NCBI GenBank assembly: GCA_963971405.1
Contig: OZ020485.1
Span: 11,718,001 to 11,782,000, forward strand
Length of the DNA stretch: 64,000 bases
Source: Psococerastis gibbosa
Taxonomy: Eukaryota > Arthropoda > Insecta > Psocodea > Psocidae
Reading direction: 5' to 3'
Position 1 is the first letter of the stretch. Each line of letters starts with the position of its first letter. The notes beneath the pieces were generated by a model, which was given only the letters and a program-made list of their open reading frames with translations, did no database searches and was not told the DNA's origin. The position numbers and the translations under genes were made by a program. Of this stretch, positions 1 to 64,000 are shown one piece after another.

Positions 1-733
1 ATAAGTAGGTATTAAATATGCAGACCAAAACACGCATTGAAACAGTGAACATTGTCTACTGGTATTAAATTAGTTTCAGGCCCCAACCTGAGATTACTGT
101 GACGGTGGAGTAGGCTACTTTCTGCACTCTTTTCAATTACAAATAAAAATTTCTACAAAGATGTCGCCAATCCAGCTATTTTATTGTTTGTATCTTGCCT
201 ATTCTGTTTGTTGTGATAGCTATGTTGCTTATTGTGGTAGGCTGATAGGGTTTTCTTAAACGGACTGTAATTTCAATAAATCTGCTAGGTAGCCTACTGT
301 AAATTTAAACTAGGTAACGGTATACCGGTAATATTGCTAATGGTGCTGACGAAGGCTTAATTGCTGGAAAATAATATTATTTTATTTCACATACTGTATT
401 TCTGATTTGTGTAGCATTAAGATTAATTGATATTGACTGGCTTATTATTATTATTAGTGGTATTATGATTTGACAAGCGTGTACACGCTATTATTGGTTC
501 ATTAGGTGCAGTGCAAAACGGTATATGAAATGGCCCGAATTGAATAAATATCTCTTGAATTTTTATTTTTATTTTTATTTTACACTAGTTTTAAACAGGA
601 ATATTGTACACTAACAAAAGTTACAAGCTGGAACAAGGAAAATATTCAGAAGTTTGAAGAATATGAATAAGCCCACGATATAATAGACCGCGCCTAGCCA
701 TATGGAATAAACACCGACCAGCAACGTTTAAGA

Positions 734-1108
734 GTGTGCAGGCCGTAGGAAAGTGGCAGCCCGAAATTTAATAATTTTTATTTAATTAACTAAGCATGTT
801 ATTAACGATTTACCTCATCAAAGATGTAGAAGACTACTTCATGCATCATATAATTAGGTATTTTTAGTTTTCGAAATTGTAGTTTTTTTTATAAAATCGA
901 TTATACGTGGAAAGTTATTGTTTATCAAATATTTGCATGTTTCTGAAAAAACGACAATTTTGAAAACTAAAAATACGTAATTATATGATGCATGAATTAG
1001 TCTTCTACAACTTTGATGAGGTAAATCTTTAATAACATGCTTAGTTAATTAAATAAAAAATAAAAATTATTAAATTTCGGGCTGCCAATTTCCTACGGGC
1101 TGTACACA
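734..1108. repeat. 375-bp fold-back palindrome upstream of BicD
   Basis: The left arm (AGTGGCAGCCCGAAATTTAA, then AAGCATGTTATTAACGATTT) recurs as its reverse complement on the right (1021-1090), with a loop around 880-935. Outer edges GTGTGCAGGCCGTAGG and CCTACGGGCTGTACAC also pair. It looks like a MITE with no coding capacity. It lies about 600 bp before the BicD start. Confidence 0.85.
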
Positions 1109-1697
1109 GTACTTTCAAGGGGGATAAAGTGGGGTACGGTAGTCAATTTTGGCATAGGACAATTAATTAAGAATCCGAAATAATCTTGAATCAACTCACT
1201 AGAAAGCAGTACCATACAACTCGTTTCAAAATAATTCTAAGTACTGACCATGAAACTGTCATTAAAAAATAAAAATCACAATACTGTGAATTAATAAGAT
1301 AGCTACAATGAAAATAAAATTGACAGTGATTAGATTTTTAAATATTGGCGCTAATTGAAGGTTTTCCTTTAGAAGCAGAAGACAAAACTTAAACTTATCA
1401 AAGGAAAATATATTTTGTGAAATTTTTGTGTAAATAAATTTCGCGATCGTGGCACTGCGGCAATAAATATTAAGGCAAATTAGTGTCTAAAACTGTTTTT
1501 AATTGTCAATAGAAAATAACAGGTCCTAAATGTTTCTCTTACGATAACAGCATACCAAGCGGTAGCTATGGGGCCAAACATATTGGCTTCTTTGTTGTTT
1601 TTTCGTGCAATATCGCCTTTCAACATATCCCAATGGTCTTTATCAAATTGACGGAAGATTATTAGCCAAGTCAGAAGTGTATTATTATTTGTTCGCA
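1109..1697 (+). promoter_or_regulatory. Probable BicD upstream / 5' UTR region, nothing specific resolved
   Basis: AT-rich sequence between the palindrome and the start codon. No TATA box, initiator or upstream exon could be placed with confidence. The BicD frame is open back to 1605, where an in-frame ATG exists, but that extension is not family-like. Confidence 0.3.
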
Positions 1698-2240
1698 ATG
1701 GCAGGTAATACAGCAAATGCGTTGAATGACGAAATAGCGCGGCTAACGCGCGAATTAGATCAAGCAAGTAGTGAGAAAATACAGTCCGCACAGTATGGGC
1801 TTGTACTATTGGAAGAGAAGTCTGAACTTCAAAATCGATATGAAGAGCTCGAATTGCTTTACGAAACAGCCAGAAACGATCTTCAAATTACAAGGGAAGC
1901 ATTAGCTAAGTTTCATTCAAGTCACAAAGCTACAACTGAATCAGGTATTGAACAAGAAGAGTCTCTGCTGTACGAAAGCGCGGCCCGTGAGTCTTCTTTA
2001 AACACACAAATTATTGACTTAGAAAATGAAATGAGGCAAATTCGAATTGAGTTAGAACGAGCAACTGCAGAGCGCGATAGGCTGATTCAGGAAACTAATG
2101 ATTTTGATAAAAGTAAAGAAGAACACGATGCCGATAGGAAACAATTGCGAATGGAGCTGCGGGAATGCAAACAAAGGGAGACCAGCTTAATATCAGAGTA
2201 TAATGAGCTTGAAGAAGAAAATATTAGTCTACAGAAACAG
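1698..2240 (+). CDS. BicD: BicD coding exon 1 (dynein-binding coil)
   Basis: Encodes residues 1-181, beginning [20 protein letters not shown]. Contains the CC1-box segment SAQYG, known in this family to contact dynein light intermediate chain, followed by a continuous Glu/Leu heptad coil. The exon ends at phase 0 after LQKQ, at a CAG|GTATGC donor (2241). The first position of the AAxxG motif is Ser, as in fly BicD, so this is not a defect. Confidence 0.95.
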
Positions 2241-5200
2241 GTATGCACAGTGCTTATTTTTCGGCTTGAATGTTTAATTGCTAAAAATACTGGGATCAGT
2301 AATTTGTAATATTTAATTAACATATTAAGCTTTATTTAGACGCCGCAGCCTTAAATGTATTTCCTTTAAAAATATTTTGGGACCATGGCGTATATTAAAT
2401 AAAATCTAACTTAGTACCGGTAATTAAAGTTAAATTGCTAACTGCTGTAGCAACTGGGAAGAACAGTTTCTGCGTGTGATTATTTGTTGCCATTGTTATT
2501 AGTTAATTTAATTAGTTAAGGAGAAAAAGATGGAAAAGAAACAGTGCATAAAAACATTTCATTCTGAGTGCAGGGCTTAACGAAAGTGTTAGGAAAATAT
2601 GATTCACGCAGCTGAAATGCCAATGCTCAGAAGACCCTGCGGTGTACGGCTGAGAGACCAACGTAGAAACCAAGATGTAAGGCATGAGATTAGAACCCTT
2701 GACGTACAAGAGAAACATAGAGAAAAGAGGCTGGGACTCGGTGGGGACACGTACTACGTAGAGACGAAAACCACCCAGTCAAAAGAGTAATGAACCGGGG
2801 ATACAAGGAGGAAGACCACCAGGGAGGCCGAAAGTTACACTGAGAAGAAAGATCGCCGGAGATATGAGAAGTTTGGGGCTCTCTACCGAGAATAAACAAA
2901 AAATAACAAAAACTTAGAGTTTTAGAAAAACTTGTTATAACAAGTGGTTATAACTTGTTATAACAAGTTTTTCTAAAACTCTAAGTTTTTGTTATTTTTT
3001 GTTTATTAAAATGAAATACCACGAAGTCACGAGTAATCTAATTATTTATCTCTCTACCGAGGACGCACAGGACAGAACTGTGTGGAAACGCTGCTGTTGT
3101 TCCACCGACCCTCCATGAGTTGATTGTAAATATTATTGTTTTTTAGGTATCATCGTTAAAATCGTCGCAAGTCGAATTCGAATCAATGAAACACGAATTA
3201 CGAACGGTGCAAGAAGAAATTGATCTTAGTCATCAACAAGTAGAGGAATTAAAGAAGCTGAAAAAGATAGCAGAGAAGCAATTGGAGGAGGCGCTACAGA
3301 GTCTGCAGGCTGAGAGGGAGGCCAAGTATGCCTTAAAGAAAGAACTAGACCAAAAACTTAATAATCCTAGCATGTATAATCTTAGTAGCTTGGCGTATAG
3401 TATTCGTGAAATGGCCGAGGAAGGTGGAGGATCGGACGGGGAAGATTTGCCTCAACTGCAACAGCTTCAGGCTCACCTGCAGGACGCTACTCAGGAATTG
3501 ACTTCTCCCGATGGCAAACAGGTAATTTGTATTTAATTTTTACTAAATCAAGTTCATTTTGAAAGTATTCGTTATAACGTCGAATAATACTAACAGGTAG
3601 TTCCCAAATTGCGTGCGGCACCACAGCCGTGTTGTTGCAATTCGTAAACTATCATTTAGCATTATTATTATAAAACAACTTTATGTGGACGGGCGTTTCT
3701 TTAGACATCTCCTTAGTGCTAATTAGATCTTCTGCAAGACTGGGTGCCTCATTTTGAAACAAATGCATGTTTTTTATGTACTTTACATCAAGTATAAAAG
3801 TTGAGTTCTTCAAAGTTAGACGGCGACAATCATAATGTTCAAATTGTATTCGTTTTTTTTTTTTTTAAACATTTAAGAAGCAAAAAAAACTGCCACTGTG
3901 GGGCTAGAAATAGATTTCAGTCCCGGTCCATTGTCCGGGTTTTTCTTGATTCTCTAATTTCAGATACATCCTATTGGTACGTCAATCGGCCCTTTCCTGG
4001 AATCATTGGCAATCATAATTTAAATGTTAATGATGTCCAAATCGTTTGTAGGTTGACCTCTTTAGTGAAATCCATTTGAATGAGCTGAAGAAACTTGAAA
4101 AGCAGCTAGAGGCTGCAGACGCTGAAAAGGGAACACTAACACAGCATCTACGTGAGTCGCAGGCGACATCTGAGCGGACTGAAAAAGAACTACAAAGTAT
4201 TGTCGCCAAGATTTGTAAGCTGGCAGCTCACACCGATGCCCTCCAAAGTATAGAGAAAAAGGGTGGGCCACTTGCCGGCAGAGAAACAAATGGTAATGGC
4301 GCAGATGAGCTGGCCGCTACTGTTGCCGGATATCAAGGATGGTTCTCACTTCTCTTCGGTGAGGTAAGCAACGCTTTATCACTATTGAGCGACTTTTTAT
4401 AGATGTAGGCCTACTTGAAGTGGACTGCGACAGGTCTCCAATTGCATGATGTGAAGAGGTAAGAGACTGCCACAAGTACGAGTACTTAGCATGTCCACGT
4501 CACCCTAATTTTCAGTTTAATCTCTGTCGTTTCTAATAGACAGCAGCTGTGCGTATAGTAGTTATCATGAGACTTATTTTCGAATTGAGACTCTAATCAT
4601 ATTTATAATTTCTCAATCAGGTGGAGACACTTAAGAGTGAATTAGCGGTTCTCGAAGCCGAGCTGAATATACCAGACGCTGCTGCATCGCTCCGCTCCGA
4701 ATTAACGAATCTGCAGAACAAGCTGCTGGACCGCGAGCAGGCCGCGCTGGAGTTGCAAGCTGATCTGCGCATGCTGACCCAGCTGTCGGGAGATGCGGGC
4801 TCCAGCCTGGACACGGCCTTGAACTCCTTGCTTACTGTTTCGGACGAACTGGCACAGCTTTACCACCACGTGTGTGCTGTCAATGGGGAGAATCCCAGCC
4901 GCGTGTTATTGGCTCATGAAAAGAAAGAGTTGCCACTACAGGTACGTTGAAGTTGGGTTTTCTGAACTTACCTTATAATTAAGTTGATTTTTTGAGTGGA
5001 AGGATACCTCAAGATTGTCCTCTCAGAAAAAATGCAAATGAGGACGTTGGTATCAAACATTTCACAGATATCTATTGCGGAGGAACATAAGGTAAATTTC
5101 TTCGTTGCGCTTTTCCCCCTACCGCTTACCCGGTCGGCATGGTGCATATATTTGAAAAAAAAAACAATTATATCATTCAATTGGACCTCATGGGTCCCAA

Positions 5201-7599
5201 GAAAATGCTTCTATGGATTTATTAAAGAAAACTACTGAACGCTACTTTCTAATTTTTATGTGAAATTTGAATTTGTACACTTGTATGGATTTTCTCCTGT
5301 GCTTGTCCCATAATAAACTCATTATTGCAAATACTGCAAAATCTCCTTAGTATGGTATTTTATTTTTTGTAGTTAATTTAAAACTAGCCAATAATTATAT
5401 TACTTTATTTTATTTTGCATCTTCGGCGTGACTTAGCCCCAACATACATGTAAAAACCTAGTAATGCTTAATTTATAAAATTTTGTAACAGGACGGTGTT
5501 TGTCAAGTAGAACTTCTCAGGGGGCGCCTTAAATCCGATATACCCTTGAAGCATTTAGAGAGCCTTCAAGACGCCGCCAGTATGGCCAAGAATGTTGAAA
5601 CTGTTCTCGATCAAGTGCGGCATCTTCGAACTTCTGTAGAACACTCCCTGGAGGTTTCCAAACTCAAGCCCCGCTCCGCAAAACCAGAAATTGAAAATGA
5701 AGAAGGTATGCTCCGCTCTTGCTTATGCAATTTTGTGTAGTGGAGATAACTACACCTTCTACTCAACTGGTTGACCATTTGCATGTAAAAATAAAATAAA
5801 AAGTTGTGAGGTGACAATCTATGGAGGGGCTTTCCCCCTACAGGTGAAGCCGAAGGTAAGGTGCCCGTCATGGTTGGCTTTACCTCAGATTCTCCATTTA
5901 TATTAGGCTTATTCCACCTAGGTCAATAGTGCATAGTAAATGTTGTATTGACGTGGTAGCAGACATTTTTAGACTGTATTTAATGTCTGCTACCACGTCA
6001 ATACCACATTTACTATGCACTATTGACGTAGGTGGAATATGCGCCCTACAAATAAGTATATATTTATTTGTATATAATTACAAATACTTTCACGGCCAGA
6101 GTTATTTGATGAAGCAGTACAATCCGGAATGATGGGCCGTGGTTGATCCGAAAGCGTACTTCCAAACAGGGGGACTCACTCCCCCCGCCAGGCTGACAGG
6201 GTTGCTTAAAGCAGAAATGCTGAAAGCAGGCGTTAGAAACAACAATAGTTAAATCTTCATTGCAAGTTACTCGGTCGCTGTAAAGGTCTGCGAATGCCAC
6301 TAGTTAACATTATTTTCGTTCGGTTTAGATACAAGCAACGACAGCAAAGACCAGGAGATTGCGGAGTTACAAGAGCAGTGCATCAAACTCAAGTCACTGT
6401 TGTCGACCAAGAGAGAACAGATAGCAACTTTGCGAACCGTCCTTAAATCCAATAAGCATACTGCCGAAGTTGCTTTGCAAAACCTCAAGTCTAAGTATGA
6501 AAATGAGAAACTTCTTGTCAGTGAGACAATGGTAGTGCTCAGGAATGAATTAAGACTGCTCAAGGAGGATGCTGCTACGTTTTCAAGTAAGTTTCCAAAA
6601 CTTTAGACAATGTAGATATGCAATTCAGGACATGTAGAGTAGTGGTACGAAATTCCACTTTCTACAAACAACGTGTAGTAGGGGTGTCCGATTTTCTCTT
6701 AAATATATTAAATCCGCCATGATGCGCTGATGATTTACTTACTGTGTGGTGCTTGCTTTCATAAAGCGGCATTTAGCGGCTTTCGACCGACGTTTTGCCG
6801 CCATCTCCGTGGTCCTGGGCAAATCCTACGCACCTGCACCGGCCCCCTTAAGTATTGGAGCCCACTTTCTTGTGCAAAGTTTGAAAATTTGAACAGGAAA
6901 TATCGATCGTAGAGCCACCAAAAATACACGCTAAATTTGCAGAAATATTCTCCTCTATATCGTACTTCGATATATGACATTCGACCATCACTAACACCGT
7001 TCGGCGACAGTTCTTGAACTCCTTCCTCGGCACTACCACACCAATCGTTTTTTTGTACAAATCAAATTCAAAAATTGTGGCCAATCTGTGTTACAAAGAG
7101 GTTCATATCATATATAAAAATGCTTAGAAATATTCCTCATATTTGTCCTAATATTTCTAACAACTCCACGATTGATATTTCATTTTTATACTTATAGGAC
7201 TTCTCCCCCTCCAATTGTTCCAATAGTCACTTAAGCTATTTGAATGTTCGTCAACATTGAAATCACTCATACTCCTGTGAACGATACATACTCTAAAATG
7301 GTTCCTATAATTTATTCTTCCCATTTTAATAACTAAATCTTCTTCTAGGCCTCCGCGCTATGTTCGCTGCTCGTTGCGAAGAGTACGTGACTCAGGTGGA
7401 TGACCTACAGCGGCAGCTAGTGGCTGCTGAGGAAGAGAAGCGGACTCTAAACCAGTTGCTGAGGCTGGCCGTGCAGCAGAAGCTGACGCTGACGCAGCGG
7501 CTCGAGGAGATTGAGGTCGACAAGGAGATGCGCGCCCAGCGGCGGCCGTTTCCTGCCAAACCAAGGTTTTCGCAAACTTCCCGCCGTGATTATTTTTAG
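1698..7599 (+). CDS. BicD: Bicaudal-D dynein/kinesin cargo adaptor, seven coding exons
   Basis: Coding exons are 1698-2240, 3147-3521, 4052-4363, 4621-4941, 5492-5705, 6329-6586 and 7349-7599; they join in one frame (2274 nt, 757 residues plus stop), each intron being GT-AG. BicD proteins are long dimeric coiled coils that bind dynein-dynactin through the N-terminal part and cargo such as Rab6 vesicles or mRNP adaptors through the C-terminal part, driving minus-end transport on microtubules. Visible landmarks are the CC1-box region [12 protein letters not shown] (residues 30-41), [12 protein letters not shown] ending exon 1, [17 protein letters not shown] in exon 3, [10 protein letters not shown] (about 486-495), and the C-terminal cargo coil [13 protein letters not shown] to [11 protein letters not shown] (about 642-690). 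Length suits the family (fly protein about 780). The start at 1698 was chosen because the family N-terminus begins just before the first coil; the reading frame stays open upstream to 1605. Identification is firm; symbol assigned by family. Confidence 0.96.
2585..3115 (+). pseudogene. Decayed LINE reverse-transcriptase C-terminus in BicD intron 1, interrupted by an insert
   Basis: From 2599 the + strand reads [20 protein letters not shown] and continues to [10 protein letters not shown], the characteristic tail of a non-LTR retrotransposon polymerase. At about 2740 the match shifts frame ([19 protein letters not shown]), and at about 2800 shifts again ([12 protein letters not shown], then [13 protein letters not shown]). 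It is broken at 2890 by a 159-bp insert and resumes at 3050 with [15 protein letters not shown]. Several frameshifts and the insertion show it is dead. Clade not determined. It lies within intron 1 in the same orientation as BicD. Confidence 0.85.
2891..3049. mobile_element. Palindromic 159-bp insert with 12-bp target-site duplication
   Basis: The insert starts AATAAACAAAAAATAAC, folds back on itself around 2945 (arms about 50 nt including ACTTAGAGTTTTAG), and ends with an unpaired arm finishing AATTATTTAT. It is flanked by perfect CTCTCTACCGAG at 2879-2890 and 3050-3061, and the flanking LINE reading joins across one copy of that 12-mer. An inverted relative lies at about 24395-24671. No coding capacity. 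Confidence 0.85.
3147..3521 (+). CDS. BicD: BicD coding exon 2
   Basis: Residues 182-306, phase 0 at both ends. It opens [19 protein letters not shown] directly after the TTTTAG acceptor, continues the first coil ([26 protein letters not shown]), then passes into an acidic linker [10 protein letters not shown]. Donor is CAG|GTAATT at 3522. Confidence 0.95.
4052..4363 (+). CDS. BicD: BicD coding exon 3
   Basis: Residues 307-410, phase 0. Begins [20 protein letters not shown] after a GTTTGTAG acceptor, matching the conserved start of the middle coil of BicD. The later half ([18 protein letters not shown]) is a low-complexity linker. It ends at an ideal GAG|GTAAGC donor. Confidence 0.94.
4621..4941 (+). 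CDS. BicD: BicD coding exon 4 (middle coil)
   Basis: Residues 411-517, phase 0, noticeably GC-richer than the introns. Heptad-rich, followed by the conserved family signature [20 protein letters not shown]. Donor CAG|GTACGT at 4942. The intron before it (4364-4620) is the shortest of the gene at 257 nt. Confidence 0.95.
5492..5705 (+). CDS. BicD: BicD coding exon 5
   Basis: Residues 518-588 plus the first base of codon 589. Starts [16 protein letters not shown] after the TTTTGTAACAG acceptor and includes [18 protein letters not shown], which corresponds to the short coil preceding the cargo-binding segment. Ends phase 1 at GAAG|GTATGC. Confidence 0.92.
5905..6045. mobile_element. Palindromic MITE, ATTCCACC family (BicD intron 5)
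   Basis: Arms CTTATTCCACCTAGGTCAAT and its near-complement pair along almost the full length, meeting at about 5975 (ATTTTTAGACTGTATTTAAT). Same family as 11788-11918, 14055-14198 and 54531-54658. Non-coding. Confidence 0.85.
6106..6243 (+). mobile_element. Two fused repeat fragments in BicD intron 5
   Basis: 6106-6172 is the left end (GATGAAGCAGTACAATCCGG) of the fold-back MITE that is complete at 14997-15200. 6165-6243 is the 3' tail of SINE-core type A (GCAGGCGTTAGAAACAACAA), complete at 60583-60934. Confidence 0.75.
6329..6586 (+). CDS. BicD: BicD coding exon 6 (cargo-binding coil, first part)
   Basis: Residues 589-675 (codons 589 and 675 are split). After the CGGTTTAG acceptor it encodes [20 protein letters not shown] and [17 protein letters not shown], the most conserved block of BicD and part of the C-terminal coil that contacts Rab6 and other cargo adaptors. 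Donor TCAA|GTAAGT at 6587. Confidence 0.96.
6628..6660 (+). repeat. SINE-1 head fragment in BicD intron 6
   Basis: CAGGACATGTAGAGTAGTGG matches the tRNA-like start of SINE-1; the rest of the element is absent. Confidence 0.55.
7349..7599 (+). CDS. BicD: BicD last coding exon (cargo-binding coil, end)
   Basis: Residues 675-757 and a TAG stop. [20 protein letters not shown] completes the ATFSS/LRAMF junction typical of the family, then [20 protein letters not shown] and a short basic tail ending SQTSRRDYF. An excellent splice donor (GAG|GTAAGT) begins only 5 nt after the stop, at 7605, so the 3' UTR is probably spliced. Confidence 0.95.
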
Positions 7600-7904
7600 C
7601 CGAGGTAAGTGATTTTCGGGGTATGTCTCCAATAATGAGCATGAAATGCGCTTGCAAGTTGTTTGCAAGTTGTTTATTTTCTGAAATCAACAAAATGTTA
7701 TACTCATGTCTTGCAGCTTGTGTCAGAAGAAAAATTACGAAGTGCTGTTTTATCAGACTTAACCTCTATACTGTTAGCCAGTACCGGTAGTTGGTTAATG
7801 TATTTTCTGATACAATATGCCTCCATCATTAATTTGGTATTACCGTAACGCTAAAATTTATTCTAGAGTAAGTGTGAAACATGGGCTCTAATATCTTTCG
7901 ATTT

Positions 7905-8150
7905 ATACAGTATATAAAATTGGTTTGGCAAAGGGTTAGTTTCCTTACATTGCCTGCTGTGTTAATAGTCATTAGAGGCAGGGGCCTCATCGTCCTTGAA
8001 CAATTAGGGTGGAGCCCATTGTCAGGGTTGACGTTTCGGGAGTGGGTGCTACTTATCATTAGGCTTAGGCCTGAGATAAGTCCGATGGTCTGTAATGATG
8101 CCTCTAATGACTATTAACACAGCAGGCAATGCCATTAACCTTTACAATAT
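7905..8150. mobile_element. SINE-3 3' body in an inverted (fold-back) arrangement
   Basis: CATTGCCTGCTGTGTTAATA near 7950 and its complement TATTAACACAGCAGGCAATG near 8114 flank a core containing GGGTGGAGCCCATTGTCAGG and GGGAGTGGGTGCTAC, both parts of SINE-3 (see 15303-15640). The tRNA-like head is missing. The same fold-back form occurs at 62363-62780. It lies just 3' of BicD. Confidence 0.7.
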
Positions 8151-8411
8151 GTATGATCTGGTTAGTATGGGGAGCTTATTGTGCTTGATGTTGTATTTTG
8201 GAACGTTTTTTTGACCCATGAAATAGCTTGCTCTGTAATGTAATATTTTGTAATAGGATGCATGTTTTTGAAAGTAGTACAAGTATTCTGTTATGCATGT
8301 AAATTATTCAGGATATCTAATAGGACTTCATGTTCTTTAATAGGTGGCAGCAAATGTTTCGCCATGGCCTTTCTGGAACTACTCATATTATCTACCTCGG
8401 TGCCTCTACTA

Positions 8412-8458
8412 ATTCATAAATAGGAAAGCATGTACGGGTTCACTTGCACCGGTTCTTT
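8412..8458 (+). mobile_element. Isolated 3' end of the HINE-like element
   Basis: ATAAATAGGAAAGCATGTAC followed by an imperfect hairpin and CGGTTCTTT, identical in layout to the 3' end of the element at 45060-45920. No internal sequence is present. Confidence 0.7.
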
Positions 8459-8690
8459 ACGCTTTCCACAGAATTTCCCCCCTCCGATTGCCTCTCAAGC
8501 ATCTTGTCTTCGGTTGGTCTCAACTATGTTGGCCAGACTGCTGAGGTTGTTGTTGTTTGCGTTTTCAGGTCCGTGCGTGGCATATTCTGCTGGCTGCACG
8601 GTGCTGCGGAGGCGGCCCCCCACTCCTGCACACCGCCTCCATTTTTTCCGTCCTTGACTATCCTTGTATATCGTGATATTTAACTATGAG
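8459..8690 (+). other. Short GC-rich stretch with a good splice acceptor, possible 3' UTR exon
   Basis: GTTTGCGTTTTCAG at about 8557-8570 is a strong acceptor, followed by GC-rich sequence (GTGCGTGGCATATTCTGC). Paired with the donor at 7605 it could be a spliced 3' UTR exon of BicD, but no conserved protein is encoded and no poly(A) signal stands out. Tentative. Confidence 0.25.
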
Positions 8691-11600
8691 AATTCTGTTG
8701 CACTGTTTAAGTTAAGCTATGTTGTGAGGCTGCGCTTCTTCCTTTCGAATCGCGATAAAAAAGTGTTTTTTTTTAGTTTGAACTTACTTTGCAGCCACGG
8801 GTGTTATTGTCCGAATCAGCGTACAATGAAAGTATTTTATCACTTGGTACTATTAGAGCAGTATGTTGTTTGGAGTTTGAGTTGTGCCATGAGGTGGCCT
8901 CAAAAATATATTTTTGGCGAAATCGAATGCCCCACCTCTCCTATTTAGAACTCTAGGAACCATGCACCATTAAAAACATAATTGTGTGGTAATTGGTCGA
9001 AAGTTGTTGTGGCACCTTGCTCATTGGCTCCGTTTATATTCAAAACTAGTGGCTTGGCGGAAATTATTGTTTCTATTTTATATAGAATTATTGTCTCCGT
9101 TGAGTCTCCATTGCTTATGCTTGAGATATAAGAGACATCCATCCATTATTTTTACGAAAACAAGACTGAGTGAAGAAGTGCAGCCAGGCTTTAATGGGCA
9201 GCTCTAAAGGTTGTGTGTGTAACTGAGCCAAATTACCAACGCATGTGGCAAACTGTTTACCCTCAACTTTTGAGGTGAGATATTACTGTTAATTGTTTAA
9301 TTTTAGTTTTCTTTAACCCCGTGTTACTGGTAACTGTTTTTCTTTTTAACGCTTTTTAATGCTTATCATCTAACTCTAGTGTTGTCAGTTTTTATATCAA
9401 CCATAAACGTATTGCTGGTAGCTAGAATTGGCCGTAGAAGCTTTGATCATTTTTGGTTGTGTAGAACGCTTTATTTTACTTTTTAGGCCCGATCCGACGA
9501 CCGATATTTATCATTTAAGTGACGCTTAACAAGATAAGATTATGAGTATCAGTCGTCGGATTGGGGCTAAGTATGGCCTCTTTAAGGGCTAGATTTCAAT
9601 ATATTTTGCAAGCAAGAAATGGCCAATTTGACGAAATTAATTAATTTATCGTTGCACAGCCGCAAAGTTATGAAAATGGTCATAAAAAATTCAGAAAAAA
9701 TGCAAGCTTTCGAAGCAAGTTTCCATTTTTTATCTGAAATATAAAAACCCCGATAAAGTGCATTAAACCGATTTTATAGAGTGGTTGTATATCAGTCGGG
9801 GAAATAGACTGATTATTGAGAAAGCTTGATTTTTTGTGTTTTTTATCCTCTTCATATCTTTCAAGTTGGGAAACGAGAATTAATTAATTTTGTCAAAAAT
9901 ACACTGCCAGTCCTTGTCAACTGTTTTGAAATCTGTCCTTTAAGCTTCAAAATGGGCTAAGACACTAAGTAGGTCTGGGCTGATGAAGGATTCTTGTAAA
10001 GAGGTCTCTTTACGGCCCCTCCTATCTACCGAGGTAAGTCAAATTAAAATTGACCCTCATCTGGGTAGAATAAGGGACGCCTCATGGGAGTCCATTTTTT
10101 TCTTGGCCTGCTTCGATTGAATGGAGCGTTTGATGTTGCAAGTTCCCTTTAGCCTAGGTCTTTCTATAGTCTCCAATGAAAGTCTATTCTGTTTTCAAAG
10201 CTCCATTGTTCCTTGTACTGTACTATGTATAACTTAATATTTAAAAAAAAAAACCTTTAAAGACTCCTTTCTGACATGGTGATTTGTTGCGTTGCGGATT
10301 TTTTTTATTTGCTGAATTCTTCCTCAAAATCTTTATGCAATTATATTGATTTTTAATTTTTTTAACATTTTATTGTGACATTATTATTTCCATCTGTGTA
10401 TGAACAATACAGTATTTAAAACGTCGTGAAAATCATTTCGCTCAACAAATCGCCAGTCATAAATAAGGGTTGCTCCAATCCGACTACCCCTATTTTTACA
10501 TTCCATGCTAATTAATCAATTAATAATATAAATGACATGCATATTGATCTCGTCCGTCGCTCATGGCTATGTATTTTGTATCGTAACTGTGACTTAATCA
10601 AGTGGGAAAGCTTATTGTGTTCTATGTGCACTGCTTCATTACTAATGTATGCTATTATCAATTATTAAGTGATACATGTCTCAATATAATATCGCCGGAT
10701 TGGATGCAAGAAGTAAGAACATTAATTATTATTATTGAATATTATGATGATCGTATACACGGATATTGAGCGTTCTTCTCTCAGGTTTTTCAGCTTAACT
10801 TATCACTTAAATTAAGGAAATTGTGATTGAAGGCTTGGCAAAAGCTTATGTATTCTCAAATTAAATATTAAATTAGTTCAATGTAAGGAACAATGTAATG
10901 TTTTTAATGAACCTTAAGTTCACTTCCAATATCCCTTAAAACTTCTCATTATTAATCAGATTCCAGAAATAAAATCTGGTAAAATAACGACTGGAAATAA
11001 ATTCATTATTAGTATTTTCTGTATAAAATGCATGCAATCTTTTTATTAACATACAAAAGTACTTATTGTTTCGTGTATGCAATATCTTGTTGGGCTTATT
11101 GTTACCAAAGTGTTTATTATCTTTCTTGGTGGGGTAGGTTTACTGTGAACATTTATAATATGCACTTCATCAGGTGCAATGTAGTTGTAGCACCTAATGT
11201 GAATTATGAACTGGTATACTGCTTCAGAAAAAGCGTTTGAGTTCAGTTGTTGATATGTTATCAGTGAATATTAGTCAAGTTAGACGAAATAGGCATAAGT
11301 AGTGTACGCTTTAACGATATTGTATTATTTTTAGCTCAGTATTTGTGTCAATGGTACAAGAAGTTGATCCTGTATATGGAAGGGTGTGAACAAGTCCGCA
11401 GACATTCATAAAGTGTATTGTTCCGCCCTTAGATAACCTGTTGCCCAAAAGGCTCCTGATAGTAGTCCGCCCAACCGCAATATACATAACTACATATTTC
11501 ACTTATACAGAGATCCAACCCCCCCCCCCCCCCTCATTACAATGTAAGCAACCGCAAACTGTTTTAGGCTATCCTTGGCTAACTTTATTGCCCAATGTGC

Positions 11601-11787
11601 TCCCTATAGCAGCTTGCTAAGCCACAGACTCACTATTACAGCGTATACACATCAGAAAACACGTATTCCCATGGGCCCTGTGCTTCAGTATTATTATATT
11701 GATCCGATTTCGATACAGAGTGTACACTACAATAAAATTATATACCGCAAGGCTTCAGTCAACCCGTGTGCGGTTTCGCTTTTGGAT
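8691..11787. other. Gene-free AT-rich stretch with two small fold-back elements
   Basis: No exon-like open frame. 9484-9571 is a small palindrome (TTAGGCCCGATCCGACGACC and its complement) that may be a MITE bounded by TTA/TAA. 9592-9945 has inverted ends (TAAGGGCTAGATTTCAA, TTGAAATCTGTCCTTTAA) related to the fold-back element at 60397-61217. 11519-11533 is a poly-C run. The rest holds nothing recognised. Confidence 0.5.
9592..9945. mobile_element. Fold-back element, second copy of the 60397-61217 family
   Basis: Ends TAAGGGCTAGATTTCAA and GAAATCTGTCCTTTAA are inverted repeats, and the interior shares TTAATTTATCGTTGCACAGC and an ATGCAAGCTTTC segment with the copy at 60397. Non-coding. Confidence 0.65.
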
Positions 11788-11918
11788 AAGGCGCTTATTC
11801 CACATACGTCAATAGTCAATAGTAAATGTGGTATTGATATTTTTAATGTCTTTAATGTCTGCTACCACGTCAATACCACATTTGCTATTGACTGTTGACG
11901 TAGGTGGAATAAGCGCCT
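11788..11918. mobile_element. Palindromic MITE, ATTCCACC family
   Basis: Perfect terminal arms AGGCGCTTATTCCAC and GTGGAATAAGCGCCT; the arms pair inward through TACGTCAATAGT. This copy has the best preserved ends of the family. Confidence 0.88.
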
Positions 11919-12283
11919 ATACATGTAATTCAATCGCAGTACAAATAGTTAAATAATTATTGGTTCGTCGTAGTTAATCAATTCAGGTTAGTTGTATCAG
12001 TTTGCTATAATAGGTAGTTAGTTAACAGTAATCATTATAATTAAAAAAGAAAAAAAAGATCAGCAGTCCTGTCATTGAAAAGAGTGGATCACTTACCTGA
12101 GGGTATAATTGATTGCTTCGGCGGTAAATTGAACATTACGTGACGGTTCTTCTTTTGCTGAGAAGCTAACGCCAAGGCATGGCTTTACTTACATCGAAGT
12201 AAAGTACCAGTTAATTTTTCTGGCTTCTGGCGATGAAAAGTAATCAAGGCACTGTCAAAGATAAAATAGATCAGGTATGTCAT

Positions 12284-12445
12284 TTAAATAAATAAATATT
12301 GACTTTTTATTCTATTACTAAACCAACCTAGCGGAGTTAGGGCTATAAAGCCCTCTCTTACACTCAACTACAAAGACCCGGGACCGCCTGCTGTACATGC
12401 CCTCCGAAGCATGGAGAGAAATTGTAGCAAGTATGGGACATGTTG
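12284..12445 (-). mobile_element. SINE-1 (tRNA-derived), head truncated
   Basis: Read on the minus strand: SINE-1 body with the AAGAGAGGGCTTTATAGCCC segment and CGCTAGGTTGG, then the 3' AT-rich tail of TTTATT repeats. The tRNA-like head with A and B boxes has been lost. Confidence 0.85.
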
Positions 12446-13123
12446 CTGAATGTATTTTTCATAACCTAAGTAAGTCAGGTGCGCGGTGAAAAGAGAGCTG
12501 TGTTTAGCTTGTTATTGTCATTGGTCTGTGATCTCTATTGAACATAAACCCTTCTCGATGGTTCTGCTAAACAAGCGCAGTTCATTATGTTGTCTTAGCT
12601 TGGTTTTTGGAAAAGAACCTCACGTGATAATGCGTCAATCCACTCGATGAATGTCTATGGGCAATGTTTATTACATCGTCCCTGGTGCCCCATGACATTG
12701 ATACTAATTTTATTAAGAGTATTAGAAAGCAGTAGATTCTTTTAACCCTTGTATTTTAACCTATTACGTTTCTTGAAATTTTCAAAATTTAATTTTAAAA
12801 TTTTTATAGTGTAGTGTTGTAATGTCAGTCAAGGATATTTATTTGCCGTTGCTTATTTTTTATAGACGCAATGAGGCCGGGTTATGTAGATACATTGTAT
12901 AAGGCTGCTATTTTGTTTTTCGTAGGAGGGACTTCCCATAACGTACATTTTGTATGTATGTGTATTACTAGTATAGTAGAATGTTCTTGGTTACTGTATA
13001 ATTGTTTTCAACATGGTTTGTTTTTAAAACCTATAATTATTGTACCGGTAGTCACTAAACTAACTTTGAATTATTTTAATCTTGGGGACTATCGGCTACT
13101 ATTAATAAAGGCCGGAGTCCGGT
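12446..13123. other. No recognisable feature
   Basis: AT-rich DNA with stop codons in all frames beyond short runs. The open stretch at 12871-13125 has no recognised motif or splice context. Confidence 0.4.
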
Positions 13124-13347
13124 GAGGAAGCAGTAGAATCCCGGCTGTCGGCGTTCCGTCAACATCTGCAGTCGACACCATCAGTGGTACTACGTAGATA
13201 TCTAAGATTGTATCTCGGAAGCTTAATAGCGGACGACATCTTCAGTAGCACTGAGCCTACGAGATACAATCTTAGAAGTCTATATCACTGAATATGTCGA
13301 CGGCAGATGTTTGACGAAACGTTTGGAAGTACACCTACTGCATCATC
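13124..13347. mobile_element. Fold-back MITE, GAAGCAGTAGAATCC family
   Basis: Ends GAGGAAGCAGTAGAATCCCG and ACCTACTGCATCATC are inverted, and the interior segments CTAAGATTGTATCTCGGA and ACGAGATACAATCTTAG pair perfectly over 14 nt. Copy diverged relative to 14997-15200. Confidence 0.8.
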
Positions 13348-14054
13348 ATATATGGACTACTCCTATATATAGGTAAGTTGTGACCAAGAGCGCGAAAATG
13401 TAGGAAGAACCTCAAATGCATTGTAGAAATTAGACGTTCATCACTATTCCTTATTGTTTGTGCAATGTCCATTACGCCATTGTGATTATGGAGATTTAAC
13501 ACTCCAACCCTTTTATTATTGAAGTAGATACGGTACCTTATATTTATAGTTTAATAGCTGCTAATGATTTTTTGTATTGTGACTTATTGTTTAAAATAAG
13601 CAAACGAATTTTCTAAAGTTAACACGTTAGTAATACAATTTAAGGTAACATGCTGTGGAAAAATGGTATTTGAGCAAAATAAATTGGAACTAACTATCTG
13701 TCCCATTTGTTACTTCTGCCTTTCATTGCGTTTTTTATGTTGTTTTGCGCCAAAGTAACCAAGCAATCTAAATGGGAATAACTGTTGATGGCTCGTGAAC
13801 CTGGTCCGGTTGAGGTTACCAGGTTGCAACCAAGTCAAACTTTTCGCTTGAAATAGTGTACACATATACCCAACAAACACACAGATATACAAAATAACGT
13901 TATAGTTTTTATAAAGTACAGTAGGATTAGCCTAACATTTTTCTTCGATTATTGGGGTAGAAAGAATGCATGGTAGCTTACGTATTTAAAATTGATGTAG
14001 GTACCTATAAAATCTAGTGAATATCAGTGCAGGCTATTTTCAATAAGACTTACT

Positions 14055-14198
14055 TAGGCGGAGATTCCACCAACGTCAATAGTGATAGTAAATGTTTTTT
14101 GACGTGGTAGCAAACATTTTTAGACAGTCTAAAAATGTCTGCTACCACGTCAAAAAACATTTACTATCACCATTGACGTTGGTGGAATCCCCGCCTTA
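14055..14198. mobile_element. Palindromic MITE, ATTCCACC family, flanked by TTA
   Basis: A nearly perfect 144-bp hairpin, with arms GGCGGAGATTCCACCAACGT and ACGTTGGTGGAATCCCCGCC. TTA lies immediately outside both ends, consistent with a 3-bp TWA target duplication as made by PIF/Harbinger-type transposases; that class is inferred. Confidence 0.88.
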
Positions 14199-14996
14199 GA
14201 CTGTCACCTGTTTTGATTGTTTGCATGGTATTCATAATACAATAGGATAATATAGGTAGATCTTGTTTCAGCACTTTGTAAGCTTATGGTGTTTCAATAT
14301 GATGCATGATTAAAATATGGGTTTGTTGGGTGCATCAACGTACAGTAACTTACAGTATATACGAATACTTGTGAATTTCAGAGCTTCCTTGGTAACTTCG
14401 TGGAACTTGGGTACTGTAGCATGTTAGGTCTAGAAGGATTCATAATTTCAATTATTCAATGATCCAAGAAGGAGACAACTAACACTCCGTTACGACATAA
14501 ACCGACCGAATGGCGCGCATTACAAAACAGGAAGTTACGCTGCCACACCCTACAGGTAAAAATTGAGAGCGGGCAAAATTTCTTTTTTAACATTTTTCTA
14601 TATACTATTAAAAACACATTTTCGAAGTTTTTATAAATATTCATGGACTGTCCCTGGATTCCGAGGCATAAAGCTTACGGCACTCCACTATTCCCCACAC
14701 TCTCAAACACAAACTATAAGAAACTGGGCAACCTCGATGTCCGGTGCATTCCAGATAGCAGTTTGTCAAACCATCGCCACCGCCTATCACAAACCAACAC
14801 CAAACGCAAATGTCCGCAAGGATCCAGCGCCTTAAATAAAATTATATTTTCATTTATGCCTTTTGAACTCGGCTGCTTCATAGTTTTTGGTCTACCTGCT
14901 CGAGCTCAGCAACGGGCAGCATTAGCGTAGGTACTCCCCTCCCGCAGCAAGACTCGCCTGTAGCTGTTACGTTTATTGTTAATTTATTTTCATGTA

Positions 14997-15200
14997 GATG
15001 ACGCAGTAGAATCCGGGATGATAGGCCGTGGTCGTTCTGAAAGCGTACTTCCAAACGTTTCTGCAACATCTGTGGTCGACATCTTCAGTGGAAGTACGTA
15101 GACTTCTAAGATTGTATCTCGGAGGCTTAGCAGCTGAGTTTGGAAGTACGCTTTCAGAACAACCACGGCCTATCATCCCTTATTCTACTGCTTCATCACG
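14997..15200. mobile_element. Fold-back MITE, GAAGCAGTAGAATCC family
   Basis: Arms GATGATAGGCCGTGGTCGTT and AACCACGGCCTATCATCCCT, then AGCGTACTTCCAAAC on both strands. Ends in ACGCAGTAGAATCC and TTCTACTGCTTCATCACG. About 204 bp, non-coding. Confidence 0.87.
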
Positions 15201-15302
15201 TAACTCTAATCGTGAAAGACTGTAATTATATTATTTTCGTATTAATAATTTCCGCAACGGGAAGACATGCATACTTGTCACAATTAACTGACACAGTACT
15301 CA

Positions 15303-15640
15303 CCGTGGTCGAGTGATTAGAGAGCTCAGAGCTTGCATTTTAATCGGGAGAACGGTAGTTCGAATCCTCAAGGGAATCGGATTTACTCAACAATTCAGAG
15401 TAGAATACAAGAGCAATGAGTCAATTGTCCAGAAACCATCAATCCTTTTTCAGAACTTAGCCTGATGATGGGAGTAGCACGCACTCCCGATACGTCGCCC
15501 CCTTCCCCTGACAAAGGGCTCCGCCATAATTGTTCGATGACTATGGGGCCCATGCCAACACAGCAGCCAGTGTATATGTCCAAATAACCCTTTGATAAAT
15601 AGTATTACACCATTGCCATTAACCTTTACCAATGGCTCGT
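15303..15640 (+). mobile_element. SINE-3, full length with tRNA-like head
   Basis: The head has an A-box-like TGGTCGAGTGATTAG and a B-box-like AGTTCGAATCC spaced as in a Ser/Leu-type tRNA. The body contains CTGATGATGGGAGTAGCAC, then CCCTGACAAAGGGCTCCGCC, and ends CCATTAACCTTTACCAATGG. Other copies are at 44341-44681 (minus) and, rearranged, at 7905 and 62363. Confidence 0.83.
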
Positions 15641-15884
15641 ATAAGCCACCAAGGAGTAGTTAACGTCCGTGCGGGAGCAGTTTAAAATTTAAATGTACCA
15701 CTACAGAGCTGAGGAGGGAATGACAAATTCATAAAATCCACTGAACTCCCCTCCACCCCAATAGCACACATCTTTTCATCTCAGGGGGCTATTTACAAAA
15801 TATAAGACTAGCTTCCCCCCAAATAAATTCTTGTAATGTCAAGAATATCCCAATTACCAAATTAAGGAGTTTAATCATAGATAG

Positions 15885-16409
15885 ATGTATGGTATATTGT
15901 AGCCATTATTAATGTTAACAAAACGAAATAGGTCGCCCTTGATAGTTTGGTTCAGGGGGTAAAAAAATAAAAAAGACTCAATATTCATGAAAAATTACTA
16001 AAAAATAATTCTTCTGCGGAACCTTTCTACTGATGCTTTCTAACTTGAGGTATGTTTTAGGTGTTAAATAGAGTAATAAAACCGCACAGGTTGCTTTCCC
16101 AAACAAAGATTTGGGTTTGTACAAAATAAATATTTTTTTTTGAAGAAATTATGGATATTTTATGCCCCAATACATAGCATAGCATACCCTGCCACTATTA
16201 CAATGTTGTATCGTATTATATTGGTCTGCCCATTCTTGAGTATGCCATCGTCCCATCGACCAATTCAGTTCTTTGGGATAGGGAAACTCGAAATTTAGAC
16301 CTAAATCTAAATTTAACCCTGTTACAATTATTCACCAAAGAACTATTACAGTACCTATCCTAATTGATAAATAGGAAATCATGTACGAGTTCACTCGTAC
16401 CGGTTCTTT
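15885..16409 (+). mobile_element. HINE-like element, 5' truncated
   Basis: Matches the right two thirds of the 45060-45920 element (CTTGATAGTTTGGTTCAGGG, AGGTATGTTTTAGGTGTTAA) and ends with the 18-nt perfect hairpin GTACGAGTTCACTCGTAC then CGGTTCTTT. Confidence 0.8.
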
Positions 16410-16559
16410 CATATATACTACTCTCGGCATCACTATATTTGTATGCATTGCAATTAGTAATCCATTCTCATATAAATTATCCCATATACAAAAACTTCTG
16501 AATGAAACCTGACACACCATTTACCCAAATTAATTTATTTTCTATTCTATTTAATTTTT

Positions 16560-16815
16560 GGTCCCCCAAGCATCCCCATTGGGGGTTGGATCCCTGGGAG
16601 GGGTCGCGCACGCCGCCTTTTTGCTTCGCGTTTGGCAAACTTTCGGCCGGCAGTCAGTCTCTCAGTTGTTCTGAACGGTGTGGACGGACCGTTCGGTTTC
16701 CGGCGTTCGAAGTCCACGTATCAAGTGTTGTCAACCAGTGTACCTGCGTGTGTGCTCCTATCACTACTGATATTGTGTCCGGTTTGCGAACCTGTATTTT
16801 TTTCATTTTTGGTAA
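16560..16815 (+). other. GC-rich possible first exon ending at a consensus splice donor
   Basis: A 250-bp GC/CpG-rich island in AT-rich surroundings (TGGGAGGGGTCGCGCACGCC, TTTCGGCCGGCAGTC) ending TTTTTG|GTAAGTTA near 16811. Two overlapping open frames cross it, but neither encodes a recognised domain. This resembles a 5' UTR/first exon with promoter, not a coding exon. No matching downstream exon was found. Confidence 0.35.
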
Positions 16816-17289
16816 GTTAAGCTGCAGTTGAGCAATGCTGAGAATTGTTCCATCTGTTACAATTTATTGTTGTCATTGTGTGAAATATGGTTTTATTGTT
16901 AGTTGTTTTCCTATTAAAACCTAATTCATTTTTAATTTACGGCTACCTATAGCGTTGGCTATTCAATGCTTTGTGTTTTCATTTGAAACTTCATTGAATA
17001 GACTATGAATTAAAATAATAAAAAATGATTAGATGTGAATTAACAAGGCGTGGCGGAAAGACAGAGCCTGTGATATTGTGTGAGAAAATTAATTAGAAAC
17101 AACCGGGTGAGAAAAGCCTTCCTGGTACAGTCTAATTTCCCATGAAAATATCGATAGTTGATGAGCAATCTTTGGGGAATAAGTCATTAGAAGAAGAGTT
17201 CCTCTACTCCCACTTTTGATACGCAACTTCTTGTGGTGGGCTCTTGAAAGCTGTATTGTTTATCTTTTCGTGTGACACAAGAGCTGAGT

Positions 17290-17335
17290 AATAGAACCCA
17301 TACGAGTGAATTCGTACATGATTTCCTATTGTAAC
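17290..17335 (-). mobile_element. Isolated 3' end of the HINE-like element
   Basis: Minus-strand reading gives AATAGGAAATCATGTACGAA then TTCACTCGTATGGGTTCT, the hairpin and tail seen at 16366-16409, with mutations. Confidence 0.6.
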
Positions 17336-17639
17336 ACTGTACTGTATGTGGTTAAAATGGCCTAATATAATTTTTCAATATATAAATTAGTATAGGTACC
17401 GTACTAGATAATTATGAGTACTGCAGTTCGATCGTAAATAATCGTCCTGATGAGTTTAAATTTTGGCTGCCTCAATTTTCCATATCCTAACAGGCACGGA
17501 TCCCCCCGAGAGAAATACTAGATAGATACTAGATTTCTCAAGTAAAAGAATCGCGATATTTTTCAGGCCCCCCCCCCCCCCCGAAAACTTTCTGAACCCG
17601 TCCCTGTAGATATCCTAAAGCACTGAATTGATTAATGGG

Positions 17640-17935
17640 GCGGGCAATTGTACAGTCTATAATGGACCGCTGAATATAATATTGTACGATACAATTAAAA
17701 ATGGGTACGGATTATCCATAATTAATTTAAAAAATCTTTTTTTATAAAAAAAAAAATTAAAACTGCTTGGAAAACCTTTGTTACTCTGTTTAGCACCCAC
17801 AACATACCTAAAGATAGAAAGCATCGATAGATAGGTTCATCAGAAAATTTATTTTTAAGTAATATTTCATTAAAATTTAACCTTTGTTTTTTTGCGCCAA
17901 ACTATTAAGGGGGGAGCGACCTTGTAGGGTTTGTT
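17640..17935 (-). mobile_element. HINE-like element, internal fragment
   Basis: Minus strand carries the GCTCCCCCCTTAATAGTTTG and GTATGTTGTGGGTGCTAAAC segments of the family in order; both ends are missing. A poly-C run lies just before it at 17569-17582. Confidence 0.65.
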
Positions 17936-18035
17936 CACATTAGAAGCAACTAGGCTACATTATTTTTATGTGATTAAAAAAAAAGTGGTTGGAGCTGTTT
18001 TTTAGAAATAATTTTTCTATAGGTAGCTGTTTTTT

Positions 18036-18260
18036 GTATTAAACAAACAATACAAAAACTTAGTGTTTTAGCAAAACTTGTTATTCTACTACTTAATTAG
18101 AATTATTAAAACCCAAATAATCGTTAAAAAATTAACTTTGTCCAACTTTGTTACAAGTTGTAAAAGTTGTTAGTATAAAACCCTTTTTTATACTAACTTA
18201 TACTTTATACCAATGACTTTGCAAAAGTACAATATAACTAAAGGAAATTAATAATTAGTC
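18036..18260 (+). repeat. Diverged relative of the 2891/24395 palindromic insert
   Basis: TTAAACAAACAATACAAAAA followed by CTTAGTGTTTTAGCAAAACT and AAACCCAAATAATCGTT copies the left arm of the 24395-24671 element with many changes. No complete fold-back or target duplication could be seen. Confidence 0.5.
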
Positions 18261-19449
18261 GATCAGCAGGATTATAAGGCATTCGTGACAAACGTGACGT
18301 GACGTTACACTTATATGGTGTGGTCACAAGCACGCGTCAATTTTTGAAATGTGGCCGTTACTAACACCGATTAGTCATAGTTAAGGGAATCAATTTTTAC
18401 AAGAAACGAAGTTCCATAACTGCTGTTTATCGCTGTTAGTGTCGGCCGCACACGATGCATCTAAATGCAGAGGAACATTTTTTTTCTATTTATGTAGTCT
18501 TTAATGATAGCTCTACTGTCGACGACATTTTTTTGAAATTTTGCTTTGCCTAAATAACGGATTGTTAGGTTGTCTTCTAATGTTCTGCCCATACTGAGAA
18601 GGCGAATTTCTTCGTCGTTCCATAATCTACTAGTAGACCTAATTTGTGTGTCGTTTGATGATAACTTAATCTGAAATTAAAAATGTAAGCATGACAATTT
18701 TAGAATGGAAAATGCTACTCTAAAATTGTTCTGTTTGTATGTTTTTTAACCCCGGGTTAACCCTATCATTACCAAACGGCATGGTAGGCAATAAGTCAAG
18801 AAGACAATTTTAATTGTGCCTCACCATCATGACTAACGAATGCAATTAGCTAAGTAACGAATTAGCTAATGAAAAAAATTAATTAATTAAATTATGCGTA
18901 CAAGCTTTGAGACCTAGTAAGTTAAAGTCTGGCATACATGTGAGCTATATGGTCCGCAACAGTCCAGTTGGTAGACACTGTTCGGAACAGGACTATGAAA
19001 TAGATAATCGAGGTTCGAAACTGGATATAAATGAAAAAACTGTCCCACCGGAGCTATTGTACCTATGTGTAATGGACTGTTGCGGCTGCCGGGCATGTCG
19101 CTGACCTCATCATCCAAAATATATGGTCAAGCGAGAGTCCTCAGGGCTAAACCCTCATTTGTGTTGACGTGCCGGGGAGTTTTTTTTTAGGCTCAAGGTA
19201 TGGGTGTAGTAGCAATCCCTGCAGATTTATGATGTGAGTGAATGAATAACGACTTCATTGTAATACTTGGCGAACAATAAGACTATAAAGTCTTTTTTTC
19301 ATGTTAACCATAACATAATAACATTACATAGTAATATATAACTTAAATTATGGAATATAAAAAGGGGGAAGGAAGGTGATATAGGAGGGGGGGAAAGAGG
19401 GGTCCATTGTTTGTACTGCTACGAGGCCAGGTATCGGGATGTGCATATT
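18261..19449. other. No recognisable gene
   Basis: AT-rich with one small inverted pair near 18690-18730 (ACAATTTTAGAATGG and its complement). The open frame at 18907-19104 has no splice or domain support. 18940-19180 looks like further tRNA-like repeat debris (AGTTGGTAGACACTGTTCGG and GAGGTTCGAAACTGG). Confidence 0.4.
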
Positions 19450-19673
19450 ATAAAATAAATAAATAAATATTGACTTTTTTGTTCTATTACGATGCCAACC
19501 TAGCGGAGTTAGGGCTACAAAGCCCTCTCTTACACTCAACTAGGAAGACCCAGGGCCGCCTGCTTTAAATGCCCTCCGAAGCATGGCCAGAAAATGTAGC
19601 AAGTGTGGCACTCGAACCAACAACCTTTCGGGTGAAAGTCTGAGCCTGTACCACTACTCTACATGTCCTGACA
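19450..19673 (-). mobile_element. SINE-1 (tRNA-derived), full length
   Basis: Minus-strand head TGTCAGGACATGTAGAGTAG gives an A box. B-box region TTGGTTCGAGTGCC is mutated at one base. The body AGGGCTTTGTAGCCCTAACT and the AT-rich TTTATTTATTTATT tail are intact. Confidence 0.88.
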
Positions 19674-19849
19674 TATACATTGGTACAATTGTAAAATTAT
19701 TACAATAGTAGCGGTTGTTTGTGTTCCGGATCTGCTTCTATACTTCCTCTCCCCCTCCTACCTTGCCTTCTACAAAATCATATATATTTTTAGAATGAAA
19801 TCAATGTTATAAAATAAAGTACGCGTAAATGTTGTTATTTATTTTTATT

Positions 19850-20036
19850 ATTTATTATTATTATTATTAATTATTATTAATTATTATTAATTATATTTAT
19901 ATCTTGCAGAGCCACTGCACTATGATCGCTCGATAAGCGGAAGCTTGAGCGTGATAATGCTGATTAATAACAAATTGTTGTTCTCAATATATGCACCTTG
20001 TCCGGGGTTACCGGTCAAGGAAAAAAGTGAAAGTGA

Positions 20037-20081
<45 letters not shown>

Positions 20082-20085
20082 GGAG
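19850..20085. repeat. (ATT)n microsatellites
   Basis: An ATT-rich tract at 19850-19895 and a pure run of about 14 ATT units at 20038-20081. Confidence 0.9.
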
Positions 20086-20444
20086 GGCTTTTCATGGACG
20101 TAGCCTTGTAGTGGCCCATTGAACCTTACCCTGCCAACGACGCCATCGGTTTTCATTATTGGTATTGTTTCCGAATGAATTTCTAGCCATTGGCAAACTA
20201 ATGGTCCTCGATGTCAACCCACACCGACTACAAGTGCCAATGGGCCAGCTCAAGCGCCATTGACCATTGACTGGTATATAGTGGGAATAAGTTAGTTAAG
20301 CTATAAATGAAAAATTGAAAATAATTATGTATTTCTCCATACGGTATCAGTATTTGCAGTTGATTTTCGCATGTGATATGAATATTATTTAAATACTTTT
20401 TCTAACTTATTTAATATGGGTAAAAAACATTGAAATCATTCTTC

Positions 20445-20725
20445 TTTCTTCTTTGTATGCCTCTTCCAGTGAAGATTGGTGATCATCATGGCAATTTAGA
20501 CCTCGGAGATTGCTGCTCTGGAAAGGGAAGCCGTGCTCTTGTCAGACAACTGCCTCAGGTTTTTCAACAGGGATGAATGTTCTTCTCCAGGTAGCCCCCA
20601 GCCCTTTATCGTCCCTTGGATTACTGCATGCAGAGGGCGATATATCTCGTTCCTCATCACATGGCTGAAGTATGTTAGTTTCCGTTTCTTAACCAACTCG
20701 GCTTCTGTATCCCTGCTTATTGAGG
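20445..20725 (-). pseudogene. LINE reverse-transcriptase C-terminus
   Basis: Minus strand reads RDTEAELVKKRKLTYFSHVM, then RNEIYRPLHAVIQGTIKG, KNLRQL and LSRAAISEV, the well-known tail of a non-LTR polymerase. A stop follows ISEV, yet the family sequence IAMMITNLHW continues past it. 5' truncated, as usual for LINE insertions. It abuts the HINE-like copy at 20727. Confidence 0.87.
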
Positions 20726-20726
20726 T

Positions 20727-21487
20727 CCCAGGAACCCAAAAAAGTGGTTTTTACGAAATGTCTGTCTGTCGCTCTGTCGCTCTGTCTGTGCGTCGATTTC
20801 CGGGCAAACTACACGGTCGATTTAATTGAAATTTGGCATGTTCACAAAAATCATATCTTGAGACAATTTTTATTTATTTGGGGGATAACTCAATTTTGTG
20901 GGGTTTTATTCTCAAAAAACTCCAAAAACACGTCTAAAAAAAAAATTATTTCGCAAAAACGGCTTGAACGTTTTCTTTTAAATTCACATATATTGTAGTC
21001 GTCACTAATGTCAACCAAATGCGGTGGTCGCGTGCCCCTTGATAGTTTGCTTCTGGGGTTAAAAAAATAAAAATAACCAAATTTTCATGAAAAATGACTA
21101 AAAAATAATTTTTCTGTGGAACCTTTCTATCGATGATTTCTACCTTCAGATATGTTTTAGGTGTTCAATAGAGTAACAAAACCAAACAGGAGGTTTTCCC
21201 AAAGAAAATATTTGGTTCTGGGCAAAAAATTATTTTTTGAAGAAATTAAGAATCTCATTGTTACTACTGTTACAATATATTGGTCTGTTCGTTCCAGAAT
21301 ATGCAATTGAGTTTTAAGGGGTTTTTAACATATTGAGTTGGACCTCCTCCCCTCCCCCCCCCCCCCCCCCCCCGAGGGATCAGAAATTTAACCATAGGGA
21401 AATTATTTACAATGAAATGAACCATTATGTCCATATACTACTTTATAAATTGGAAAGCATGTTCGAGTAAACTCGGACCGGTTCTTT
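20727..21487 (+). mobile_element. HINE-like element, 5' truncated, with variable poly-C
   Basis: Begins inside the family at GGTCCCAGGAACCCAAAAAA, carries the short GTCTGTC motif at 20760, TTGATAGTTTGCTTCTGGGG, a run of about 20 C around 21354-21373, and the ATAAATTGGAAAGCATGTTC end followed by CGGTTCTTT. Confidence 0.88.
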
Positions 21488-21978
21488 TATATTGTTTCCG
21501 AAAGAATTTTTGGGCCATTAGCAAACTGGTTAACGTCCTGGATGTCAACCTTCACCGGCGACAAGCGAAAATGGACAAGCTGTGACAAGCTTACCATTGG
21601 CGCAGTGTAACAGGCCGAAGCATGACTTAACCAAGTAGGCCTATAATAAAATCTACGGCATTTAAAGAGTAGCAGTCCTGGTCGTTGAGTCGGAATCGCG
21701 GTGGCCGGGTAGCAGAGAGTCGCCGGCCCTGCTGTCTTCTCATACATACGGCTATTTCCACTCCTGCCACAGTCGCCCTCGGCTGCCAAAATTCTTAAGC
21801 TCCGTCGAATTGCCCTCTGTGAGCCGTTGCGTCTATTTTGAAGGCATCACAGCTGCGCTTTGCCAAATTTTGGGTCGACATTGTTTAGAATAATAAAAAG
21901 TTTCTGACGAGCATTACTTCACAGAAAATGGCGCGGAAAATTTGAAATTTAAAATTAGAATTATGACAGTGGTAAATA

Positions 21979-22243
21979 GGCGGCTATTCCACCGGCGATT
22001 TTACTTCATATTTAATTTTGTGAATTTTGTCATTGACCTTTGTTTTATTTTAAGGAGACTATTATAAAGATAATTAACTTATCGATTATAAATTAATTTA
22101 TAATAAGTCTCTACCATATTATAACTTAATTTATAATAGATAAGTTAAGTATCTACATAACAGTCTCCTTAAGCCAGTACAAACGTCAATGACAAAATTC
22201 ACAAAATCAAATATGAAGTAAAATCGCCGGTGGAATAGCTGCC
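21979..22243. mobile_element. 265-bp palindromic MITE, GGCGGCTATTCCAC type
   Basis: Ends GGCGGCTATTCCACCGGCGA and TCGCCGGTGGAATAGCTGCC. Arms run inward through TTTTACTTCATATTT and CATTGACCTTTG to a loop near 22110. Shares only the terminal ATTCCAC motif with the shorter family. Confidence 0.88.
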
Positions 22244-23755
22244 ACACAAAGTTTGATTTGTAATTAGGATGCCCGTGGGACAACTTTTAGTAGGCCCGCG
22301 TCCTGTATTCATTTTCAATCCTGAGTTCCATTAAAACTGCAATGTTAATTTCGCAATATGATGCATAATATTAGCTCGTGCATTGATAATATGTCGCGCT
22401 TTAAACTACACCCTGCACGCTGCAATGCTCCATTGACATAGCCTATAATGCCTAAGGATAGGCAAATTAGTCGCAGTCTATCACCACAAGTCAGAAATTA
22501 ATGATGACCCTATGCTTAATGCCTTATGCGAAAGGTCGTTGGCATTGGACCTATAGGCCTGGGTCCATGAAAAGTCCTTCAAAATGAAAATATTCAATAC
22601 TCCTTGGCGCTACCAACCATCATCCAATCGAAACACCATTTAACTCGGAGGGCGTATACGCAAGCCCTAACTTGCAGTCACCCTTAAAACAAGTTAAATT
22701 ATATATAAATATTATATACAGTAACTCCTATTTAACAAAAGCACCTATAAATTTTCGGCTCTCTTTGAAATAAGAAAGCTCGAAAAGCCAATATGGGTCA
22801 ACACTCCCTCCCATGCTATGGGAGATCCACAGGCTATGAAAACAGACGAGCGAGACCATGGAAAGATAACAGAGCCATGAGACGTGACCTTAATGCTGCC
22901 ATCTGCCGGCCATTTCTCACAAATTTCGAAATCGGCGTGTAAATTTTGGATTGTTGCTGGGTCAAGGTGCGAGGAATACTAATAACGCGTTTTATCTATG
23001 GAAACGTCTTCCTCAGGGTCACTGTCTCGATGGCGACATTACCCTCTTTGAGTTTTTGCATTTTGTCAACTCTCAGCATTATTTGCATGTGATTTGTTAT
23101 CATTAAAGAGGTTATATCGTATATGTCGTATATTGTTTAAAAATAAAAATTAATAAAAATATCAAGTGGAAATATTAATCGTGGACCATTTACCCTAGAA
23201 GAAATCTTCCTCCATAGTGTGGTATAATTTTTGGTGGCCACTGGCCTGTGGTGGTTCCACGGAGGGGGCACAGGGTCATGACCCTCTTCAAGCGCCCTGA
23301 AAGGCTCCAAAATGAGACAAATTCAGTAAAAATAAATATTATTTAGCTAACAAAAAATAGGTAGTAAAAAATTTGGTACCGTAAATCGGTCCAACTTTGT
23401 TAGCAAAGGACGCCAATGATCCCTTAGAAAGCTGAATCCACCGGCACCTTAGGCCTTGACAAAATGTATGTAACGTCATTGCCAAATGCAGTTGAAATTA
23501 CGGGTCTATAGAACAGGGGTCAACATTTTTTACATGGTGCCAATTTTCACGGTTCTATAGACTCACAAACCTTCTGAAAGCCATAGATAGTGTAGGCCCT
23601 ATATTGAAATCAAATGAAGCAGAGTAAACATTTTAAAGCACAAAACCTACGTGTGCACTACTAGGGCCTAGTAAGTAAAGTAAGTCAGTCCTATTTTTCT
23701 TACTTTCTGTGGAAGAGTAGGCTTTAGCCGAGTCGAGCCACAAAAGAAGTCCTTC
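22244..23755. other. No recognisable gene
   Basis: AT-rich, short frames only. No repeat family from elsewhere in the window was recognised here. Confidence 0.4.
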
Positions 23756-23818
23756 AGAGCCATGGTTGGCTGCGGAGCCATGGTTGGCTGCGGAGCCATG
23801 GTTGGCTGCGGAGCCAGG
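23756..23818. repeat. Three-copy 18-bp tandem repeat
   Basis: GAGCCATGGTTGGCTGCG is repeated three times without change, followed by a partial GAGCCA unit. Confidence 0.9.
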
Positions 23819-24394
23819 GGTTCCCTGGCCTAGAAAATCAAACTGTCATCAATATGTACAGTATGTCTGATCCAGAGAGAATTTTAGCCGTCCGTGAAGG
23901 TAAAGAAAAAGCAATAATGTGAAAATAACAGCTTTTGATATTTTGTGCTCCTAATGGGGTCACGTCGTATGAAAGTTTCGTTTGTATTGTAAAAGGGGTG
24001 GGTTTACCTCTTTTCATAATTCCCAGAAGAGCCTTTGTGTCTAATAATAATAGTAATTATTTCTTCAGACTGTGCACTATTTTTGAATACTTATTACTAA
24101 AGCACCCTGTTATAAAGCAATCTAAATTTTCTGCAACACATGTTGCTTGATGAAAATGAAAATATATTGTGTAATCCTGTCCAGAGTCTGGTTTTATCTT
24201 GATTGATGATTCTCAATTTTCGAAACTAAATAACTAATGTACTGGAGAGTTCCCTCTTTAACCTAATTTAGGGTTTAAAATTTAAATCTATGACAGTTCC
24301 GAATGACGCTACTGTCACTTCGTGTGGGAGATGGTCGTTGGAAATTGGCCATGGTGTCAGTTTTGGCTTAGTTGTTTCCAACATTTTCTGTTGG

Positions 24395-24671
24395 AACATA
24401 AATAATTAGATTACTCGTGACTTCGTGGTATTTCATTTTAATAAACAAAAAATAACAAAAACTTAGAGTTTTAGAAAAACTTGTTATAACAACCCGAATT
24501 AGTAAAACCCAAATAATCGTTAAGAAATTAACTTTGTCTGTAAAGTTAAAAGTAAAGTTTGTAAAGTTTGTAAAGTTAATTTCTTAACGATTATTTGGGT
24601 TTTACTAATTCGGGTTGTTATAACAAGTTTTTCTAAAACTCTAAGTTTTTGTTATTTTTTGTTTATTTTCT
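24395..24671. mobile_element. Palindromic insert, second copy, with direct-repeat flanks
   Basis: Left end ATAAATAATTAGATTACTCG and right end TTATTTTTTGTTTATT match the 2891-3049 insert in inverted orientation, but the inner arms are longer (AACCCAAATAATCGTTAAGA and its complement) with a (GTAAAGTTT)n loop. ATTTTCTGTTGG occurs at 24383-24394 and again at 24665-24676, so a duplicated target is likely; the exact edge is ambiguous by a few bases. Confidence 0.82.
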
Positions 24672-24705
24672 GTTGGCATGAGATTGGCTCCTTAGCTGAC
24701 TGTAT

Positions 24706-25572
24706 TGCTTTCCAATTTATACGTAGTATAAGGAAAGCTTTGTGATGGTCGAAATTTTCGATTCCGAGATTTCAACGGATTTACACGTTTTAAGGTCCCA
24801 GGAACCCAAAAAAGTGGTTTTTACGAAATGTCGGTCTGTCTGTCTGTCTGTCTATCTGTTCGTCGATTTCCGGGCAAACTACTTGGATGATTTTGATGAA
24901 ATTCGGCATGTAGGTTTACGAAAATCATACGTCGGGACCATTTTTTTTTTTTTTGGGCTAACTCAATTTGGGGGGTTTTTATTTTCAAAAAACTTCAAAA
25001 AAACGTCTAAAAAAATTATTTCCAAAAACGGCTCCAACGATTTCCTTTAAATTCACATATATTGTAGCTGTTGTTAATGTTGATAAAATGCGGGGGTCGC
25101 TTGCCCGTTGATAGTTTGCTTCTGGGGGTAAAAAAATAAGAATAACTAAATTTTAATGAAAAATGACTAAAATTTAATTTTTCTGCGACACCTTTCTATC
25201 GATGATTTCTACCTTCAGGTATGTTTTAGGTGTTAAATTGAGTAACAAAACCGTATAGGCTGCTTTCCCAAAAATGTATAAATGTATTTGGTTTTGTAAA
25301 AAAAAATGTTTTTTTGAAAAAATGATTGAAAGTTCACGCTCAAATGCATTGTGTGCCCTGCCAGTATTGCTCTGTGGTAATGTGTTGGTCTGTCCTATCT
25401 AGAATTTACCTCACCACCAGTGACGTCAGGTGGATAACCCCCCCCCCCCCCCCCCCGAGATATCGGAAATTTAACCATAGGAAAATTATTCACCATGCAA
25501 TTACTCATTTTCTCTATTTACTAATTTTTATAAATTGGAAAGCATGTTCGAGTAAACTCGGACGGGTTCGTT
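24706..25572 (+). mobile_element. HINE-like element, full length (867 bp)
   Basis: 5' TGCTTTCCAATTTATACGTA is complementary to TATAAATTGGAAAGCA near 25530. Inside are GTCTGTCTGTCTGTCT at 24835 and a run of about 18 C at 25439-25456. The 3' hairpin GTTCGAGTAAACTCGGAC is followed by a mutated tail. Only short frames are present, so it is non-autonomous. Confidence 0.88.
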
Positions 25573-25744
25573 GTTAATAGAGGGCTGCATGTTGCTGAAG
25601 GATGTTTTCTTGTTTTCTGAACAAGGTAGGTTGTTAGCAATTTTATATCAACAAATAACTGCAGTTCAAATTAAGATGGATCCACTATAGTATATAGTAT
25701 TACCCATTGTTTCTCATTTGGTTGCAATCTACAGTAGAGATACT

Positions 25745-26080
25745 CAGAGGTGGCCTTAGGGGGTGGCGAACAGGGCAATCGCCCGGGGCCTCGCTCTTGC
25801 AGGGGCCTCGCGCAGCAAGCCAAGCAAATTAAAAAATATATATAGATCTTTTTAACTATTGTAAATTTTTTATGTAAAACTTTTGAAGCATATCAATTAT
25901 TGTCTCTAAAAAACGTCAAACCATTGGGTTAGAGACTTAGAGCCTCCCAAGAAACTAAATACTAAAAAGGTGTTATTAGTGGATCAAATTACAAATACTT
26001 AAATTAAACAACCAGCAGACCTACTTTCGCATCACAAGCTTTTCACGAAGGACAAAGGGCAATGGGCAAGGCCGCCACTG
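25745..26080. mobile_element. hAT-like non-autonomous element
   Basis: Ends CAGAGGTGGCCTTAGG and GGCCGCCACTG are inverted repeats of the CAGRGGCGGCC type common in hAT elements. Flanked by TAGAGATACT and TATAGATACT (9 of 10 identical). Family shared with 46282-47230. The interior is AT-rich and non-coding. Confidence 0.78.
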
Positions 26081-26144
26081 TATAGATACTGCTTATTCGT
26101 ATTTAAGTACAGTTCTTTTTTTATTAACCGCGTACCTTTATCTT

Positions 26145-26375
26145 CTTCATCTAATGCCGCCTGCGCAGCGTGAGGAAGTCCTCTCGGACCCATTTTTTGT
26201 AGAGATCTCGGTTGGTTGCCAATCCTTTCAGTTTACGCTACGCTAAGCCTCTTCCCCCACTTGTCTACCAAACTCGGTTATTGTTTCTTCCATTGTAGTC
26301 CTGGCACGCAGGGCTACTTCCTTGAGGCTTTGCTTCTGACAGCCTCCTTATCAACCTCTCTTAACCCATTCTTGT
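26145..26375 (-). pseudogene. Possible LINE polymerase tail fragment
   Basis: Minus strand gives LKGLATNRDLYKKWVREDFL near 26190, reminiscent of the tail of reverse transcriptases (an LA.DR..WR..V pattern), with frameshifts upstream. Weak, because the block is short. Confidence 0.4.
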
Positions 26376-26552
26376 GGCAAGCCTAGTTGTTTATTTTTCA
26401 TACGCTCTTCACGGAAACGATCGTCTTGGCCGCTATCCCACCTGGTTTTTCCGGCTATCCGTACCTATCTCTGAAACCTAATTTTATTTGTTGCAGATTG
26501 ATAAAAGATGTGAATTTTTGCACGGAAAAGTACCATAAATTCGGGGGCCGCC

Positions 26553-26880
26553 ATGTTGGAAATGCGGTTATTGAGTCAATTCAGCTCCGGGGAGACGATG
26601 CCGAAGGAGTCTCCTGCCACGAGCGGAGCCGTCAGCACGACCACGACGGCAACGACGCCGCGTCGCCGCGGCGACGAAGGTCGCAGTGGCAGGAGCAGCG
26701 CGCGTGGCGGCGCCTCCAGCTCCGGCACGAGCCACCGGAAGCACCGCTCCCGCTCTGACACGCATTGCGAGGAGAAACCCAAAAAGAAGAAGCATCGGCT
26801 GGGCTCGTCAAGCACCTCGTTGGTGTCACTACCCAACACCATCAAACTTTCAATGCTCAATAGCGGGCTAATGCCACTCG
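26553..26880 (+). CDS. First coding exon of an unrecognised gene, Ser/Arg/Lys-rich N-terminus
   Basis: The start sits in GGGGGCCGCCATGTTGG, an excellent Kozak context, and the exon ends CCACTCG|GTAAGT at 26880/26881, phase 1. It encodes 109 residues: MLEMRLLSQFSSGETMPKES, then Thr/Arg/Ser-rich low complexity (TTTTATTPRRRGDEG), then KHRSRSDTHCEEKPKKKKHR (a strongly basic stretch that could act as a nuclear localisation signal), and finally SSSTSLVSLPNTIKLSMLN. Base composition is far GC-richer than its surroundings, as in BicD exons. No catalytic domain is visible and I do not recognise the protein. Later exons must lie beyond a long intron; none could be placed in this window, so the first intron may exceed 37 kb. 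An internal Met (MPKES) is an alternative start. Confidence 0.72.
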
Positions 26881-26944
26881 GTAAGTCTCCACAATACAAG
26901 TACTACTTGTACTACAATATTATGCATGCTGATTATACTTGCTT

Positions 26945-27045
26945 GAGGTCCAGCGGTTAAGACGACGGCCCGGTTAGGCGTAGATCATGGGTTCGAATTC
27001 CGCCAAGCCCAGTTTTTCTATATCCTCTAATTTCGGCTGAATATA
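26945..27045 (+). mobile_element. SINE-2 (tRNA-derived) copy
   Basis: GGTCCAGCGGTTAAGACG provides an A box and GGGTTCGAATTCCGCC a one-base-mutated B box; the tail runs through CCCAGTTTTTCTATATCCTC to TCTAATTTCGG. It lies 65 bp into the first intron of the 26553 gene. Confidence 0.85.
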
Positions 27046-27488
27046 CTGTACGTCAGTTCAATACTCCAGGCCGAAAGTTTTATAGAGCTATGAGACAATT
27101 TTTTAATTTGTTTAGTGGAGCTTTATGGGCTAGTGAGTGACGCAACTGGCTTTGGCCAGGAGGTTGGTTCAGGAGCACCCTGTCCATGTTTATAGGACAC
27201 TCCCTCCTCATATATAAACAGCTTTTAGTTGTGTTCATTTTCATAGCTGCGAACGCGTAGAGGGAAAATAGGAAATCGCGTTTCTAGACTCTGTAAACAC
27301 CCCATAGGGCTTCCAATATGTAGATGAAAAAAAATTGAATACAGTTAGGCCTCACTTCAAGCCTCGCGAACCCTGGGTCAGTTAACATTCAAAATTAATA
27401 CATAAGGCCTGATGTAACCGATGCTTGGATGTTTAAAAAAAGACATTTTCACTTGCTGACTGAACCTTTAATATCCGGGTGAGCTTAA

Positions 27489-27932
27489 GGCGGCTATTCC
27501 ACTTGTCAATTTTTCTTCAATTTTGATAATGTCACAGACGGAAAATCATCAATGTTGCATTTATATATTTTTACACGTCATTCGCTCATTCCAATTGTCT
27601 TCAATAATTGACCATTTTTGTTTTCAATTTTTTCCAATTTTGTAAGTTTGCGGTGGGTCTTTCTTTTAATTTTATAATCTACAAGAAACTTTATGATTTA
27701 AATTATGAAATAATTCGTTTGTTCTCAAGAAATTGATTACAATAATTTATCATGTCCAGACGACGCGCCATTGTTTAATTTTAGTTCGTTATTGTTTGCA
27801 AAGCGTGATTTTTTTTACTCTATGATTATTGATCAATTTTAACTTGCGGAAGTTAAAATTGACGATGACATAGAGCAAAGAAAAAATCACATCAATTATT
27901 GAATAAAAATTGACAGCTGGAATAGCCCGTCC
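27489..27932. mobile_element. 444-bp fold-back element, GGCGGCTATTCCAC type
   Basis: Begins GGCGGCTATTCCACTTGTCA and ends TTGACAGCTGGAATAGCCCG. The arms are more diverged than at 21979, and an inner pair (TTGATCAATTTTAACTTGCG, AGTTAAAATTGACG) suggests nesting. Confidence 0.75.
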
Positions 27933-28318
27933 CGAATTTATTGCAAATAATACGGTTTATTCAACCTATTGTATCGTACCTACGTAGATGTAAACGTTTT
28001 CTTACATACACAATGAAAATAAGCTGAATAACCTAAGCTTGTATTCAGGCTTTTCGTGATAAGCTTGCAAGGTGTTCGCGTGTAATTTCCGACACGGTAG
28101 ATACCATGTGAATAATGAAACAGAGTTTTCACGTTACACTTTTAGTATGCTCGTGTGCAATTTCGCCTGTAATAGGCTATTACGCGAATGAAAGGAAAAC
28201 ACACTCAGACCTATATGCTATCACATCAGTTGGCGTTCTTCTTGTCATTTAATTGATTTTGTGTCGCAGTAGTCTGTTTGAATTCAGAGTAAGTTACACC
28301 ACCTATACACCCTTTTTC

Positions 28319-29008
28319 ACGAAAACTTAAATGCTGGCCTTGATCCTTGTTCTGCGCATACGTCAGGACAGTCGAATTGGCTCTACCCTTCCAACGAGGA
28401 AGGTGTACAACTTACAAGTTCCAGAATTTTAAAATATAGCCTAAAAGTAAAACCTCCAGCACTCAATTTTATCAATAGCTTTTCATGGTCCTTAAACATT
28501 ATTAAAAGCCTAAATTCAACCAGTATCTGCGGGATTTTGATCATAGCATACCTACCTATAGGTTTTACTGTTAGGGTATATTTTTAAATTCTGGAATTTT
28601 GACTTTATCAAATGGTGAATTGTTAGGTATTATTAATTATGACAGCTAACTTAATTAGTTACTGTTTTGACTATTTTCAATTATGAAATCAAGAATCTAC
28701 TGAATTGTATTATATGATAAATTTAAAGTTATAGAATTTAAAAATGTAGCCTAAAAGTAAAACCTATAGGTAGGTATGCTATGATCAAAATCCAATAGAT
28801 ACTGGTTGCATTTAGGCTTATAATAATGTTTAAGGACCATGAAAAGCTATTGATAAAAATGAGTGCTGGAGGTTTTACTTTTAGGCTATATTTTAAAATT
28901 CTGGAACATTTAAGTTGTACGCCTTCCTCGTTGGAGGGGTAGAGCGAATTGGACTAAGTCCTGACGCATGCGCAGAACAAGGATCAAGGCCAGCATTTAA
29001 GTTTTCGT
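28319..29008. repeat. 690-bp palindrome with about 270-bp arms
   Basis: Left arm CGAAAACTTAAATGCTGGCC, CTTGATCCTTGTTCTGCGCA and onward returns as its complement at 28930-29008. The arms are about 90% alike and a loop lies near 28620-28710. No coding capacity. It ends about 10 bp before the HINE-like copy at 29018. Confidence 0.9.
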
Positions 29009-29017
29009 CCTTTTTCT

Positions 29018-29689
29018 TGCTTTCCTATTTATATGTTAGTATAAGGAAAGCTATGTGATGGCCGAAATGTTCGATTTCGGGATTTAAGCGGGGCATATCT
29101 TGGAATTTTCAAATATGCCATGTTATATGTCAAATGAAAGCTCTTTTTGAGACCTTTAATTTTATATGCCACTTATGAACCTAGGCCTAAAGGTACAAGC
29201 ACAATCAGCCCAAATGTGGAAACGTGGCATTAATGATATGACCCATTAAATATCGTCAAGAACTGACGGTAAATAACTTACTAACTTACAATAAAATTGA
29301 AATTTGGTAAAGAAATATGCCGCAAGGTCATAGTCAAAAGAGGTAAAAATTAAATGAAAATACCGCTATTGCGCACCATATAAGATAGAAATAAGCTAAG
29401 GGGCACGCTGGGACTTCACCGGGCTATTTGTCGAATCCGTAATTTGGTATGGTGGCGAATATCGGCTAAATAATAATAAAATGTAATTTATTCCTTTCCT
29501 AAAATATCTATACACGTAGTATTAAGGAAATCTTATTATGGTGGTCTGCCCATTATTGAATATGGAAACGTCCCATCGATCAATTCAGTGCTTTGGGATA
29601 GGGAAACTTTAAATTTGAACCTAAATTACAGTACCTATCCTAACTGATAAATGGGAAAGCATGTACGGGTTCACTCGTACCGGTTCTTT
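29018..29689 (+). mobile_element. HINE-like element, variant interior (672 bp)
   Basis: Shares the family start TGCTTTCCTATTTATATG, its inner complement AAGGAAAGC, and the exact end hairpin then CGGTTCTTT, but the middle (GGGCATATCTTGGAATTTTC, AATGAAAGCTCTTTTTGAGA) differs from other copies. Ends are conserved while interiors are exchanged. Confidence 0.82.
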
Positions 29690-30202
29690 ATTAATGCCTA
29701 AGTTATTTAATTGCATACATAATGTAAACTATAACGAAACAGGGAGAATAGTATAATCCGCCCTAGAACTATCCCGTATTTACTGGATTCTTATGCCTTG
29801 ACCATTGACCATAGGAATGGACCATATATTTCTATGCTGTGATACAAAGCACGACCCTTCTCAAATTGTTATTCGGCCACTTGTGACGCCTAACGATATG
29901 GAACTGCTCGCGGGGGTTTACGAAGGGATCAGCGATAAAATTGCACAATATACGGGGGTGGGGCAAAGCTTTACGTGGGGGATTGGGGGGGGGGCGGACG
30001 AGGTGGGGGTAATCTTATCTCCCCACGTCCCCTTTATGACTGGGCTTTAAAACTTTTGATAGTTGTCCTGTTTTGCTGTCATTCCCGTCTGGCGTCAGTT
30101 TCGCGTAAATTTATCTCTGAATTTGAATTGCCGGATATGCTGTACACATTATACACAATACTATAGGTATAGGCTATACAAGGACACACAGTATATACGA
30201 GT
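29690..30202. other. Gene-free, one short open frame of unknown status
   Basis: An 81-residue frame begins at 29805 (IVIRPLVTPNDMELLAGVYE). It has no splice-site context or recognised domain and includes a G-rich run, so it is not called as a gene. Confidence 0.35.
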
Positions 30203-30411
30203 AAATAAATAATAATAAATAAATAAGGAATTTTTTTGTTCTATTACTAAGTCAACCTAGCGGAGTTAGGGCTATAATGCCCTCTCTTACACTCAACTAG
30301 AAAGGCCCTGGACCGCCTGCTTTACATGCCCTCCGAAGCATGGCCCAGAAAATGTAGGGAGTGTAGAACTCGAACCAAAAACCTTTCGGGTGAAAGTTAG
30401 AGTCCGACGAG
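30203..30411 (-). mobile_element. SINE-1 (tRNA-derived) copy
   Basis: Minus strand has CACCCGAAAGGTTTTTGGTT with B box GGTTCGAGTTC, body AGGGCATTATAGCCCTAACT, and a TTATTTATTATTATTTATTT tail. Confidence 0.88.
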
Positions 30412-31079
30412 TATAGTTAGGAAAAATAGTCGTTGGATCAAAAATCATAAAATCTTTAATATGAAAACTGGTTTATTGCACGTGGTCAAGAATACAGTTT
30501 TCACAGTGACAGGGTCTCCCTCGGGGATTTTTTTGAATAAATAGATCCAAAATAGGCTAGTGGGGGTTAACCATTTTGTCAGCAGTCAAGTTCTGGGTTT
30601 TATGACTGTCTTATTGATATTCTGTGACACAGGGGGGTCAAATAGTGGGGGTTTACGTATTTTGACAGCGAAACACTTCATATTTTGCAGACGAAGACTT
30701 ATTCATAAAACTATATAAACAGGGGGGCTCGGGGTTGTTTTATTTTATTTTTATAAATAAGAGCATAATAGTGAGTTTCTTGATAACAAGAATTCGTAGT
30801 AAGACTTATTTGTTGGATGGATACACATCTTTATCACAATACTGTCCCCTCCCCCCCCCCCCCTTAACCTCCTCCCCCCTCTTCTTCTCTTGTTTCTTCT
30901 CTATTTAATTTTAAGCATCTATCTATTAATACAATATGTTTGTTTTTAAGGTTAGCATGAAAAGAAGACTTTATAGCCTTATTGTTCGCCTTTTGTTTTG
31001 TTATTATTCAATAAAGTCTTTTTCAATTCAATTCAATTCAATACCGCCAATTTCGACAGGGGGGGGGGGGGTTGAACTC

Positions 31080-31334
31080 CTTAAACCTCCTTCAACTTTC
31101 CTTCGTGCCCACCGCCAAGATCTTCCCAGAGCAGTGTACGTCGCTAACTTTAGATGCAGAACACAGCACAATTATCTCCAGGGCCACCTAAACTTAAATT
31201 GGCCTAATTCATTCCGACGAATTTCCGCTCTTCACTCAAACCATCTCTGGCAAGACATAGTGGACGTTGAGAGAGCGGATAACAACCTTAAAAAATACAA
31301 GTATCCCTCTACTGGCAGATGTGACGCCCGATAG
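31080..31334 (+). pseudogene. LINE ORF2 C-terminal fragment
   Basis: Open frame to a TAG-like end at 31334 reading LRAHRQDLPRAVYVANFRCR, TQHNYLQGHLNL, then diverging. The L.R....FR.RT.HN.L..HL pattern is typical of the region following RNase H in LINE polymerases. The zinc-finger part expected next is missing, suggesting a deletion. Preceded by a poly-G run at 31061. Confidence 0.55.
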
Positions 31335-31613
31335 CTGAAACGTCAAGAGCGGGCGTTGTTACAGTTAAAACAATTCCACCGGGGGAGACCCCTTTCGCGT
31401 GTAAAAATATTATGGTGACCCACTCAAAAATATTTGGCTATGCCCGGGTGACATCGGTCTACTGTATGTGCAAGCTTTAAGTCCAGCCCTCTGCCTTAAC
31501 AATTTTCGTATAAGCGCCCACGGCTCAGACCAAGAACCCCCATAACAAAATATATGTACGTACCTTGCGGCTGCGTCAATGCAATTGGTAGTTCCTGCCA
31601 GGCCTTATCTATT

Positions 31614-31880
31614 ATAGTAGTAGTAGTAGTAGTAGTAGTGTTCGTCTGGTTAATAACGACTTAGGCCTCATATTTGAGCCCATAGAGCGACCCCGACTTG
31701 ACTGTCCTATGCCAGCCCATAGGACAGTGGACCTCCTGATTATAGTGGATTCCGAACCACTTGGGAAACACAGTGAAGTCACACGATTAGTTCGGAGGTG
31801 ACCAGGACAAGTCCTACCATGTTTCCCTAACGGCACTGTGCACACGACCAAGTTGTCTGCAGCTTTGAACCTGCTCTGGT
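31614..31880 (-). mobile_element. SINE-core type B, with (ACT)n tail
   Basis: Minus strand: AACTTGGTCGTGTGCACAGT in the head, then core GTGGTTCGGAATCCACTATA and ATCAGGAGGTCCACTGTCC, then GGGGTCGCTCTATGGGC, ending in about 8 ACT repeats at 31614-31638. Same type at 42838 and 58080. Confidence 0.88.
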
Positions 31881-32474
31881 ATCTACGAATTATAGTAGTA
31901 TTACGTTCGTTTGTAGACTAGAGACTTGATTCTCTGTAAACATGCATGGTATTATAATTATAACAGACTGTAATATCGAAGCAACTGTTAGATATCCCCA
32001 ATATAGATACAGTATGCGTTCTCAATATCTCGTGCAATATTAATTAATATTGGTTGCACTTTCGGACACGGTCAAACTCGTCATTTGCATTGCCTGTGGG
32101 TGGTGTTTAAATTAAATTTAATTGACTTTGGGAAATGCTCCCTCCATTGAAATTATATAATCCCAGAAATTTATGCACCATGCATCATTATTTATTTCTG
32201 ATTCTGACATTAGCTAATAGAGCTATAGTGAAGCTTTTCTTTGTCTGATATCTGTGTATCATGCTGTTGTTGTATACTAAGTGTTTGTTCAAAATATCTA
32301 ATGCACTTACTGTCCAAAAAAATTATTTGTGAAAGAATCTATTGTGCGAATATACAAAAATAAGAAATCGATGGAAACAGTAAATCACAACCATACCACT
32401 CGATACATTCAAACACAACCACTAATACAGATCAGACCTAAAACTACCTTAATACAGAGACAAACAGAACCATA

Positions 32475-33510
32475 CTGTATTTTAAAATGGATCAATTTGA
32501 ATGTAAACAGTTAATTTCGAAGTTAAGGGCATTCAGACCACAGAAAAGAGTGGTAAGTCTTACCTAAGGAAGCAGGCCCAGTAAGAGGAAGATGGAAAGC
32601 TAAAGCAGTGAACCTGAATCAACATTTTCGCATAAACCGTTTGGTAAGGCAAGCAAATTCACTAGCTGGCAAGAATGATGATCTTAAACATTTGCAAACT
32701 ATTTAAGGAAGTTGAAAGTTATATCAGTGATTTATTGTCAGATTTGCGTCAATTCTGATATAACAGAGTCTAGGAGTCCGTCGAGGTATAAAATCAACAA
32801 AAATATGATAAGGAAAAAAGACGCCAATAATACTACGCGATCTCGACGAATGTGATGAAAGTATATATATATAATTACGTATATTCATCCTAGAATGATT
32901 GCTGACTGTTAAGCTTGGACACCCTGCGACAAGAAATATTAGAGCTTGATGGTCGTTACCAAATGCCCAAGGAGAGCCTCCGCATATTTATCACTAGGCG
33001 TCTTCACTTCAGGTAAATTAACAATCTGTGCTCTGTAGTTACCATTTATGAAAAGTAGTTCCGAGAGAAATGAATTTCAATTTGCTGATATTAGTATTTT
33101 GGTCTGATAGATACAATACTTCTCCATAATATAAAGAAATCAATGTAATCAATTAGTACTCGCATCAGAACTCATTGTGAAAATGTTTTTCTTGGTTAAG
33201 TTTTACGTAATAAAATAAAAAACACAACCAGTCGGTTGAGGATACAAAGAAGTCACAATGTCAATGCTGTGCAGATTTAAGATGTTTGACAAAATACAAC
33301 GTCTTGGTCGAGTCACCACGCACGCTTTCTTGGCGTTATAAGTATTTACAAGGAATCCGGAACGCCAGGTCTGAAAGAAAGCGCATTGTGTACCTTGACG
33401 AGACCCTTATTGGTGTGATACACAGAAACTCTTTTCTGTGGCCTGAACGCTCTTAAGTTAACTTTCTACTTTCAAGTTGATCCATTTTATAACACAGTAT
33501 GGTAAGATGA
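32475..33510 (+). mobile_element. Remnant DNA transposon with inverted flanks and a Tc1/mariner-like DDE fragment
   Basis: 33328-33426 reads SWRYKYLQGIRNARSERKRI followed by VYLDET, the first catalytic-Asp motif of Tc1/mariner-type DDE transposases (Asp at 33397). The frame stops soon after. Near-complementary segments flank it: ACCATACTGTATTTTAAAAT at 32470-32490 with AGACCACAGAAAAGAGT at 32536-32552, against CTCTTTTCTGTGGCCTGA at 33429 and its continuation to 33510. The second and third catalytic acids were not found, so the copy is inactive. Confidence 0.6.
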
Positions 33511-34127
33511 AAATTTTATAAATTTCTCAAATTCAAGAAACGCACTAATAATATTTATAACAATTAATATTGCTTTCATTTTGTTTTATGATGATCCTAA
33601 AACCGTTCCACTAACGTTGCTACAGTAGTTGAAGACAATTAACTAACATTCAGAAAATTTTAATTTTAATTTTGACATTGGAGTCGTGAATTCGTAAAAA
33701 GTGCAACAGATCGACAATTTTAGCTAAAAAAATAAGCAATGTCCAGTTGTGACCTTAATGCATTAAATTTTGGATGGAACCCCCATAAGTTTTGTGTATA
33801 CAAACACATGCAAAGTAGTTCTATCTGATTTGAAAATGCAGCATAGGGAATTTACATGGAGAGGCGGGACTTGGGAAGGCATTACGGGATATTCTATTGT
33901 GCATTTGCAAACTTTTCTGGGCAAACAGTATATTAAAATACAAGTATATTATCAGAGAGTTTGGTTTTCGATGCAGGGTTAGACAGAGAGGTTAGAGGCT
34001 ATGGTTATGGTTAGGCATCCGTGTGCGGTTTATGCTTTTCCTCCTCATGTTAGTGTATTTATTCTGTTATAGTGTTATATGGAAATATTCTGTGTGTTAC
34101 TGTATTTATCTGATGCTTATCTTATGT
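33511..34127. other. No recognisable feature
   Basis: AT-rich. The short frame at 33770-33982 has no supporting context. Confidence 0.4.
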
Positions 34128-34325
34128 ATCTATGTTATGTTTTACCCAAGCTTTCAATTGTTTTTTGAATGCTGTCATGTTTTCGATTGCTTTTAAATTT
34201 ATGTTTAATCTGTTGTAATGTTTGATTCCCACGTATTGCATTTGGTGTTGTATTAGTGTGGTTCTTGCACGTTGCTGCAGAAGTGGGCCTGTTGCCTTCT
34301 TGTATCATAGGGGTGTTCATATAGG
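34128..34325 (-). pseudogene. LINE reverse-transcriptase C-terminus
   Basis: Minus strand, with one frame change near 34230: HPYDTRRQQAHFCSN, then VGIKHYNRLNINLKAIENMT and AFKKQLKAWVK. H.Y.TR followed by YN.L...LK......FK..LK.WL is the standard end of a LINE polymerase. Dead by frameshift and 5' truncation. Confidence 0.75.
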
Positions 34326-34329
34326 GGTA

Positions 34330-35012
34330 CTATATGTCTATTTTTTTGTATTTCAATTATTGATTCGTTTATAAATAACTGTCATCCAATTATTATTAGC
34401 TGCAGACAAGGCCCGCCGGTCCACTAACTTTTGCACGCTCGATGTAATGCTCGATAGTAATGCCGTTAACTAACTAACTATGACTTACCTACAATGGAGA
34501 CATAAGCCTAATGTAATTTTGGGTTCCTTCAGAATACAGAGGCTGTTCACTTACTCCCTAGCCAATAATAATAGAATGAATATGAAATTCAAGTAGCTTT
34601 AGTAAGTTTTAAGGAAGATTCTTTTGTATTTTGTAAGAATTGCTGCGTTAATTTGATGAACTTATGTAATTCCTTCTTCCTCGCCCACTAAGGATGGGAT
34701 AAGACCAAGGAAAAAGTAAGTGATCAGAAGAAAAATTGTCAAAGAATAAAAGCTATCGCGGTAGATTTAAATTTTCTCCCTGACATATTAGGCTTCTTAA
34801 AAAATTGAACGCATGCATTAATGCAATGAACGGGTTTTATAGAATAGTATTAATTGAGTAGCGTAAAAGACCTGATTTTTTGGAAAGCATGTTTTTTATG
34901 AATTTTTCATTTTATCTCTTTCATTATCATATTATCGGCTTTGGAGTGAGGAATTAATTACGTCAAAAGTACTCAGGCACAGAAGAAATATTCCTCTACA
35001 ATGTTCTTTTAA
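34330..35012. other. No recognisable gene
   Basis: AT-rich, no repeat family recognised with confidence; part of 34790-34960 faintly resembles the interior of the 60397 fold-back family. Confidence 0.35.
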
Positions 35013-35200
35013 AATTTAAGATCCAAAACTAGGACCAATTGCCTTTAGTGATGACGATATAATGTGCATCGAAGTGTATAGGAACGTTTCTTCTAATGGA
35101 TTTGATAATTTAAGATCCAAAACTACGACCAATTGCCTTTAGTGACGACGATATAATGTGCATCGAAGTGTATAGGAACGTTTCTTCTAATGGATTTGAT
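35013..35200. repeat. 94-bp tandem duplication
   Basis: AATTTAAGATCCAAAACTA to TTCTAATGGATTTGAT occurs at 35013 and 35107; the two copies differ at about two positions (GGACCA/CGACCA, GATGACG/GACGACG). Confidence 0.92.
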
Positions 35201-36289
35201 ATTCTTTATGGCTCTACAGTCGATATTTTCAGTGAAATATGATTTTTTTTTCATCTGTAAGAGTTTTTCCCTTTCTTTTGTCGGTAATTTGGTTGGCTAA
35301 GGAAATTGGAGGCTTCCACTTAATGAGATGCGTCAAAGTTATTAGTAGGGGAAGTAGTTATTATTGAGTCATCAAGCTATCGACCCTTGTGTCACTATTG
35401 CCCCACTTAGTCGACATCTAGTATAAGTGGGCGCCAGCGTGATAGCTTTCGCCTTGAGAGCGAAATTCTCAAGCTTAACTTTGCACTGTATAAGAGCTCT
35501 TAGCGGCGACCTTCTCGCAAATTAAACTTATTGCAAACAATTCAAATTTCCAGTCGGCACGTTTCATCACTTTAAAGTACCTATGGTGCAGTCCAGTAAG
35601 TAGGTAACTCGACCATTAACCACGAGGCCCATGAAGACCAGGCCTCAGGGCCCCCCACTCAAAAACCGTTGAAAAGGGCCCCCACAATAGACGCAAGCAA
35701 AAAAAAAAATATTTTCATGAAAAATTTATTAAAAAACAACAATAATATTAAAACTATAAAAACGTTTGAAATTGGCGGGGAAAAGTAGCAATAAATTTAT
35801 GCTTTTGTGCTTTTCTGTTGGCGAAAAAAAAAAATCATCAAAGGAAAGCTGTACGGATATTTAACCAACCAATATGGTTAGGCAACCAACTACGGTTTTA
35901 TCTTTTTTCATGAAAAATTATAGGTTGTAGGGCCCCCACATAGGCTATATTTTATTTTATATATATATTTTTTTAGACATTTCCATGATCTACTATATTT
36001 TTGCAGAAATGAAATTCCTTTACGGAAAGATGTTTGGTTACAATCTAGTAAATTACCATTCGAATCATACGGTTTATTTATTTACTGTTGGTGCTATGAG
36101 TATACTACTTTAAGTTTTGTAATCTTGAGCTTCCCGTGTCTAATGAAGGAATTAAGTTAAGAGAAGAGAGATTAATAGGACTGTATTAATACATTAATAC
36201 TTAACCAATACCCAATGCGGGTGAGTCGATCGTGCGGAGGGCCTCAAATAATACCACTCCAGCTGTGGCGGGGAGATAATGGAATTTTA
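35201..36289. other. No recognisable gene
   Basis: Contains AGGGCCCCCACTC and GGGCCCCCACA runs around 35640-35945 that pair loosely and may be an old transposon; no clear ends were found. Confidence 0.35.
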
Positions 36290-36645
36290 TTTTTTATTCA
36301 AAACCAAAACTTTGGTTGGGAAAGTGATCTGTTCGGTTTTGTTTCTCCATTTAACACCTAAAACCAACATGAAGTGAGAAAACATATAAAAAGGCTCCGC
36401 CGAAAAATTATTTTTTTACTAATGTTTTATAAGAATTTAGTCTTGAACCAAACTATCCAGGAGCGACCTAATGGGGTTTAAATACATTTATAACGACTAC
36501 AATACACAGTATGTGACTTAAAAAACTACAAAAAGAGGATTTTATAAAAACAGTTTTCTCAACTATTTTTTTTAAGGTAAACCTCACATAATTGAGTTAG
36601 CCCAAAATAAAATTAAATAGTCCCGCGATATATTTTTGTGAACCT
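36290..36645 (-). mobile_element. HINE-like element, internal fragment
   Basis: Minus strand has ATTGAGTTAGCCC complement, the TAGTTTGGTTC segment preceded by AGGTCGCTCC, and GTTTTAGGTGTTAAATGG. Neither terminus is present. Confidence 0.62.
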
Positions 36646-37504
36646 GCATTAATAAATAGAAGAAATGTTCCCCTACTTTCTGATGCATGGAGTCTGTAGA
36701 AACCACTGTCAGTCTAACACTGGTCAGGCATAATTGTGGAATTTCATACAATTATTTTTGTATCCAAAGTTTAGTGACAACCACATACATACTTCTAATC
36801 AACCTTTACTATCTATGTTTCTTGTGAAATTATATTTAGTAACATACGGTATCGTCCCCCTCCAGTTGTCTCAATTCACAAATTCTTTGGCGGGAAGCCA
36901 TAACTTAATGACATGTAAAGAATCCAATATTGCTGCGCAGCCTGTCTTGCTTGATTAATGAATGGTGTGTGAGGAGATTATACGAAAAATTCAGTAGGCT
37001 GTGAGAAATCACGCTTTGAACTCAGTGACAACAGCACGAAAGATATTTCATGATATGTTTAAACAGCATCTCACAAGACAACTAGCTACAGGTCAACTTC
37101 TCACAGCTCTGTGGTAAACTGTATAGTATATTGTATATGGTACGTCATAGCGACATGAAAAGTTATCGATAGGAAGTTGGTTTGCTGTTAGATCTCAGAT
37201 CCATCTCATATTTGGGGCAGCAGCCAAACTGGGTTACTGTTGCAGAGATTTCCAGACTTTTTTTAAGTTTCTCCAACTCCCTCTTCTTTTTCTGTATACT
37301 GAAAGCCGTTTTGTTCTTGTTCGCCATGATATTTTTCTTTGTTATTCATCAAAGTTTTTGAAATTTTATATTGTCTTAAAACATCTGAGTTTCCTTTATT
37401 TTCTATTGTTAGTAAGAAAGCTGCAGCCGTACACGAAAGAATAACTTCACCGGAAATAATTTTAAATTTACTTAAGGGGATTAAAACGTCGAAATGAAAA
37501 TTAT

Positions 37505-37858
37505 TGCTTTCCAATTTATACGTAGTATAAGGAAAGCTTTGTGATGGTCGAAATTTTCGATTCCGAGATTTCAACGGATTTACACGTTTTGAGGTCCCAG
37601 GAACCCAAAAAAGTGGTTTTTACGAAATGTCTGTCTGTCTGTCGCTCTGTCGCTCTGCCCGTCTGTCTGTTCATCAATTTCCAGGCAAACTACTCGGTGG
37701 ATTTGAATGAAATTTGGCATGTAGGTTCACAAAAATCATACCTCGGGACCATTTTTTTTTATTTTGGGCTAACTCAATTTGGGGGGTTTTATTTTCAAAA
37801 AACTCCAAAAAAAACGTCTAAAAAAATTATTTCTCAAAAACGGCTCCAACGATTTCTT
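37505..37858 (+). mobile_element. HINE-like element, left third only
   Basis: TGCTTTCCAATTTATACGTA start, AGGTCCCAGGAACCCAAAAA, a GTCTGTCTGTC stretch at 37630, and TTCTCAAAAACGGCTCCAAC. Interrupted at about 37860 by the SINE-core copy; the right part is not seen beyond it. Confidence 0.85.
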
Positions 37859-37861
37859 AGT

Positions 37862-38229
37862 TAAAACGCCAACGGCCTTACCATGTTGATTCCATTAGAG
37901 CAGAGCATGTTTCGAACTGCGGCAACTTGGTAGTGTGCACAGCGTTGGCAGGGGAACCTGGTGGGACATGATAACTCGCTCAGGCAGTATAAGTCGAGTC
38001 CTGGTCACCTCCGATTTAATCGTGTGATTTTACCATGTTCCCCAAGTGGTTCGGAATCCACTATAATCAGGAGGTCCACCCTGTTAGTCAACTCCCCTTT
38101 CCCCGAGGTGAAAGAGTCTGCCCTTAGGGTGCCTCAAGTTAACAAACAGACTCACTCCCCCCCGCCAGGCTGACAGGGTTGCTTAAAGCAGAAATGCTGA
38201 AAGCAGGCGTTAGAAACAACAACAACAAC
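37862..38229 (+). mobile_element. SINE-core type A
   Basis: Head CCATGTTGATTCCATTAGAG, shared core TGGTCACCTCCGATTTAATC to ATCAGGAGGTCCAC, then type-A tail with CCGAGGTGAAAGAGTCTGCC and GCAGGCGTTAGAAAC followed by (AAC)5. Flanks AGTTAAAAC and AGTTTTAAAAC may be a degraded target duplication. Confidence 0.88.
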
Positions 38230-38548
38230 AGTTTTAAAACCGTATTTCAATGGTTCAAATAATTTAACGGATAAGTTTTTTTATTACATTGCATTATTTT
38301 TACATTTTCTTATTAATAAGATATGGATCGTATCGAATTTGGCACTACCTGGTCAGGTTTACGAAAAAAATCACTTCACCAGAAATTGACTTCCTACAGT
38401 TTGTCTACGATTGGCGTTTAAATAATAACTTATCCGGGAATAAGGTAATTATTCTAAATAAACTCCAACTTGTACCGTATCTTACTTTACGGAAGTAGAA
38501 TAAATTAATAGACTATGTCACATTGTTTTGTCAACAGAGATTAATTGT

Positions 38549-38790
38549 TGCTTTCCTATTTTATACGTAATATGGAAAGCTTTTTGAGATGGTCAAAATG
38601 TTCGATTTTGAGTTTTCAGTGGATTTACCCGTTTTGAGGTCCCAAGGATCTAAAAAAGGTTTTTTTTTTAACGAAATGTCTGTCTGTTCGTCGATTTGTA
38701 GCCAAACTACTCGGTGAATTTTGAGGAAATTAATTGACATGTGAGTTCACAAAAATCATACCCTGTGAACATTGTTTTCATATGTTTAAC
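38549..38790 (+). mobile_element. HINE-like element, diverged left end
   Basis: TGCTTTCCTATTTTATACGT with AATATGGAAAGC completing the 5' hairpin, then TGTCTGTCTGTTCGTCGATT. The match ends near 38790. Confidence 0.72.
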
Positions 38791-38867
38791 TATTAAATAA
38801 ATTATAGCTTATGAACATGACAAAAACCAAATGAATTTCTTTTAACACCGGCATCAAGACTTGCAGG

Positions 38868-39072
38868 GTACTGGTATACAGACTCTGACTTTCACCCGAA
38901 AGGTTTTTGGTTCGAGTCCTACACTTCCTAAATTATCTGGCTATGCTTCGGAGGGCATGTAAAGCAGGCGGTCCCGGGCTACCTAGTTGAGTGTAAGAGA
39001 GGGCTTTATAGCCCTAACTCCGCTAGGTTGGCTTAGTAATAGAACAAAAAAGTCCTTATTTATTTATTTATT
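38868..39072 (+). mobile_element. SINE-1 (tRNA-derived) copy
   Basis: CTCTGACTTTCACCCGAAAG, B box GGTTCGAGTCC, body GGAGGGCATGTAAAGCAGGC and AGGGCTTTATAGCCCTAACT, ending AAAAAGTCCTTATTTATTTA. The A box is mutated. Confidence 0.9.
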
Positions 39073-40974
39073 AAGATGCTTTAAATAATGCCTGGGGGGT
39101 TATTCTTTAAACGTCGTGGTAGCCCGTCACCATAAAACTGGAGTTAAAATCACAAACGTTTTTAAATCCCATATTCCACAGGCTAGGACCTCAATGCAAT
39201 AGAAACTTAACTGGGCGTAGAGATTTTTTTTCTCATATAAATTTGTGGCCCATTTTCAAATGTTATTACTTCTGGAACAATTTTTTCTGTTTTTCCGTTC
39301 GGTCCCTTTTTTGTCACCTCGGATAACTTTTGTAGTTTTCAAACCTCGTTCTCTGTTTTACTCGCCTCCCTATACGCTCGTTGAGGATTTTCAACACACA
39401 CACACACACACAGCGTCGTGGTGAGGTTTTTGATTTTGACCAGAAACTTTGCCAGTTTTAAAGAATAGAGGCTAAAATTAATATTATATTATTATTATAT
39501 TAATATATTGAATACAGTATGCTTGTATTGTATGCTTACATATTTGAAAATTCCGTGATACCAACTATGCCCCTAATTATTGCTGTTTCAGATCCTCGAA
39601 GATTTTTTTAGTTCTGCCCAAAGATGGTTTGACCCCAACTTTGTAATATATTTTGTACCGCATTTCAAAATTCCTCATAATAAGGGGATAATTGGGGGTC
39701 CGAGTGGTCTGAAATACCTTGTGTAAGGTACCTATAAAGTGCACATACAGTACCTCTGTGTACCTTGCGTTATTTTAAAAGAAAACAAATGCTGTATGGG
39801 TTTGCTTATATATACTTTAATTAGATGCTATCGCAACCCATCGAAAATATTTTCTGTAACTTTAATTATTATTATTTTTTTGCATTCTTATGGCTTTACC
39901 ATGAAAGGCTCTCAAAGAAAGCTGTATTCAACGAAAGATGCGATTTCCCGCAGGAAAACCTATCCCTGAGTATTTGAGTCTATTTCATCCTTCACAAGTC
40001 CCTAGGCGGAAACAGCAAAATATCTGGTTTAGTTTTCTTTACTCCGCTTTCTAACAAATATCAGTTTTCGGATTCTTTCCGAAGAAGTTTTGGAAAGTAA
40101 TTTTCCATTTTGTTCAATGTACAACATAGCCTACAGTGCTACAAGAATTACATTTCGTTTTATCAATTTCATGTCATAAGAGAATCTTTACCGTGAGTTT
40201 ACAGACCATAAGTAGCGGAAACACAAATTTACTTCTTCGGGTGTTTTCCTTTAAAGAAAATGGAAGGTCTTCTCTTCAGGTTGAGCACATTGATATAGGG
40301 TGGGTTTAAGTCCCACCGGATTCAGTTTTTTTAATACCCCGTTTCGGTTATCATCCATTATATAGTTCAGAAATTACCAAGCCATATCCATACGCATGTT
40401 CACTGTTCTCGTCAAGAGAAAAGAAAAATACTGACAATAATCGGCGTGTAAGTAAGTATAAGTAAGTAAATAATATAATACAAAATTGACAGGCACAGTT
40501 TACATTGTTTAACCCCAGCACTAAGTACTCTAGAGACTTGTATCACTGGGGAAATTTCGAAATAAAAAAAATAGTAATGAATAGACAATTTTAACAGATA
40601 CTTTTAAGTTAGTTTAAATATTAAGAACATTAGTTTAAAAAATTTAAATTTTAAATTATGACATGTGCTTGCCCTAGTCCGGTTCCCGATATCCCAGTAA
40701 GGTCTAAATTTAAACCTTCCATTGACTGGGGTCTGGGGTAGCCTATATCCGTCCGATATTCCATCTGTCAACTCAACTGAAGCGGAACCTTTTGATAGAC
40801 AAAGGATAAAGGATATTTCGAGCTTGATCTGCTGCTCTATTGTGCGGTAATTACTCGGACGGTATTAATCACCCTGTGAAACGGTCAAGTTCAGTTGGTA
40901 GAGAACTGGACTAGGCCTATATGATCAGGAAGGCCGAGGTTCGAAACTCGATATAAAGAGCCTTTTTTAAAGTA
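39073..40974. other. No recognisable gene
   Basis: A (CA)7 run at 39401-39414, otherwise AT-rich DNA. Frames at 39739-39969 lack domain or splice support. A tRNA-like repeat fragment (TCAAGTTCAGTTGGTAGAGA, GAGGTTCGAAACTCG) lies at 40886-40951. Confidence 0.4.
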
Positions 40975-41204
40975 AGCCATCCCCAAACGATGTGATTTAC
41001 ACGTAAGATCAACAGTGGTGGATCAAGAATGTTCGTCAGAGGGGGCGCAAGCAGGGTCCAGAGGTTAAGAGAAATTAACTGCCCACATAGCTGACGTATA
41101 GTTGCACCTATATTACAGAATGTAAGGCAAAAATTTGGGGGGGGGGGAAATTGGAAATAGCTGGTAAGAAATAGTAGGGGCAAAGCATTTCACATGCGTT
41201 TTTT

Positions 41205-41399
41205 AAATATTGACTTTGAACTTTTTGTTCTATTACTAAGCCAACTTACCAACGGAGTTAGGGCTATAGAGACCTCTCTTACACTCAACTAAGAAGGCCC
41301 GGAACCACCTGCTTTACATGCCCTCCGAAGCATGACCAGAACATGTACCAAGTGTGGGACTCAAAGTAATAACCTTTTTTTCAGTCCCAGAGTTGTGTG
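41205..41399 (-). mobile_element. SINE-1, diverged, in first tandem copy
   Basis: Minus strand body with GGAGGGCATGTAAAGCAGGT and AGAGAGGTCTCTATAGCCCT, tail near 41205; the head is degraded (CTGAAAAAAAGGTTATTACT). Confidence 0.8.
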
Positions 41400-41713
41400 G
41401 CGCCTTCTTATTAGGTACTAACGAAGTTGAGTACCGTGGGTAAACTGTGCATTCATCTCAGCGTTCCTACACACATTATAAGCCATCCCCAAACGATGTG
41501 ATTTACACGTAAGATCAACAGTGGTGGATCAAGAATGTTCGTCAGAGGGGGCGCAAGCAGGGTCCAGAGGTTAAGAGAAATTAACTGCCCACATAGCTGA
41601 CGTATAGTTGCACCTATATTACAGAATGTAAGGCAAAAATTTGGGGGGGGGGGGGGAAATTGGAAATAGCTGGTAAGAAATAGTAGGGGCAAAGCATTTC
41701 ACATGCGTTTTTT

Positions 41714-41908
41714 AAATATTGACTTTGAACTTTTTGTTCTATTACTAAGCCAACTTACCAACGGAGTTAGGGCTATAGAGACCTCTCTTACACTCAACTA
41801 AGAAGGCCCGGAACCACCTGCTTTACATGCCCTCCGAAGCATGACCAGAACATGTACCAAGTGTGGGACTCAAAGTAATAACCTTTTTTTCAGTCCCAGA
41901 GTTGTGTG
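41714..41908 (-). mobile_element. SINE-1, diverged, in second tandem copy
   Basis: Identical to the copy at 41205-41399, duplicated with its surroundings rather than inserted independently. Confidence 0.8.
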
Positions 41909-41989
41909 GCGCCTTCTTATTAGGTACTAACGAAGTTGAGTACCGTGGGTAAACTGTGCATTCATCTCAGCGTTCCTACACACATTATA

Positions 41990-42837
41990 GCTGACATTTC
42001 TGAGAGTAAATGTTGCATAGCTATTAACAAGCTAGCTTTAAAGTTCACCACCAGCAGTTAGTGTAATGTATTCATTTTAATCGTCAAATAATCTAATTTT
42101 TCTCGGTCGGAAGATGAAAATTGGCTGTCTTTGTACACCTGCGGGATTTGCAGAGCTTTCCAAGCTCATTTCCATATAAATCGATTGTGAGAATTCTACG
42201 AGCTCGCCGCATATTATTTTGTATAGGTAGATATTGTACTAGGCTATCATACAGTTTTTATTCTAGTCTTTTGTAGTCGATTTTTGCAAAACTTTTAATG
42301 GTTCTAAACCATGTAAGCAACCCTTCTCGATGTTAACGGATATTATCGCATTATTGCGCTCTGACGACTTATTGATGACAAAGTTTTTCCCTTCCCCAAA
42401 AAAGTAAACTACACTACCTAGCCGAAATTAGAGGATATGGATATGGATTCTAAATCCTCACAACCAAATTATGCCTCCTTTAGACCCCAATTATAATCAA
42501 CGGTAAGTGTAATGACCTTCAATAGTAAGGCAAATTACAAATGAGATGTTCAGATATAGGCCTACCAGGAGGTATGGCAATTAGAAAAACTGGTTTATAC
42601 AATGTATTTATATATATGCTCATTTTTAGTCAACCCATTCAAATTTTAAAAAAGACCTTCAATTTTGTCGCCGGTATATATCTCCTTCCAGGGAAAAGTT
42701 CAGTGGAAATCTCCCATTCCTTACGGTTACTTTTCACGTGATCGTGGGAGCACCCGATTGTCCCGAATCTGTATAATTTGCATGGCCTCTTTAATATCCT
42801 AATACTAACAAAAAAAACGGATTCAGTGGGCCCTTAT
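41990..42837. other. No recognisable gene; SINE-2 3' fragment
   Basis: 42418-42445 holds CCGAAATTAGAGGATATGG, the complement of the SINE-2 tail. The remainder is AT-rich with no supported exon. Confidence 0.4.
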
Positions 42838-43111
42838 AGTAGTACTACTAGTAGTAGTAGTAGTGTTCGTAGGGTTAATAACGACGTAGGCCTCAAATTT
42901 GGGCCCATAGAGCGACCCCGACTTGACTGCCCTACGCCAGCCCATAGGACAGTAGACCTCCTGATTATAGTGGATTCCGAGCCACTTGGGAAACACAGTG
43001 AAGTCACACGAATAGTTCGGAGGTGACCAGGACAAGTCCTACCATATTTCCCTACCGTCACTGTGCACACGACCAAGTTATCTGCAGCTTTGAACCTGCG
43101 CTGGATTCAAC
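42838..43111 (-). mobile_element. SINE-core type B, with (ACT)n tail
   Basis: Minus strand core CACTATAATCAGGAGGTCTA preceded by GTGGCTCGGAATC, then GTCGGGGTCGCTCTATGGGC, tail of ACT repeats at 42838-42862. Head AGCTGCAGATAACTTGGTCG. Confidence 0.87.
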
Positions 43112-43189
43112 TTGGTACAGCGGCCGGTTCAAGTCAAGTGGGCTCTTAGTGCTTCCTCAAATATAATCTGGCTATAACTACAGTTTCTC

Positions 43190-43412
43190 GTTTCCATATC
43201 CATATCCATATGGAAAAAAACTGGGGTGTCGTCTTAACAGCTGGATCACTTAGTGACTAGCATTATACAGTATATAATACTCAAGTTAAACTAACTTAGG
43301 TTAAAAGAGGCAACCTCCTCATTATAGCCGAAATGAGAGGATCCAGAAAAATACGGACTTGTAGGGATTCAAATCCACGATCTAAGCCTTGCCGGGGCAT
43401 CGTCTTTCATTT
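43190..43412 (-). mobile_element. Two SINE-2 fragments
   Basis: 43204-43245 shows AAAAACTGGGGTGTCGTCTT and 43323-43412 shows CCGAAATGAGAGGATCC, then B-box complement GGATTCAAATCC and GCCTTGCCGGGGCATCGTC. Both are minus-strand, decayed and 5' incomplete. Confidence 0.7.
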
Positions 43413-44340
43413 TGTCACTTCCCTAACATTCCAATTTATTTGACAGGGTAGGTTTCGAAGCTTATCACACTTCAATTTCACTTGTTAATCTGTTGAAGTC
43501 GAAAATCATGAACTTCTCCATTAGGCACAGTCTCTCTAGATTGCTTTGACGCAGCAGTTAAATAGGTTGTTAATTAGGTTGTTGTGCATAGCGTCGCGCC
43601 TTACAAAGGGTTTGCACTTACCTTTAGCGTCGTGTGTTGAGAGAAGCTTTCAAATTTCCAGCGTTGGGAATAAAATTAATTATATGTGCGGCATGTGAGC
43701 ATAAAATTACGCGCACTTCCCCTCTGGGAACCTTCGTATATATCTCAGTGGATTCCTTCTCTATATCGCATATAATGTATTAAAGGTTCTCTACCCTCAG
43801 AATTTTTTTTCCACGTTGCTTTAATTTAAAGGAAAAGGCCATCGGCCGTAGCTCCTGGAAAAATGGTGCTCCTTGTGGGGGAATTTATGAAATAGTTTTC
43901 ATTGTAACTATGTAATATTTTTAACAGATTGTAAATTAAAATAACGTAGTAAATATTCCTTAATAAAATGATAAAAGCACACTACTAATTTCGACTTTAA
44001 GTCATCGTCAAGTGAGCAGGTAAATTGATACAGGTAAATTACAAGTATTTCGTCATACAGGCCACATCAGTCAAGATCAATATTACACTGCATTAAAATA
44101 CTGCCACTGCGCTCCCTAGTTGGATTTAGCGGCAGTATATTTAAAGCAATTGGTTTCGGCACTAAGCCGCTAAACCATCGCCAAGCTACAGACATAAAAC
44201 CAACAGCCATACCAATAAAATTCCAAACACGCTTTAAATATATTTTTAGTAATACTTGACCAAATTATTTTATTTTTTACTATAACGAATTATTGCGAAG
44301 TGAATATGGAAAATATTACTGAAATGCCTGTCAGAACACT
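43413..44340. other. No recognisable gene
   Basis: AT-rich. A local inverted arrangement around 44100-44190 (TTTAGCGGCAGTATATTTAA, with AAACCATCGCC downstream) could be part of an unidentified repeat. Confidence 0.35.
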
Positions 44341-44681
44341 TTAATCCATTGGTAAAGGTTAATGATGCGATATTATCTAACAAAGGGTTAGTTGGACTTA
44401 CATTGCCTGCTGGGTTTATAGTCATAAGAGGCATGGGCTTCACAATCATCGAGCCATTAGGGCGGAGCCCATTGTCAGGGGAAAGGGGTGTTGTTTCGGG
44501 AGTGGGTGCTACTCCCATCATCAGGCGTAGTCCTGAGAAGGACTGATGGTTTCTGGACTCATTGCTTTTGTATTCTTCTCTGAATGATTGAGTAAATCCG
44601 ATCACCATGAGAATTTGAACTATACCGTTCTCCCTATTGAAATGTAAGCTCTCTAACTACTCGACCACGGCCCTCGCATCG
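44341..44681 (-). mobile_element. SINE-3, full length
   Basis: Minus-strand head CCGTGGTCGAGTAGTTAGAG with a B-box-like AGTTCAAATTCTCA, then CTGATGATGGGAGTAGCACC and CCCTGACAATGGGCTCCGCC, ending CATTAACCTTTACCAATGG. A near full-length partner of 15303-15640. Confidence 0.83.
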
Positions 44682-45059
44682 CAAATATTTGTTTTTCTTA
44701 TGCGAGATGATAAATGTCTGGGGGGGGGGCACAAGTCGCACGATACCAATGCAAAACTTACGAACATGATAAGATAGTATTCAGTCAGTCTAACCACAAA
44801 CAAAAATATAGGATATTCAACTCAACCTTTAAAACTTTTTCTCGGATTTTCCTCCAAGAAATTTAATAAGTCTAGAAATAGTACAGCAGACACATCAAGT
44901 GCCGGAAAATTGATTTTGACGTTCACAATGGGGAAAGTAGGGAGGATGGGGAGACAACATCTCATATCGGTTGTTGTATTGCATATTATGTTACCTACAG
45001 TAAAAACATAAACGTGATGAGTCTATACTGTAACGGTGCAGTGTTTTTTGTTTGTTTTT

Positions 45060-45920
45060 TGCTTTCCAATTTACACGTAGTATAAGGAAAGCTTTGTGAC
45101 GGTCGAAATTTTCGATTCCGAGATTTCAACGGATTTACACGTTTTAAGGTCCCAGGAACCAAAAAAGTGGTTTTTACGAAATGTCGGTCTGTCTGTCTGT
45201 CTGTCTATCTGTGCGTCGATTTCCGGGCAAACTACTCGGTCGATTTTGATGAAATTCGGCATGTAGGTTCACAAAAATCATACCTCGGGATTATTTTTTT
45301 ATTTTTGGCTAACTTAATTTGGGGGGGTTTTATTCTCAAAAAACTCTAAAAAAACGTCTAAAAAATTATTTCTCAAAAACGGCTCCAACGATTTCTTTTA
45401 AATTCACATATATTGTAGTAGTTATTAATGTTAACGAAATGTGGGGGGTCGCTTGCCCCTTGATAGGTTGCTTCTGGGGGTAAAAAAATAAAAATAACTA
45501 AATTCTAATGAAAAATGACTAAAAAATAATTTTTCTGTGAAACCTTTCTATCGATGATTTCTACCTTCAGGTATGTTTTAGGTGTTAAATTGAGTAACGA
45601 AACCAGACAGGTTGCTTTGCCAGAAAAGTATTTGGTTCTGTAAAAAAAAAATGTTTTTTTGAAAAAATGATTGAAAGTTCACGCTCAAATGCATTGTGTG
45701 CCCTGCCAGTATTGCTCTGTGGTAATGTGTTGGTCTGACCTATCTAGAATTTACCTCATCTCCAGTGAGGTCAGGTGGACAACCCCCCCCCCCCCCCCCC
45801 CCCCGAGACATCGGAAATTTAACCATTGGAAAATTATTTACCATGAAATTACTCATTTTCTCTATCTACTAATTTTGATAAATTGGAAAGCATGTTCGAG
45901 TAAACTCGGACCGGTTCTTT
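45060..45920 (+). mobile_element. HINE-like element, best full-length copy (861 bp)
   Basis: Starts TGCTTTCCAATTTACACGTA, which pairs both with GTATAAGGAAAGC just inside (a 5' hairpin) and with ATAAATTGGAAAGCA at about 45879. Contains GTCTGTCTGTCTGTCT at 45187, a run of about 21 C at 45784-45804, and ends with the hairpin GTTCGAGTAAACTCGGAC and CGGTTCTTT. Left terminal T and right terminal T abut AT-rich flanks and no target duplication is seen. This layout (left subterminal inverted repeat, microsatellite, right hairpin) is that described for Helentron-associated elements; the class is inferred. Confidence 0.88.
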
Positions 45921-46281
45921 ATATTAAAAAATAAACAAGTGCCCTTCTGTGTTACCGAGCTCATGTTGTAGTCAACCCCAGGTTTGTCTAGAGTATTCTG
46001 TAGAAGACATAGAACAAATATTTACTGGTAGAAGAAGGTTGACGAGATGTATGACCCTTTCGTCATTTCCAATCAGGTGTTGCAGTGTGTACGAAAGCGG
46101 CACAATGGCTCTGGGGCCAACACATAGACCAAGCAAGTCAGCAGGACACTGCCAGTGGGACTTCACAGTTATAGCAACCAGGGGGCGGCCAAAAGATTCC
46201 CGTGTGTGACAGTGTGAGCCTGGACGCATGTGCAACAACAGAATGCAAAGGGTTTCTGTGGTAATATGACTTGATCTCACT

Positions 46282-47230
46282 CAGAGGCGGCCTTAGCCTT
46301 TGCGAGGCTCCGGGTGGCAGGTCATTGCGAGGCCCTTTGTCAAGACTTGACGAACGAAATGAAACTCGGGGATTCCCGGGGCGATAGAGGAGCAGACGAC
46401 TCCCGAGCTGATATAGTGGCGTAACGATAGGTTTTCAAAGGGAGCGATGCATAATTTGGCACCCCCCCCCCCATTTTCATAAAAGTGTAGAAAATGGGAA
46501 AACCGTTTTCATAGACGTACGCAGTTTTTAAATTAATGACCTTGGTGTCCTTTGCGCATGAGATCCGAAGGAGGGGAGAGATGATTTGAAAAAAATATGT
46601 CTGAAATAGTAGGATTTTGTACGCATTTCGATAGCAGTTAGATTTTACAGGCGATGAATACAATTAATTGCAAACAAGGGGGGACCCGGGGGTGAATTTT
46701 TCAGGTCTGAAATAATGAGGTTTTACGCATTTTGAGAGCAGTAGATCTTCCTAGCGATGAATATAATTGCAGAGAAGGGGGCCCGGGGGTCTCCCCCGGG
46801 TGAATTTTTTTTTTTTTTTTTGAAAAATTGGCTTGAAATAGTTGGGTTTTAAGCATTTTGAAAGCAGTGACAGCTAGATTTTATTTGTGTAATTAATTTT
46901 AAATCTGAGAAAGACCTCACGTGTGGCAACGATATAGAGTTGACGCCAAAAGTAGATAAACCTGCGTTATTTCAGGTTGTTCCTGCCTATAAAACCCCCC
47001 AATTCATTTTGTAATCCAAATATTAAAGTATGTTTTGTTATTGTTAAATGTTAATCTAATTAATTAATTAATTAATTATGATTGAGCAAAATGAAGAGTT
47101 TAAAAAAAATATACGCAAAAAGATCTATATTTTTTTAAAATTTGCTTGGGTTGCGCGAGACCCCGGGCGATTGCCCCGGGCGATTGCTCCGGGCGATTGC
47201 CCCGTTCGCCACCCCCTAAAGCCGCCTCTG
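46282..47230. mobile_element. hAT-like non-autonomous element (949 bp) with internal repeats
   Basis: Ends CAGAGGCGGCCTTAGCC and CTAAAGCCGCCTCTG. The right end carries three CCGGGCGATTGCCC-type units at 47164-47208, related to the left end of 25745-26080. Inside are three loose repeats of the CGGGGGTGAATTTTT...TTTTACGCATTTTGA kind between 46670 and 46880. No transposase frame. Confidence 0.75.
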
Positions 47231-47580
47231 ACTATAGCTGCATGTAAGCTGGCATTTTAGATTTCTACGCGAAAGAGATAGATCAACCATAAGATACAAT
47301 TTTGATCCAGCATATGTTTGGCTATCTAATCTTGGTAACCTATTTAAAAACATTGTACTGATGGAGCGGTCATTCCTAGATGCATTTCATCCATCTTGGC
47401 CAAGTGCCTGAGTGTAACTTCTGCGAAAGCCATATAAATTTTATTTCTCCACATTATTAACCTCTGTGGTTCAAGTACGTGCGCTGCAGACACTGACCCA
47501 AATGCAGCGTTAAAATGTGGCTGCTGGATTTAACGTAACTTACAGTTACTTACGACTTACGTTTATGTTTAGACCAATTC

Positions 47581-47716
47581 AGGACATGACGTATAGAGTA
47601 CGGTAGTGGTACAAACTCTGACTTTCACCCGAAATGTTGTTGGTTCAAATTCCACACTTACTATATTGTCTGGTCATTTCTGGCAAGCGGGGGCCTTCCT
47701 ATTTGGGTGTAAGAGA
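47581..47716 (+). mobile_element. SINE-1 (tRNA-derived), 3' truncated
   Basis: CAGGACATGACGTATAGAGT head, GACTTTCACCCGAAATGTTG, B box GGTTCAAATTCC (mutated), body stops after GGTGTAAGAGAGC. Confidence 0.82.
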
Positions 47717-47724
47717 GCTCCTTG

Positions 47725-48870
47725 ACAATTGCAGGGAGAAAAGCCTTACAAGTGTAAAAATCAAATATCAATTAAAATTCAGAGCTGTAAAAATTATCCG
47801 GACAAACAACAGAAAAAACCTGTGAGTGCCCCTTCTACAGCCGGGAGAGGGCAGTGTTGATTAGCAGGTTGCAGGCCCGGGGGAAGCTACCGCCTTACAT
47901 GTATATGGATGTGTTCCAGGAGTTGGACTGAGAGATGTTGACGGAGGTGGTCGGCTTCCTGGATGGTATCGGACAAAAGTGGTAGGACGTTGGGCAAGCT
48001 GTTTTAAACGGTCCCTGGGCAACCTCGTTGTCCACTGCTCTCCCGATAGCATGTATACCATCAAGCAAAAAAAAAAAAAAATGCCTGAGCATTTTGATAC
48101 ATGATATTATATGCCTCTTTTTAACATATTATTGACTTTGTTTTGTAAAAAAGAAAAAAAGATTGGTGTTACATTCTTATAATGTGCAACCAGCGTGGAA
48201 ACATTCGTCAGCTAATAACAGAGACTTTGTAATAAGCTACCTGGGCACGCTCTAATTACCAGGAATGCTGCTAAAATTTTCTGTTTGTGTTTGCGAATGC
48301 CGAATTCCTTGTATATTCCCCTTCGAATTTCCTTTTAAACTTTTTCTAATTTAATAATATTGAGCGTGTCAGTTTGTAATATTAATGAGTTTTAACATTT
48401 GACTAATAGTTCAGTCGACAGCCTTCATCTGGTGGCAACATTATTAGAAGGCATACCTCCAGACTGGTCTTTCACACAAGTACAAGGTATCTCAATTCCT
48501 ACAGTGTGGTAATCCCGAGAAAGGAATTCCTGGAAAGAAGGCAGGCCTTGGGCCAATTAGTGTTTAGAAATGTATAGCATTTCACACAAGTATCCAGCAA
48601 AATCTCAATTCCTACAGTGTGGTAGTCCCGAGGAAGGAATTTCTGGAAGGATGGAAGACCTGTGGCCAATTAGTGTTAGTGTATAGAAATTTAGCATTTC
48701 TGATAATTCAATGGATTTTTTTGGTGACTCTGGGATCGTTATTTCCTGCAAAATCGACTTTATACTAAAAAACGCGTAAAACTCCAAATTGCTCGGAATG
48801 GATTTGTCTGAAAGGGATTCGGACATATTTTGGAGTTTTACTGTATGTTTAAAAACGTAGAGGAATATCA
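47725..48870. other. No recognisable gene; local duplicated segment
   Basis: TCTCAATTCCTACAGTGTGG occurs at about 48490 and 48602, followed in both by a CCCGAG-AAGGAATT segment: an imperfect ~112-bp tandem repeat. Otherwise nothing supported. Confidence 0.5.
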
Positions 48871-48872
48871 GA

Positions 48873-49066
48873 ACTTGTAGTTAGTGGTACAGACTCCGAC
48901 TTTCACCCGAAAGGTTGTTAGTTCGAGTCCCACACTGGTTATATTTTGGGCATGTAAAGCAGGTGGTCACGGGTCATTCTAGTTTAGTGTAAGAGGGCTT
49001 TATAGCTCTAATACCGCTAGGTTGGCTTAGTAATAGAACTACAAAAAGTCAAGATTTATTTATGTT
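48873..49066 (+). mobile_element. SINE-1 (tRNA-derived) copy
   Basis: TAGTTAGTGGTACAGACTCC head, B box GTTCGAGTCCCACACTGG, shortened body (GGGCATGTAAAGCAGGTGG), tail with AAAGTCAAGATTTATTTATG. Confidence 0.88.
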
Positions 49067-50087
49067 ATTTATTTAATATTTGTTCTCTATAGGCCTGAAT
49101 CGCGATTATATTTTAACTTGGGATTAAAAATATAAGCAAAATAATTTTAGAATAAGTTAGAAAGAGCTATTTTAAAATCAATATTGTTTTGTTTACATTT
49201 TTATTAATTCCAAGGATTAGTTAATACTAAATAGTTAATAAGTTAATTTCATGCCCGCAGAAAGAAAGGAAAGGGGCTATGTGATTGTACCTTCTCATTC
49301 AAACCTCCAAAACATTTGAGAAATTATTATTTGCGTCACACTCTGACATTCATGGCTGGTGAGTCATTGGCTTTTATGATCGCAATAAATCTTGCGGATT
49401 CTTTCTACAGCACAGAGCAGCTGTAGGCCTACGTTTTCTGCCGCCAAATATGGCCTCAGACTGTTATTAAAAACGGCGAAGCATTACAGCCCATGGAGAG
49501 TTTATGCCTAGGGTGACCATCTATACTGTTTTTGGCAGTACAGTACTGCTTTTCGGTGTCTCTGTACTGATACTGTTTTGATTTGCCAAAAACACCAAAA
49601 TGTACTGATTTTCGGTGGAGGACCGTACTTCCATTCCCAATATTAATCAGTACATACATTTCCAGATGAACAATGTAAAAAATATGAATTAGGCGCCCAT
49701 TCTTGCCCGATGGTGTATTTAAAAATTACCTATACAATTGTCATAATTAACTTAGTTGCCATGTCTAAATGTTTGGGAAAAAATATTTTCTCTCAACAGA
49801 TTAATTTTGTGATTAAGTAGTTAGTATCTTTTATTTATGACTAGGGAAAAATTAATTCAAAAATAATTTTACACTGGACAGAATGACTATTTTAAAAGCA
49901 AGTTTACACTATATAGGATGGACTTTCGTATGATGTACTGTTTTTCAATTTCAAAATTATGGTCACCCTATTTATGTCTGAAGACTGGCATCTTCTTCAA
50001 ATGGGGTTAAAATTTGGTCAGCCACAACAGAGAAAACGAATAATTTGAGGAGACTTGACATCTGCATGGCCTAGTTTTTTTTTTGTA
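49067..50087. other. No recognisable gene
   Basis: A self-similar patch at 49520-49630 repeats TACTG-containing phrases (ACAGTACTGCTTTTCGGTG, ATGTACTGATTTTCGGTGG) and may be a decayed minisatellite. Confidence 0.4.
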
Positions 50088-50350
50088 ATAACCGAAATTA
50101 GAGGATATGGAAAAAACTGGGCTTCGAACCCACGATCTACGCCTAACCGGGGCGTCATCTTAACCGCTTAAAGGCTGGTGGTCCAGCGGTTAAGACGACG
50201 CCCCGGTTAGGCGTAGATCGTGGGTTCGAATCCCGCCAAGCCCAGTTCTTTCCATATCCTCTAATTTCGGTTATAACGAGAACTCTTCAACCAAAAGGTA
50301 ATTTAATGTCAGTGTTATATATACCATATAATACAATGTATTAGTGTTGT
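50088..50350. mobile_element. Two SINE-2 copies head to head (190-bp palindrome plus tail)
   Basis: Minus copy 50088-50169 and plus copy 50171-50278 meet at their tRNA-like heads. The plus copy has A box TGGTCCAGCGG, GACGCCCCGGTTAGGCGT and B box GGTTCGAATCC, both matching pol III consensus, then TCTAATTTCGGTTATAACGA. Sequence to about 50350 (TTAATGTCAGTGTTATATAT) recurs after the copy at 56597, so the SINE extends that far. Acceptor-stem pairing is poor, so a functional tRNA is unlikely. Confidence 0.85.
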
Positions 50351-51477
50351 AAATTTAATTTTTTAGATTGTCCTATGTATACTGTATATCTGATATACAT
50401 ATATTGTACAATATAAATATAATATGTATTCATATATACTGGATACCTGTATATGTAACTTGATTATAAAATATATCGGACACTGTGGAGAAAAACAGTT
50501 CCTTAGCTGTTGCAAATCATGGCATGAGGGAGCACTTCAGCTTATGTTTACTGACGTAAAGGAACTCAAGAATTATTCGTCTTCTTATTATTATTATAAC
50601 TGTCTCATAATGTATAAATTAAAATGTGGAGAAGAAAATTTCTTCTATGAAATTAGGCATTTTTCGTTGCTCTATGATTGCTATTTCCTGTGAAATTAGA
50701 TTTATTTTAAAAAGCGGCCTCTCGGGGCAACGGACTGTTTCTACAACTAATAAAAAAACTTCTAAAGAACTGTGTTGGCTTAGAATTGATTCTTCGATTC
50801 GCTGACTGGCCGAACTCAAGCAAGTACGATATGAAAATGAGCTCTTAGTTTAAATTTGGGAATAAAACACTAGCATTAGGCTATCACGCCTGCATGCATG
50901 CGATATTTGAATCAATCCGTTACCGTATATGTTGAATTATGGTATCGCGATGTTGAAATAACAGAAGCAACAAAAACAATGTTATTTCGACAACTTTCAC
51001 AAATCCCTGTCCTATATCGAAATTAAATAGCTTTTAATTCTGTGGGAATTTGTAACCAATCATTGCCATATATACAATACAATAGTGAGATAATCGCATT
51101 GGTACACGAACACCCATTGGAATATTAGAAACAACCCAATTGTAAATTGTAGCTCACACCCTCCCGTCCCACTACCAACCCAATACAACCTCGTAAAAAC
51201 AGAAAATGATTGTGCTGACAGGACAAAAAGGATTTCGAGTTTAATGAACAGCCGAACAAATTTGCAATTTACAGGGGTTCCCTTTGGTGGGCATTGTCCG
51301 AGTAGTTGGAGTTGGCTGTGCGGGGGGGGGGGGGGGGAGGGGGGCGGTGTTGGAATTGACCTTTCGCCAACTCGCTTCCCGCCAAATTGAGACTTTTGAA
51401 GCTGGGCTGCAGACTCTTCACTCTTGTGTCTAGTACCACAAAACGAAATCTCTTAAGACGACATGCCCAACTATCTG

Positions 51478-51508
<31 letters not shown>

Positions 51509-51750
51509 GCAATGTATCTGCTTAAAAATGACTCCGGCTTTTTGTCTTCGATTTATTTATTCCAAAACCGTTGATCAGATTGTGATGGAACTTTGGTGAG
51601 GTTCTCAGAGGACGCCCCCGAAGTTTCCTTGGCCAAAATATACGTGCAGTAATCAGGGATGGATCCAGCCCATTTGGAGGGGGGGGGGGCAAGTTGTGGG
51701 CCAAAATAAGAAAAATAAATGAAGTATCGATATACCTTGATACTGGTGGT
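50351..51750. other. No recognisable gene
   Basis: Includes poly-G at 51320-51345 and a 24-nt poly-T at 51479-51503. ATCAGATTGTGATGGAACTT at 51574 is an inverted match to a segment at 55403, so an unnamed dispersed repeat is present. Confidence 0.4.
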
Positions 51751-52060
51751 TGGCAAACCTCGTATCGCCTAAAACGAGCAGATGAGACTGCTCTTACTAG
51801 ACTGCGCATAGGGCGCACACCCGCCAAACCCATGGATATTTGATGCCCGGTGACCAACCCCCTGCATGCGGCAGGTGTGGAGTGCCTCTAACCATATAAT
51901 TATCGAATGCCCTGCATACGCAACAGCCAGACTTTTCTTACCGAAACCATACACCGTGCCATTGGGGACAGACATGGGCCGGTCACAGCGACATTAAACT
52001 TTCTCATTAAGACTGCCAAGACTGGAGTCATGGAACTCCTATATACAGATAAAGGTCAAC
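51751..52060 (+). pseudogene. LINE ORF2 C-terminus with CCHC-like tail, frameshifted
   Basis: 51751 onward reads WQTSYRLKRADETALTRLRI, then GRT; after a shift THGYLMPGDQPPACGRCGVP, and after another HIIIECPAYATARLFLPKPY. The TRLRIGHT...CxxCG...HI..ECP order is the classic post-RNase H end of LINE polymerases. Two frame changes disable it. Confidence 0.82.
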
Positions 52061-53580
52061 TGCTCCAAAAGATGACCACCAACTAAAAACAAATAAGAAA
52101 ATAACACCGTACATACCCCGACCGGCCCAAATATTCGAAAGAGTCCCGCGTCTTAACCTAATTTAAAAGAAAACTTCCCATATGTGTTTCTTATGGGTAA
52201 GGGGCGCTCAGTAAGGGATATAGGCCTAATGGGTCTACGACTTCATTTTTTGGGGGCTGACCTAACTAATGATACAAGCACACTGTCATTGATAAGCGAT
52301 GGGTGGAATGTCAGTTTCGAGAAGTATAAAAAGTCTAAAACCACGTTTTTGTGCGTCCATTTGCCCTTCAGTAATGGCGCCCACCAGACTGGAGAATTTG
52401 GCCGTTTTCCAGCCACCCCCTGGCCTTTCGTTTCCCCGTCAGCAACTTCTTTGTTTTGCATCAATGCTTTTGCACAATGTACTTGCCTATACTTTCTGTT
52501 TTTTTTTTTTTTTTTTGTTTTTTTGTTACAAATGGCAACTTTTCAGTTGAGAATTTGTACCTATAGGAACTGACCAAATAAATTAATAAAAACCAAAGTT
52601 GACTTTCCCTTTCCTTTGGAAAGTTTGCTGTGCCAATTGAAACAAGAGAAACTATCACAAAAATGAAGAAGGGTTTCTATTGGGTGCGGTAAACCCTGTG
52701 ATGGCCTACGGATTGGTTAATTAGTACGACATTCTTTTGTAGGCCTGTATGAAACTGCTTGGCAAACTAATAAAAAAATATGACGTCATCTAGCAATGGC
52801 TGCTTGTATAGCGACCACGCTGAATTTCCAAACAAAGAGGTTACATTTATATATACATTATACATACGAGTAGTAAGTCTTGGCCTCTATTATTTGCCGC
52901 CCACCCTCCACGCTTTCCCATAGGTATACAGATAAATAAATATGGCTATGTTTGGCTGAAATTTCTTTAGATTTCTGAATAGCCTACTTGTTGCCCATAT
53001 CATTAACTTCCATGTGAAATAAATACGCACATTGAGGTACGGAATATGGACAATATGGTTATATCTTTTTATGGAAATATGTCGTACATAAATTAATTAT
53101 AAGCAAGTTTCAAAAGCCTTAGATTAAAGTTTAAGTGTGAAATCAGATTTTTTCGGCATACTTCTAATGCTATTACCCCTTTTATTAACATTATTTTATA
53201 TTATTAAGACTATTTTGCCGCTATAGCATAAGAAATAAGGTGAATAAATAAATAATTTTATTATTTATTTATTTTTTTCCTCAACAAAAATGCAAAACAC
53301 GATGAAATTATGCAGTAACAGTGAAGAGGAAGGTAGAGACCCCGTAGAAAAGTCCGTGATGGGCCCCTAAAAAGTCATTGTTACATTAACATTGAATAAC
53401 TTTGGAATAATGTGAATACTAGTGCTCCCAAACAATGAATGAATGAATGAATGAATAAAAGGATGAATGAATGAATAGTTACATTGAAACACACAGTACA
53501 GTACAATTTTAACTATACTAAAACACATAAAATCTAACATTTAACTTAAATAACTAACAACAATAAAATATAAAAATAAA
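52061..53580. other. No recognisable gene
   Basis: AT-rich with poly-T runs (52499-52516) and an (AATG)n/(GAATGAAT) microsatellite at 53436-53476. Frames at 52184-52573 lack support. Confidence 0.4.
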
Positions 53581-53584
53581 AAAT

Positions 53585-53893
53585 TTAGAATTAGTACATT
53601 GTAAGAAACAAATCGGCCAAAATTATTTTCCCCAGAAACTCATCAAGTGAATAGAACACACCCTCCACCAGGTAAGTGTGTAATATTCGCCTGGACTCCC
53701 TAGCCTCCGAACATAGTCTCTTAATGTGGTCCGGTAACTGGTTGAACAGCAACCTTCCCTTTATTAGAATAAAGTTGTCGGTGCCATGTCTTCGGGTTCG
53801 GGGAATATGGAAGTCGATATCGGCCCGCCGGGTTTCACAGCCCGATATTTCTCCCATCACCCTTGTGAAGTCGGCTTGTGCGAGGCAGTGCAT
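53585..53893 (-). pseudogene. LINE polymerase C-terminal fragment
   Basis: Minus frame of 100 residues: IPRTRRHGTDNFILIKGRLL, FNQLPDHIKRLCSEARESRR, ILHTYLVEGVFYSLDEFLGK. YN.LP..IK...-type followed by FYS.DEFL is a common LINE terminus. Open to its stop but lacks the catalytic domain. An A-rich stretch on the opposite side at 53500-53590 (minus: T-rich) may mark its 3' end. Confidence 0.68.
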
Positions 53894-54240
53894 TATGGTC
53901 CATGATCCCCCTTATGCTTTACTTTCCGAATAATTTTCATATGTATAATGTATTAGAGGCTTCCTGTTAAACAAACAGGCCTTCCGTTTCTGATTGTACC
54001 AACATACCGAAATTTCCGAAATGAAAAATACCTGTGGATGTTGCCAAAATTCATTGATTACTAATACAGTACAGGGAATATTTGTCTGGAAGCGATGCAT
54101 TTCCTAGAGAAAACTTTCGATTGTGTGACGTCAGAGCTATAAATAGTGCGAGAGTGCGAAGTCCTGTTCCACTTGATGGAGTCTCTCTTTTTGAAATGTA
54201 TACCTTACATCGCTTAACCTTAACATCTCAAAGTCATTAT

Positions 54241-54298
54241 TGCTTTCCTATTTATACGTACGTAATAAGGAAAGCTTTGTGATGGTCGAAATTTTTGA
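54241..54298 (+). mobile_element. HINE-like element, left end only
   Basis: TGCTTTCCTATTTATACGTA, ATAAGGAAAGC and TTTGTGATGGTCGAAATTTT, after which the match stops. Confidence 0.8.
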
Positions 54299-54530
54299 GG
54301 GAGAGAGGGAGCTTTTTTAACGGGGTAGTAAATTGCCTGTCCATGTGTACAGTACTCTCAAATGACCAAATGTCAAGCTCGTGTTACGGAAAGTATTTAA
54401 AGGTAAATCATGGCCAGTCAAAGGTTTTCCCATCAGTGTAGAATTTCCCTGCAGATTAGTCATCCATGGAAAAGCTAACATTGGAAAATACTGTTGGAAC
54501 CGGCAGACTTCATACCACCTACCATTTCTA

Positions 54531-54658
54531 AGACGCTTATTCCACCTACGTCAATAGTGCATAGTAAATGTGGTATTGACGTGGTAGCAGACATTAAAGA
54601 CAGTCTAAAAATGTCTGCTACCACGTCAATACCACATTTACTATGCACTATTGACAAT
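54531..54658. mobile_element. Palindromic MITE, ATTCCACC family, right end damaged
   Basis: ACGCTTATTCCACCTACGTC start and arms pairing through GCATAGTAAATGTGG; the right arm stops after CACTATTGAC, where the terminal bases are replaced by AATAATTCC. Confidence 0.87.
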
Positions 54659-54718
54659 AATTCCCCGCCCCCATATCCCCATTACATCCACTACATTTTC
54701 CAATGGGTCTACAATTGT

Positions 54719-54943
54719 CAAGACATGTAGCGTAGTGGTACGAACTCTGACTTTCATCCGAAAGGTTGTTGCTTCGAGTCCCACACTGGCTACATTTTCG
54801 GGCCATGCTTCGGGGGGCATGTAAAGCAGGCGGTCCCGGGCCTTCCTAGTTGAGTGTAAGTGAAGGCTTTAAAATATAGCCCTAACTCCGCTAGGTTGGC
54901 TTAGTAATAGAAACAATATAAGTCCTTATTTATTTTATTTACA
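54719..54943 (+). mobile_element. SINE-1 (tRNA-derived), full length
   Basis: AGACATGTAGCGTAGTGG supplies the A box (TAGCGTAGTGG), GCTTCGAGTCCC the B box with one change; the body GCATGTAAAGCAGGCGGTCC and CCCTAACTCCGCTAGGTTGG is intact, and the tail is TCCTTATTTATTTTATTT. Confidence 0.9.
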
Positions 54944-56596
54944 ATACTTCCCCGTTTCTTCTGTTTCCTTCAATCCCAGCTGTCTCTCCTCTTCACTTCC
55001 GAACCATCTCTCTACCCTCTCAACCGAGCCCCATCACGTGTTGCCTTTTTTTGCACGCAAACATTTATCAATCACACCCACACAAATCAAACAAAGCTAA
55101 AAAAACAGAAACAAAGCTTTATTTTCAAACACAACGTCAGTTTGGTGTATAATTATTAATTTATATTCGTATATATACTGTGTGTTATAATCCAAGGGAA
55201 GATAGATGGACAGAGGGCAGCAGAAGAATATTCTGGTTGAAAAACCTGCGGCAGTAGTTTAGCACGACTTGCAGAAGTCTTCACAAGGTCCAAATAGCCA
55301 ATTTTCGCTGAAAGAGACATATAGAGATGAAAACTGTATATAAATTTTTTGGCCAGGATTATGAACCACCGGGAGCGTCTCCAGAACACCTTAGTCAAAT
55401 TTCATCACAATCTGATCAATGGTTTCGAAACGCATCGAGGGAAAAAAACGGGGCCATTTTTATTGTACTAGTGCTATATACTGCATAGAGTGTAGATTCT
55501 AATAATCTTGGCTCCAATGACAGATTTGAAAGTCTCTGTACTAGAGTTCCATCATGTAGGAGAGGTGGGACTTTTGCTTCCCACCAAAAACATTTTTTTT
55601 TAATTTCCATGGTGCTACTAGCCACGTGCCCGATATAACCAGCTATTGGAAAAAGTGCAAGGTGACCCCAGGATTAAAAAAAAAAATTTGGCGCCTACAT
55701 GTAGAACTCTACTCTGTGTTGTAATGCAGCGCAGTGTCTTCAGTATTCTTTCCCGAGACTTTTCAAATTATCGTGGGAGCCATCCTAAACGCCCGTCTGA
55801 TCTCTTCCATCCGTCTGAGAATGGAATAACGAAGGGAAATCCTAGTTATTCCATGCTTTTGTGGCAGCCGACAAATTGTCCTCCGGATTTCAATTATCGT
55901 AATTAAAGGGTTCCCCCTTGGATTCACAATGTCCATCCTCGCCTGACGCCGCAGCCCCCCTTATCTGGGGGTAAAATCCGAATGATGCCAATATAAGATA
56001 AAATATAAAAAATTTCAGACATGAAGACTAAGTCGCGTACTCCAAAACATGTCTAGACGTTATAAACTTAAAGAATCACGACTGCTGAACATAAATTAGA
56101 AATACATCAGTATTTTATTTTCTACAGGGCTTAACCTACCTATACGGTTCGCAAATTGAAATCCGCGACTAAGCTTAATCCTTCGGGCTTAATCCTTCAT
56201 CAGCATGCGAGGTAAGGAGGAGAATGGATAAGCCCGAAGGATATGGGTATCTACTAACTTGATAAACCCTCTTGAACCGAATCTGAGGGTGTTTGCGGAG
56301 AAAACGACCTACTTCTAGGGCCTTCAGGTTAGAAATTAGGAATAGCCCGTTATTGCTCGAAAAAAATTTAGAATAGGATTTTAGGAAGAAAGAAAGAAAA
56401 TTGTCTTTATTTTCAAAATGGTCGAATTTTGGGTCTTTTGGTTAACCATTAAAAATTAACACAGTTACAAATTAAATCAAATTACAGTTTATCTGAAGAA
56501 AAAAAAAATTACAAAATTAAATCTAACAGACCATTTTCACACCATTTATACACCATACGTACCCATACAATAGTCCTGACCAGCACTATTAAACTT
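54944..56596. other. No recognisable gene
   Basis: AT-rich. Short repeats shared with 51574 occur at 55403-55430; the TTCGGGCTTAATCCTTC phrase at 56180 repeats locally. Confidence 0.4.
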
Positions 56597-56765
56597 AACC
56601 GAAATTAGAGGATGGTTAGGTGTAGATTGTGGGTTTGAATCCCGCCAAGCCCAGTTTTTTTTTCATATTCTCTAATTTCGGTTATAACGAGGAGGTTACC
56701 TATTCAATCAATGTTAATTTAATGTCAGTGTTATATATACCATATTTAGTACTACAATGTACTAT
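56597..56765 (+). mobile_element. SINE-2, rearranged copy
   Basis: An inverted tail piece CCGAAATTAGAGGAT is joined directly to GGTTAGGTGTAGATTGTGGG, then B box GGTTTGAATCCCGCC and the plus-strand tail TTCTCTAATTTCGGTTATAA, followed by TTAATGTCAGTGTTATATAT. Probably the product of a deletion across a head-to-head pair like that at 50088. Confidence 0.78.
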
Positions 56766-58079
56766 TAAACTTCTTTCATTTCTGATGGGGTCCGGCAGAG
56801 TTTCAAAGCCTCACCGCCTGAACGAAAAGAAGATAAGGCCTGGAATGTGTGGATTGGAAAGGATAATTTTTTTTTTCTCTGGTGCTCCGGGTGTGGAAGG
56901 AGGATAAAGGACGGAAAAAAGGTGTAAGGTAGGGGGGTGTATGCGTCTCAATCACATTTATGCAAAGTACGGAGTGCCAACAACAGATAGATAATCTAGA
57001 ACGATAGCGCTTACAATTTAAAGCACAGCAGGCCTACCTAGCAAAATAGTCAAATGATAAAAAACACGCAAATGTACTAACACAGAAAAATTAACTGAAA
57101 TTTGAAAAAAATTGAAGACACAGGTCTCTTTATTATGCGTACTCGTAATACGTCAGTTTTGAAGGCAGACAGACTTGGTGCAAGTAATTGGAGATAATTA
57201 AATGTATAACCTCCCTGTATCCAAAATTCACGCCCAAGCCTTAGATAAAATGAGATTGTTTGACAATCATAAATAATAATACAAAACAAGTTCCCCAAAA
57301 AAATCACTTTCGGCCAATATCCAGGGAAGTTACAGTTTCCTTAAATCGATATGCATACATATGTACATACGGTATATATAACATTTTGAATGGGGGGTGG
57401 ATTTAGGCTCAGGGGGTCATGAAATGATAAGTTGTGAACCACTGATTTTGAAAGGTAATAAATTCGGCTATAAAGCAGCTATTTCATAAGTTTGAAATGA
57501 TTTCTCATAACGGGAATTCAAATCAACTATGCATTTGGTACGAACTGTTTCCATAACGTGGAATTATTTAAAAATGTGTAAAATTGAGACTTGGTGTAGA
57601 GTGTAGACCTAAGAGGGCGGGGGGGGGGGGTCGAATTTTTTATGCATGAACCTCCCCTTTCTCCCCTTTCTCTGTCATGAGAGAGAATGTCTTGCAAAGC
57701 ACGTCGCTTTCGTCAGCATTGCTGAGAGCTTGGAGATTTCCTATTATCCTTTTCGGCGCAAAGGTCATTCCACTGACACTAACAGATGATAGAAATAAAT
57801 AAAATGGGCTGGTATTAAACCCTAACTCTCAAGGTAGTGAACTCTTTGCTTGCAAGTAGAAAAATAGTATAATGGAAATCTATTTTGCTGCATTATTAAA
57901 TGTTGTATATGTCAGTCACACTATTCGTACATGTTGCTCGGTTATTGAGGTGAGTTTGGCATGGGAAATAATTTGATGTTGATGACTATATCTTCTGTGA
58001 AAGGTTCCGTTTGACTTTTAGGAGCAGAGACATATTTGAAGGCGGAGTTTCAATGGCGTCCTAGGCCACATCTCTAGCC
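56766..58079. other. No recognisable gene
   Basis: AT-rich with poly-G at 57617-57631. No exon or familiar repeat was identified. Confidence 0.35.
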
Positions 58080-58352
58080 GGCCGCCATACCATGTTGAAT
58101 CCAGCAGAGCAGAGCAGGATCAAAGCTGCAGATAACTTGGTCGTGTGCACAGTGCCGGTAGGGAAACATGGTAGGACTTGTCCTGGTCACCTCCGAACTA
58201 ATCGTGAGACTTCACTGTGTTTCCCAAGTGGTTCGGAATCCACTATAATCAGGAGGTCCACTGTCCTATGGGCTGGCATAGGACAGTCAAGTCGGGGTCG
58301 CTCTATGGCCCCAAATATGAGGCCAAAGTCGTTATTAACCCGACGAACACTA
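58080..58352 (+). mobile_element. SINE-core type B
   Basis: CCATGTTGAATCCAGCAGAG head, TTGGTCGTGTGCACAGTGCC, core TGGTTCGGAATCCACTATAA and TCAGGAGGTCCACTGTCC, then GGTCGCTCTATGGCC and GTTATTAACCCGACGAACAC. The ACT tail is nearly absent. Confidence 0.87.
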
Positions 58353-58414
58353 GGCCACTTCTCGACATTTTAGTCAATTTCAAGGACTCAAATTGACTCA
58401 CAATAAATTCATCA

Positions 58415-58756
58415 ATGTTCTTAATAATCGTGCTTTTCAATTATGTATGCCTAGCAATAAGTTTATTGGCAACTGCATGCATTAAGAGGTTTGACACGCC
58501 TGAAGGCGCAGATCCAAAATTAATGCGACAAATGAAATACACTTGCGAGAAAAGAGCTTTCCCATTATCTGAAACATCATCCATCTGTACATTTGAAAAT
58601 TCCGGGGTAACCGCCTATATGACTCCCATGAAGCTTCCCTTTCCAATACGCCTATGCGCAACAGCTGAATCTTTCACAAAAATCATTGACTCAGACTTGA
58701 GGCAGCAAATGTTTTTCGAAATTCCCCATAAGCTGGGAAAACTTCCTGTAGTATGA
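58415..58756 (+). CDS. Possible small secreted-protein ORF (113 residues), unconfirmed
   Basis: Begins MFLIIVLFNYVCLAISLLAT, a plausible signal peptide ending near ATAC, followed by CIKRFDTPEGADPKLM, a Cys-containing segment YTCEKRAFPLSETSSICTF, and PFPIRLCATAESFTKIIDSD, ending HKLGKLPVV. I do not recognise the protein. Its last 50 codons coincide with the first of three 213-bp tandem units, in which the same frame ends in a stop at the same place each time (except in the third). The opposite strand is open for 206 codons across the same units, so either strand, or neither, may be coding. Base composition is not clearly exonic. Confidence 0.25.
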   Translation: MFLIIVLFNYVCLAISLLATACIKRFDTPEGADPKLMRQMKYTCEKRAFPLSETSSICTFENSGVTAYMTPMKLPFPIRLCATAESFTKIIDSDLRQQMFFEIPHKLGKLPVV

Positions 58757-59210
58757 GTGATCAGACTCGCCCTGTATGCAGTACGCTCAGGAATGTCAAT
58801 ATTATACCGTACAACATGATCCATCATTACATTTGAAAAATCGGGGGAACCCTTTCCAATACGCTTATGCGCAATAGCTGAATCTTTCACAAAAACCATT
58901 GACTCAGACTTAAGGCACCAAATGTTTTTCGAAATTCCCCATAAGCTGGGAAAACTTCCTGTAGTATGAGTGATCAGACTCGCCCTGTATGCAGTACGCT
59001 CAGGAATGTCAATATTATACCGTACAACATGATCCATCATTACATTTGAAAAATCGGGGGAACCCTTTCCAATACGCTTATGCGCAATAGCTGAATCTTT
59101 CACAAAAACCATTGACTCAGACTTAAGGCACCAAATGTTTTTCGAAATTCCCCATAAGTTGAGAAAAATTCCTGTGGTGTGGGTGATAAGACTCACCCTG
59201 TATGCAGGCC
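58634..59210. repeat. Three tandem 213-bp units, open on the minus strand for 206 codons
   Basis: The marker GTTTTTCGAAATTCCCC falls at 58711, 58924 and 59137, exactly 213 bp apart. The unit is 71 codons, so the minus frame stays open: LWGISKNIWCLKSESMVFVK, DSAIAHKRIGKGSPDFSNVM, MDHVVRYNIDIPERTAYRAS repeat in order. Units 2 and 3 are almost identical and unit 1 is diverged by about five changes plus a 20-bp-scale insertion. No family recognised. Confidence 0.9.
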
Positions 59211-59239
59211 ATGCCCCCCCCCCCAAATGTATCATTTAT

Positions 59240-60396
59240 AAACATTTTTCTTCTTGCCCCCCCCCCCAATAAAATCCTGGGTACAGGCTTGCACTGTACA
59301 ACAGGTTTGTTTTCGGAAGATTGTGCCAGGATCTCGTGACGGCTGGGAAAATAAATGGCGTGCAATTTACTATGAGTGGTTCGAAGACAGATATAGAGGG
59401 AGCATATATTTCTTTCCTTTCAGGTTCATATGATCATGATTTATTTCTTGTTTGTTCCTTGAATTTCTGGATCAGATTTTTCAATTGAACCCTATATACG
59501 AATCTCAACTAACCGCAGTTCCATTTCGGTGACGTATTGATTCGGAATCGTAAGTAGAATATGCATGGTTAAAGAATGTTGACAGCACAATACACTCTGT
59601 AAAAAAAGAGGAATATCTGTAGCAATCATGATCTAAATTCAAAACAAATTTCAGCAGGGAGATGTCCATGAAACGTTTGAAAATAAGCGGAGAGAAAAGA
59701 TGTCTAGGAAACCCGTTGTCTTGATCTAGGACACTTGCCATTGAGGCACTTTGTGTCTTGGCATCGTCAAAAAGTGGAGGTGTCTTACTTTAAGCATGTA
59801 AAAAAGGAAGCAAGACACCGGAAAACTGGAGGATACTGTTTTTAAGATTCAAATGCGTTTCGCGAATAATCGGTACGATATCTTGTAGCAAAAATCGTAA
59901 TGAAAGACACTGCCATGCAATCAACTTCATTTTCTTGAAACAAGAAAAAAAGTGGTTTGTCATTTTGGGAGACATCTAATCTCTTGTAGTAAGTCTTTTT
60001 TTTCTTCTCAGTGTCCGTTTTCGGATCGACCAAGACTCATATTAGCCTGTATTCGACTGCTGCGTCATAAGTGATAAAGGCATCAAAACTGAAGTCGCTG
60101 GAGCCACAAATAACTCGGGCAATCTGTTGAAGTTTGTAGGGGTCGGGGTGTGTTGAAGTGAGGTCACACTCAAATCCCCAATTTGCATTGCTATCCCCTG
60201 TGTTTGTCTTGTTTGATTTCCAAATTCCCCACTTGGAAATTCTGGTCCTCTACTACTTACCATTAAAAATTCAGAATGGCATTGTTTTCCCCAGTAGATG
60301 GCGAGGGAATATTTTTGAAAAGTTTTACAAAGAGATTTTGACTAACATTCGCTTTAATACAAGCAGTGGCGCCAGCCCCTAGTTTGAAACTCATTA
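59240..60396. other. No recognisable gene
   Basis: Poly-C runs at 59213-59224 and 59258-59267; otherwise AT-rich with unsupported short frames. Confidence 0.35.
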
Positions 60397-61217
60397 TGCT
60401 TAAGGGACAGATTTCAAAATAGGTTGTAAACAAGGAATGGTCCTTTATTTTTGAATAAATTATTTAATTTATCGTTCCACAGCCGTAAAGATACAAAAGT
60501 GGTAAGTTGAAAAATTCATTGCAAAAATGCAAGCTTTCTGTAATAGCCAGTCTATAAAATCAACATAATGCACATTATCGGGTGCCAACGGCCTTACCAT
60601 GTTGATTCCATGAGAGCAGAGCATGTTTCAAACAGCGGCAACTTGGTAGTGTGCACAACGTTGGCAGGGGAACCTGGTGGGACATGATAACTCGCTTAGG
60701 CAGTATAAGTCGAGTCCTGGTCACCTCCGATTTAATCGTGTGACTTTACTATGTTCCCCAAGTGGTTCGGAATCCACTATAATCAGGAGGTCCACCCTGT
60801 TAGTCAACTCCTCTTTCCCCGAGGTGAAGGAGTCTGCTCTTAGGGTGCCTCAAGTTAACAAACAGACTCACTCCCCCCGCCAGGCTGACAGGGTTGCTTA
60901 AAGCAGAAATGCTGAAAGCAGGCGTTAGAAACAAACATTATCGGGTTGTTCTGAAATAATAATATTTCAGATCAGAAAATGTAATTTTCCTATGAAAGCT
61001 TGTATTGTTATGTATTTTTCGTCTGACCACATTCATATCTTTGCGGTTTTGGAATGAGAAATTAATTAATTTCGTTAAAAACACAGCTTTACTTTTACTT
61101 CGCCTTTGTCTTCAAGGGGGGTTGGCGACATGGCAGCAGCGTTGCCAGACAACATTATTGAGATCACGATCATTATTTTTTTTTACAAAATATTTGGAAA
61201 TCTGTCCCTTTAAGTGC
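60397..61217. mobile_element. Fold-back element carrying a nested SINE
   Basis: Ends CTTAAGGGACAGATTTCAAA and AAATCTGTCCCTTTAAG are inverted. Interior matches to 9592-9945 (TTAATTTATCGTTCCACAGC) lie on both sides of a SINE-core insert at 60583-60934. Excluding the SINE the element is about 460 bp. Confidence 0.82.
60583..60934 (+). mobile_element. SINE-core type A, complete, with 11-bp target duplication
   Basis: Head TGCCAACGGCCTTACCATGT, core TGGTCACCTCCGATTTAATC to AATCAGGAGGTCCAC, tail CCGAGGTGAAGGAGTCTG to GCAGGCGTTAGAAACAA. ACATTATCGGG flanks it exactly at 60572-60582 and 60935-60945. The short, A-rich end and variable-length duplication indicate retrotransposition. Confidence 0.95.
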
Positions 61218-61649
61218 ATAAAGTACAAAACAATACCACTATCTGATTTTTTTTACTAGGTTCTATTTTCCAGGAAATCTTTGGTGTAGCTATTTTCGTG
61301 AATTTGGTAAAACATTGATGTCTCAACTTGCCCATTGTCGCTACTAACTGGTGGGGGTTAAACTGAGGGCGTGCACCTGTGTGCCAGAGGCCCAAATTTA
61401 TACGAAAACAATTGACGAAAAAGTTTAATTTGTGATACTTTGTGGAAGCAACAGAATATCGCTGAAAAAGCGTTAAACGCGAGCAAAGGAAGTTAACCTT
61501 GGTCAAAGATAGACTGACTGGCAGGGGGACTTGCGCGCCTCACTTGACTACTCATTGCACTCCCTCTACTGATTAACATCCATTCAAGCGGAAACACAAA
61601 GGCGTCGAGACCTATAAAGTTTGCAAAAATTGTTACATACATTGGATGA
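61218..61649. other. No recognisable feature
   Basis: AT-rich, short unsupported frames on the minus strand. Confidence 0.4.
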
Positions 61650-61858
61650 ATATGTCCTGTAGTGGTACACACTCTGACTTTCACCAAGGAAAAGTTTATT
61701 GGTTCGAGTCCCACGCTTGCTGGCTTGCTGCATTTCCTTTCATTTCTTTGGAGTGACGTCAACCCCAGATACTGCTAGTTGAGTGTAAAAGAGGACTTTA
61801 TAGCCCTAGCGCTGTTAGGTTGGCTCAGTAATAGAAAGTAAATAATTATTTATTCGTT
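61650..61858 (+). mobile_element. SINE-1 (tRNA-derived), diverged
   Basis: ATGTCCTGTAGTGGTACACA head, GGTTCGAGTCCCACGC B box, body AGAGGACTTTATAGCCCTAG, GTTAGGTTGGCTCAGTAATA, tail TAATTATTTATTCG. Confidence 0.85.
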
Positions 61859-62362
61859 TAATTTCAAAATATGCTAAAGAACCGGTGCGAGCTGTATGCA
61901 AGTAAGCTGTATGCAATTTTTAGTGGGGGGGGGGCTGAACTAGAATGCCTTTAGAGTGAAGACTTAAGTATAGTAAACTCACTTTAATTTCTTGTAGTGT
62001 GTGGAGTACAATATAAACTATTATGCCATTCGACTGCCAATTACATTCTGCGCGGACGGACGCTTCGCTGCGTACTAGTTTAAGATTTCCTCCGCCGTTA
62101 CTTCGATATCTCTATGAAGGTATAGAGAAGAGGGGGGGGGCTTTAGCCCCATTAGTCCATAGCTGGATCCGCTAGTGCGTCCTTGTAGCGTGTTATAATT
62201 GTAATGCCTTTTGATCGAAATAATAAAGTTATGTTAGTTATGTTAGTAGCTGAGAGCCGGAGGAACAGTTGCCGTATTACTAACTAGCAGTGTTATGTGT
62301 GTATAACCTGTGTGTATGTGTAGTATAATATTAGTGTGTTATACTGTATGCACATAAGGGTA

Positions 62363-62780
62363 TCAATTGGTAAAGGTTAATGGCAATGATGCAATACTAT
62401 TAAACAAAGAATTATTTGGACTTACATTGCCTGCTGGATTAATACTCATTAGAGGCATAGGCCTAACAGTCATCGAACAATTAGGGTGGAGCCTATTGTT
62501 GCCCTAATTCTTCATTGACTATGAGGTCCATGAGGCCTCTAATGGATATTAACACAGCAGGCAATGCAAGTCTAACTAACCCTTTGTTAACCCCCTTCCC
62601 CTGACAATGGGCTCCGCCCTAATTGTTCACTGACTATAATGAAATGACATGAAATGAAAAACGTCTTTATATTAGGCGAGGCTTAGCCCCGAAGGGCCAC
62701 TCTACCAGCTAACCTATTAGGCCCCTGCATTTAATTACTATAAACACAGCAGACAATGCAAGTCTAACTATCCCTTTGTT
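62363..62780. mobile_element. SINE-3 fragments in fold-back arrangement
   Basis: TTGGTAAAGGTTAATGGCAA and CATTGCCTGCTGGATTAATA on one side; TATTAACACAGCAGGCAATG and AACCCTTTGTTAA on the other, then a third fragment with CCCTGACAATGGGCTCCGCC and TATAAACACAGCAGACAATG. The tRNA head is absent. Confidence 0.72.
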
Positions 62781-62886
62781 AATTACACTCGCCATCATTG
62801 GAGAAGTGACGACCTCATTGGTTTGCGGATGGAACGGGTGTCCATTCGCCTTTATATAGAAGAGTAATTGCTCCACTTTTTAATTG

Positions 62887-63645
62887 TTTGCATTATTTAT
62901 TTTGTGTTTGTATTTTGTTTTTAATCAATTATTTTATATATTTAGCTTATAATAGAGCGTGATGAATGTGCCCAACCCTTTGATCTGATTGCCTGCAAAA
63001 CGGGCCAATTGTTATATTGTTGTTTGCATTGTAAAGAAATCGTCAAGACATTGACGAGACATGTAGTGTAGTGGTACGGACTCTGACTTTCACCCGAAAG
63101 GTTGTTGGTTCGAGTCCCACACTGGCTACATTTTCGGGCCATGCTTCGGAGGGCATGTAAAGCAGGTGGCCCCGGGCCTTCCTAGTTGGGTGTAAGAGAG
63201 GGCTTTATAGCCATAACTCCGCTAGGTTGGCTTAGTAATAGAGACAATAAAAAGTCCTTATTTATTTATTATTGATTTTTGTGTTTGTATTTTGTTTTTA
63301 ATCAATTATTTTATATATTTAGCTTATAATACAGCGTGATGAACGTGCCCAACCTTTTTTTTTTCTTTAAAAAAATTAATCGCAGACAAACAATTTAATG
63401 ACTGTATCCGATTGACCTCTTCAGTCGCCTCTGTAGGTTAGTACCTGTGTTGAGCTACGACACGTCTCCGATCGCATGGAGTGTAAAGACTCGCACAAGT
63501 GCAAGCACGTTACCACCTGGCCATCGAATTGTTGATTGCATTGTTTATTTTGTGTTTGTACTTAATCAATTATTTTATATATTTAGCTTATAATAGAGCG
63601 TGATGACAGTGTCGAACCCATTGACCTGATTGTCTGCAAAATGGG
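62887..63645. repeat. Three dispersed copies of a ~90-bp AT-rich motif
   Basis: TATTTTGTGTTTGTATTTTG-like starts at 62899, TTGTGTTTGTATTTTGTTTT at 63279 and TATTTTGTGTTTGTACTTAA at 63547 each lead into TTATTTTATATATTTAGCTT and ATAATAGAGCGTGATGA (one base changed in copy 2). A SINE-1 lies between copies 1 and 2. Confidence 0.85.
63057..63271 (+). mobile_element. SINE-1 (tRNA-derived), full length, well preserved
   Basis: A box TAGTGTAGTGG and B box GGTTCGAGTCC both match pol III consensus. The body CGGGCCATGCTTCGGAGGGC, AGGGCTTTATAGCC and CGCTAGGTTGGCTTAGTAAT is intact; tail TCCTTATTTATTTATT. A good reference copy. Confidence 0.92.
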
Positions 63646-63659
63646 CAAATTTGCAACAG

Positions 63660-63887
63660 CAGATAAATAAAGAAATAAAGTAACAATGACTTTTGTTCTA
63701 TTACTAAGCCAACCTAGCGGACTTAGGGCTATAAAGCCCTCTCTTACACTCAACTAGGAAGGCCCGGCGCCGCCTGCTTTAAATGCCCTCCGAAGCTTGG
63801 CCAGAAAATGAAGGAAGTGTAGGACTCGAACCAACAACCTTTCGTGTGAAAGTCAGAGTCCGTACCACTACTCTATTTGTCCTGACC
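63660..63887 (-). mobile_element. SINE-1 (tRNA-derived), full length
   Basis: Minus strand: GTCAGGACAAATAGAGTAGT, B box GGTTCGAGTCC, body GGCGGCGCCGGGCCTTCC and AGGGCTTTATAGCCCTAAGT, tail of TTTATTT units at 63660-63678. Confidence 0.9.
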
Positions 63888-64000
63888 CAGATGATGCTGT
63901 ATTTGATGGTTGCAAAGGCAAATTTCTCTGAGTAAAAGTAATTTTATAAAGGAAACCACAAGGGACTATGCCTGTTTTATATAAGCTGACATAATCTCTC

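Follow-up and report, generated by a model that had tools for sequence, protein, structure and literature searches.

The window, by which we mean the whole stretch of 64,000 nucleotides analysed here, carries exons of the dynein adaptor BicD at its left end, identifying it as animal DNA, and a tRNA-Thr (GGT) at 50172-50244 that was called by ARAGORN and likewise recognised as a tRNA by Rfam. A 94-bp unit is tandemly duplicated at 35013-35201 (97% matches), and a 213-bp tandem repeat, present in 2.7 copies at 58637-59207, has one minus-strand frame that stays open over 206 aa and has two matches in Pfam, both below curated cut-offs. One dispersed repeat, approximately 200 bp in length and containing a tRNA-like GGTTCGAGTCC box, we infer to be a likely SINE family, with copies at 12285-12439, 19454-19671, 30210-30404, 38854-39070, 48867-49069, 54718-54941, 61666-61860, 63057-63270 and 63670-63874. 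The other dispersed repeat, which is the subject of this report, accounts for 5485 bp, or about 8.6% of the window (with copy D counted from 15885).

A preliminary description of this DNA had proposed at least ten copies of this repeat at 12 coordinates. A blastn search of the window with positions 45060-45920 bore out the family and reduced the 12 coordinates to 11 pieces, because those at 17290 and 17640 are parts of a single minus-strand copy. Three pieces have both ends, namely copies A (45060..45920, plus strand; the query here and in the genome search), B (24706..25572, plus; 92% identical to A) and F (29018..29689, plus). Four retain only the 3' end: C (20720..21487, plus) and D (15892..16409, plus, left limit approximate), both lacking the 5' end, E (8405..8458, plus), which consists of the 3' end only, and G (17291..18019, minus), which has the 3' end and interior. 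Three others, all on the plus strand, have the 5' end only (I, 37505..37865; J, 38549..38778; K, 54241..54298), and H (36290..36649, minus) is interior only. The interior is common to A, B and C in blastn comparisons within the window, whereas F combines the ends of A with a different interior: about 74 bp are shared at its 5' end, its 3' end has 43-59 bp in common with A, B, C and E, and the 3' block that it shares with D reaches 160 bp. No stop-to-stop ORF of at least 120 aa was found in the copies (shorter frames of up to 118 aa overlap them), a regular-expression search of the six frames of the window for Rep and helicase motifs returned none, and the window copies are without coding capacity. 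A different repeat, with copies at 37868-38200 and 60584-60915 that are 96.7% identical, starts where copy I breaks off.

Searching copy A against the genome to which the window belongs (409 Mb, 68 contigs) yielded 8917 first-look candidates; the 40 that were scored were all near-full-length, and comprised the window copy and 39 others at 92-95% identity. The 30 best-scoring genomic copies were fetched and aligned, a sample biased toward copies resembling A, and the start of one of them (L007) was shifted by 2 nt ahead of the end counts. The preliminary description had called for an alignment of all genomic copies; in this alignment of the 30 best, the ends are sharp and fixed, with exact TGCTTTCC at the start of 28/30 copies, exact CGGTTCTTT at the end of 24/30, and two or more GTCT units in 30/30. 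Divergence from the consensus averaged 2.7% among these 30 best copies, and the closest pair was 98.2% identical. At one of the fetched loci (L024, C13:3195897-3196814), a second family 5' end lies 5 nt downstream in the same direction, so that the two are head-to-tail neighbours. Exact end patterns gave 0 matches in the viral_contigs and genome_contigs collections, from which records of this genome itself may be absent.

The anatomy of the ends is best followed in copy A, on the plus strand. Its 5' subterminal inverted repeat, TGCTTTCCAATTTAC (45060..45074), differs by one mismatch from the common form TGCTTTCCAATTTAT, and is followed by a short inverted repeat, GGAAAGC (45086..45092), that is predicted to fold back on the 5' end as a 5' hairpin; the same fold-back is predicted in 6/6 window 5' ends. 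A (GTCT)n microsatellite is located at 45183..45206 and a poly-C run at 45783..45804, the longest C run varying from 7 to 24 nt across the 30 fetched copies. The 3' copy of the subterminal inverted repeat, ATAAATTGGAAAGCA (45878..45892; all 15 nt exact in 29/30 fetched copies), is followed by the 3' terminal hairpin GTTCGAGTAAACTCGGAC (45894..45911; exact pattern in 28/30) and by the tail CGGTTCTTT (45912..45920), whose last T may be the host's. The preliminary description had treated the 5' end, the 3' end and the (GTCT)n stretch as shared by the copies. This is true of the ends in those window pieces that reach them (6/11 for the 5' end and 7/11 for the 3' end) and fails for the rest; the microsatellite, present in all of the fetched genomic copies, appears as a GTC-type run in 5/11 window pieces (A, B, C, I and J).

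The 5' end can be written as TGCTTTCC(A/T)ATTTAT, and its inverted copy is situated 28 nt before the 3' terminus. The complementarity claimed earlier between the 5' end and a site just before the 3' hairpin was confirmed, and is perfect over 14 nt in A, 16 nt in B and 8 nt in F. Among 3000 dinucleotide shuffles of A, complementarity of 10 nt was reached by 0 and of 8 nt by 13, so that the 8-nt match in F is weak if taken alone. The 7-bp stem of the 3' hairpin is complete in 5/7 window 3' ends; G has 6 bp and for E none is predicted. Two main stem forms were observed, GTACGAG/CTCGTAC in D (hairpin GTACGAGTTCACTCGTAC) versus GTTCGAG/CTCGGAC with a G-T pair in A, B and C. Position 9 of the 5' end is A in copies A, B and I, and T in F, J and K, while its counterpart in the 3' repeat is T in A, B and C, A in D, E and G, and G in F. 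This pattern suggests two subfamilies with matched ends, though F itself is mismatched.

Two further proposals of the preliminary description, insertion between T residues and the lack of a target duplication, are both supported by the fetched copies. The base before the element is T in 29/30 of them, and four comparisons with empty sites, representing three insertions, revealed no duplication beyond T's that might be part of either the element or the target; a fifth comparison was not clean. These empty sites are paralogous rather than allelic, with identities of 74-81%. The copy L016 lies inside a local repeat whose second unit is empty (81% over 172 bp), and the filled site, ATTTAT/TGC...CTTT/GAATTAATATTC (slashes mark the boundaries of the element), can be set against the empty ATTTAT-TT-GAATTAATATTC. 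For L030, compared with its own downstream repeat (75%) and with the L020 locus (76%), the empty sites are 1 nt longer than the joined flanks, and for L021, compared with window positions 6992-7093 (74%), the empty site equals the joined flanks in length. The unclean case is L011, which is nested in another family copy and whose target has 6 extra bases relative to its paralogs. The window itself yielded no paralogous empty site for its copies A, B and F. The insertions thus lie at TT or T-rich sites, with a target that looks unmodified apart from the ambiguous T's, and the assignment of the T's is described as equally ambiguous in the accounts of mite (PMC4067079) and Drosophila (PMC2374699) elements.

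These sites and ends bear on two explanations that differ from the one we favor. The first is that the family is a MITE, a non-autonomous derivative of a DDE cut-and-paste element that has inverted repeats, inserts at TT and duplicates it. Inverted repeats are indeed present, TT adjoins the 5' one, a 2-bp TT duplication is formally possible, and DINE-1 was formerly placed among such elements according to one account (PMC2374699). However, the family departs from DDE MITEs in that the 3' repeat lies 28 nt inside the end, where it is succeeded by a conserved hairpin and tail, and in that no duplication extends beyond the T's; moreover, copy F has the same ends around a different interior, and Rep remnants occur in an element with the same ends, as described below. 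We regard a MITE as highly improbable. The second explanation, a SINE or other retroposon, would fit the high copy number, but neither an A-rich tail nor a long target duplication is present in the 30 aligned copies, the 5' end is exact in 28/30, and the ends are shared with the Rep-bearing element, leaving this reading with practically no credence.

The preliminary description had proposed searching the genome for a Rep/helicase element sharing both ends. Such a search uncovered a Rep-bearing relic of 8148 bp on the minus strand of C20 (C20:19269868-19261721), in which no helicase was detected: a genome search for PIF1 helicase gave no match in the relic. Its 5' end, TGCTTTCCAATTTATACATAG, is preceded by a T and opens a family-like leader of 745 bp (82% identical to A over 690 bp and 76% to D), and after the leader come, in order, a 352-aa ORF, KRKSDPEYRE-type repeats, Rep fragments, and the family 3' end ...GGAAAGCATGTTCGAGTAAGCTCGGACCAGTTCTTT, which matches over 41 bp at 93% and has the same orientation as the 5' leader. 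A Rep fragment matches Pfam PF14214 at E 1.3e-10, and a decayed frame in the relic reads RGSSHVH, with an S after G that is given as diagnostic of Helentrons in PMC4067079. The 352-aa ORF matches the herpes tegument family Herpes_teg_N (PF04843) over 26 residues at E 7.6e-4, below threshold (19.6 bits, where the cut-off is 25), solved structures offered this tegument-like ORF no support (best E 0.04, to an unrelated capsid protein), and a 208-aa query from it found 1 match in the genome, which was itself. Inside the relic, C20:19266620-19267421 is a repeat of approximately 0.8 kb that recurs at 97-99% identity in at least 39 other places, and is a young high-copy element; it dominated the matches of a DNA search made with 3.3 kb of the relic.

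The relic could in principle be a product of chance, its two family ends being broken pieces that happen to share an orientation and to bracket a Helentron, or the two halves of one family copy that was split. The density of family pieces, 11 in 64 kb, would favor such an accident, as would the presence near other Helentron-type Rep loci of family copies whose orientation makes no sense as ends of those loci. The junctions of the relic, however, are repeated elsewhere in the genome. A query made of the final 939 bp of the relic matched C15:22619292-22620063 at 90% over query positions 178-938, the alignment ending one base before the relic does, and the element there, about 2.1 kb long, is collinear with the relic in five blocks at 89-91% (relic 23-306, 829-1207, 1456-1673, 1755-2182 and 7387-8147). 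The coding middle (relic 2183-7386) is missing from the C15 element, with the junction in a T-run, as is part of the leader (307-828), and its 5' terminus is worn, keeping TGCTTTC with the following bases changed and an A in front. At C21:3299301-3303300, a T-flanked 5' end, TGCTTTCCTATTTATACG, begins a leader (relic 1-790, 79%) that extends 45 bp beyond the family-like part, and body sequence (811-1206, 78%) follows 0.2 kb on; the 3' end present in this stretch belongs to a separate complete family copy, the locus's own 3' end being unseen there. On C3, body (965-1206, 75%) and 3' region (8009-8135, 85%) occur in order with 2.3 kb between them, the 3' end being worn (9 mismatches against a 36-nt probe) and the 5' end falling outside the fetched stretch. 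Among the 40 places scored of 798 in the relic 3' search, many others share only the last 40-120 bp. Because the C15 locus repeats the relic's arrangement through to the 3' end, C21 repeats leader and body, and C3 repeats body and 3' region, the ends can be taken to belong to the Rep-bearing element and the short forms to be its internal deletions, and we consider a chance arrangement very hard to credit.

When the genome was searched with Pfam PF14214 (Helitron-like Rep), 20 of 26 candidates proved to be matches. The Rep motif is RGLPHAH in L033-L038, L040, L043 and L044/L045/L047, whereas L042 on C15, with GSPHAH, has the clearest Helentron Rep motif, including the S that PMC4067079 regards as diagnostic. 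Used as a protein query, L042 recovered 12 matches among 19 candidates: its own locus and 11 short pieces, of which 7 contain internal stops. Two of these short pieces, on C20, fall inside the relic. L042 itself was rejected as the partner of the family: it is bracketed by two complete family copies in opposite orientation, which were taken as separate insertions. Variant motifs were seen at L031, L032 and L041 (C2, C3 and C2; KRGMVHAH rather than RGLPHAH) and at L039 (C19; QGMVHAH), and at L031 the frame is open for 1441 aa and includes a PIF1 helicase. As partners, L031 on C2 and L033 on C21 were set aside, sense-orientation family ends having not been found in the stretches examined.

An intact element encoding a 1671-aa Rep/PIF1 protein occurs at C1:12044806-12053805 (L051), C14:26377245-26386244 (L052) and C15:7184944 (L037), with 99.97% identity across 9 kb between the C1 and C14 stretches. 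At the 3' end the element has a long hairpin followed by ...ACACTTGTT, which is not the canonical CTRR, and its last 400 bp or so are common to at least 35 other places at 85-87%. This Helitron (L035/L036/L037) was tried as the partner because its ORF is preceded, at a distance of about 0.8 kb, by the start of a family 5' piece. It was rejected on three observations: the sequence common to the C1 and C14 copies includes 1.5 kb upstream of the 5' piece, the body comes to its end, marked by another hairpin and ...ACACTTGTT, about 3.2 kb past the ORF, and no family 3' end was detected in the 15 kb examined there. Such a protein, intact and with no endonuclease by Pfam, would agree with the proposal that the family descends from a Helitron2 or proto-Helentron, and not from a Helentron with endonuclease, as would the failure to find a helicase in the relic. 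The relic's Rep motif, with S and not L after RG, is at odds with this proposal, as are the unrelated 3' end of the intact C1 Helitron and the sub-threshold Herpes_teg_N match, a domain type that PMC9741609 describes from Helentrons, the Helitrons equipped with an AP endonuclease. We therefore consider a Helitron2 or proto-Helentron origin unlikely.

HINEs are defined by ends shared with a Helentron together with an internal deletion, in the terms of PMC4067079, and we are confident that the present family is a HINE of the DINE-1 type, a non-coding rolling-circle transposon that has kept the two ends of a Helentron and lost the coding middle. The Helentron-associated class suggested in the preliminary description thus gains support from the anatomy, from the T flanks and empty sites, and from the Rep-bearing relic with both ends. 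Subterminal inverted repeats (subTIRs) mark the 5' end and recur internal to the 3' end, a palindrome follows downstream of the 3' subTIR, and a GTCY-type microsatellite, a typical though not universal feature, is present in the left part. Canonical Helitron features, namely 5' TC, 3' CTRR and A/T insertion, are replaced by the ends TGCTTTCC and CGGTTCTTT and by a position beside T's. The one partner found to combine these ends with a Helentron-type Rep is the relic, 82% identical to HINE-A; the name Helentron is based there on the Rep motif and the ends, because the helicase was not found. Pairs of HINEs and Helentrons presented in PMC4067079 are 84-99.9% identical, and the 18% divergence of HINE-A from the relic argues that the relic is not the direct parent; it is a decayed relative of that parent. 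No intact Helentron partner was found among the best candidates of the genome searches.

Membership in this class would imply rolling-circle transposition by a Helentron Rep. The Rep (HUH) endonuclease of the parent would recognise the 5' end, with its subterminal inverted repeat and 5' hairpin, and nick between two T's; replication would then displace a single strand up to the 3' hairpin and the CGGTTCTT(T) tail, which would act as the terminator, and the displaced strand would be inserted at a T-T target that is not cut in a staggered manner, and hence is not duplicated. On the same grounds, the protein was presumably supplied by a Helentron family that has since decayed. Copies of low divergence exist although their Helentron is gone or decayed in this genome, and it is conceivable, but doubtful, that the family was last moved by a lost partner, or is being cross-mobilised by one of the genome's intact rolling-circle Rep/helicase elements with different-looking ends; if so, end recognition in rolling-circle transposition would be looser than the end sequences suggest.

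In our preferred reading, as a HINE family derived from a Helentron, the copies are a new family of a known kind of element. A literature search found no report of it, which does not by itself show its absence from print, and a text search for the end sequences gave no related paper, as judged by titles. General ideas on rolling-circle transposons are left unchanged by this finding. Its value is that one genome displays the path from an 8.1-kb Rep-bearing relic through a 2.1-kb internal-deletion copy to HINEs of 0.86 kb, and that the family provides a mask for a repeat making up about 8.6% of the window.

Among known systems, the layout is closest to that of DINE-1/INE-1 of Drosophila because of the 5' fold-back repeat and the GTCY-type microsatellite. 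As portrayed in PMC2374699, DINE-1/INE-1 elements likewise have a subterminal inverted repeat that lies at the 5' terminus or beside it, a second repeat folding back on it, a GTCY microsatellite in the left block, a 3' inverted repeat inside the end, a 3' hairpin, and TT insertion. They differ in the subterminal repeat itself (TGCTTTCCAATTTAT here versus ATACCCGTTACTC and relatives in DINE-1), and copy A has a poly-C run and is without the long central tandem array of DINE-1, having only two short rows of 2.4-2.8 units. Helentrons with a tegument-like deubiquitinase domain, of the kind treated in PMC9741609, resemble the relic in that its ORF upstream of Rep weakly matches the N-terminal family of herpes tegument proteins, although this match is below the curated cut-off and spans 26 residues, and the helicase was not found in the relic. 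The HINEs of the mite Metaseiulus occidentalis also derive from Helentrons by internal deletion, with both ends in common, and occupy a T-rich, unmodified target, but their subterminal repeats, as presented in PMC4067079, are palindromic and without the 5' inverted repeat that is present here. Cg_HINE of the Pacific oyster, in the account given in PMC7492417, has a left subTIR, an inverted repeat and a short microsatellite, which in several elements is GTCY, GTCC or GTCK, as well as a right subTIR with palindrome, a preference for TT and no duplication, all in common with the present family. That account describes central satellite arrays and no relatable autonomous element in the oyster, whereas in the present genome the family is accompanied by a Rep-bearing relic.
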